In this document: positions 1-40,038 of the stretch, in pieces
How positions within the stretch are numbered: position 1 is the stretch's first letter
Layout: each line of letters begins with the position of its first letter
DNA from: a virus
Virus record (IMG/VR): IMGVR_UViG_3300008111_000043
Coordinates: 1 to 40,038 of that record
DNA length: 40,038 nt
Direction: 5' to 3' (one strand)
The notes under the pieces: generated by a model
What the model saw: only the letters and a program-made list of their open reading frames with translations
Database searches by the model: none
What the model was told of the DNA's origin: nothing
Position numbers and translations under genes: made by a program

Positions 1-55
1 ATCTAGCACTTCTGTCTACGTGTGGTACTACCATTCTCATCGCAATCAAATCCAT
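1..55 (-). CDS. 5' end of an unidentified gene, cut by the window edge
   Basis: An ATG at 55 opens a frame reading MDLIAMRMVVPHVDRSAR that runs off the left edge. A GGGG stretch lies about 7 bases upstream of this ATG and could serve as a ribosome binding site. Two other ATGs just upstream (66 and 60) close at a TGA within a few codons. Only 18 residues are visible, so no function can be given. By position it would continue the baseplate operon. Confidence 0.35.
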   Translation of the reverse strand, partial: MDLIAMRMVVPHVDRSAR

Positions 56-107
56 GGCATCCCCATATAATTATGTAAATATAAGAAATTTATTTGATAT
101 TACCAAA

Positions 108-482
108 TTAATTTGTCTTTGCAAACTGCAAAAGATTTGGAAGATATAATGAAAGTCTAGGCATTTGTTCAAATACCGTTTTGATTGATTTTTTATTTGC
201 GCCTTTAATTTCTTCCTCTGTACCTTTAATTTTCCAATTAATGATACAAAAACTATAATATCCAGATGATTGAATAATATTTAAATTATTTTTATGTATT
301 TCAATTATAGATGAATTTTTATCATTTACTCTTTGAATAAAAACTCTTTCAATATATCCGGTTTTATAATCATTCTCAACCGGCGTTGGTATATGCGCAA
401 CAATTCTTGGAGACGTGAATGATACCCCCTTTTTTAATATCAATGTAGTATATGAATAAATATTTTGAGAATCGTTTGCCAT
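108..482 (-). CDS. Hypothetical phage protein (124 aa) after the baseplate hub gene
   Basis: I do not recognise this protein. It begins one base after the stop of the hub gene, so it is almost certainly co-translated with it. It has no signal peptide or membrane segment. The sequence looks like a small mixed alpha/beta protein, with a start near MANDSQNIYSY and a C-terminal amphipathic stretch (FEQMPRLSLYLPNLLQFA). The residues IPTPVENDY near position 31 and IERVFIQRVND near 44 suggest beta strands. Its position at the end of the baseplate cluster points to a baseplate or virion role, but that is inference from context only. A leader of about 50 bases separates it from the next partial gene. 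Confidence 0.7.
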   Translation of the reverse strand: MANDSQNIYSYTTLILKKGVSFTSPRIVAHIPTPVENDYKTGYIERVFIQRVNDKNSSIIEIHKNNLNIIQSSGYYSFCIINWKIKGTEEEIKGANKKSIKTVFEQMPRLSLYLPNLLQFAKTN

Positions 483-483
483 T

Positions 484-3399
484 TTATTGGTTTTGCTTTT
501 GTTGTCTAAATTGTCCAGTTACACTTGTTGTCCACATATTTCCCGAAAAATTATGTTCAATTTCTACAATTTGAAAAAATCCAAAATCTCTATATTTTTT
601 AGGGATACCATATACATTGAAAACATCACCACGTCTTAATCCACTTCTACCCAATATTTTAAAACTATATTTAATTGGAAGTGGATGTGATGTGGCCTTT
701 ATTTCTTTTAATCCATAATCTTCAAATGCATTATTTTTTATAATATCAAAAAGCTGCGTATCATCACAACAATAAATTTTAAAATTATCATTAAAATATG
801 ATATCCCTTTTGTTGCAATATCTAATGCATCTGGAGAAATATTAAATTTTTCCGGATTAGGAACTACATCAATCTTACTTAAATTTGCAGTAATTGTTGT
901 TTTATTTTGGTCATCCGCTGTTGCTTCCGCCGTCTGCACATCTTCTAATAATTTACCAAATGCTCTTCCAGATGGAGTATCGGCCGGTGTAATCTCTTTA
1001 AATAAACTTGGATTTACCGCTGCTGCTATTGCCTGATTTGCAGATGGTGTAAATTTAGTATAAACATCTTCACCCGCTGCATTAACAAATGTTTCATATT
1101 TTCCACCCATCGCCTGACCGTACGCGATGAATGCTTTTTGCCACCATTTTTGATTTGATGGTTTTGGTTTACATTTGCCCATTTCGGTAGCAAGTTGTAC
1201 CTTTAATGCCTGTAATTGTTGGTTCACATTTGGCGTACTCCCCTTATTTGTATTTCCGGCTGTATTTTGTTGAACTCCTTTATTTTTTACAAATTCAACC
1301 CCTTTAAAAAATTTATCCGCGCTTTTAGAAAAAATTCCACCAACATCTATTGTTTTCGAATCAGGATTACTTATATAATCTTGTCTTTTTAAAATAATTT
1401 GATTAGTCATTTCAGATGGTATATCTATGGAAAGATTAGCTTCCAAAAATACTGATTTTTCTCCTGAATGTGCAAAGTTTCTTATAGTAGATGAATTTTT
1501 GCCCGCCCAGTTTTCATCTATTATTTTTAGTATTATATTACCATCTTTATCAGTTTGTTCGGCTAATTGAAAATTCCAAAATGAATTTACGGCGGATGAC
1601 ATTTCATTCAACATATCCATCAAAACTTCTCTTATCGATTTATTAGAAGAATTTTTCAAAGCTTCCGAAAATACATTAAAATTAATATATAAATTTCCAA
1701 GCTCACCATAATAACCATCATTTTCATAATATCCCATATAATTTCCTTTTTGGGGATTTTTAGGGTCTATTGGTGCAGGTCTTAACCCTTTACCATCTGA
1801 TGAATTTTGAACAAAAGCTATCTTTTCTGTTACAATTGATGCTGCGGCCGCTTGTGTACCATTTTGCGTAAATAATTGATTTGGTACACTATTCCACGGT
1901 AAATTGTTTTGTACAAATCCAGATTTAATTACAGGTGCTTTAGATACTTGATATGATATATTAATTGAATTATCAATATACGGTGAATTTATAACATTAT
2001 TAGCATTAACCGAATTTACATTTAAATAGTATTCTTGAAAATTAGGAATTGTACCTGGTATTAAAAGTTTTGATGCTTTTGTAGAAAATATTCCAGGAAA
2101 GGCTCCTATATGTCCATTTGTTGCTATTTTAACCGTTATCTCTTTATTTCCAACCTTATACGTTGATAATCCATTATTACGATTTAAAATTTCCAATGCC
2201 TTTTCAAAACGAATATATTTGTTTTGAGATACCAATCTTTCTTTTTCAATCGCAACACCACTTACTGAAAATTCTTTTTCAAGGCCTACTGTTTGTTTTA
2301 AACTATCCAACCAATTATCGTTTGCAAAATCAAATATATCAGTTGAAACAACATAATCAAAATTAATCAAATCCCAATATCCAACTCTTGAATTTGCGTT
2401 ATTACTGATTTCATTTATTAACCCCTGCACTTCAAATGTTTGTCGTGTTGCGGGAAGTTTATTGTACATCCATTTCCATCTTCTTAATCCTTGATTTTGC
2501 AAAGAATATGAATTATTTTCTATATCGGCCTGACTATATGGTGGAGCTTCTGGTAAGTTATTAACTTTTCTTCCAGTCACCTTTCCAGCCTTATCCGTTG
2601 TTTCGGTTATTTTGTTTATATTTTGGTGTAATTGTAAGAATGTTGGTAATCCAGGCATACCCCTTAAATTAACCGTCAGAACATAAATATCCCCTTCCGA
2701 AGTCATATCACCACCAACTATGAATCCAAAAAATGAATCATAATCACCACCCGATTTAATTCGTTTTTCATTCAATACCCCTGCATTTAAATTTTCATTT
2801 GCCGCTTGAAAAGAAATTTCGTCAGAAGATAGTGGTGTATTGTTAGGATTTTTTATATCTATCAGATGAGATTGAGCCCTATCACTATTCCAACCATATT
2901 CAATTAATAAAGAATGTCCAGGTTCCATACAATGTTCTTGTACCATTTCAGCCTGTGCTAGAGAAAAACATTTAATTACTACTTTAGCATGTCTTGAAAT
3001 TTGGTCTTTACCTTCTTTTACTTCTAAATCCGTAATTATGGGCGATGGTCTTAATACCAAATCACCGGTCCAAGGTGTAGTAAATGGAAAAACAGGATCC
3101 AGTTTCCAATTAAGTCCCAACATTCCACTCACATATTTGTTTCCATATATTGAAGGTGAACTTTTTACACTTATAACATTTTTATTTGCATCAAGTGTTG
3201 GTGTTGCGGTATCTGAAATTATTGGGGAGTTTGGATTGGATTCCATTATCAACCCATCGCCTGTTCCTGATATTAATCGTATAAACGGTACTAATTCGGA
3301 TGACGCTAAAGAAGTGTTACCCAACGGAGATAATCCTTTTCCAGAAGAATTTATATTGGCATGTATATCTCTATTAATTGATGCAAAAATTGGAAACAT
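484..3399 (-). CDS. Baseplate hub protein, gpD/gp27-like
   Basis: At 971 aa this is a large hub-type protein. In contractile tails the hub forms the trimeric ring that joins the tail tube to the central spike. The C-terminal 60 residues carry the pattern typical of late-control-D-type hubs: GRSGLRRGDVFNVYGIPK, then FGFFQIVEIEHNFSGNMWTT and SVTGQFR. This is the glycine-led barrel strand followed by V-x-x-x-x-H and a W-T-T strand. Around residues 130-170 a second barrel-like part has HAKVVIKCFSLAQAEMV and LLIEYGWN. The protein exceeds T4 gp27 and P2 gpD in length, and residues about 560-850 look like an insertion rich in Asn, Lys and Gln. It starts at ATG 3399, 2 bases after the LysM gene. The hub call rests on the C-terminus plus gene order. 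A spike-fused variant cannot be excluded. Confidence 0.65.
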   Translation of the reverse strand: MFPIFASINRDIHANINSSGKGLSPLGNTSLASSELVPFIRLISGTGDGLIMESNPNSPIISDTATPTLDANKNVISVKSSPSIYGNKYVSGMLGLNWKLDPVFPFTTPWTGDLVLRPSPIITDLEVKEGKDQISRHAKVVIKCFSLAQAEMVQEHCMEPGHSLLIEYGWNSDRAQSHLIDIKNPNNTPLSSDEISFQAANENLNAGVLNEKRIKSGGDYDSFFGFIVGGDMTSEGDIYVLTVNLRGMPGLPTFLQLHQNINKITETTDKAGKVTGRKVNNLPEAPPYSQADIENNSYSLQNQGLRRWKWMYNKLPATRQTFEVQGLINEISNNANSRVGYWDLINFDYVVSTDIFDFANDNWLDSLKQTVGLEKEFSVSGVAIEKERLVSQNKYIRFEKALEILNRNNGLSTYKVGNKEITVKIATNGHIGAFPGIFSTKASKLLIPGTIPNFQEYYLNVNSVNANNVINSPYIDNSINISYQVSKAPVIKSGFVQNNLPWNSVPNQLFTQNGTQAAAASIVTEKIAFVQNSSDGKGLRPAPIDPKNPQKGNYMGYYENDGYYGELGNLYINFNVFSEALKNSSNKSIREVLMDMLNEMSSAVNSFWNFQLAEQTDKDGNIILKIIDENWAGKNSSTIRNFAHSGEKSVFLEANLSIDIPSEMTNQIILKRQDYISNPDSKTIDVGGIFSKSADKFFKGVEFVKNKGVQQNTAGNTNKGSTPNVNQQLQALKVQLATEMGKCKPKPSNQKWWQKAFIAYGQAMGGKYETFVNAAGEDVYTKFTPSANQAIAAAVNPSLFKEITPADTPSGRAFGKLLEDVQTAEATADDQNKTTITANLSKIDVVPNPEKFNISPDALDIATKGISYFNDNFKIYCCDDTQLFDIIKNNAFEDYGLKEIKATSHPLPIKYSFKILGRSGLRRGDVFNVYGIPKKYRDFGFFQIVEIEHNFSGNMWTTSVTGQFRQQKQNQ

Positions 3400-3401
3400 A
3401 T

Positions 3402-3686
3402 TTATATCATTGTTTGTTCTAAAATACTTTGTGGATTCATTGGTATTCTCAAAATAGTACCATCTTTAAATCCAATTGGTGCACTATGAATATTATTCGC
3501 CGCGGCTATTATCCACCACAAATTCGAGTCTTTATAAAACTGATATGCTAAAGTATCCAATCTATCACCCGTTTCAGTAGCAACATACATATCATTAAAT
3601 TGTTCAGGAATATTAGGATATATTTTTGGCAAAAATACCTCTCTTCCATCGATTGTCTTTTTTGTTTTATTGTATCTGTATCTCAT
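3402..3686 (-). CDS. LysM-type baseplate protein, gp53/gpX-like
   Basis: This 94-aa protein carries a LysM-like fold in its second half: ATETGDRLDTLAYQFYKD, then the SNLWWIIAAANNI helix, then the GTILRIP strand. The same signature (G-D-x-L-x-x-L-A-x-x-x-Y, L-W-W-x-I-A-x-x-N, L-R-I-P) is found in T4 baseplate wedge gp53 and in P2 gpX and Mu-type tail proteins. There it clamps baseplate wedges or tube-cap proteins. It is not expected to bind cell wall. The placement directly before the hub gene copies the X-D order of P2-like tails. The start ATG at 3686 has no clear Shine-Dalgarno sequence. It lies 24 bases after the stop of the 469-aa gene. Confidence 0.75.
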   Translation of the reverse strand: MRYRYNKTKKTIDGREVFLPKIYPNIPEQFNDMYVATETGDRLDTLAYQFYKDSNLWWIIAAANNIHSAPIGFKDGTILRIPMNPQSILEQTMI

Positions 3687-3710
3687 ACTATTAAATAATT
3701 ATTTTAATTA

Positions 3711-5120
3711 TTAAAATTTAATACCGTATATTGGCGCGCCGGAATTGAAAGAAGCTCCACCTGCAGGGAGTGTAACTAAATTTGTGTTGGTTTGTTTTGT
3801 TTTATTTGCACTTCGCTGTACTGTTTGTACCTGTGCAGTTCCTTTTTTTAATTTCGTATCTTGAGTTGTACTTACCTGAACTGATGATACGCTTCTAAAA
3901 CTAATAAATGGTGCACCCATATATCCCGGTGCAAATGAATTTGTATTGGGTTGTGATGGAGTTTTCCCCGCTGGCTTTTCTTTTGCATCCTGTCCTTTAA
4001 CTCCACCTAACGCATCAACTACATCCGCACTAACCTGTCCAATTTTTATACTACTGCCAACAATACCTTGAATACCAGCTTCTAAAAAGCTACCTAATGT
4101 AGCCGGTAATGTTAGTATTTCACCACAAGTTGCTGCCAATCCAAACCACGCACCTTTTGCAACTTCTCCAACAGCATAAACGGCATTTGGTGCATTGTAT
4201 GCGGCTTTCCATGCCTTTCCAGAAGCATTCCACAATTCATAATTTTCTTGACCCATATTATTTCTAGCTTGGGTAAAAAAATATTCAGTTTCTTCAAAGT
4301 TTTTTTTAAATTGGTCAATACTATAACTAAGACCTTTTGTTCTACTATTAACTAAATTAGTGGCCTCTCCGATATTATATCCTTGTGCAATAAATCTATC
4401 AAAATTTTCCAAATCAGTTCCGTCCCAATTTTGTGCAATACTTGATATATCATATTCTTCGATATTTTTTCCGGCGGTTTCACTATGTCCTGGTTTATGA
4501 CCTAGTTTGTTTTTTATATATGTTATAACTGCCTTTTCCGCTCGCTTTCCTATTGAAAAAAATCCTATTTCACCTTTTATGATTAGTTCGTCCGAATATT
4601 TTGTTTGTGCAAATTTAATAATAGCTACTTTCGAAAACCCAGGATCTTTGGTAGTAATGAACTTTTTATATTTATATGCAGAAGTTAAAGCACTTGGTAT
4701 GGCCCCTTCACCGCCTACCGGGCCACCCCCAGCAAAATTGGATAACTTAAAAAGTTCACTATAAATATTATACGAAACACTACCAGGAGTAATTTCTTTA
4801 CCAGCTACCGCATCGCCAATTGTACTAACTACGCCTTTTGCTAAAATTTTTACACCGGTTATAGCCAAGTTTGCAGCTACCCCTTCACCTGGAACACTTT
4901 TTATTATAGATAAAAATGCGTTTAAAGTTTCTTTAGTTACCAATCCTGCAATTTCTCTTTTATATTTTTCACCATATTCCGCTTTTAAAACTGCATCAAA
5001 ATTGTTTTCAGTTAAAATATACATACTCCCATCAGATGCTTGCCACAAAACGGTATTACCAGACGGCTTTTTTGGTACGACTGTTGGGGTTGCGGGTTGG
5101 CGATTGTTGCTATCTGACAT
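3711..5120 (-). CDS. Unknown baseplate-region protein (469 aa)
   Basis: I do not recognise a family. The N-terminal part (residues 1-60) holds a Pro/Thr-rich lead and LWQASDGSMYILTE. Residues 65-115 are helical and small-residue rich (GEGVAANLAITGVKILAKG). Residues about 310-375 form a Gly/Ala-rich hydrophobic stretch (AVGEVAKGAWFGLAATCGEI) that could be membrane-active or buried. The C-terminal 100 residues are Pro, Thr, Gln and Ser rich, ending GAPIYGIKF. It sits between the tube-initiator-like gene and the LysM gene, 12 bases after the former, where T4-type and P2-type tails encode tube-cap or baseplate hub accessories. A baseplate role is inferred from position only. ATG at 5120. Confidence 0.65.
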   Translation of the reverse strand: MSDSNNRQPATPTVVPKKPSGNTVLWQASDGSMYILTENNFDAVLKAEYGEKYKREIAGLVTKETLNAFLSIIKSVPGEGVAANLAITGVKILAKGVVSTIGDAVAGKEITPGSVSYNIYSELFKLSNFAGGGPVGGEGAIPSALTSAYKYKKFITTKDPGFSKVAIIKFAQTKYSDELIIKGEIGFFSIGKRAEKAVITYIKNKLGHKPGHSETAGKNIEEYDISSIAQNWDGTDLENFDRFIAQGYNIGEATNLVNSRTKGLSYSIDQFKKNFEETEYFFTQARNNMGQENYELWNASGKAWKAAYNAPNAVYAVGEVAKGAWFGLAATCGEILTLPATLGSFLEAGIQGIVGSSIKIGQVSADVVDALGGVKGQDAKEKPAGKTPSQPNTNSFAPGYMGAPFISFRSVSSVQVSTTQDTKLKKGTAQVQTVQRSANKTKQTNTNLVTLPAGGASFNSGAPIYGIKF

Positions 5121-5132
5121 TTTTATTTTTTA

Positions 5133-7007
5133 TTAAATTGTAAATGTATTTGTGGTTAGGTCTGGTGTAGTAATATTTTTTGGCGTAAAATCAGTATATC
5201 CATATAGAATACTATTTGGTGAAGTATTATTTCTTCCTTCAATAAATTTCAATGTAATTTCCACATTTATAATCATCGGTAACTTATATTCATCAGCCGG
5301 ATTATTTTCATCCACCGAATATACAAATCCACCAAAAAGTTTAGGAACAATTGGTGATGTTAATTTTTTATTCATACCAATTTCCCAAGGAGTAGTTTCA
5401 TCAACCGTATATGATAAGCTATCAATAAAACATTCTTTATTTTTATATAAATTACCAATTGTAATTTTTAAAATTGGTGGTACAACGGCACCACTTATTC
5501 CTTTATAGTCCTGTGGGTATGTGTATGATGCTAATTCATTAATTCTTTCCCAATTAAATTGATGCTCCATTAAGTTTAAAGAAAATACTTTAAAACTAAA
5601 CGTCACACTTCTTTCAATACCACTATATGTGTAAAAAGAAAAAGGATTACCTATAAATTTATTAGTTTCCCAAGATGGAGTAAATGTTTCCGATAAATCT
5701 GCGATTGTACATCTAAATTGTAAAGTTTCATTGTTGTATATGGAATAGAATTTCAATGGTATATAATCATAACTATCTGCACTATTACCTGCAGAATCTA
5801 ATGTCGCAGATTGTCCACTATAAACTATACTGTTCATAATATTCAAAGCATCTGCTCCATCACTCATACCTCTCTTTTTAAATCTATTTTCTTTAGTAAT
5901 TCTATCATAATCGGAATATTTTATAGGCTCTGACTTCAAACTTTCTAAAATTGGATTTGGTCCAATTTGAGCAATTTGGCCAAACTGTAATGATAATGGC
6001 GCTTCTCCTGGTCTCTGAACTCGTTGGCCAGTAATAGATTCATAAGCTGATATTTTAGCTTCTAAAAATACAGTAGATAAATCGTTTCTATCAAATGGTT
6101 CCGGATTTTTTAATGTTGCTATATTACGTTTTGCCGAATATGGTTGGTCAGATGACCATTTGAATCCCGTTGATGTTGTTGGTTGTGTGGTTTGATTACT
6201 TCCACCTTTTTTATTTTTTCTTTTATTAAAAATCAAACTGCTCAATTTACCAATACCACCAGCAACTAATCCCCCTGCAATAGTGCCGGCGGTGGACATT
6301 AAAACATCCTTAGTCTGACCCATTATGTCTTTATTATTTTTCAATAAACCATCTATAAGTTTGGGTATTCCTTTTTTATTTTTTAATCGTATGATTTTTT
6401 TATCAATATCATACTCATGGATAAAATCCTGCTCTTTTTTTGCTCTACCTTTTTCAAATTCTTCCGCAACTTTTGAAGGTATCATCGGTTCTGGTAAAAG
6501 TCTACCCAATGTTCTACTAGCAACATCCGCTAATATATCAGTACCCAATGCTCTAGTATCAAGTTTTGGTGGTACTCTATCTTCTTTTTTTAAAAATAAA
6601 TTTGAAATTTTATCACCTACTAAATTTCCTACCGCACTACCAATTTTATCGGTTAGACTATCGGCCAATCCAGCACCACTTGCTCCTATACTTCTTAACA
6701 TTAATTGTTTAGAACGAGTTGTACCATTGATAATTCTGAAATAATCACCACCATAAAGAACAAGTTTTGCAGTATCACCAAATGCTTTCAATCCTGCGGT
6801 TTCTTCTTCTAAACGAGTTTCTTTTAATCGTATAGTATCTTTTCTTCTTTTATTTATTTTTTCAGTAAGTGGTTGTAATATTGGATTGGTAGTTTGTATC
6901 TGAACATCTTTACTATTTTGGACAGAGTATGCTTCTTCTACCGTTTTTCCGGCATTAGTTCCTTCCGATATTCTTTGTGTTTTAAATAATTCTAATAATG
7001 TTGGCAT
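5133..7007 (-). CDS. Tail tube initiator / baseplate tube-cap-like protein
   Basis: The C-terminal 230 residues resemble the tube-like domains that cap or start the tail tube (T4 gp48/gp54 role, P2 gpU position): IADLSETFTPSWETNKFIG, SFYTYSGIERSVTFSFKV, FNWERINELASYTYPQDY and LKITIGNLYKNKECF, then a PW motif and a VEITLKFIE strand. The N-terminal half is charged and helical, with a Gly/Ala hydrophobic segment near residues 110-160 and another near 235-260. I chose the ATG at 7007 (MPTLLELF), which begins 1 base after the tape-measure stop. A GTG at 7058 would add 17 residues and overlap the tape-measure gene by 50 bases. Neither start has a good Shine-Dalgarno sequence. Gene order right after the tape measure supports the call. 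The exact T4 equivalent is uncertain. Confidence 0.6.
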   Translation of the reverse strand: MPTLLELFKTQRISEGTNAGKTVEEAYSVQNSKDVQIQTTNPILQPLTEKINKRRKDTIRLKETRLEEETAGLKAFGDTAKLVLYGGDYFRIINGTTRSKQLMLRSIGASGAGLADSLTDKIGSAVGNLVGDKISNLFLKKEDRVPPKLDTRALGTDILADVASRTLGRLLPEPMIPSKVAEEFEKGRAKKEQDFIHEYDIDKKIIRLKNKKGIPKLIDGLLKNNKDIMGQTKDVLMSTAGTIAGGLVAGGIGKLSSLIFNKRKNKKGGSNQTTQPTTSTGFKWSSDQPYSAKRNIATLKNPEPFDRNDLSTVFLEAKISAYESITGQRVQRPGEAPLSLQFGQIAQIGPNPILESLKSEPIKYSDYDRITKENRFKKRGMSDGADALNIMNSIVYSGQSATLDSAGNSADSYDYIPLKFYSIYNNETLQFRCTIADLSETFTPSWETNKFIGNPFSFYTYSGIERSVTFSFKVFSLNLMEHQFNWERINELASYTYPQDYKGISGAVVPPILKITIGNLYKNKECFIDSLSYTVDETTPWEIGMNKKLTSPIVPKLFGGFVYSVDENNPADEYKLPMIINVEITLKFIEGRNNTSPNSILYGYTDFTPKNITTPDLTTNTFTI

Positions 7008-7008
7008 A

Positions 7009-9423
7009 TTATAAAAGTCTTTGTCCGTAAGAGAAGTTATTTCTCGTACTTTGTTCACTTGCTACTGCAATTCCAGTTGTAACTTTTTGTCCATCTAGAT
7101 AAGTATTGGTTCTTATTTTACCGGAATTCATGTCCTGTCTTAATGCTTTCATTTCCTGAACTAGGATACCAATAGCTTGTGATGTGGCGACACCTCCTGC
7201 AAATGGTAAGGCTGATGCTGCTCCCAATTTCCCGGCCTGATTTAATCTATCAAGTCTATCAACTACACCCGGTCCAACTGCAATTTGGTCATTTGAACTT
7301 GGGGCAAATATTCCACCTTCTTGTGTCGATATTCTAGTTTTTCCACCATCAGTTATTGCCATATCACCCACATTCTTAGCTTTACCCATCGATGCCATCA
7401 TAGCCGCAATTACACCTGCCGCTAATGCAACTCCAATAAACGGCATTGCACCATATGTAGAATATACTTTTGCAATTGCTGCCATTTGTTGTGCAATTGC
7501 AACTTTTTTAGACATGATATACATAGCACCTAATCCTGCTATAATCGCTGGGAATAATCCTGGAACATAATTTAATACTTTAAATATGAATCCAAATCCT
7601 TCAGCTAAAATTGTAATTACCGGTGTTAATCCTTCCAATAATGGTACAACAGCAGTACCCAACGAAGCAGCTATTCCTTTGAATGCGTTTTCCATTTTAG
7701 TAACACTATCTGCTATTTCTTTTTGTGCTGCTAATTCTTTAACTTTATCCTGCAATTGTGAATCACTTAAGTCCGTAAGACTTAATCCCTTATCCATTGC
7801 ATCAGCTACTAACTTTTTTTGCTCATCACTCAGTCCAACTAACCTTTCTTGCATTGTAAGTTGTTTACTGATTTCTTCAACAGACATACCGGCTGCATCG
7901 GCTAATGCTCTTTGAGTGAATACATCTTTATTCCTAAAGTCACCTGTTCTTTGTACCTGCCTTAATATTTCTTTTTGTGCATCTACAGTTTTACCAGCAA
8001 ATGCCAATGCTCTAGCTTGCGTTAAATTAAATTGCCCACCTACAAACGTTGCCGCTACTAATTCCTTTTCAATTCCGTTTTCAAAATCTAAAAGAGATTC
8101 TGTTGTTTTTAGAACACTTTTTAAATTAGTACCCAATCTTCTAGCTTCTATTGCCGCTCTTCCTAACGCATTTATATCACCTTTAAAATATTTGTAAGAC
8201 TCTTCGGCAGATTCTGCGATATCTTTAAATAATTGTGATGGTGCAACACCGGACATTTGTGCCAGGTCTACCAATTGCATGGAAACATTTTGTGCAGTTT
8301 GTGCAGTTAATCCAGCCATACTTTGAAAAATCATATTAACAGCTGCTGCATCAGATTGTGCAATTCCAAAGTTTTTATTCATCACAGTTAAAGATGAAAC
8401 AATTCCTTTGGTAAATGGTATAGAGTCTCCAAATTCGCTTTTTAACGCCTTTACACTTTCATATACATCTTCCGCTTCTACACCTAAATCCGCAAACTCA
8501 TGTCTAATACTCTTAACCTGATTATCTACATCCTTTGTTTGCTTTGCCGTTAAACCAGTTTCTTCTCTAAATTTTTTGGCTGCACTATTTAGTTCGGTAA
8601 ATTCCTTTATAGCAAGTGATATTAACCCTGCTATAATTACAACAGGACCTAAACCTTTTGCAATTCCTTTTACCAATGACGTTATACCAGATACTAGATT
8701 ACTCAAACCTTCCGGTAATGAATTTGTAATATCATTTAGTTGAGATTTCAACTCAACATATCTTTCTTGTTGTGCAAGTAATAATTGATTTCTTTCAAAA
8801 ATTTCTTCTGCTAATTTTTTATCTTCTTCCGATAATCCAACTATTGATGATTGAAATTCTTGTCTTCGTTTAGCTGCATCACTTATACCAAAAAATGATT
8901 CTTTTTCAAATGCAAGACTATCTGCTGAATCAATTTGTGTTTGTCTTATCTTTTCTAATTCTGCTCTTCTTGATTCCAATGATGCCAATTCATCACCACT
9001 TGCATTAATTTCTTTCTTTTTAATATCTAAAATTCTAGCGGTAATTGCAGCAAATGCACCACCACCCTTTTCTTGAGAAACTAATAAATTTTTTACCTGT
9101 GGTGATAATTTTGCAAACGATGTTCCAAAATCTTCTTGAAGGTCTAAATAATCCTGTTGTTTTTCCGCTGCTTTTTTCCAAAAGTCCGCATAGTCCTCAA
9201 CCTTATCTGTTATTTCAGTTATAGCATCTAATTGATTTCCAATATTATCGAGATGCTCTTTATCTTTTTGATTTCGTTTTTCTAAACGTTTTATTTCATC
9301 GGCTCCCGCTGTGGCAATACGCTTATTCCTCTCCTCAAGACGTTGCATGATTTCATCACGCTCTCTGAGTAGTTTATTTTGTTTTTCCAGTTCTTCTGGA
9401 GTAAGATTCCTAACCTCTGCCAT
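7009..9423 (-). CDS. Tail tape measure protein
   Basis: At 804 aa, this protein has the composition of a tape measure. A charged coiled-coil N-terminus (residues 5-75, rich in Glu, Lys and Arg) is followed by a long helical body. It has two hydrophobic regions: residues about 235-275 (LGPVVIIAGLISLAIKEF) and about 595-690 (LFPAIIAGLGAMYIMSKK and GVALAAGVIAAMMASMGK). The C-terminus has GGIFAPSSNDQIAVGPG, the Gly/Pro-flanked motif common at tape-measure ends. In the family it sets tail length inside the tube and is ejected ahead of the DNA. It follows the frameshifted chaperone gene and a 77-aa gene, as expected, and starts at ATG 9423, 10 bases after that gene. Sequence identity to T4 gp29 is not evident by eye, so the call rests on architecture and order. 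Confidence 0.8.
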   Translation of the reverse strand: MAEVRNLTPEELEKQNKLLRERDEIMQRLEERNKRIATAGADEIKRLEKRNQKDKEHLDNIGNQLDAITEITDKVEDYADFWKKAAEKQQDYLDLQEDFGTSFAKLSPQVKNLLVSQEKGGGAFAAITARILDIKKKEINASGDELASLESRRAELEKIRQTQIDSADSLAFEKESFFGISDAAKRRQEFQSSIVGLSEEDKKLAEEIFERNQLLLAQQERYVELKSQLNDITNSLPEGLSNLVSGITSLVKGIAKGLGPVVIIAGLISLAIKEFTELNSAAKKFREETGLTAKQTKDVDNQVKSIRHEFADLGVEAEDVYESVKALKSEFGDSIPFTKGIVSSLTVMNKNFGIAQSDAAAVNMIFQSMAGLTAQTAQNVSMQLVDLAQMSGVAPSQLFKDIAESAEESYKYFKGDINALGRAAIEARRLGTNLKSVLKTTESLLDFENGIEKELVAATFVGGQFNLTQARALAFAGKTVDAQKEILRQVQRTGDFRNKDVFTQRALADAAGMSVEEISKQLTMQERLVGLSDEQKKLVADAMDKGLSLTDLSDSQLQDKVKELAAQKEIADSVTKMENAFKGIAASLGTAVVPLLEGLTPVITILAEGFGFIFKVLNYVPGLFPAIIAGLGAMYIMSKKVAIAQQMAAIAKVYSTYGAMPFIGVALAAGVIAAMMASMGKAKNVGDMAITDGGKTRISTQEGGIFAPSSNDQIAVGPGVVDRLDRLNQAGKLGAASALPFAGGVATSQAIGILVQEMKALRQDMNSGKIRTNTYLDGQKVTTGIAVASEQSTRNNFSYGQRLL

Positions 9424-9433
9424 TCTTTATTAA

Positions 9434-9667
9434 TTATTTTACAAATCCATGCTTTAAAAGATAGCCGTAAATTTCAGGATCATCTTTTTTTACTGTATCT
9501 AAATAGTTTTTAGATTTTGCATCAATTGCATCAATTTTAGCCTGCAATTGTTTTAAAACCGGGTCATTATCAATTACTTTTTGAAGTTTTTCAGGTGTTT
9601 TTTTACTTGTGAATAAACCCCAAAATTCATTTATATATGATTCGGATATTTTATATTTTTTTGCCAT
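9434..9667 (-). CDS. Small hypothetical protein (77 aa) before the tape measure
   Basis: This short, lysine-rich, probably all-helical protein begins MAKKYKISESYINEFWGLF and ends LLKHGFVK. I use the ATG at 9667. A TTG at 9691 in the same frame would add 8 residues but overlaps the presumed leader. The gene lies between the chaperone-frame stop (9738) and the tape measure. It is preceded by the TATTTATA leader motif at 9694-9701, so it may head its own transcription unit of tape measure and baseplate genes. No family is recognised. A tape-measure-associated or minor virion role would fit the position but is not shown. Confidence 0.65.
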   Translation of the reverse strand: MAKKYKISESYINEFWGLFTSKKTPEKLQKVIDNDPVLKQLQAKIDAIDAKSKNYLDTVKKDDPEIYGYLLKHGFVK

Positions 9668-9693
9668 TTTAAATTGTTTACACTTATTCAAAC

Positions 9694-9701
9694 TATAAAT
9701 A
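9694..9701 (-). promoter_or_regulatory. TATTTATA leader motif before the 77-aa gene
   Basis: On the minus strand the leader reads GATATTTATAGTTTG, 26 bases upstream of the ATG at 9667. It is one of seven leaders with the same octamer. Read on the plus strand it is the T4 late-promoter octamer TATAAATA, i.e. opposite to gene direction. A promoter function is inferred from recurrence only. Confidence 0.35.
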
Positions 9702-9737
9702 TCTACTAAAAGAAAAAGTTAGGAATAAGTAAATACT

Positions 9738-9950
9738 TTACCTAAACCTAACTTTTGAACTACCTGTGTTATTTTGTGCTTTTTTAGCCTGTTCTGCTTC
9801 CTTTTTCTTTGATTCTACCAATTTATTGTAGTAGAACATTCTTAAATAAGTTGGCATTTTATATAATTCCATCATTGAAAATCCATTACTATACTCAACC
9901 ATATCAAAGATTTGAGTATGAAGTAATGCACTATGATTCTTCGGAAGGCC
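9738..9950 (-). CDS. Shifted-frame extension of the tail assembly chaperone (gp51/GT-like)
   Basis: After the T7 run at 9951-9957, the frame beginning with GGC at 9950 reads GLPKNHSALLHTQIFDMVEY, then SNGFSMMELYKMPTYLRMFY and a charged tail to TAA at 9738: 70 residues of clearly protein-like sequence. The core (F-x-M-V-x-Y-S-x-G-F, then Y-K-M-P-x-Y-L-R-M-F-Y) is like the short helical domains in the second part of tail assembly chaperones and in T4-type gp51 relatives. A free-standing start exists only at ATG 9902 and would lose the GLPKNHSALLHTQIFD segment, which also looks coding. I therefore read it as the extension of the 254-aa product by a +1 or -2 frameshift (about 318 aa in total). 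A homopolymer sequencing error is the main alternative. Confidence 0.65.
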   Translation of the reverse strand, partial: GLPKNHSALLHTQIFDMVEYSNGFSMMELYKMPTYLRMFYYNKLVESKKKEAEQAKKAQNNTGSSKVRFR

Positions 9951-10695
9951 AAAAAAAGGTCACGCCCATTGGAATGGGCACCACCTCCAATTCCCCATCT
10001 TCATGTGTAAATTCAAACACCATGTCCATATCTGGAGAAACTTTTTTAACATAATCTCTAAATGCTTTACTATCTTTAGCCAAAAATGAATTATTAACAA
10101 ATTTTGTAATAAATCCTAAATCTGCATTACCATCAATCGCTTTAATCATATATCTCAATCTGGTAGTGATTTCAAATGAAGTATCTTTATTCAATTTTTC
10201 TAAAGCCTGTATATCTCTATCAATCAATTTTTCATCACCATGTGTAAGAAGTCTAAATGTTATCTTATTCTTGCCGATAGGTGTAACGAATTCAAATTCA
10301 TTTTTATTATTGAAAGATGAATAATCTATATCTTTAACATTCACCTTTGAAAGGTCTATATTTGCTTCCAAAGTAGTATTTTTCTTTTTTGAATAAAAAG
10401 AAACGTTATATTCAGGACCATATCCTAACAATCTTGTTGCTAAAATAATTGCGTTTTTATCACCAATTGAAATATCGTTTATATTAACGCTATCAACAAC
10501 AACTGATTCAAACAATTTATCTAAAACAATACCTTTTTTAATCAAATTTGCAGAAGAAAGTATATCTTCTTCTTTTGCTGTCATATATTTGATTGTAATT
10601 CTACCCGATGCAAGTGGGCTATCTTTTGGATATATTAATCCTTTTGATGGAAGGTCTAATACTTCCGTTGGAAAATCATAATTTTTTTCACTCAT
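9931..10695 (-). CDS. T4 gp26-like baseplate/tail assembly chaperone, zero-frame product
   Basis: This 254-aa protein matches the T4 gp26-type baseplate family. The N-terminus has LDLPSKGLIYPKDSPLASG, then ITIKYMTAKEEDILSSANLI and a KGIVLDKLFES helix. It continues with INDISIGDKNAIILATRLLG and YGPEY, the pattern of membrane-independent assembly proteins encoded before the tape measure. The zero-frame end is short (FFWPSEES). Just before it, a T7 run offers a switch into another frame that adds about 70 residues. This mirrors the G/GT and E/E' tail chaperones, where the longer form binds the tape measure while the tube polymerises. The start is ATG 10695, with a TATTTATA leader motif 25 bases upstream and no clear Shine-Dalgarno sequence. 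A terminator separates it from the tail tube gene. Confidence 0.75.
   Translation of the reverse strand: MSEKNYDFPTEVLDLPSKGLIYPKDSPLASGRITIKYMTAKEEDILSSANLIKKGIVLDKLFESVVVDSVNINDISIGDKNAIILATRLLGYGPEYNVSFYSKKKNTTLEANIDLSKVNVKDIDYSSFNNKNEFEFVTPIGKNKITFRLLTHGDEKLIDRDIQALEKLNKDTSFEITTRLRYMIKAIDGNADLGFITKFVNNSFLAKDSKAFRDYVKKVSPDMDMVFEFTHEDGELEVVPIPMGVTFFWPSEES
9951..9957 (-). other. T7 slippery run, candidate +1/-2 frameshift site
   Basis: On the minus strand the sequence is ACC TTT TTT TGG in the zero frame. Skipping one T, or stepping back two, moves the ribosome from the frame ending WPSEES-stop to the frame GLPKNH, which stays open for 70 codons. A Phe-tRNA on the second TTT can re-pair with TTT in either direction because of the seven Ts. 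A -1 shift leads to a frame that does not look coding. Confidence 0.55.
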
Positions 10696-10720
10696 AACAT
10701 TACTTTATTTAGTTTGTATA

Positions 10721-10728
10721 TATAAATA
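10721..10728 (-). promoter_or_regulatory. TATTTATA leader motif before the gp26-like gene
   Basis: The minus strand reads TGTATTTATATATAC, 25 bases upstream of the ATG at 10695 and just downstream of a strong terminator. A new transcript would have to start here, which supports a promoter reading. Orientation is opposite to the T4 late consensus. Confidence 0.4.
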
Positions 10729-10752
10729 CATAAAACAAAAAAATTTGAAAAT

Positions 10753-10786
10753 AAAAAAGGGATACTTTTGGTATCCCTTCTTTTTT
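10753..10786 (-). terminator. Bidirectional rho-independent terminator after the tail tube gene
   Basis: A perfect 9-bp stem (AAGGGATAC / GTATCCCTT) with a 5-base loop is flanked by A6 and T6, so it ends transcription with a U-run on either strand. It lies 15 bases after the tail tube stop (10802) and before the leader of the gp26-like gene. Confidence 0.85.
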
Positions 10787-10801
10787 ATAATGTTTTGAAT
10801 A

Positions 10802-11305
10802 TTAGTATTCAAGAACTGCGTAATCGTATGTAAGTGTTAATTCAATTGATACTGGTTCGTTTGTTGACGAAAAATCCAAATCACCAAAAGATGCTCTAGA
10901 AATGAACGCTCCATGAAGTGTCCATTGTTCAACCTTATCACCTACTGGACCTAACATATAAAAGTTAATAGTCTTTTTGTAGAATTCTGCATATCCATCA
11001 CGTCCGGTAATAGATTCATGAGATAAACGTATCCATTCCATTACCAACTGCGCTGCAGATGGAACAATTGGGTCATAAAGTGTCACGGATAAATCCTGCC
11101 ACTCACCTTTACCTTTTAACTTTCTATAAGTGTTGATATGGTCTATCTTCACAGTTTCAAACTGAATTTCAGGTCTATTTGCGGTTTTAACCATAAATGC
11201 CGGAATACCTACTTCTGCCATTTCCATGTAGTAGCGATTCTTCATTTTTGGCTCAAACTGCCTGAATATCATCTGCTCATATGGTAATATTAAATTGTCT
11301 GCCAT
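10802..11305 (-). CDS. Tail tube protein, gp19-like
   Basis: The 167-aa length and pattern match T4 gp19-type tail tube subunits, which stack as hexameric rings inside the sheath. Visible family features are an early RYYMEMAEVGIPAFMVKTA strand pair, then FETVKIDHINTYRKLKGKGEW, the WQDLSVTLYDPIVPSAAQL motif, an EWIR-H helix region and the C-terminal ISRASFGDLDFSSTNEPVSI with a final strand ending YDYAVLEY. The start ATG at 11305 has a good ribosome binding site (AAGGAA, about 6 bases upstream). A TATTTATA motif lies 24 bases upstream. It follows the sheath gene by 55 bases and is closed by a strong terminator, as suits a major, highly expressed virion protein. Confidence 0.93.
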   Translation of the reverse strand: MADNLILPYEQMIFRQFEPKMKNRYYMEMAEVGIPAFMVKTANRPEIQFETVKIDHINTYRKLKGKGEWQDLSVTLYDPIVPSAAQLVMEWIRLSHESITGRDGYAEFYKKTINFYMLGPVGDKVEQWTLHGAFISRASFGDLDFSSTNEPVSIELTLTYDYAVLEY

Positions 11306-11329
11306 TTTTTGTTCCTTTTATTTTACTTT

Positions 11330-11337
11330 TATAAATA
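11330..11337 (-). promoter_or_regulatory. TATTTATA leader motif before the tail tube gene
   Basis: The minus strand reads GATATTTATAAAAG in the short gap between sheath and tube, 24 bases upstream of the ATG at 11305. It may give the tube gene its own promoter. Inference from recurrence. Confidence 0.4.
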
Positions 11338-11360
11338 TCAATTGATTGTAGTTTCCATTA

Positions 11361-13673
11361 TTATGCTGAGAATGATGCTCCAGTTGGAAGAATGTTGAAA
11401 TCAATTATGATGAATTCCGCAGTCTTCGTAGGCTGTAAGTAAATTGCTCCAGCTAATATGTTTCTATCAATTACATCCGGTGTGTTATTTGAATCATCCA
11501 TTACAACGTTGAAAGCGTATAAACCTTGTCTTTGTTGAATTGATTCCAAATAAGGATTCACAGTGTTAATGAATCTGCTTCTAGTTTCTGCAGTATTTTG
11601 TTCAAATACTAAATATCTAGATGTAGATGCAATAAACTTCTTAACAGCGATAAGTAATCTTCTTACGTTGATTCTATCTAATGCAGATGCTTTATCTTGC
11701 AATGTTTTCTGTCCGAATGCTACAATACCTTGTCCAGGGAATGATGCAATTGGATTTACTTTGTTCTCATATAGAGTATCTCTTTCAGAATGTGTTAATC
11801 TATTCAATACACTAACTGCTCCGGTAATACCACCTCTATTCAAACCAGCAGGTGCGAACCACTCAGCCGCCAATCTATCACTACTTGCAAATACTGCAGG
11901 TAATAATACTGATGGTGGAACGGTTGTTAATTTATTAGTATTAACATCTATCGTTTTTAACCAAGGATAATAACAAGCTACATAGTTTGAATCTACTGAA
12001 TTAGCTTGCTCAGTTGCGGTTGTAATTGAAGATTGATAATCAGTAAAGTCAGCGATGTAGAAACAATCTTGTCTTTCTTCACACATATCAATTAACTTTT
12101 GTGTTACCGCTGGGTGAAGTTCTCTATTAATACCAGGTGCTGCAACTAAATTAATATCGTATTCATCTGGATTAGAAAGTGCGTTTATTGCTTTAACATA
12201 TGCTTGTGAACCTGCTGATGTTAAGTTAGTACAATTCAATCCTTGATTGTTACCAGCTCCCCAATCTGCATCACCAGCTTTCGCTAATCTTACAATCGGA
12301 TTTACACCATCAAAACCACCTTGGAATGCTACAACGAATTGTCTTTTAACCATATCCGATGCCGCAGAACCTGTCAGTTGATAACTCAATTGAGAATCAA
12401 ATGCGAATGCTACGTTTGCACCAGTACCAGCACTTGTAGGTATTGGTTTTAAATATTGTGTGTTATCAGTTACAGCACCTACTGATTCATAATCAAATCC
12501 ACTAAAATATATTGGAGATGATGAATTGTTAGCCGCTGAACCGGTTTGGTAAACTACCGCAGGAACTTTAGTTGCCGCAGATACTCTAACAGGGTTAGTG
12601 TATGCCCCATGTCCAAACGGTGCTGCTGAAATAGGGAATGAACCCGCTTCAGAAACTTCTACCCATACGTTAAGTGATTTATTTGAGTAATCACCATTTT
12701 CAGTTATTTTACCATTGTTATCAATTGTGAAATATCTATCACCAATTACTCTAGCGATGTATCTTGGAGATGATGGGTCTAAATTTACATTACCCCATTG
12801 TTCAATTACACTCTTTCTTCTATCAGTATCACCATATCCTCTTAAAGTTACAGTGAAAGTTGCATAGTCCGTAGAACCATCTTCACCGGCAGCCTTAACA
12901 TTAGAAATACTTACTTTATATTTTTTGTTATAAACCTCACCTTGTCCAATTGTATGGAAACGGAAAAGGTCATATCTATCACCACTAATTACTTGAGATT
13001 TAATCCAAGGAGTTACAGCAGATAATGCTTCATCGGTAAAATCTTGGTCAGGTAAAATTTGAGAATAAACTGAAGAAAAAGTATCGGTTGTTGGGAATAG
13101 AGATGCACTACTTTCAAAATATAGATAAGCATATGCATTTTTACTACCAAATGGAGATTCGCCAAATACATCTTTTAAATCGTTCACATCAGATGGAAGA
13201 ATAGATGCTGATATACCAGTTGTTCCACCAAATTCATTTCCTTTTATAATAAATGAACCCTTATCGGCTATATTATCTAAAATACTACCAGTTGAGTCAA
13301 TCGCTTGATACGTTGCTCCAACTTTAGTATTAAATAATACACCAACTAATTTATCACCAAAACCACTACCACTGGCAAATATACCTACTGGTGCGTTTTG
13401 TGTATATCCTTCAGTACCGGCAACTCTTACAATAGTAGCAGAACCAGCTTCTCTTAAATAGTTCTGAACTGCATACTCTGTGTAAAAAGTTCCATCCGGT
13501 GTACCGAATATTGTTTCAAATTCTGATTGTGTTCTTACGATTGTTGGAACGAAAGCAGGTCCTTGTTTAAAAGGTCCTATAAATGCTCCGCCAATTTCAC
13601 CAATTCCTTGCGCTAAGAAGGAAAGGTCATTTTCTCTCGTAAATACTCCAGGTGATACGATTCTTTCTGCCAT
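11361..13673 (-). CDS. Tail sheath protein, gp18-like
   Basis: The protein has 770 aa, somewhat longer than T4 gp18. The N-terminus has the sheath signature MAERIVSPGVFTRENDLSF, GAFIGPFKQGPAFVP, SEFETIFG and YLREAGSATIVRVAG. The C-terminal inner domain is well conserved: LNRGGITGAVSVLNRL, NPIASFPGQGIVAFGQKT, DRINVRRLLIAVKKFI, TRSRFINTVNPYLESI and a last strand AEFIIIDFNILP, which links neighbouring subunits. The middle (residues about 130-480) is a variable outer insertion rich in Ser, Gly and Thr. The sheath contracts to push the tube through the host envelope. ATG 13673 has a clear GGAG 7 bases upstream (13681-13684), one of the best ribosome binding sites in the window. The tube gene follows after 55 bases. 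Confidence 0.95.
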   Translation of the reverse strand: MAERIVSPGVFTRENDLSFLAQGIGEIGGAFIGPFKQGPAFVPTIVRTQSEFETIFGTPDGTFYTEYAVQNYLREAGSATIVRVAGTEGYTQNAPVGIFASGSGFGDKLVGVLFNTKVGATYQAIDSTGSILDNIADKGSFIIKGNEFGGTTGISASILPSDVNDLKDVFGESPFGSKNAYAYLYFESSASLFPTTDTFSSVYSQILPDQDFTDEALSAVTPWIKSQVISGDRYDLFRFHTIGQGEVYNKKYKVSISNVKAAGEDGSTDYATFTVTLRGYGDTDRRKSVIEQWGNVNLDPSSPRYIARVIGDRYFTIDNNGKITENGDYSNKSLNVWVEVSEAGSFPISAAPFGHGAYTNPVRVSAATKVPAVVYQTGSAANNSSSPIYFSGFDYESVGAVTDNTQYLKPIPTSAGTGANVAFAFDSQLSYQLTGSAASDMVKRQFVVAFQGGFDGVNPIVRLAKAGDADWGAGNNQGLNCTNLTSAGSQAYVKAINALSNPDEYDINLVAAPGINRELHPAVTQKLIDMCEERQDCFYIADFTDYQSSITTATEQANSVDSNYVACYYPWLKTIDVNTNKLTTVPPSVLLPAVFASSDRLAAEWFAPAGLNRGGITGAVSVLNRLTHSERDTLYENKVNPIASFPGQGIVAFGQKTLQDKASALDRINVRRLLIAVKKFIASTSRYLVFEQNTAETRSRFINTVNPYLESIQQRQGLYAFNVVMDDSNNTPDVIDRNILAGAIYLQPTKTAEFIIIDFNILPTGASFSA

Positions 13674-13730
13674 TTTATTTCTCCGATTTCAGTTTTAATT
13701 TGTAGATTTATTAATGTATAAAAATACACA

Positions 13731-13738
13731 TATAAATA
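13731..13738 (-). promoter_or_regulatory. TATTTATA leader motif before the sheath gene
   Basis: The minus strand reads TTATATTTATATGTG, 57 bases upstream of the sheath ATG and right after a terminator-like hairpin. The distance is longer than for the other copies (16-26 bases), so assignment is weaker. Confidence 0.33.
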
Positions 13739-13743
13739 TAATG

Positions 13744-13784
13744 AAAAAACCCAAAACACAATTTCAATTAACTATGCTTTGGGT
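13744..13784 (-). terminator. Terminator-like hairpin after the 127-aa gene
   Basis: On the minus strand ACCCAAA pairs with TTTGGGT across a loop of about 20 bases and is followed by T6. It lies 24 bases after the stop at 13808. The stem is short and the loop long, so efficiency is uncertain. Confidence 0.55.
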
Positions 13785-13807
13785 ATTATACTTTTAATTT
13801 TTTTATT

Positions 13808-14191
13808 TTAAGGTGTTGGTGGTGTTGGTGTTACCGATCCTGATGCCCAAGGTAGAGAATTTTCAGATATATCACTAACAGCATATCTTTTCTCATATAT
13901 CTCTTTTTCTATTCTACCACTAATGTGCTCCCAATAATTTGTTGAAGCAGAACCGCTTACTGTACTTTTAATCCATCCTAATACTTGTTCTTCTGTCAAG
14001 CTTTCGTATTCAGTAAAATTATCTACATCAACGTCTTCGGCTTTAAATGGAGTTGCACCAATAAATGCACCAAAAACACCATCTGCATCAGTACCTGTCA
14101 CTTTCCAACGAGTACCAATTATAATGTTATCTAGTTCATCACTATTTTGCTTTTTTAAGCCTTCTAATTTCCATGTGTATTGTAATGCCAT
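13808..14191 (-). CDS. Small structural-type protein (127 aa), T4-like phage family
   Basis: The protein begins MALQYTWKLEGLKKQNSDEL, continues with a TRWKVTGTDADG strand pair and has YESLTEEQVLGWIKSTV in the middle. The end is Pro/Thr rich (SGSVTPTPPTP). The combination of an N-terminal W-x-(V/L)-x-x-L-K strand, a W-x-V-T-G-x-D-x-D-G strand and a LTEEQVLGWI helix is one I associate with small proteins near fibre genes of T4-like cyanophages, but I know no function. It has its own leader with a TATTTATA motif and is followed by a terminator-like hairpin, so it may be expressed as a single-gene unit. ATG 14191; no clear Shine-Dalgarno sequence. Confidence 0.7.
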   Translation of the reverse strand: MALQYTWKLEGLKKQNSDELDNIIIGTRWKVTGTDADGVFGAFIGATPFKAEDVDVDNFTEYESLTEEQVLGWIKSTVSGSASTNYWEHISGRIEKEIYEKRYAVSDISENSLPWASGSVTPTPPTP

Positions 14192-14210
14192 AATATATTT
14201 GTTTATATGT

Positions 14211-14218
14211 TATAAATA
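14211..14218 (-). promoter_or_regulatory. TATTTATA leader motif before the 127-aa gene
   Basis: The minus strand reads AATATTTATAACATA, 19 bases upstream of the ATG at 14191, in a 48-base gap after the 143-aa gene. The leader has no Shine-Dalgarno sequence. Confidence 0.38.
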
Positions 14219-14239
14219 TTTAGTTTTTAAAATAACGAA

Positions 14240-14671
14240 TTAAATTTGTGAACAACCACTATAATAGTCCGTACTTAATAAATGATTATACGCTTGTTCT
14301 ACTTCAGTTAATGGACTTGTTATATCTATAAAGAATTTACATTTATGGTCCATTCCAGCAGTACCAATACTAACTCCGTATTGATTATCCGATGGGTTTG
14401 TTCCAATAAATCCAATTGGTTTTGCATTAGCATCTCTGGCCGCTTTGTCTTTCCAAATAGTAACGGCTATTTCGCCAACATATCCAGCTTTCCAATAAAC
14501 TTCAGTACCAGGTGTTTCATCTCTAGCTGTTAAACCATCCGGTCTAGATGTATCGGGTGGCGGTGGAACATCTGCCATTCTTTTTTCAACTCTAACACTG
14601 GTAACAACATGATATGCATTTTGTGCTTCTAATCCAGTACCAGGTAATTCGTAATTTCTTTGTATTGCCAT
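14240..14671 (-). CDS. Hypothetical protein (143 aa) following the S74 fibre
   Basis: I do not recognise a named family. It begins MAIQRNYELPGTGLEAQNAY and has HVVTSVRVEKRMADVPPPP early on. Two beta-strand-like parts follow (YVGEIAVTIWKDKAARDANA and GMDHKCKFFIDI), and the C-terminus is SPLTEVEQAYNHLLS. Phages often have such small proteins after giant fibres, some as fibre-associated or minor virion proteins. That role is inference. The start ATG at 14671 has a good AAAGGA upstream that overlaps the end of the fibre gene (stop at 14675), which implies translational coupling with the fibre. Confidence 0.7.
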   Translation of the reverse strand: MAIQRNYELPGTGLEAQNAYHVVTSVRVEKRMADVPPPPDTSRPDGLTARDETPGTEVYWKAGYVGEIAVTIWKDKAARDANAKPIGFIGTNPSDNQYGVSIGTAGMDHKCKFFIDITSPLTEVEQAYNHLLSTDYYSGCSQI

Positions 14672-14674
14672 AAT

Positions 14675-15009
14675 TTATCCTTTATTATTAAGTATTAGTT
14701 TGTTTACAATTTCTTTCAATTCTTCAATTTCTTTTTGTTGAGTTTTGATAATTTCGTTTTGTTCTTTAATTGCTTCAATAAACAAACCTGCAAAGTTACC
14801 ATATGCAACCCCATATTCATCAACATCTTCCGCATAAGTTACTACTTCAGGTAATACCTCATCAACTTCCTGTGCAATTACACCAATGTTTCTTTTTTTG
14901 GTTTCATCATCAATTCTGTTATACCAAACACCTCTTAATCTTAATAATTTATCCAAAGGATTGTCAACAGTTTCAATGTTTTCTTTTTTTCTTCTATCAG
15001 AATATGCAA
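14675..15009 (-). other. S74 self-cleaving chaperone domain of the 3,217-aa fibre
   Basis: The S-D-x-R-x-K-x-x-I box starts the domain (Ser codon near 15003). In the family the Ser and a nearby Lys form the autoproteolysis site. The IGVIAQEVDEVLPEVV core and the final helical EQNEIIKTQQKEIEELKEIV are all present, so the domain looks complete and active. Confidence 0.9.
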
Positions 15010-18000
15010 CAACATCACCCGTTGCGTAAATTCCTTTTTCAACATAAATACCATAAGATGAAGATGTTGATGATGTATTAAAACCAGTACAATTGTTTCC
15101 TAATGAATGATAAAATGTCCATCTACCATAGTCTTGAATGTACATACCACCATTACCACTACCATCAAACATTAAATGTGGTTGATTTCCGGTACCAATA
15201 CTGATACCATACCATCCATTCCTACTTCCATCAGCTCTCCATGAACCATAAGATGATGCGTAGTTTGGATACCAGTGTGCACCATTATAATCTGAATAAT
15301 ATCCAGCTGTTGCCGTATATTGCCACTTATATTTAAATGAATAATTTGATGAACCTGCTAAAGTGAAACACAAATCACTCATATCATAATCGGAATAAAC
15401 TCTAGTTCCTTCATAAGAACCAGCATTTGCTCCTAATTTAAGACCTGTGTGATATGCGATTCTTAAATCCGGATAAGGATAACTCCATCCACCACCTTCT
15501 TGGAAGATATTATAAGCGTTTGTACCTTGTCCAGAGTTGCCTCCAGTTCCAATGAAATCTATTCTAGCTACTCTTACATAGTTGTTAAACTCACCACTAC
15601 TAAATTGTGAATAAGATTGAGGGTCACAATAATATCCTGTATTATTGGAATCATACATAATATATGCGTACAGATAATATCCAGGGTTAGAATCACTCAT
15701 TACGAATTCTCTCCAACCGGATACACCACCGCCCCACTTACCTCTAGCCCAATATCTATTTGCGGTTGCATCTGCTGCACCTACCATCATCCAACCATAT
15801 CCCGCTCCACCATCTGAAGTTGAATAGTGTTGACCAGATACGATACCTTGAGCGTGAACATAACCACCGCCTTGAGGGTGAGCAGTTCCACCACCCCATA
15901 TATCCCATCCATTAAATCCACCAGACCAAGCATTATCCCAGTTACCATATCCAGTACCCCATCCTTGTGTACCTGTCCAATAGTTACTATCACCAGTAAT
16001 ATCTCTACGATTGGTGTTAGACCTACCTAACATAAATGCCGCTCTACGAGTATAATCGGTAATTGCGTACATATTAGTAGTACCATTAGGGTCAGAATAA
16101 TATCCAGTATTATCTCTATCGTATGTTATATATGGTCTAGCATCGTTCATATATGTAATACGATACAACTCCATATGAGCGTTACCATATTCAATACGAA
16201 TTTGCCAGTTACCAGATGAGTTCAACATACCGAAACCACTACCATCCCAATATCCAGCATATCCTCTACTATCAGATTCGTAGTTATTATAGAATTGAAT
16301 ACCACCATATCCATATCCACCACCCGCTGATTTCCAATATCCATTATTAGTGTACCAGTGCATTCCTCTATTTTGATTATAGAGTCCAGTACCATTGCTA
16401 TTATTTCTAAACCAACCATTGTTATAAACTTCTGCAAAAGTTGGTCCCGCATCAGTTCTTACGTTTTGGTTTAAGTGAGATGACATCCATCCTAAATAAG
16501 CCATCCATATATCACCACTATCATTAAAATAGTTTCTATCATTACCATCACCCCTTCTCATTATGAAGTATCCACCGGATAGTCTTTGCCAATAAGCGTG
16601 AGATGAGTGCCATTGTAATTTATTGTATTCACCTTGCCATCCACCCGAATCACTATACAACATATTACCCGCACTAATGTACAAGTTATTTGTATGAACA
16701 AAGTTAAGTCTTGAAGAACCATTCGGGTCTAATCTATATCCGGTATCATTTGTATCATACCAAATAGTTGCATACATATCACCACCACTACCAAAGTAAG
16801 TGTTACCCCACCATAAGTTATGCATTATTACATGATAACCATTACCATATAATTCATTTACGTTAAAGTAGAAGTTTGAACGGTCGGTATAAATGTGAGC
16901 ATGTCCAGTATTCGCAGGTCCAAACTCAATATATCCAGACGGAGTTTGATGTCTCCAACCCCAAGAACCACTTCTCCAATAATAAGAGCCATCACCATAA
17001 TCGATTTCGGAAAGCCTAGAACGTCCAGCTGGATTCGTAAAGTATCCAGTATTATCAGTATCATAGAATATCGGTGCTCTCATTGATTCATCAGTCTCAA
17101 TGTATCTTTGTACATAGAAACGAGTAAACCAGTTAGAGTGTTTAATATTACCGCCAATTGGAGTTTCTCTTAAATAAAGTGTTGTACCTTGTGGTTTCCA
17201 GAATTCCGGAGAACCAGAACCCCATTGGTGTAAACGGAACATTGCCGGTTCAGTAGAGAAGTTACCAGAAGTTGATATTTCTAATGTTCTGAATGAACCA
17301 TGCGGTAATCCCCAGCCATATCCATAAGGGTCATGTCCCCACCAACCATTACCATCATTATAGTTTCTATTAGTGTCCGCACGAAGCTTATTTGTACCAA
17401 TTACATTATAAATACTTGTACTAGCTTGATTACTATAATAAGATGTATCGTTTGAATCATAAAATATAGGTGCTCTTAATGAGTTACCTGCTTCCAAATA
17501 GTTGTTTACATATACCCAGTTACTTGCATAGAACTCCATATTAGTATAACGAGTACCAGAAGTATTTGTGTTGTAAACGTACATATGTCCAGATGTACTA
17601 AATCTAAAATACGCTTGACCAAACGAAGTATTAGGTCTACTAAAGTAATAAGGTCCAGAACCATCATGATATGTGTTATCAACGTTATATCCAAATCCAG
17701 CCCAATCCCAAGTATTACCTGGTTCAGAACACCACATTTGTAATTGAACAACACCGGTACCAGCACCATTATTAGATGCTAATAATCGGTTTCTTATTGT
17801 AGAATCACCATGACCACCACTCATTCGTAATCCACCATAAATTTCGGTGAATGAAGCTGGGTTAATATAGTATCCAGTATTATCCGAATCGTAGAATATT
17901 GGAGCTCTTGCACTATTTGCGAATTCACTATATCCTCTATCTACTCTAAAGTAAGAATCTCTAATCCATCTCCAAATCCAACCATAAGATGTATCATGCA

Positions 18001-21000
18001 TACCCATAGTGTTACCACCATTATTGTAGTCATGCATCAATGTCATTTGAGAACCTAAAGCATATCCGTTCCAACCATTTCTACCATTAGCATTTGTAGT
18101 TGCTACAGTTCCATATGGATTACCAACGTTTTCAGGAGATGCAATACCTCTAGAATATGGAGTCCAATACATACCACCTGAACTTCTTTGATAAATCCAA
18201 TCACTCACATACACCGTCACCATTGAAGATGTACCATTAGGGTCTACATAATATCCGGTATCATTAATATCATACCAATAAGGTGCGTAGATATATCCAT
18301 TACCATGAACTCTATATACCCAACCACCACCATTATTAACAGCATATCCGTAAGTTGCACCATTTGAAACTTCAACGTACATACCATAATCATGTGCACT
18401 CTTATCAATTCTTAATCCCCAGTCATTGTTACTTCTATCGGATAAAGTTAATACAGCATCAGTACCGCCTAAACTAAATGGATTTGATGCTCTATAAAGT
18501 ATTACTGACCCATTATCAATACCACCCGCTATTAAACCATTGTTGATTTGTAGTCTATTAAGTTGAGAAGTTGAATTTGCATTAATGTAATAACCTGTAT
18601 CTGAAATATCAGAGAATATCGGTGCTCTTACATCACTGTCCGAATAGATAATTCCGGTATATTTTATGTTACCACCTTGCCATCTTTCATACGATGCCTT
18701 ATCGGAAATCGTTGAAGTTGGTGAGAATGTATATGTACTACCATGTGTTTCAGAATATGATGTACCACTGCCATTCGCAAAATGTACCGATGTACTACCA
18801 ACAATATTAAATAAATAATAAACGGTTGCACCTCTTAACCAAATCACCAAACGAGATGATTCCGAAATTTGTTGCCAGTTTGCAATTCCATTAAATGTTC
18901 TTCCGTAATATTCTAAATTTTCATATGTTGCACCAAATCCCCATCCACTCGCTTTAACAGTGAATCTTGCATTCATTGTACTGAATCCAATTCCGGAGTA
19001 TCCTGGGTCATCATATCCACCTCTTTCAATTACGAATTCACCATATTGTTGAACAGTTGCACCCGCGCCAATATTAAGAATTACTGGATAGAATGTACTA
19101 GCATTACCACCAACAGTTATAGCGGTTCTAGCTACGTTATCCAATCTTTGTGCGTATTGAACACCACCTTGAATTATATTATCTACTTGAAGTGTTAATA
19201 ATCTTGAAGTACCATTCGGGTCTACTCTATAAGTTGTGTTATCATTATCATAGTAAATAGATGCATAGAATCCTCTACTTGCCGAATGTGTATTATCATA
19301 CATCGCAACTTTAAACCAACCGCCACTATTTGGCCAGAATCTTCTGAACCATAATGAATCGGTTGAACCGCCTGCTAATTGCCATCCATACGCACTATTA
19401 TATGCATTTGTATAGTGAAGTGCTTGCATTCCTGTCCAATGTGATGCATCACCAGGACTATTTGCAGGAGATGACCAAGTATCAAAGAAACCACTACCCC
19501 AAGTCATTACTGAATTAAAGTCAGTAGTTCCCCATCCCATAGAACCTACCCAATAGTTAGAATCTGATGTGTGTGCCCATCTTGGAATATTATATTTCCA
19601 AGTTCCTTTTGTACCTTCTACAGTTCTAGCAGTAAATCCATTTATACTGGTATCTCTATCAGATGCCGGATTTAGGAAATATGTACTATCGTTCCTATCT
19701 AAAAATCTATTTGCGTAAATATCACCATATAATTCCATTATAGATGAACCATTTTCTCTACCGATATAAGCAAACTGCCCATTACCGGCACTATTATCCA
19801 TAAATCTTACATAAGAGTTGGTATTATTATTATTACTATCAAGTCTTAAAATAATATCATTAAATGAGTTTAAAGATACACTATCACTAAAGTTTCCATT
19901 AAGGTCAGTTGATGCTAAACCATGATTACTATACGAATCATAAGCAGCATCCCAGTCCAATGAAATATATGCTAATCTACTAATATATGCACTATATGTA
20001 CCATACGTTCCCCAAATGGAGTATTCACTACCAACTCTAAATGAACCCTGTGCTCTTATATATGCATCTACATACACATTTTTAGAACCTCTAGAACGAA
20101 TCCAAGTACTATCCTGCATAAACCATCCACCACCCCATCCAAATGCAAGTTCTTCATCTTTAAGGAATGATGAAGTACCTCTACCGAATACAATCGCATC
20201 GTTGTTACCTATTAATTGTATTGAACCATTTATAAATAATTTATTAGCGGTTGGATTACTACCTACAGCTGCACTATTATCCGAAGATGTATATGAAAAA
20301 TCAGTTGTATTAATTCCAAGTCTATCTTTTAACCATGCTCTACCATCACCAGTAACTTCAAATTCAGTGTCCCAACCATTTGTATGCAAACGGAATGAAT
20401 CAGTTTCATCAAAATGAATTGAGAATCCATCTCTACCAAAAACACCTCTTGAAGTTCCATGATAACCAATACCCATATGGTTATTAGCACCACCTCTAAT
20501 GTTTATTGCGTTCCAGTTTTCACTACCACCATCATTTACTAAAATATTTTCAGTACCATTGCCTCTATGCGGCATTGTTATATAAAGTAAGTTGGAAGTG
20601 CCGTTTGGATTTAAATAATATCCCGTATTATCTTGGTCATAAAATAATGGTGAACGAGTATCCACATAAGAATACAATCTACCATCACTATCTAATCTCA
20701 TACCTTCAGTACCATTGATTGAAGTGAAATCGGATGTATTATTTACATAGAATCTTAATCTACCGCCGGTTGCAGTTCTACCTGCTATGATATAGTTATC
20801 ACCATTATTACCCAATTGAAGATGATACCAGTTAAATGAACCATGATAGTTGTTAGAACCCGCAGTATAACGTGCTCTAAAATATGATGATGCATTTGGC
20901 GTATAAATGTCACCAGTTGAAATATTTCCTCTATTAGTTACAGTTGCTAAAGTTTCAGATGCAGCAGTACCACTAATATCGGTCTGCATTGTTGCTCTAC

Positions 21001-24000
21001 CAACAGTTCTTATTAAAGATAAACCGGAAGTTGATGCTTCGGTAATTGACCAGTTTTCTAAATATGAATGTCCTTGGTCATAAATACCTCTTACATTAAA
21101 TCTACCATAGTAAATGTTACTTGAAAGATGAATACAAACTTTACCACTACCATTTCTACCAATAGAAACGGTACCAGGATCCCAACCACCTTTGTTTATA
21201 TAAGATACACTTGTCCATCCTGAAGGGTCTGGTGAATATGCGTACCAAACAATTTGTAAATGAATAGGTGCACCATTTCCATATGCATATCCTTCAATAA
21301 TAACAATAGGCATATTAAATACGCCATAATCAATATTTGTGGTAATTAGATACCCGGTTGAAGGAGTTGCACCACCGGCATAATAACCGGAAGTTAATGA
21401 ATGATATCCAGTTGCTATTTGAGTACCTCTAATAACATTTTGTCTTGATGTTGAAGCAGGGTCTACATAATATCCTGTATCATTTCTATCGTATAAAGAA
21501 TCCGCATCAATTCTACCCATAGTATGAGTAGCAAATGAAGTACTACTACCAGCGTTCCAAATATATCCAGTTGGAGTACTACCTAATGCCGCACGATAGT
21601 TAATGTACATATTTCCGGTTGTACCACCTAATGTTATTTCATTACCTGCTGATGTAATACTGAAATATCCTGTATTAGTATCTATATAATTTGATGCACC
21701 ATCTATTTCAACTTTTCCAAAACGTACCGTATCGGTTGTTCTTACGTTTTGGTTCATTGCATACAATTCATTTGCTCCCTGGCCGGTATCAACGGTTGCA
21801 AATGTCACCGCATCCGTAGTTCTTACGTTTTGGTTCATTGCATATAATTCGTTTGCACCTTGACCAGTATCGACCGTTGCGAATGTAACCGCATCCGTAG
21901 TTCTTACGTTTTGGTTCATTGCATATAATTCGTTTGCTCCTTGTCCGGTATCAACTGTTGCAAATGTCACTGCGTCCGTTGTACGAACATTTTGATTCAT
22001 TAAGTAAACTTCCGTTGCACCTTGTCCAGTATCTACAGTTCCGCTAAGAACTACGTTACCACCTACATACAATCCATCTTCAGCGTACCATCTATCATTT
22101 GCTTCTTCCCAATAGAATGTCTTTGTTGCTGCATTACCTCTCTTAACTTCTATACCAGCATTTTCAGTTGGTGTAGTTGATGCTCCAATATCTGCATTTA
22201 ATGTAATGATATTATCACCTACATTTAAAGTTGTTGTATTAATATATGTTGTTGTACCACTTACAGTAAGGTCACCACTAATTGTAGCGTTACCAGTTAC
22301 CGCTAACGTAGTACCATCGAATCTTAAATTTGCTTCAACTGTACCATTTGGTGCAGTTCCATTTAATGTGATTACACCATTATCAGTATTACCCGTTAAT
22401 GCCAATAATCCAGATGTTCCTCCAGAACCTGCGGTACCAGTTGTTCCAGATGTGCCCCCACTACCAGATGTGCCACTCGTTCCACCACTACCAGAAGAAC
22501 CAGATGTGCCACTCGTTCCACCACTACCAGATGAACCAGACGAACCACCACTTCCCGATGTTCCTCTAGTACCAGATGTGCCTGCACTTCCAGATGAACC
22601 TGATGTACCAGTTGTTCCAGATGTGCCCCCACTTCCGGATGAACCACTACTTCCTGAACTTCCAGATGAACCCGCTTGTCCACTTGAACCGGAACTTCCA
22701 GATGAACCACTACTACCTGAAGTTCCAGATGAACCTGATGAACCAGAAGAACCAGAGATTCCAGATGAACCACTGCTTCCAGATGTACCAGCTGTACCGG
22801 CTGTACCTGCACTTGAAGATGTGCCAGATGAACCACCACTTCCCGATGTACCAGATGAGCCACTACTTCCAGATGTGCCACTCGTACCTGCAGTACCAGC
22901 CGTTCCACCGGTACCTGCACTTGCAGATGTACCAGATGAACCACCACTACCGGATGAACCCGAACTTCCAGATGAGCCACTACTTCCCGATGTACCACTA
23001 CTACCAGAAGCACCACCGCCACCAGTTAAACCAGATGAACCACCACTTCCTGATGTGCCACTACTACCACTACTTCCGGATGTGCCAGATGAACCAGAAC
23101 TTCCTGATGTACCTGCCGTACCACCTACACCGGTCAGACCAGATGTACCACCTGTGCCGGCAGTACCAGTTGTTCCAGATGTGCCCCCACTTCCGGATGA
23201 ACCACTACTTCCTGAACTTCCGGATTGGCCGGCAGTACCACTACTACCACCACTACCAGATGTGCCAGCAGTTCCTGCTGAACCAGATGTGCCACTACTT
23301 CCAGATGAACCACTACTTCCACTACTACCAGATGAACCCGAAGAACCACCACTACCAGATGTTCCACTTGTGCCTCCACTACCGGATGTACCACTTGTGC
23401 CTCCACTACCAGAAGAACCAGATGAACCGGAACTTCCACTACTTCCTGATGTGCCACTCGTTCCACCACTACCGGAAGAACCAGAGCTTCCTGATGTACC
23501 ACTTGTTCCTGAAGAACCTGAAGAACCAGAACTTCCTGATGTACCAGATGTGCCACCACTTCCAGAAGAACCAGATGAACCGGAACTTCCACTACTTCCA
23601 GAGCTACCAGAAGTACCAGATGTACCACCGGTACCTGATGTACCAGAACTTGCTGCTGCAAATCTTCTACTAATTCTACCAGTTGTTGTATTTAATACTA
23701 AAACTTCATTTGTTGAATTATCGGTTGGTATTGTATCTCCCGTTACAAATATTGAGCCACTTATACCTACACTACCGGTAAATTGATGATTATCAGAAAC
23801 ATTGTCACCAAATTTATTTGAACCTGATGAAAATATTACCGATGAAGATATTAATACGGTAGAAATTTCAGTTGTTGTTATTCTACCACTTACGTTAAGA
23901 TTTGAAGTGATTGTAAGAGAGCCAGTTATATTAGAATTACCATTAACAGATAATCCACCACTAATAGATGTTGGTACATTTACTACCAATCCTCTATTTG

Positions 24001-24328
24001 GCGATATATTTGCTGTTGCTGAACCAGATTTTAACTGATTCAAATCTCCTAAAGCTTCCGCTGATAGATTAAATAAACCACTACCATCACCTCTAAAAAG
24101 TGAAGATGTTACGGAACCACTAATTTGGACATTACCTCTTAATTCAAGAGGAGCACCATTATTGGTTACACCAATTACGTTTGTTTGAACACCGGAAGCA
24201 GAAAAAGGACCAACAACACTCACCGATGCCGATGAAAAGTTGGCAATTCTACTACCACTTACAAACAAAGAAACCAAGCTTGCGCTTAGTTGATTTAAAC
24301 CATTTGCTGTACTACCCAAATTCGTCAT
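14675..24328 (-). CDS. Giant tail fibre (3,217 aa) with Gly-X-Y stalk and S74 chaperone end
   Basis: Modules in order: residues 1-228 are beta-rich Ser/Gly repeats, including one SGSATANISPNRGLVVNVP unit and SSGSNKFGD near 170. Residues about 225-640 form a Gly-X-Y stalk of Gly, Ser and Thr with almost no proline. About 655-760 is a conserved post-stalk module (NGVITLNGTAPNG, FDGTTLAVTGN). About 763-870 holds four 27-aa tandem units (VDTGQGANELYAMNQNVRTT). From there to about 3,080 come 12 copies of a Y-D-x-(D/N)-(D/N)-T-G-Y-Y-x-(D/N)-P-N-G-T-S motif separated by Trp/Tyr/Gly-rich receptor-type domains. The end (about 3,105-3,217) is an S74 intramolecular chaperone: SDRRKKENI, LRGVWYNRID, NIGVIAQEVDEVLPEVV and a C-terminal coiled coil. 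The chaperone is known to trim itself off after trimer folding. The gene starts at ATG 24328, 12 bases after the 110-aa gene. Confidence 0.93.
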   Translation of the reverse strand: MTNLGSTANGLNQLSASLVSLFVSGSRIANFSSASVSVVGPFSASGVQTNVIGVTNNGAPLELRGNVQISGSVTSSLFRGDGSGLFNLSAEALGDLNQLKSGSATANISPNRGLVVNVPTSISGGLSVNGNSNITGSLTITSNLNVSGRITTTEISTVLISSSVIFSSGSNKFGDNVSDNHQFTGSVGISGSIFVTGDTIPTDNSTNEVLVLNTTTGRISRRFAAASSGTSGTGGTSGTSGSSGSSGSSGSSGSSGSGGTSGTSGSSGSSGSSGTSGTSGSSGSSGSGGTSGTSGSSGSSGSSGSSGSGGTSGTSGSGGTSGTSGSGGSSGSSGSSGSSGSSGSSGTSGSAGTAGTSGSGGSSGTAGQSGSSGSSGSSGSGGTSGTTGTAGTGGTSGLTGVGGTAGTSGSSGSSGTSGSSGSSGTSGSGGSSGLTGGGGASGSSGTSGSSGSSGSSGSSGSGGSSGTSASAGTGGTAGTAGTSGTSGSSGSSGTSGSGGSSGTSSSAGTAGTAGTSGSSGSSGISGSSGSSGSSGTSGSSGSSGSSGSSGQAGSSGSSGSSGSSGSGGTSGTTGTSGSSGSAGTSGTRGTSGSGGSSGSSGSGGTSGTSGSSGSGGTSGTSGSGGTSGTTGTAGSGGTSGLLALTGNTDNGVITLNGTAPNGTVEANLRFDGTTLAVTGNATISGDLTVSGTTTYINTTTLNVGDNIITLNADIGASTTPTENAGIEVKRGNAATKTFYWEEANDRWYAEDGLYVGGNVVLSGTVDTGQGATEVYLMNQNVRTTDAVTFATVDTGQGANELYAMNQNVRTTDAVTFATVDTGQGANELYAMNQNVRTTDAVTFATVDTGQGANELYAMNQNVRTTDTVRFGKVEIDGASNYIDTNTGYFSITSAGNEITLGGTTGNMYINYRAALGSTPTGYIWNAGSSTSFATHTMGRIDADSLYDRNDTGYYVDPASTSRQNVIRGTQIATGYHSLTSGYYAGGATPSTGYLITTNIDYGVFNMPIVIIEGYAYGNGAPIHLQIVWYAYSPDPSGWTSVSYINKGGWDPGTVSIGRNGSGKVCIHLSSNIYYGRFNVRGIYDQGHSYLENWSITEASTSGLSLIRTVGRATMQTDISGTAASETLATVTNRGNISTGDIYTPNASSYFRARYTAGSNNYHGSFNWYHLQLGNNGDNYIIAGRTATGGRLRFYVNNTSDFTSINGTEGMRLDSDGRLYSYVDTRSPLFYDQDNTGYYLNPNGTSNLLYITMPHRGNGTENILVNDGGSENWNAINIRGGANNHMGIGYHGTSRGVFGRDGFSIHFDETDSFRLHTNGWDTEFEVTGDGRAWLKDRLGINTTDFSYTSSDNSAAVGSNPTANKLFINGSIQLIGNNDAIVFGRGTSSFLKDEELAFGWGGGWFMQDSTWIRSRGSKNVYVDAYIRAQGSFRVGSEYSIWGTYGTYSAYISRLAYISLDWDAAYDSYSNHGLASTDLNGNFSDSVSLNSFNDIILRLDSNNNNTNSYVRFMDNSAGNGQFAYIGRENGSSIMELYGDIYANRFLDRNDSTYFLNPASDRDTSINGFTARTVEGTKGTWKYNIPRWAHTSDSNYWVGSMGWGTTDFNSVMTWGSGFFDTWSSPANSPGDASHWTGMQALHYTNAYNSAYGWQLAGGSTDSLWFRRFWPNSGGWFKVAMYDNTHSASRGFYASIYYDNDNTTYRVDPNGTSRLLTLQVDNIIQGGVQYAQRLDNVARTAITVGGNASTFYPVILNIGAGATVQQYGEFVIERGGYDDPGYSGIGFSTMNARFTVKASGWGFGATYENLEYYGRTFNGIANWQQISESSRLVIWLRGATVYYLFNIVGSTSVHFANGSGTSYSETHGSTYTFSPTSTISDKASYERWQGGNIKYTGIIYSDSDVRAPIFSDISDTGYYINANSTSQLNRLQINNGLIAGGIDNGSVILYRASNPFSLGGTDAVLTLSDRSNNDWGLRIDKSAHDYGMYVEVSNGATYGYAVNNGGGWVYRVHGNGYIYAPYWYDINDTGYYVDPNGTSSMVTVYVSDWIYQRSSGGMYWTPYSRGIASPENVGNPYGTVATTNANGRNGWNGYALGSQMTLMHDYNNGGNTMGMHDTSYGWIWRWIRDSYFRVDRGYSEFANSARAPIFYDSDNTGYYINPASFTEIYGGLRMSGGHGDSTIRNRLLASNNGAGTGVVQLQMWCSEPGNTWDWAGFGYNVDNTYHDGSGPYYFSRPNTSFGQAYFRFSTSGHMYVYNTNTSGTRYTNMEFYASNWVYVNNYLEAGNSLRAPIFYDSNDTSYYSNQASTSIYNVIGTNKLRADTNRNYNDGNGWWGHDPYGYGWGLPHGSFRTLEISTSGNFSTEPAMFRLHQWGSGSPEFWKPQGTTLYLRETPIGGNIKHSNWFTRFYVQRYIETDESMRAPIFYDTDNTGYFTNPAGRSRLSEIDYGDGSYYWRSGSWGWRHQTPSGYIEFGPANTGHAHIYTDRSNFYFNVNELYGNGYHVIMHNLWWGNTYFGSGGDMYATIWYDTNDTGYRLDPNGSSRLNFVHTNNLYISAGNMLYSDSGGWQGEYNKLQWHSSHAYWQRLSGGYFIMRRGDGNDRNYFNDSGDIWMAYLGWMSSHLNQNVRTDAGPTFAEVYNNGWFRNNSNGTGLYNQNRGMHWYTNNGYWKSAGGGYGYGGIQFYNNYESDSRGYAGYWDGSGFGMLNSSGNWQIRIEYGNAHMELYRITYMNDARPYITYDRDNTGYYSDPNGTTNMYAITDYTRRAAFMLGRSNTNRRDITGDSNYWTGTQGWGTGYGNWDNAWSGGFNGWDIWGGGTAHPQGGGYVHAQGIVSGQHYSTSDGGAGYGWMMVGAADATANRYWARGKWGGGVSGWREFVMSDSNPGYYLYAYIMYDSNNTGYYCDPQSYSQFSSGEFNNYVRVARIDFIGTGGNSGQGTNAYNIFQEGGGWSYPYPDLRIAYHTGLKLGANAGSYEGTRVYSDYDMSDLCFTLAGSSNYSFKYKWQYTATAGYYSDYNGAHWYPNYASSYGSWRADGSRNGWYGISIGTGNQPHLMFDGSGNGGMYIQDYGRWTFYHSLGNNCTGFNTSSTSSSYGIYVEKGIYATGDVVAYSDRRKKENIETVDNPLDKLLRLRGVWYNRIDDETKKRNIGVIAQEVDEVLPEVVTYAEDVDEYGVAYGNFAGLFIEAIKEQNEIIKTQQKEIEELKEIVNKLILNNKG
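21716..22039 (-). repeat. Four 81-bp tandem repeats inside the S74 fibre
   Basis: Four units of 27 residues follow one another: TVDTGQGANELYAMNQNVRT plus TDAVTFA. The outer copies have diverged (ATEVYLMNQ in the first, TDTVRFG in the last), while the inner two are identical at the protein level. A more distant NQNVRTDAGPTFAEV copy lies much later in the protein. Confidence 0.9.
22409..23655 (-). repeat. Gly-X-Y (Ser/Thr) stalk repeat of the 3,217-aa fibre
   Basis: About 415 residues of Gly-X-Y triplets with X and Y drawn almost only from Ser, Thr, Ala and Gly, such as GSSGTSGSSG and GSGGTSG. Rare breaks include GLTGVGG and GLTGGGG. Gly at every third position suggests a collagen-like triple helix or a flexible trimeric stalk. 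Several Gly-Gly pairs keep the register. Confidence 0.9.
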
Positions 24329-24340
24329 TAATCACAATCT

Positions 24341-24673
24341 TTATGTTATTTCCAAAACCGAAACAATTACATCTACTGAACTAGCTGCTGATGAAACAAC
24401 TGATAAATAATCATTTTCTTCCATCACCAATTTTTGTTCGCCACCTACTAAAACAGCAGAACCACCAGGAACTAATAAAGCATCCTTAACTAAATATACA
24501 GTTTTAGATGTTGATGTATCAGTTAATCTTACACTAACCGATATATTATTAGATACAACATTCGCAACACTCACACCTATAACCGTAGCTGATGTTTGTG
24601 CTGGTGCTGTGTATGTTATTGTATTTGTTGTTCCTATTGAACCCGTTATACTATTTTTAAAAGTGTTTGCCAT
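24341..24673 (-). CDS. Small virion-type protein (110 aa) before the S74 fibre
   Basis: This all-beta protein begins MANTFKNSITGSIGTTNTIT. It has TYTAPAQTSATVIGVSVANV, a strand pair ISVSVRLTDTSTSKTVYLVK, PGGSAVLVGGEQKLVMEEND and a final VDVIVSVLEIT. The order of strands (TYTAPA-x-T, I-G-V-x-V-A-N, P-x-G-S-x-V, L-V-M-E-x-x-D, S-V-L-E) matches a common small phage protein fold seen beside neck and fibre genes in T4-like phages. I have no proven function to offer; decoration or fibre attachment is likely from context. It lies 14 bases after the 92-aa gene and 12 bases before the giant fibre, in one apparent operon. Confidence 0.72.
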   Translation of the reverse strand: MANTFKNSITGSIGTTNTITYTAPAQTSATVIGVSVANVVSNNISVSVRLTDTSTSKTVYLVKDALLVPGGSAVLVGGEQKLVMEENDYLSVVSSAASSVDVIVSVLEIT

Positions 24674-24687
24674 TTTTTTGTTTCATT

Positions 24688-24966
24688 TTATCCTAATGCT
24701 ATTGCAAAAGCTATAGCAGAATCCAATACATTTACTCCATCTACTAAATATCCACCTTCGGTTAAATAAATAGAACCCGTTATAGATTGAGAACCAGATA
24801 CAGTAAACTTATTAGTAACTATTAAAGTATTAAAAGTTGCCTGCTGAACTTCAATCTCTCCTTTAAACGAACCACTAAAAGAACCCGTAAAAGAACCGCT
24901 CAATTGCGCATGTGCTGTTGATGCTTGTGTAATTGAACCAGAAAATATGGGACTGTGGATTATCAT
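24688..24966 (-). CDS. Short fibre-module protein (92 aa)
   Basis: The sequence looks like one lone copy of modules found in the giant fibres: AHAQLSGSFTGSFSGSFKGE resembles the TGSFTGSADLTGSFRGDF part near residue 75 of the 3,626-aa protein, and TVSGSQSITGSIYLTEGG resembles its VSGSIFLASGS units. It ends in a hydrophobic helix VNVLDSAIAFAIALG. It may be a small adaptor that co-trimerises with a fibre, or a relic left by module exchange. The ATG at 24966 lies 16 bases after a TATTTATA motif and has no strong Shine-Dalgarno sequence. It would be the first gene of the S74-fibre operon. Confidence 0.65.
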   Translation of the reverse strand: MIIHSPIFSGSITQASTAHAQLSGSFTGSFSGSFKGEIEVQQATFNTLIVTNKFTVSGSQSITGSIYLTEGGYLVDGVNVLDSAIAFAIALG

Positions 24967-24982
24967 TTATTGAATCTTTAGG

Positions 24983-24990
24983 TATAAATA
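24983..24990 (-). promoter_or_regulatory. TATTTATA leader motif before the 92-aa gene
   Basis: The minus strand reads TATATTTATACCTA, 16 bases upstream of the ATG at 24966, in the 40-base gap after the fibre-chaperone-like gene. It would start the transcript carrying the 92-aa, 110-aa, S74-fibre and 143-aa genes. Confidence 0.4.
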
Positions 24991-25006
24991 TAAACGTAAT
25001 CTCCTT

Positions 25007-25450
25007 TTAAGGTTTTACTGGCCATACAATATTATAAGGATTAGATTGATTTGTTATATCTCTCAAATTTTGTCTATAAGTTGTCCACAAATCTTTTGTT
25101 TCCGATGGAATATCAGATAGCTGTGTCCAATCACATTCATATAATAGTTGTTGTCTTAAATCCCTAATTTCAATCCATTTATTTTCAATTCTATCATTTA
25201 TTTCCGATTCAGTTGCATCTGATTGTACCCAATTTTGATAGTAAACACCTTCTACTAATATCGGTGTTCCTTCTGAAATATTTTTTGTATAATCATTTGG
25301 CTTTGGAGTAGTTCTTACTTCACTAATATCTAATTCTAACATTAAGTTTTCTGTCATTTCAGATGGGAAGCTCGTATTGGGATTATCTTCTCTTAATTTT
25401 TGCAAAGAGTATGGATAATTAATTTCATTATTTATAATTCTTAAATACAT
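25007..25450 (-). CDS. Tail fibre assembly chaperone-like protein
   Basis: The C-terminal half has the signature of phage tail assembly chaperones of the APC type: a helix IRDLRQQLLYECDWTQLSDI, then DLWTTYRQNLRDITNQ and the end NIVWPVKP. The pattern R-x-x-L-L-x-x-x-D-W-T-Q, W-x-x-Y-R-Q-x-L-R-D-I and W-P-x-x-P is diagnostic by eye. The N-terminal half (residues 1-80) is a beta-type domain with ENLMLELDISEV and VEGVYYQNWV. Such proteins are encoded right after fibre genes and help fibre folding or attachment. Here it follows the PKD/LRR protein by 4 bases, so it probably serves that protein or the 3,626-aa fibre. It is the last gene of this unit. Confidence 0.72.
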   Translation of the reverse strand: MYLRIINNEINYPYSLQKLREDNPNTSFPSEMTENLMLELDISEVRTTPKPNDYTKNISEGTPILVEGVYYQNWVQSDATESEINDRIENKWIEIRDLRQQLLYECDWTQLSDIPSETKDLWTTYRQNLRDITNQSNPYNIVWPVKP

Positions 25451-25454
25451 AATT

Positions 25455-26354
25455 TTATTTCCAATTTAAAGGTATAGATGCAAAATTTGATAAATTAATA
25501 CAGTTGTTAAAAGCATCGGTACCAGATGGTGCTGGAATTCTATTCCATAATTCCGGTGCAGTTCCTGTCAATGCGTTTGCTGTTGTAGACATATTATAAA
25601 TGTTATTAAAAATAGAAACATTCGTATTATATGTAAATTGTAAAACATTTACTAATGACCTACAGTTACGAAACGTAGATGAAAAGTTTATGACGTTTAT
25701 ATTTTGGTCAAATAAATCTGTTGGAACTGACGTGAGTGCCGTACATGCTAAAAAACAAGATGCAAATGTCGATGCCAATGGAACATTATCAAATAATCCA
25801 TTAGGTACAGAAGTTAAAGTTGTTATAGCATCAAACGCATTCGCAAACGTTGTTGCATTTGGTGAATAATCAAATAAATCATCAGGTATTGTAGTTATAC
25901 GAGTACCTCTCATAAATGAAGAAAATAATACCATTTCACTTAATCCGGTATATCCACCAAAACTACTAATACTTGCACTAGTTGGTATTGATGTTATATT
26001 TACACAACCATAAAAGTCCATTGTTCTTAAACCAACATTTCCCCATTGTATAATTGCCGTTATTAAACTCCTTATACTTGTATTATTATTTACTTTAAAC
26101 CCAGGCATAAATCCAGTTATACTAATGATATATGTACCAGGAGAAACGTAAGTATGTGTTCTATTAATGGATGTGGATGATGTTATTAATGGAGAACTAC
26201 TACTATCACCCCAATTAATAGTTAGTTGTGGTGCCAATCCACCATAATCAACCAACGGTACAGTAAATACCGTATTTGCTAGAGTTGTTGTTATTTGAAT
26301 CTTAAATGGAAATTGTTCTTCTCCACTTGGTATTAATTTTCTTGCTATACTCAT
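25455..26354 (-). CDS. PKD plus BspA-like leucine-rich-repeat protein, candidate receptor binder
   Basis: Residues about 15-90 look like a PKD-type Ig fold: LTINWGDSSSSPLIT, then RTHTYVSPGTYIISITGF. From about 95 onward it has BspA/DUF285-type repeats: IIQWGNVGLRTMDFYGCVNI, then IPDDLFDYSPNATTFANAF, VPNGLFDNVPLASTFASCF and VPTDLFDQNINVINFSSTF, each about 25 residues with a C-x-x-L-x-x-V-P link. The last repeat-like part has APELWNRIP and CINLSNFASIPLNWK. Such repeats are known from bacterial surface adhesins and mediate binding. In this place, 11 bases after the giant fibre and 4 bases before a fibre-chaperone-like gene, it is a good candidate for a fibre tip or receptor-binding protein. There is no signal peptide, consistent with a virion protein. 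Confidence 0.72.
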   Translation of the reverse strand: MSIARKLIPSGEEQFPFKIQITTTLANTVFTVPLVDYGGLAPQLTINWGDSSSSPLITSSTSINRTHTYVSPGTYIISITGFMPGFKVNNNTSIRSLITAIIQWGNVGLRTMDFYGCVNITSIPTSASISSFGGYTGLSEMVLFSSFMRGTRITTIPDDLFDYSPNATTFANAFDAITTLTSVPNGLFDNVPLASTFASCFLACTALTSVPTDLFDQNINVINFSSTFRNCRSLVNVLQFTYNTNVSIFNNIYNMSTTANALTGTAPELWNRIPAPSGTDAFNNCINLSNFASIPLNWK

Positions 26355-26365
26355 AACTATAAGTA

Positions 26366-29300
26366 TTAACTCATATTTTTTCCTACCACAAATCCATAAT
26401 ATGTTGTACCTCCATTAAATGTAAAGAATGTTAATACATCAGTTCCGGCTGAAGTTAATACAGGTGAAAGTCCTCCAACCCAATCAATACTCACAGGCCA
26501 TGTAATAGAATATGCACCCGCATTAACCATAGTAAATGTAAATCCAAATCCATTAGGTGATGATGGTGGATTACTGAAAGTAATTGTTGCACTTCCATTG
26601 AATTGTCTTCTGAAATTATTTGCAGTTGCAAGGTCCAATGTTACGCTTCCACCAGTTCCTTGGTCTGAATATGTTTCTCTAAACGTTGTACCTATTACAT
26701 AAGTACCAGCAGAAACAAACGTAGTTGCTGCTACTGATGTTGTTGTTGTTACATTACCAGTTACGCTTAATGTACTTCCATCAAATGTAATATTACTTTC
26801 AACTACACCCCCAGCTGGCACATTTTGCCAAGTAATTACGCCATTTTCAGTAGTACCAGATACATTCATAAATCCAGATGAACCGGATGTACCATCTGTG
26901 CCACTTATTCCATTTGAGCCAGTTGTGCCACTCGTACCGTTTGAACCAGTAAGTCCCGATGAACCGTTTGAACCAGATGTACCACTACTTCCAAAGAAAG
27001 TACCATCAAATCCAGATGTACCCGCAGAACCGTTAGTACCCAATCCACTTGTACCAGATGTACCTGCTCCCGATGTTCCACTAGAACCATTTGTACCAGA
27101 TGTACCAGATGAACCAAATAATGTTCCGTCTTGTCCAGATGTACCAGATGAACCATTAGTACCTAATCCTGATGTACCGGAACTACCTGCTCCAGATGTA
27201 CCAGAACTACCTGCAGTACCCGAACTACCAAAGAATGTACCATCAAATCCGGATGTACCCGCAGTACCGTTTGTACCAGTTATGCCACTCGTACCAGATG
27301 AACCAGCACCCGATGTACCAGAACTACCTGCAGTACCCGAACTACCAAAGAATGTACCATTCAATCCGGATGAACCAGATGTGCCATTCGTGCCACTCAT
27401 TCCGCTTGAACCAGAAGTACCCGTTGTGCCACTACTTCCAGAAGTTCCAGAAGAACCAAAGAATGTACCATTTAATCCAGAAGAACCAGATGAACCCGAA
27501 CTACCCGATGTGCCATTCGTTCCAGTTGAGCCCGAACTACCCGAACTACCTGCGGTTCCAGATGAACCAAAGAACGTACCATTTAATCCAGATGAACCGG
27601 AAGTACCCGTTGTACCACTACTTCCAGAGCTGCCATCAGTTCCCGTTGTGCCACTCGTACCAGATGTACCTACTGCAGAAGTTCCAGATGTACCATCAGT
27701 ACCTAATCCAGATGTACCCGCGGTACCAGTACTACCAGATGTGCCACTCGTACCAGAGCTTCCAGAAGTTCCAGATGTACCATGTGAACCAAAGAATGTT
27801 CCATCAAATCCACTTGTACCAGCGGAACCAGTTGAACCAGAAGTGCCTGCCGAACCAGAAGAACCAGTTGAACCAGATGTACCGGTTGTACCAGATGAAC
27901 CAAAGAATGTACCATCTTGTCCCGATGTACCACCACTTCCGGATGTGCCACTACTTCCTGATGTGCCAGATGAACCTGCCGAGCCGGCTGAACCAGTTGA
28001 ACCAGAAGTTCCCGAACTACCAGATGAACCAGATGTACCAGATGTTCCTTCTGCAGATGTACCCGAACTGCCCGCAGTGCCGGATGAACCTGCACTACCA
28101 GTTGACCCTGCAGTACCGGTTGAACCATCGGTACCAGAGCTTCCTGATGTGCCAGAAGTACCAAAGAATGTACCATTTAATCCAGATGAACCCGAACTTC
28201 CGCTACTTCCAGATGTACCAGATGTACCAGATGTGCCATTTGAACCCGATGTACCCGATGAGCCGAAGAATGTTCCATTTAATCCTGAAGAACCAGTACT
28301 TCCAGATGTGCCACTGCTTCCAGATGAGCCAGATGAACCAGCACTTCCAGAACTTCCAGATGAACCACTACTTCCTTGCGTACCAGAACTTCCTGATGTA
28401 CCTTCTGAACCAGTTGTACCCGAACTTCCCGATGTGCCACTCGAACCTGCAGTACCAGTTGAGCCATCAGTTCCAGATGTGCCATCTTGTCCCGATGTGC
28501 CATCTTGTCCCGATGTACCAGAACTTCCACTGCTTCCAGAGCTACCAGATGAACCACTACTTCCTGAACTTCCTGATGTACCATCTTGTCCGGAACTTCC
28601 ACTACTTCCAGAACTTCCAGATGTACCTTCTGAACCAGTTGTGCCTGATGTGCCAGAGCTTCCCGATGTACCTGCAGAACCAGTCGAGCCATCAGTTCCA
28701 GATGTACCAGAACTTCCACTACTTCCTGAACTTCCCGATGAACCAGATGAACCTGTTGTACCACTACTGCCAGATGAACCACTCGTGCCGCTACTTCCTG
28801 AACTTCCAGATGAACCCGAACTACCTGATGTACCATCAGAACCAGTTGTACCAGATGAACCACTACTTCCCGAACTTCCCGATGAACCAGATGAACCAGA
28901 ACTTCCACTACTTCCAGATGAACCAGAAGTACCCGCTGACCCGGTTGTGCCACTAGTTCCAGAAGTTCCTGATGTACCAGAACTTCCTGATGTACCATCT
29001 TCTCCAGATGTACCAGATGAACCAGAACTTCCAGATGAACCATCTATACCAGAAGTACCATCGGAACCAGTTGAACCGGATGTGCCACTACTACCAGAAC
29101 TACCCGAAGTACCTGCAGAACCACCTGTGCCTCCGGTTCCAGAACTTCCACTTGTACCAGATGAACCACCACTACCAGTTGAACCAGATGTGCCACTAGT
29201 GCCACTCGTACCAGATGAACCTGCAGAGCCACCACTACCCGCACTACCAGATGTACCGGATGTGCCTCCACTTCCAGAAGAACCAGATGAACCGGAACTT

Positions 29301-32300
29301 CCTGATGTGCCACTCGTGCCAGATGTGCCACTCGTACCAGATGAACCTCCAGTTCCAGTTGAACCAGATGTGCCACTCGTACCAGATGTACCACCACTTC
29401 CAGATGAACCAGAAGAACCCGAGCTTCCAGATGAACCACTCGTGCCAGAACTTCCAGATGTTCCAGATGTACCAGAACTTCCTGATGTGCCGCTACTTCC
29501 AGATGTGCCATCTGACCCGGTTGTTCCAGATGTTCCAGATGTGCCTGCGGTTCCAGAAGTTCCTGATGAACCACTACTTCCAGATGTGCCTCCACTTCCA
29601 GATGTGCCACTACTACCAGATGAACCAGATGAACCAGTGGTTCCAGAACTTCCTGATGTGCCACTACTTCCTGATGTACCAGATGAACCAGAGCTTCCTG
29701 ATGTACCAGATGTTCCTGCTGACCCGGTTGTTCCCGAACTTCCTGATGTGCCACTGCTTCCAGATGAACCACTACTTCCTGAACTTCCAGATGAACCAGC
29801 AGTTCCACTACTTCCAGAACTTCCAGATGAACCAGATGAACCAGAACTTCCAGCAGTTCCCGATGTACCAGAACTTCCTGATGTGCCATCTTCTCCGGAT
29901 GTACCACTACTTCCTGCAGTGCCACTGCTTCCAGATGAACCAGATGAACCAGATGTACCAGATGTACCTCCAGAGCCTTCGGTACCAGATGTACCAGAAG
30001 AACCTACAGCCGCTGCTACGTTTCTTCTTTCTAATCTTTTTGTTACACTATTCCAAATTACAACTTCTTCAGATGAACCAGTTGGTAAATTATTTATTTG
30101 TATTGCACCATTTCCAATTATACTACCACTTACACCTATACTTCCACTAATAGTAAGTGATGCATTTATAGTTTGGTCTTTATTAATTTGTAAGAACGAT
30201 GCGGTATCAGTATTTGCCGCATTTAATGCAAATAGAGCAACACTCGCAGTATATGCAAATGAAGCCGTACCTACTAACATAGATGCGGTTTGTGAGTTCA
30301 ATACAAAATTAGATGTATCAACATTTGCCGCATTCGCTGCATAAAGTGCGTAAGACGAAGATATTGCAAATGATGAACTCAATACAGTCATTGAAGATGT
30401 TTGGTCATTTCTTACATATTCAACCAAATTCAATCCACTCAAATTCTCAACATAAGATGCAGTTAGTGCGTATGATGCAGAAACCGCTCTACCAACACTC
30501 ATTGATGCGGTTTGATTATTTCTTATATATTGTGCAGTATCTCCTAAAGATGCCGATAATTGAGATAATGATGCAGAATCAAATCCAGCTACATTATCTG
30601 CAAAAGATGCTTTAAATGCATATGATGCAGATAATACGGTACCGAATACTCTATCACCTTGAATTGTACCTTGTATTAAAGAACCACCACTACCGATTAC
30701 AACATGTCCGGAAGTTAATCCAGCAAATATAATTTGAATTGTATCTTCATCAATTGATTTAATAGTACCAGGTAAAATTTGGTCTTCGGAACCAGTTGCG
30801 TAAACTTGAACAACTGGATATCTGATTCCCAAATTGTGAACGATTGTTAAATCACTTATATTATTAAACGATACCGTTTCAGTTAATGAAGTTTCTGGTT
30901 GTGGAATATAATATCCTTGCGTTTCGTTGTATCTTAAAATATCGTAGTCCGCAGATGCAGTTGGTCCAACTCCTTGGAATGTATATGTTCCTCTAAATGA
31001 ACCAGTAAATAATTGTGCAGATATGGTATTAGATGCACTTATATTATGTGCAACTTTTAAATCATTGCCCACATATACATTACCCCAAATACTAGCTGAT
31101 GTATTAACAACAAATCCATTATCCGGTGAAATTGATGCAGTAAACGAACCACTCTTTAATATTGGAGTTTGAAACGCTAAGTTAGCGATATTAATGTTTG
31201 TTAAACCACTTCCATCTCCAACGAATGCCGAACCACTTTGTAGAACAACATTACCACCACTTATAAATAAACCACCACTTATTTCTGCCGAACCAGAGAA
31301 GATTCTTACTCTAGTATTAATTTCTAAACCTTTATTTGGAGAAATAACAGCTTCTACGGAACCAGATATAATTCTATCTAACTTAAGGTCTTGCAATGCA
31401 TTTGCAGGGATATTAAATAGTCCACCACCATCACCTATGTAAAGTGCCGCTGTTATTGGTACGTTTACATTTAGTTCATCAGGACTTATAATTGCTCTAG
31501 CAGAACCGGATTGAATTCTATCTAATTGAAGATTTTGAAGTGCTGATGCAGGAATGTTAAATAATCCACCACCATCTCCTTGATATAAAGATGCTGATAA
31601 TGCACCACTAATAGCTACCGAACCGGTAAATTGAGAACCAAATGAACCAGATGGAGCTTTAGTAATTACTTCAAATATTCTACCACTTTGTACCGATGCA
31701 GTTGCACTACCACTAGCAATCAATGGTGCCGCCGCCGCTTGTACATTGGTAAGGAATCTACCATCACCAAAGTAGAAATCCGCAGTTACATCATCTTTTA
31801 CTATTAATGAACCGCTAATCTCAACAGAGCCAGTAAATTCAGAACCAATTTGTGAACCAGTTTTTGCAGTAATTACAACAAAACGTTCACCATCCGCTAC
31901 CGATGCAGTTGCACTACCACTTCCAATGAATGGTGCCGCTGCGGCTACTACATTTGTGATATATCTACCATCACCATAGAAGAAGTCTGCGTATATATCA
32001 TCGGTTGCTCTTATACTACCACTAACTTCTATTGAACCGGTAAATTCAGAACCAATTTCCGAACCAGTTTTAGCAGTTGTTACTACTAATCTATCACCAC
32101 TTGCTACCGATGCAGTTGCCGAACCACTTGCTATCAACGGAGATGCCGCTGCTTGTACGTTTGTAATCTGCGAACCATCTCCTATTAAGAAAAATGCTCT
32201 TAATGAACCACTAACATCAACACTTCCTGTAAATTGAGAACCCACTTGCGATTCAGTAAATGGTGTTACAACTCTAAATCCAAAATCAGGTGAAACTGAT

Positions 32301-35300
32301 GCTGTTACTGAACCAGATACAATAAACGAAGATAATAATGCATCTTCAGTAATTGCCGATTTTGGTATGTTTCTTAAATATGTACCTTCCGCGTAAATAA
32401 ATGAACCGGATTCTACAAACAATCCACCACTAATATCATTAACAAATAAACTTCCACTAATTGAAACCGAACCGGTAAATTGTGAAGCAATTTGTGTTGT
32501 AAACACACTTTCAGATACAGATGATGTAAATGGAGTTTGTACTTTAAATCCAAAATCAGGAGATACCGATGCGGTTACAGAACCCGATTTAATTTCAGTA
32601 GAAACTAATGCATCTTCCGTAAGTGCAGATTTTGGTATGTTTCTTAAATAAGTACCTTCTGAATATATGAAAGATGATGAATCTATATAAATACTTCCGC
32701 TAAATCCAGAACCACTTTGGAATGATTCTACAATAAATCCTCTATCTGGAGAAACCGATGCTGTTACACTTGCACTTGCAATTCTAAACGCATCACCAGT
32801 TAAGTTTGAGAAAGGAATATCAAACAATCCCTTACCACTACCACTAAACATAGATGCGGTTATATTACCTTCTACTTTAGTTTCACCAATAAATTTAATT
32901 TCTGCCGGTATTTCCGTGTAGTCAATTAAATTTATTTGACCAGCCATACTACTATGTAACTGGCAATTATAGTAAAGAACATTAGGAGAACCAGATGGTG
33001 GAGTCCAAAGTATTGTTCCATTATCTTCTCCGTTGTTTGTTATACTTCCACTATATTCCCATATAGTTCCGGTAGAATTAACGTATTTAATCCAAAATGG
33101 ATGTCCAGATGCATTTACATTAAATGTATATTGTAATCCTCTTTGTAATGTTATTGTTTGGTTTGAACCAGATATAGAAGCATTACTTATTATATATGCA
33201 TTTGAACCATCGTTTGTTACATTAACAATTGTATCAATTAAATAATCAGGTGTAGGTCTTCCAGATGATGATACTATAAAACTTCCATCAAATCTAGAAT
33301 GAACATTTACTTCAAATCCTTCAGTTGGTGATACCGATGCGGTTGCTGAACCACTAAATATTTTTGTTGAATCAATTGCTAAATTAGCTAATGTTATGTT
33401 TGATAGATATCTACCATCTCCAACAAAGAAAGAACCAGACGATACCGTTGCATCACCTTGTACATTAATATCTCCCAATACATTTCCGCTACCACTAATC
33501 GTTAAGTCATTTGTTGCAAACAAACTTCCACTAATTCTTATACTACCAGTAATTTGAGAACCACTTTCCAGAGATTCTACTCTAAATCCAAATCTAGGTG
33601 ATACCGAAGCTGTTATAGAACCTGATGCTATGTATGTTGATTCTAATGCGTCCGGTGTTAAAGCGGTTCTTGGAATATTAAACAATCCTTCACCAGAACC
33701 AGAATAGAAAGAACCAGATGCTAAAAATATACTACCACTAACTCTCAAACTTCCGGTAAATTGTGAACCACTTCTTAATGATTCTACAACAAATCCTTTA
33801 TCAGGAAAAACCGATGCCGTTACACTACCAGTTGCAATTCTAGTTAATTCTTGTGATAATGCCGAAAAAGGTATGTCTGTCAACCCAGCACCACTACCAC
33901 TAAATACTGATGCAGAAACTCCAGATTCAAATCTAGAAACTCCTTTAGATAATAAAGAACTACTAATAATTGCAGAACCCGTTACTACTAAATTTGCTTT
34001 TATATCAGTAGAACCGGTTACAACTAAAAATCCATTAATTGTAGTTGGTACATTAACTAATAATCCCTTGTTAGGTGAAATAGAAGCAGTTGCCGAACCA
34101 GATGATATTAATGATATATCTAAATCGGATATCGCAGAACGTGGAATTTCAAATAATCCTTTACCACTTCCAGAATAAAAAGAACCAGATGCTAAAAATA
34201 TGCTTCCACTTACATTTAAACTTCCTGTAAATTGTGAACCACTATCATACGAAACAACTCTAAATCCAAATTGAGGTGATACGGATGCAGTTACACTACC
34301 ACTTACGATTCTATCAATTAAAAACGCATCTTCAGTTAAAGCGGTTCTTGGAATATCAAATAATCCTCTACCACTTCCAGAATAGAAAGAACCAGATGCT
34401 AAAAATATACTACCACTAATTCTTAAACTTCCACTAAATTGAGAACCACTTGCTTGAGATTTTACAACAAATCCATCAATAGATGAAACCGATGCCGTTA
34501 CTGGTCCATCTAAAATTCTATTTGGTTGAGGTAACGGAAGATTTACTAATCTACTACCATCCCCTTGAAATGAACCACTAAAATCACTTCCAATAAAGTT
34601 AATTGCAGTTACGGAACCAGTTACATTAATACTACCAGTGAATTGTGAACCACTATTTTGTGATTGTACAACAAATCCTCTATCTGGACTTACCGATGCA
34701 GTAATGGAACCAGATGCCAATCTTGTTGCAGATGGTAAATTAAATAAATTAGAACCATCTCCATCAAAAGTTCCTCTAAATGAACCACTAAATGATGCAC
34801 TTATTTCTCTAGCTTCTATTCTATCTTTTACAAATAAACTACCCGTTACAGTAGTATCTCCAATAAATTTAATTTCCGCAGGTCTTACTATTTTATCAAC
34901 AATATTAATTCTACCACCCATTGCGGAATGTAATTGGCAGTTATAGTAAAGAGTATCAGGAGCACCGGCCGATGGAATGAATGTTATAACACCCACATCA
35001 TCTCCATTATTAGTTACACCGGTATTATATGCGTTTGTAGTACCAGATGATTGTACGGTTTTGATATAGAATGGATGTCCCGCCGCATTTAAGTTGAATG
35101 TATATAGAACTCCTCTAGCTAATGTTAATGTTGGATTAGAACCCGTTACCGCATTACTAAAAATATATGCGGTAGTTCCATCATTCCTTACATCAAAAAC
35201 AGTATCTAATGATGCAGTAGGTATTTCAAATACAGAAGAAGATACCACCATACTTCCACTAAATTGTGAAAATATATTTACAGTAAATCCTTTATTTGGC

Positions 35301-37246
35301 GTTATAGATGCCGTTACAGAACCACTACCTATTTTTGAAAGGTCTAAATCAGGTATAGCAGATACAGGAATTTCTCTCAATAATTTACCACTACCAGAAA
35401 AAGAACCCGTATATATTTCTATATTTCCACTTACAAAAAGTGAACCTGTAAATTGAGACCCACTATTTGGTGAAAATACTACAAACCCAAAATTTGGTGA
35501 TACCGATGCAGTTACACTACCACTTGCAATTCTCGGAGAAACTACCGATGCAACATTTGTTAATTGAGAACCATCACCAATAAATGAAAATGCTCTAACA
35601 CTTCCACTCACATCAACCGAACCAGTAAATCTAGAACCAAAACTGGAACCACTAAATGGAGTGGTTACAATAAATCCATATTCAGGTGAAACTGATGCTG
35701 TTACTGAACCAGATTTAATTTCAGTAGAAACTAACGCATCTTCAGTCAATGCACTTCTTGGTATGTTTCTTAAATATCTACCATCGGAATAAAGATATGA
35801 AGAAGAATCGATATAAACACTTCCGCTAAAATGCGAACCACTATCAATTGATAATACTTTAAATCCGTAATTGGGTGCAACCGATGCGGTTACTGAACCA
35901 GATTTGATTTCGGTAGTAACCAATGCATCTTCGGTTAATGCACTTCTTGGTATGTTTCTTAATCTAGAACCATCAGCGTATATAAAAGAAGATGAATCAA
36001 TATATGCACTTCCGCTAAAGTGTGAACCACTTGCTATTGATAAAACTCTAAATCCATATTCCGGTGCCACAGATGCCGTTACTGAACCCGATGATATCTC
36101 GGTAGATGTTAATGCATCCGGTGTTAGAGCAGAACGTGGAATATCAAATAATCCTCTACCACTACCACTAAACATAGATGCTGATATATTACCTAATACA
36201 TCTACGCTACCAGTAAATTCAGAACCTCTTAAAATAGATTCTACTTTAAATCCAAATTGAGGACTAACTGATGCGGTTACAGATCCCGTTGCTAATTTTG
36301 TAGCCTGTGGTAGATTGAATATATCTCTACCATCTCCAAAGAATGAACCAGTAAACTGGCTTATAATAGAAGATGCAGTAAGTTGATTGATAACACCCCT
36401 TGCTGCAACAATAGAACCCGATTCAATTACAACAGATCCTGTGTTTAATAATAAACTACCTGTAATTTGTACGCCACCTAAAAACGATGCACTTTGTGCA
36501 TTGAATATAATAAGGTCACCTACAATAGAAGCGGTTACCGAGCCACTTGCTAATAATATAGCTGGAACATTTTTTAAATCTCTACCGTCTCCAAAGAATG
36601 AACCAGTAAACTGACTCAAAATAGAAGATGCTGTAATTTCATTTGCACCAACTCTATCTCTTATTTCAACCGAACCAGTAAATTCTTGCTTATCAATTGA
36701 TTCATCACCAAATTTATTTGAACCAGATGAATATATAATTGAAGATGATATTACATTAACAATTAATTGGTCTGCATATATAGATTTTGAAACATATAAG
36801 TTTCCACCAATTCTTACATCATCGGTTACGGACAAATTACCTTGTATATTGGTATTTGTATTGATATCAAGACCACCACTACTAAATGATGCGGTAAAAG
36901 ATGCAGATGCTAATTTTTGTGCGGTATCGGAAATTGGTAAATTAATTAATTTTGAACCATCTCCACTAAAATCTCCTCTAAAAGAACCAGTTAAATCTGC
37001 ACTTCCGGTAAATGAACCTGTAAATTGTCCACTTACTCTATCTAAATCTAAACTTCTTACAAATCCTCTATTACCCTGGTCATCCGAAACTACGATAGCC
37101 GGAGAGCCTGATAATGAGGCAGAAAAGTTTGGAACACCTAAATTGGGTTCAACTTGAGATAAATCAATAAATTGATACCTGTCCTGTGTTACATTTTTTG
37201 GGGATACAACCCTAACCCTACCCGTTAAAAGATTACTAATTGCCAT
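26366..37246 (-). CDS. Giant tail fibre (3,626 aa) with modular shaft, cupredoxin-like inserts and Gly-X-Y stalk
   Basis: Modules in order: residues 1-110 begin MAISNLLTGRVRVVSPKNVT and lead into Ser/Gly strands. About 110-2,050 contains some 24 variants of SGSVTASVSPDFGFKV with FTGSVDVSGS and GDG-x-x-L-x-N-I-P parts. Two cupredoxin-like domains sit at about 682-785 and 1,340-1,443. About 2,100-2,160 is a beta domain (VHNLGIRYPVVQVYATGS, GLTSGHVVIGSGG). About 2,190-2,360 holds four R-N-x-Q-T-A-S-M / ASYALTASY units. About 2,415-3,458 is a Gly-X-Y stalk. The end (about 3,459-3,626) carries NGVITWQNVPAGG, FDGSTLSVTGN and a small beta domain with AYSITWPVSIDWVGG and TTYYGFVVGKNMS. There is no S74 chaperone, unlike the other giant. 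A GGAAAG ribosome binding site precedes ATG 37246. Expected to be a trimeric long fibre; which end attaches to the tail is unknown. Confidence 0.92.
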   Translation of the reverse strand: MAISNLLTGRVRVVSPKNVTQDRYQFIDLSQVEPNLGVPNFSASLSGSPAIVVSDDQGNRGFVRSLDLDRVSGQFTGSFTGSADLTGSFRGDFSGDGSKLINLPISDTAQKLASASFTASFSSGGLDINTNTNIQGNLSVTDDVRIGGNLYVSKSIYADQLIVNVISSSIIYSSGSNKFGDESIDKQEFTGSVEIRDRVGANEITASSILSQFTGSFFGDGRDLKNVPAILLASGSVTASIVGDLIIFNAQSASFLGGVQITGSLLLNTGSVVIESGSIVAARGVINQLTASSIISQFTGSFFGDGRDIFNLPQATKLATGSVTASVSPQFGFKVESILRGSEFTGSVDVLGNISASMFSGSGRGLFDIPRSALTPDALTSTEISSGSVTASVAPEYGFRVLSIASGSHFSGSAYIDSSSFIYADGSRLRNIPRSALTEDALVTTEIKSGSVTASVAPNYGFKVLSIDSGSHFSGSVYIDSSSYLYSDGRYLRNIPRSALTEDALVSTEIKSGSVTASVSPEYGFIVTTPFSGSSFGSRFTGSVDVSGSVRAFSFIGDGSQLTNVASVVSPRIASGSVTASVSPNFGFVVFSPNSGSQFTGSLFVSGNIEIYTGSFSGSGKLLREIPVSAIPDLDLSKIGSGSVTASITPNKGFTVNIFSQFSGSMVVSSSVFEIPTASLDTVFDVRNDGTTAYIFSNAVTGSNPTLTLARGVLYTFNLNAAGHPFYIKTVQSSGTTNAYNTGVTNNGDDVGVITFIPSAGAPDTLYYNCQLHSAMGGRINIVDKIVRPAEIKFIGDTTVTGSLFVKDRIEAREISASFSGSFRGTFDGDGSNLFNLPSATRLASGSITASVSPDRGFVVQSQNSGSQFTGSINVTGSVTAINFIGSDFSGSFQGDGSRLVNLPLPQPNRILDGPVTASVSSIDGFVVKSQASGSQFSGSLRISGSIFLASGSFYSGSGRGLFDIPRTALTEDAFLIDRIVSGSVTASVSPQFGFRVVSYDSGSQFTGSLNVSGSIFLASGSFYSGSGKGLFEIPRSAISDLDISLISSGSATASISPNKGLLVNVPTTINGFLVVTGSTDIKANLVVTGSAIISSSLLSKGVSRFESGVSASVFSGSGAGLTDIPFSALSQELTRIATGSVTASVFPDKGFVVESLRSGSQFTGSLRVSGSIFLASGSFYSGSGEGLFNIPRTALTPDALESTYIASGSITASVSPRFGFRVESLESGSQITGSIRISGSLFATNDLTISGSGNVLGDINVQGDATVSSGSFFVGDGRYLSNITLANLAIDSTKIFSGSATASVSPTEGFEVNVHSRFDGSFIVSSSGRPTPDYLIDTIVNVTNDGSNAYIISNASISGSNQTITLQRGLQYTFNVNASGHPFWIKYVNSTGTIWEYSGSITNNGEDNGTILWTPPSGSPNVLYYNCQLHSSMAGQINLIDYTEIPAEIKFIGETKVEGNITASMFSGSGKGLFDIPFSNLTGDAFRIASASVTASVSPDRGFIVESFQSGSGFSGSIYIDSSSFIYSEGTYLRNIPKSALTEDALVSTEIKSGSVTASVSPDFGFKVQTPFTSSVSESVFTTQIASQFTGSVSISGSLFVNDISGGLFVESGSFIYAEGTYLRNIPKSAITEDALLSSFIVSGSVTASVSPDFGFRVVTPFTESQVGSQFTGSVDVSGSLRAFFLIGDGSQITNVQAAASPLIASGSATASVASGDRLVVTTAKTGSEIGSEFTGSIEVSGSIRATDDIYADFFYGDGRYITNVVAAAAPFIGSGSATASVADGERFVVITAKTGSQIGSEFTGSVEISGSLIVKDDVTADFYFGDGRFLTNVQAAAAPLIASGSATASVQSGRIFEVITKAPSGSFGSQFTGSVAISGALSASLYQGDGGGLFNIPASALQNLQLDRIQSGSARAIISPDELNVNVPITAALYIGDGGGLFNIPANALQDLKLDRIISGSVEAVISPNKGLEINTRVRIFSGSAEISGGLFISGGNVVLQSGSAFVGDGSGLTNINIANLAFQTPILKSGSFTASISPDNGFVVNTSASIWGNVYVGNDLKVAHNISASNTISAQLFTGSFRGTYTFQGVGPTASADYDILRYNETQGYYIPQPETSLTETVSFNNISDLTIVHNLGIRYPVVQVYATGSEDQILPGTIKSIDEDTIQIIFAGLTSGHVVIGSGGSLIQGTIQGDRVFGTVLSASYAFKASFADNVAGFDSASLSQLSASLGDTAQYIRNNQTASMSVGRAVSASYALTASYVENLSGLNLVEYVRNDQTSSMTVLSSSFAISSSYALYAANAANVDTSNFVLNSQTASMLVGTASFAYTASVALFALNAANTDTASFLQINKDQTINASLTISGSIGVSGSIIGNGAIQINNLPTGSSEEVVIWNSVTKRLERRNVAAAVGSSGTSGTEGSGGTSGTSGSSGSSGSSGTAGSSGTSGEDGTSGSSGTSGTAGSSGSSGSSGSSGSSGTAGSSGSSGSSGSSGSSGTSGSSGTTGSAGTSGTSGSSGSSGTSGSSGTSGSSGTTGSSGSSGSSGTSGSGGTSGSSGSSGTSGTAGTSGTSGTTGSDGTSGSSGTSGSSGTSGTSGSSGTSGSSGSSGSSGSSGSGGTSGTSGTSGSTGTGGSSGTSGTSGTSGTSGSSGSSGSSGSGGTSGTSGSAGSGGSAGSSGTSGTSGTSGSTGSGGSSGTSGSSGTGGTGGSAGTSGSSGSSGTSGSTGSDGTSGIDGSSGSSGSSGTSGEDGTSGSSGTSGTSGTSGTTGSAGTSGSSGSSGSSGSSGSSGSSGSSGSSGTTGSDGTSGSSGSSGSSGSSGTSGSSGSSGTTGSSGSSGSSGSSGSSGTSGTDGSTGSAGTSGSSGTSGTTGSEGTSGSSGSSGSSGQDGTSGSSGSSGSSGSSGSSGSSGTSGQDGTSGQDGTSGTDGSTGTAGSSGTSGSSGTTGSEGTSGSSGTQGSSGSSGSSGSAGSSGSSGSSGTSGSTGSSGLNGTFFGSSGTSGSNGTSGTSGTSGSSGSSGSSGLNGTFFGTSGTSGSSGTDGSTGTAGSTGSAGSSGTAGSSGTSAEGTSGTSGSSGSSGTSGSTGSAGSAGSSGTSGSSGTSGSGGTSGQDGTFFGSSGTTGTSGSTGSSGSAGTSGSTGSAGTSGFDGTFFGSHGTSGTSGSSGTSGTSGSTGTAGTSGLGTDGTSGTSAVGTSGTSGTTGTDGSSGSSGTTGTSGSSGLNGTFFGSSGTAGSSGSSGSTGTNGTSGSSGSSGSSGLNGTFFGSSGTSGSSGTTGTSGSSGMSGTNGTSGSSGLNGTFFGSSGTAGSSGTSGAGSSGTSGITGTNGTAGTSGFDGTFFGSSGTAGSSGTSGAGSSGTSGLGTNGSSGTSGQDGTLFGSSGTSGTNGSSGTSGAGTSGTSGLGTNGSAGTSGFDGTFFGSSGTSGSNGSSGLTGSNGTSGTTGSNGISGTDGTSGSSGFMNVSGTTENGVITWQNVPAGGVVESNITFDGSTLSVTGNVTTTTSVAATTFVSAGTYVIGTTFRETYSDQGTGGSVTLDLATANNFRRQFNGSATITFSNPPSSPNGFGFTFTMVNAGAYSITWPVSIDWVGGLSPVLTSAGTDVLTFFTFNGGTTYYGFVVGKNMS
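26873..30006 (-). repeat. Long Gly-X-Y (Ser/Thr) stalk repeat with GTFFG breaks
   Basis: About 1,040 residues of Gly-X-Y, where X and Y are mainly Ser and Thr, with some Ala, Asp, Glu and Gln, and essentially no proline. In the C-terminal part (about 26,985-28,290) ten near-identical breaks of the form G-(L/F/Q)-(N/D)-G-T-F-F-G-S-S-G occur (one has TLF), each inserting a fourth residue between glycines. Other breaks are GAG and GTSAEG. The DNA is less regular than the protein because Ser and Gly codons vary. Confidence 0.92.
32918..33229 (-). other. Cupredoxin-like insert, second copy, in the 3,626-aa fibre
   Basis: Residues about 1,340-1,443. A strand NQTITLQRGLQYTFNVNASG leads to GHPFWIK with His1382. 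After 46 residues comes YYNCQLHSSMAG with Cys1428, His1431 and Met1434. This is a complete set of type-1 copper ligands with Cys-x2-His-x2-Met spacing. It is flanked by the same PAEIKFIGE link as the first copy. Confidence 0.6.
34892..35203 (-). other. Cupredoxin-like insert, first copy, in the 3,626-aa fibre
   Basis: Residues about 682-785. A strand NPTLTLARGVLYTFNLNAAG leads to GHPFYIK with His724. After 46 residues comes YYNCQLHSAMGG with Cys770, His773 and Met776. Strand order and ligands match small blue copper proteins. Metal binding is inferred, not shown. Confidence 0.6.
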
Positions 37247-37265
37247 TCGTACTTTCCAGCTTTGT

Positions 37266-37273
37266 TATAAATA
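37266..37273 (-). promoter_or_regulatory. TATTTATA leader motif before the 3,626-aa fibre
   Basis: The minus strand reads GAATATTTATAACAAAG, 19 bases upstream of the ATG at 37246 and directly after a hairpin with a T-run. A second copy of the octamer (37288-37295) lies within that hairpin. Confidence 0.4.
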
Positions 37274-37276
37274 TTC

Positions 37277-37303
37277 AAAAAATCACCTATAAATATTATA
37301 GGT
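37277..37303 (-). terminator. Terminator-like hairpin after the 305-aa gene
   Basis: On the minus strand ACCTATAA pairs with TTATAGGT around a 3-base loop, followed by GATTTTTT. It lies 13 bases after the stop at 37316. The stem is AU-rich, so its strength is uncertain, but stem plus T-run is clear. Confidence 0.6.
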
Positions 37304-37315
37304 TGACATATATCG

Positions 37316-38233
37316 TTATTCATTCGCAGATTCAAGTAAAGATAGGACTACCGATAGATTTGTTGAGCCGGAAACTATAAAACCATAACCTTCTTCTAAT
37401 ACTAATTTACCAGAAACTACCGGTGAAAGTGAATCCGCAGCCGGTATTGTTACATTTGTAACCAATTTAACCGGTTCTTGTTCAACAAATACAGGGCTTT
37501 CAATAGTTGCTTTGATAACATCTACTAAAGAATTTACTACATATATAGATGCTGATACTTCGTTACTTGTTCCATTATTGAATCCGGATAATATAGATTG
37601 TGTTACCGTGTTTTGGTATATTAATTCAACTTGAGCAGAACCCGTTACAGATTCATTTTTTATAATTTGATTTGATAATACTTTTAAATAATCTAAAGCA
37701 AATATTGATGCAGAATATTCAGTTGAAGCGATTGCGGATACCCCATTTTTATCAAAATACGCTTTTGCCGCTTTATTTGTTCTACTAGTTGTGTTATTTG
37801 CAATATCATATTTTATTGCATCCACATCATCTAATGTATTTTGTTCAAAATATGATGATATAAAGGTAAATGGAGTTTCCGATAAATTATTTTGGTTTTG
37901 AGTATAGGCTGCTATTTCTTTTCTTAAAAATTGTCTATTTGCATTTAATAATAAAGATGCACTAGCAAAACTACCGCTAAAATTTAATAAAGATACAGAA
38001 GAACTTATAAATGAACTACCACTATATATTGTTTCAAATCTTGGCACAGGTAATTCTCTATTAGATGTTACCAATATCGTAACCGGCTGAACTATTAAAT
38101 CATTATTGGTAATTTGCGCTGATAGCACAATTGATGATACTCCGGCCGGGGTTATATAAATTTCATCTTGCTCGCCAGTCAGATTTGTTACTACTGACTG
38201 GAATCGGTTTAACGGTACAAAAACTTCTGCCAT
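37316..38233 (-). CDS. Structural protein (305 aa) of the neck/fibre region
   Basis: It begins MAEVFVPLNRFQSVVTNLTG and then has EDEIYITPAGV-like strands (actual text QDEIYITPAGVSSIVLSAQI). This is a start I associate with small structural proteins of T4-like phages that lie next to large repeat and fibre genes. Residues 90-240 are helical with Ser/Ala-rich parts (LNFSGSFASASLLLNANRQF, AIASTEYSASIFALDYLKVL). The C-terminus is again beta-rich and ends LEEGYGFIVSGSTNLSVVLS, reminiscent of the EYGFIV units in the giant fibre next door, so it may share a trimeric shaft fold or connect to it. It starts at ATG 38233 with a weak AAAGAAA upstream. It is 27 bases after the repeat gene and is closed by a hairpin. 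Confidence 0.72.
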   Translation of the reverse strand: MAEVFVPLNRFQSVVTNLTGEQDEIYITPAGVSSIVLSAQITNNDLIVQPVTILVTSNRELPVPRFETIYSGSSFISSSVSLLNFSGSFASASLLLNANRQFLRKEIAAYTQNQNNLSETPFTFISSYFEQNTLDDVDAIKYDIANNTTSRTNKAAKAYFDKNGVSAIASTEYSASIFALDYLKVLSNQIIKNESVTGSAQVELIYQNTVTQSILSGFNNGTSNEVSASIYVVNSLVDVIKATIESPVFVEQEPVKLVTNVTIPAADSLSPVVSGKLVLEEGYGFIVSGSTNLSVVLSLLESANE

Positions 38234-38260
38234 TTCTTTTTTATTTTTTTATTTTCTTTT

Positions 38261-39676
38261 TTATATTTGTAGTGCCAATGAGAACGGAGTTACCAATGAG
38301 AATAGAGATTTACTAAATGTTCTACCCACAAGAGTACCAGTTGCCTGATTAATACTTAATCCCGTACCAATTCTAAAGTCACCAGTTTCGTTACCAGATG
38401 TAAAGTAAATTCTACCACCACCCAATTCGGTAATTTCAAATGCCGGATTTGCAACACCACTACCACCCTGATTCGGTGGAAGTGCTTTAAACGTAACACC
38501 ACTACCATTATAAGAGTAGTCAATACCAGTTGCCACAATCAATGAACCAAATGATTCTAATGGTGCTCCAGCTGCTATAAACTCTGCTCTTGTTCTTAAA
38601 TATCTATTAGTTTCCAAAGTCTCTAAAAGTTGGTCTCTAGTTACGGCAATTGCGTTACCGTATTGACCATTATAGTAAGATGATGCCGCTGCAATACCTC
38701 TTTCGTTTCCACCATATAATAAATCAGTACAACAAGCATCAACAATCAAACCAGTATCACGAGAACAACTCGCTTCGTTATAAACTAAATAAGGGAATGC
38801 TCCGTTTGTGTATCCGATTGCTCTTTGTCTTAATTCATCTTTAGAACCTCTCAATCTATCAGCCGCTTGTCTTCTCTTTGTAGATGGTGCTAGATAAGTT
38901 AATAAAGTGTTTGAAACAATCTTTTCAGAAAGGCCTCTTGCGAAATCAATACCATCAACAGTTTGGATTTTTTGTCCAGCTTCGCCGTTATCAGTATATG
39001 ATTCTTTAATTGCAACAGATGGAATCTTATAATAATAAGAACCTGCTTCAATACTTCTTTCGTTACCACCATAAACTAAGTCAGTTCTAATCGCGTCTAT
39101 AATAAATCCTAAATCACGAGAACAACTCGTTTCATTATACTTCAATGTACTCCAAGAAGAACTCAAGAATGTTATAGTTTCTTTTTGTATTAATGGTTTA
39201 TTCGATGTTAATAAATTAACAGTTGTTAATAGAGATGCTGATGGTAATATGAAAGTTGGGTTTGTTACAACCTTACTTGCCAATTTACCAGCATATCTTA
39301 CGCCTGTAATTGTTGGGTCTAATTGTGCTGCCTCAGATGGTACACCTTTTACAGTTGCTTTTGATGGGAATAAGAAATAGTATGAACCAGCGGTTACGCT
39401 TCTTTCACTTCCACCATATAATAAATCGGTTGCCGCCGCGTCTATGATATATTTCACATCACGTGAACAACTTGCTTCATTATAATAAACTCCACTCCAA
39501 GAAGAACTAACATAAGCGATAGTTTCAGCTGCTATGAAATTTTTATTCTTTCTCAACAAATCAAATGAGGCAGATACTGCTGATGATGCTGTTACGAATT
39601 GTATATTTTGTGCAACTTTTTGAGCTATTCTACTTGCGTAAATAATACCATCTAAAGTTTGTCCTAATTGCAGTTG
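38261..39676 (-). CDS. Repeat structural protein, 3' part after a frame break
   Basis: Three repeats of about 130 residues share E-x-I-x-(Y/F)-x-S-S-W, then Y-N-E-(A/T)-S-C-S-R-D, I-I-D-A and DLLYGGSERS, AGSYYY, P-S, and a V-x-N-x-x-x end. This family is common near the neck and fibres of T4-like phages (C-x-R-D-(I/V)-G-x-I-(V/I)-D-A and YGGN motifs). The C-terminal 75 residues are a different beta domain (GIDYSYNGSGVTFKALPPNQ, RIYFTSGNETGDFRIGTGLS). The open frame begins right after a TAG at 39677-39679 and has no credible start. The first in-frame alternative start is a TTG at 39559 inside a repeat. I therefore take it as the continuation of the gene to its right (39630-40038), separated by a frameshift. 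Confidence 0.75.
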   Translation of the reverse strand, partial: QLQLGQTLDGIIYASRIAQKVAQNIQFVTASSAVSASFDLLRKNKNFIAAETIAYVSSSWSGVYYNEASCSRDVKYIIDAAATDLLYGGSERSVTAGSYYFLFPSKATVKGVPSEAAQLDPTITGVRYAGKLASKVVTNPTFILPSASLLTTVNLLTSNKPLIQKETITFLSSSWSTLKYNETSCSRDLGFIIDAIRTDLVYGGNERSIEAGSYYYKIPSVAIKESYTDNGEAGQKIQTVDGIDFARGLSEKIVSNTLLTYLAPSTKRRQAADRLRGSKDELRQRAIGYTNGAFPYLVYNEASCSRDTGLIVDACCTDLLYGGNERGIAAASSYYNGQYGNAIAVTRDQLLETLETNRYLRTRAEFIAAGAPLESFGSLIVATGIDYSYNGSGVTFKALPPNQGGSGVANPAFEITELGGGRIYFTSGNETGDFRIGTGLSINQATGTLVGRTFSKSLFSLVTPFSLALQI

Positions 39677-40038
39677 CTACACCATCTAAGATATAACCAA
39701 CATCTCTCTTACACTTCTCTTTGTTATATTCAAATGAACTCCAGCTAGCAGTTAAGTAAGCCATAGTTTCATTTTGTATGAATAATCTATTGTTTCTTAA
39801 TAATTCAACCGATGCTGATACTGATTGAGATGCAGTTACAAATGTTGTGTTTGTAATTACATTCTTAGCCGTACCACCTGCGAAATCAATTGCGTTCAAT
39901 GTTGAATCTAATTGAGAACCAGTAGCTTGTGATGGATATTTGAAATAATATTGTCCAGCAGTTGCACTTCTTTGATTTCCTCCGTAAAGAATATCAGTTG
40001 CTACTGCATCCACTATTAAACCAACATCTCTCTTACAT
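39630..40038 (-). CDS. Repeat structural protein, upstream part, open at the window edge and frameshifted at its end
   Basis: The frame enters from the right edge with CKRDVGLIVDAVATDILYGG and carries one full repeat: QRSATAGQYYFKYPSQATGS, then AIDFAGGTAKNVITNTTF, NRLFIQNETMAYLTASW and CKRDVGYILDGVAT. It then leaves the repeat pattern (AIRTNFRWYYLRK) and stops at 39630. The other frame picks up at QLGQTLDGIIYAS, which aligns with SQLDSTLNAIDFA of the previous repeat. About 27 residues that should lie between (the ILYGGNQRSATAGQYYF and YPSQATGS part) are missing. So this is one gene with a deletion plus frame change, either real or from assembly of repeated DNA. The true start is outside the window. 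Confidence 0.75.
   Translation of the reverse strand, partial: CKRDVGLIVDAVATDILYGGNQRSATAGQYYFKYPSQATGSQLDSTLNAIDFAGGTAKNVITNTTFVTASQSVSASVELLRNNRLFIQNETMAYLTASWSSFEYNKEKCKRDVGYILDGVATAIRTNFRWYYLRK

Follow-up and report, generated by a model that had tools for sequence, protein, structure and literature searches.

Two inserts with a predicted cupredoxin fold and type-1 ligand residues in a giant phage tail fibre, with relatives in cyanophage baseplate proteins

The window analysed here, by which we mean the whole 40,038-nt stretch at positions 1 to 40,038 of record IMGVR_UViG_3300008111_000043, contains a giant tail-fibre gene on the minus strand (26366..37246) that encodes 3,626 aa and matches Pfam Collagen (5.7e-101) and PHROG tail-fibre families. 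From the repeat positions, the N-terminal part of the fibre contains 16 SGS[VAI]TAS repeat motifs and two cupredoxin-like inserts, followed by a long collagen-like region and then a C-terminal tip. Tail sheath and tail tube genes are also present, and their nearest annotated relative is Microcystis phage Mel-JY01 (sheath 47.7%, tube 58.0%), with an uncultured phage and Flavobacterium phages of the immuto group as other near relatives. Based on these two genes and their nearest annotated relatives, we infer that the virus is a contractile-tailed phage. Mel-JY01 itself gave no match to the cupredoxin-like domain.

Elsewhere in the window, another giant protein of 3,217 aa (14675-24328) has collagen-like repeats and a C-terminal Peptidase_S74 chaperone, and the cupredoxin-like family profile found no match in it. 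Four large minus-strand frames at 484-9423 (971, 469, 641 and 804 aa) had no PHROG match at E <=0.001. When positions 37001-40038 were compared with the related record G303 (locus L209, G303:C1:14500-21000), one long frame in G303 corresponded to separate frames in the window, one of 432 aa (38261-39559) and one of 135+ aa (39630-40037), with ~101 bases missing from the window and identical flanking DNA on both sides. The identical flanks indicate that the right end of the window encodes the C-terminal part of a further giant protein, whose break is either a real deletion or a repeat collapsed in assembly.

The two inserts are each ~115 aa long and, like all features that follow, lie on the minus strand, with copy 1 (aa 672-787) at 34886..35233 and copy 2 (aa 1329-1445) at 32912..33262. 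A sequence-only reading of this DNA had assigned each insert a His-Cys-His-Met set, and translation of 26366-37246 shows that every residue position it gave was correct. In copy 1, a GHPF motif starting at residue 723 supplies the first ligand position, His724 (35075..35077), which aligns to the GH-N-V His of an azurin/pseudoazurin profile; Cys770 (34937..34939), His773 (34928..34930) and the axial position Met776 (34919..34921) follow, each placed by both position check and profile alignment. In copy 2, where positions were checked in the translation, GHPF starts at residue 1381, and the corresponding residues are His1382 (33101..33103), Cys1428 (32963..32965), His1431 (32954..32956) and the axial Met1434 (32945..32947). 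The identical His-to-Cys spacing that had been claimed is 46 in both copies, and the motif PAEIKFIG does come after each, at aa 789-796 (34859..34882), where the shaft sequence resumes, and at aa 1447-1454 (32885..32908). The occurrence of two His-46-Cys-x2-His-x2-Met inserts in the 3,626-aa fibre is thus confirmed.

Only 2 Cys residues occur among the 3,626 residues of the fibre, both of them the ligand Cys, along with 11 His and 13 Met. At these residue frequencies, the chance of finding His at -46, His at +3 and Met at +6 around a given Cys is ~3e-8, which counts as a single odds figure and not two because the copies are homologous. Searching the family profile against the 110 stop-to-stop frames of at least 60 aa in the window revealed no third copy. 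It had also been proposed that the whole unit was duplicated with its ligands kept, and this stands as an old event and falls as a recent one, the two copies being 68% identical in DNA over 282 bases. Copy 2 forms a supported four-member group with the downstream copies of three related loci, L004, L010 (82% identical) and L014. The nearest relative of copy 1 is the copy of L004 that lies upstream (73%). Many of the spacings between copies in related fibres are near 627 or 243 aa.

An AlphaFold2 model of copy 1, built on an alignment of 64 of the 77 unique copies obtained from 80 sources, has a mean pLDDT of 95.4, a pTM of 0.88 and eight strands. In the DSSP assignment of this model, His53 (His724 of the fibre) lies between strands 44-49 and 55-58, i.e., strands 4 and 5, Cys99 ends strand 94-99, and His102 and Met105 precede strand 106-112, these being strands 7 and 8. 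A His between strands 4 and 5 and a Cys/His/Met group between strands 7 and 8 is the arrangement of type-1 copper sites. Foldseek returned a best E of 8e-5, and 46 of the 50 rows listed were titled as a cupredoxin or copper enzyme, including rusticyanin, AcoP, plastocyanin, amicyanin, pseudoazurin, auracyanin, nitrite reductase and laccase; the remaining four titles were uninformative (7e1v in two rows, 3cvd and 1m9w). VIA-align gave a best Z of 10.6 with an rmsd of 2.5 A over 95 residues for residues 24-136 of a Hyphomicrobium nitrite reductase (2dv6), followed by rusticyanin and two-domain laccases. Since its 998 chains came from the same Foldseek ranking, this comparison is a second look and no independent search.

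Copy 2 was modelled with ~75 shaft residues before it and 65 after it on 55 alignment rows and has the same eight strands. Ten-residue blocks reach pLDDT 93-98 from model residue 81 to 190, blocks at the domain ends 84-85 and distant shaft blocks 43-76, giving an overall value of 76.2 and a pTM of 0.58. Its PDB matches include rusticyanin, plastocyanin, amicyanin, a CuA domain with an amicyanin loop and a purple cupredoxin. A strand of only two residues lies at either end of the domain, one at 76-77 and the other at 191-192, and we infer from the model that they may pair and so make the domain a side branch of the shaft. The cupredoxin fold is a Greek-key beta sandwich with around eight strands. 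Together, the eight strands of at least three residues in both models and the cupredoxin PDB matches bear out the earlier suggestion that both copies are cupredoxins in predicted fold, with strand order untraced and ligand side-chain distances not in evidence. A PDB sequence search gave nothing credible (best E of 0.16 for copy 1 and 0.41 for the 64-row profile), and the link to cupredoxins therefore rests on the predicted fold and a deeper profile.

This deeper profile contains 169 unique family members, viral and cellular, and was aligned to one of 33 azurin/pseudoazurin-like sequences. The alignment placed H,C,H,M opposite H,C,H,M with a probability of 95.5 and an E of 1.6e-8 (local mode), compared to 0.3 for a reversed template and a maximum of 6.3 (median 0.1) for 100 column shuffles. 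The 33 references were drawn from two sources, genomes in the same phylum as G007 (titled Muricauda, the source of L092) and the genome G001 (titled Acidobacteria, the source of L082); they were found by Pfam PF00127 and then picked by a Cys-His-Met motif filter and BLAST linkage. As a sequence match it is remote, and it was made to references pre-filtered for the Cys-His-Met motif. The 64-row viral profile alone reached a probability of 56.6 in local mode, at the Cys/His/Met end, and 9.3 in global mode, and adding cellular and further viral members raised the value to 95.5. As searched, 24 of the 169 members lack the full pattern; among the 145 that have it, 128 place Cys 46 residues after the first His. 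The type-1 order His...Cys-x(2-5)-His-x(2-4)-Met at the known strand positions occurs in both window copies.

No match to Pfam Copper-bind (PF00127) came up among 5 members searched at E <=10 or among 64 members at E <=0.01, and NCBIfam gave unrelated weak matches only. The most frequent Pfam family was At5g54830-like (PF25489), matching 24 of the 64 aligned members at E <=0.01 with a best value of 1.6e-6. Against its 27-bit cut-off, both window copies fall below (23.2 and 14.3 bits), while a bacterial relative, L184, lies above (27.8). Judged by these profile searches, the domain family is not a recognised copper family.

Compared to the azurin/pseudoazurin/plastocyanin-type cupredoxins of PF00127, the fibre domain shares the common fold and the order and place of the four ligand positions, but it lacks a PF00127 match, and the residue after its first His is Pro, whereas the azurin/pseudoazurin reference profile has Asn. 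Those proteins are also free electron carriers, whereas the fibre domain is built into a phage fibre. His-Pro does occur at the corresponding motif in 18 of 18 motif-filtered multicopper oxidases (23 loci examined); a kinship with multicopper oxidases on this basis found no support in a profile comparison (probability of 0.1). The metal loops differ as well, with C-x2-H-x2-M in the fibre domain and C-x4-H-x3-M in 26 of the 33 references. Amicyanin, one of the Foldseek matches, has the same C-x2-H-x2-M metal loop as the fibre domain, with a His-Cys distance of 39 compared to 46 here, and we know of no methylamine dehydrogenase partner for the fibre domain. Loop grafts written CTPHPFM occur in a PDB title among the Foldseek matches, and an amicyanin-type loop by itself does not make the fibre domain an amicyanin.

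Relatives in cyanophage fibres, which the sequence-only reading had mentioned, proved to be real. A tblastn search with copy 1 matched 341 of 50,697 phage records (E <=1e-3), of which 263 are named Synechococcus, 45 Cyanophage and 25 Prochlorococcus (333 together), leaving 8 others, and many of the matches listed for copy 2 fall on proteins named 'baseplate wedge tail fiber connector' or gp9. In 12 isolate regions hand-chosen from these records for variety, the full HP...C-x2-H-x2-M set was present in all 12. Four of these regions (L193-L196) carry the domain as the C-terminus of gp9, and the N-terminal part of the L193 gp9 matches Pfam T4_gp9_10_N (PF07880, 3.8e-10). PHROG 677 ('baseplate wedge tail fiber protein connector'), the gp9 family of T4-like cyanophages, contains the same domain in its last ~110 positions (E of 8e-23 and 1.7e-19 to profile positions 302-411 and 309-411 of 412); there it sits behind a T4 gp9/10-like N-terminal part, whereas in the window fibre it is inserted twice. 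In the T7-like cyanophages P-SCSP2 and P-GSP1, it lies near the N-terminus of a protein annotated as hypothetical. For another T7-like cyanophage, P-SCSP1u, a term search of the main text of the cryo-EM study finds no cupredoxin or plastocyanin, and copper appears once, for a grid (PMC10575957).

The gene after gp9 in L193-L196 (starting at 1741 or 1744) shows a second, more distant match at E 4e-5 to 1.5e-3 in a search of a small set, with HP ... YY-x-C-x2-H-x2-M present in four of four T4-like cyanophages. PHROG 708, read for L193, identifies this gene as a baseplate wedge subunit.

The distribution of the domain bears on one alternative, in which copper is put to active use, either offered to a copper-uptake or electron-transfer surface of the host or serving as a redox switch in attachment, as a copper counterpart of the proposed iron Trojan-horse phages. 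The 333 of 341 records named for Synechococcus, Prochlorococcus or Cyanophage fit this idea, as does the location of the domain on gp9, the annotated connector of baseplate wedge and tail fibre. It also has a precedent, the nearest we found, in the iron sites of phage fibres, namely those shown for T4 gp37 and those proposed for the alterophage R22Y fibre together with the Trojan-horse proposal (PMC11705849). These likewise place metal in a tail fibre but use HxH pairs, whereas a separate soft-metal site of four residues would be present in each fibre domain here. We are aware of no receptor, no redox partner and no infection that depends on copper, and none turned up in the analysis; we consider active use of copper improbable.

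The domain is not confined to viruses. Cellular relatives were found at 27 genome loci titled as Flavobacteriia, marine alphaproteobacteria and others, and several of the proteins start, as judged by eye, like lipoproteins or secreted proteins. The domain ends a CHRD-domain protein in L085 and a fasciclin-domain protein in L188, and it stands beside starch-binding modules in L080. In the phylum of G007, 12 of 296 sampled genomes had a match.

We counted ligand conservation in 144 unique copies from 144 sources, excluding L001-L003 as duplicates of the window. H,C,H,M is complete in 134 of the 144, or in 92 of 102 copies at 80% identity (viral 74/83, cellular 18/19), and in the cellular relative L106, Asn replaces the first His. 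These counts are inflated because the search patterns contained ligand residues. Divided by seed status, the viral copies are complete in 68/68 seeds and in 38/47 non-seeds (24/33 at 80% identity). The nine incomplete viral copies read QSGM, QSQM, HDLL, HDHM, HSDM, YNNM, HSNM, HSDA and YSSL, so that Cys is lost in 9, the second His in 8, the first His in 4 and Met in 3. A third domain, outside the count, is encoded in a 4,190-aa frame of G303, whose sequence does not differ from the window wherever the two were compared; this domain reads Tyr, Ala, Asn, Met and has lost three of the four. Conservation of the four ligands among homologues, which the sequence-only reading had set as a check of its copper proposal, therefore holds in part: 38 of the 47 non-seed viral copies are complete and loss is mostly concerted, but 9 of 47 are incomplete.

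Such copies are the main support for a second alternative, that the domain is metal-free in the virion and acts as a cupredoxin-fold beta-sandwich for decoration or surface contact, the four residues being relics of an ancestor that bound copper. The domain can still be recognised in the nine copies without Cys and in the third copy of G303, and the bacterial relative that adjoins starch-binding modules is in keeping with such a role. Leftover ligands would be expected to decay singly, however, whereas the observed loss is coupled, and the site is complete in all 12 isolate regions. Cys is also kept here though rare elsewhere in these fibres: among 70 unique related viral open frames of at least 500 aa, many of them truncated where the retrieved DNA stops, the domain holds 118 of 162 Cys, though it accounts for only 15,039 of 123,492 residues, and 58 of the 70 have no Cys outside it. 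On balance, we regard a metal-free domain as unlikely. Each of the nine incomplete copies has a complete copy in its own open frame (9/9, a biased figure, since the loci were chosen by their complete copy), and the persistence of ligand-less copies beside an intact one also speaks against the active use of copper.

The coupling itself is strongest between Cys and the second His, which rank first among 561 pairs of 34 conserved columns (table 93/0/1/8, P 4e-11). The first and second His rank second and the first His and Cys fourth, while the pair in third place (columns 18 and 101, zero-based numbering) includes only one ligand. Met is coupled to Cys (P 5e-4) and to the second His (3e-4) and not clearly to the first His (0.14). 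These Fisher P values ignore relatedness. In a tree of 103 rows built with the ligand columns left out, support is poor for 52 of the 100 inner branches. At least 6 changes of Cys are needed on this tree, and across three independent pairs on supported branches, the second His was concordant in 2.9 on average and never opposite, too few for significance. The top conserved columns are Y97, G77, Y23 and N76 and not the ligand columns. That the ligands are kept or lost as a unit is thus borne out by the coupling, with weak tree support for independence. As far as aligned sequences can tell, a metal site that is retained or abandoned as a whole, within a scaffold useful without metal, would be expected to give this pattern.

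Coupled loss also bears on whether the site might hold another metal such as zinc or whether its Cys might form an inter-chain disulphide of the fibre. A zinc-bound cupredoxin-like protein, 4hcg, is among the PDB matches, and in a trimer, the usual state of tail fibres, the three Cys would sit at the same height. A disulphide, on the other hand, does not account for the joint loss of Cys and the second His, or for the less frequent loss of the first His and Met along with Cys, and this Cys is buried in cupredoxins. We give either possibility very little credence.

Altogether, the cupredoxin reading of the inserts is supported, while copper is unproven, and ligand geometry and function are not shown. 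We think it reasonably likely, without metal data or a view of the site geometry, that the inserts are cupredoxin domains with a complete type-1 ligand set at matching points of the shaft repeats. The domain is probably a captured cupredoxin that serves as a side module of the fibre and is loaded with copper after lysis. In the mechanism that we infer, the domain would branch from the side of the fibre shaft and would be made empty in the host cytoplasm, with metal, most likely copper, taken up after lysis. Once filled, the site would make the domain stiffer and give form to its surface. Uptake at that stage is likely because the cytoplasm, in which phage proteins are synthesised, has little free copper. 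Copper binding by type-1 sites is tight, so trace amounts in the water could suffice. The domain would then act as a decoration or surface-contact module, and copies with a decayed site may keep the fold for a structural role. If the fibres are trimeric, with six per virion and two domains per chain, a particle would carry 36 metal ions.

A broader possibility, which we put forward only tentatively and with more doubt than belief, is that aquatic tailed phages, above all T4-like cyanophages, carry dozens of blue-copper centres on fibres and on baseplates, there in gp9 and, it appears, in the adjacent wedge subunit. Virions would then be organic copper ligands that use copper state or delivery in host attachment, a copper version of the iron Trojan-horse idea. 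We found no description of a phage-tail cupredoxin domain in the open-licence literature, searched by title and start of abstract with preprints not covered. Cupredoxins are a known kind of protein, and within the literature searched, what is new is a phage subfamily in fibres and baseplates with a complete site. The phage-fibre metal sites we met in the literature are iron sites, and a copper site of redox type in the structures with which phages of ocean cyanobacteria attach would be unexpected. These phages may bear copper on those structures, which, if true, would tie virions to the chemistry of copper in water. Even if the domain is metal-free, a C-terminal domain of cyanophage gp9 has been identified that has no such name in the records examined. 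The copper site is directly testable, given the small size of the domain and its occurrence in cyanophages that are in culture.

Among predicted structures in BFVD, the copy 1 model matches A0A481Z6J5, A0A481YVH3 and A0A481YWX9, predicted 'beta-sandwich proteins' of Pithovirus- and Marseillevirus-like viruses. In Synechococcus phage S-BM3 (L202:541-3225), a subtilase (PF00082) protein carries one full cupredoxin-like domain before the subtilase domain and fragments of another cupredoxin-like match after it.
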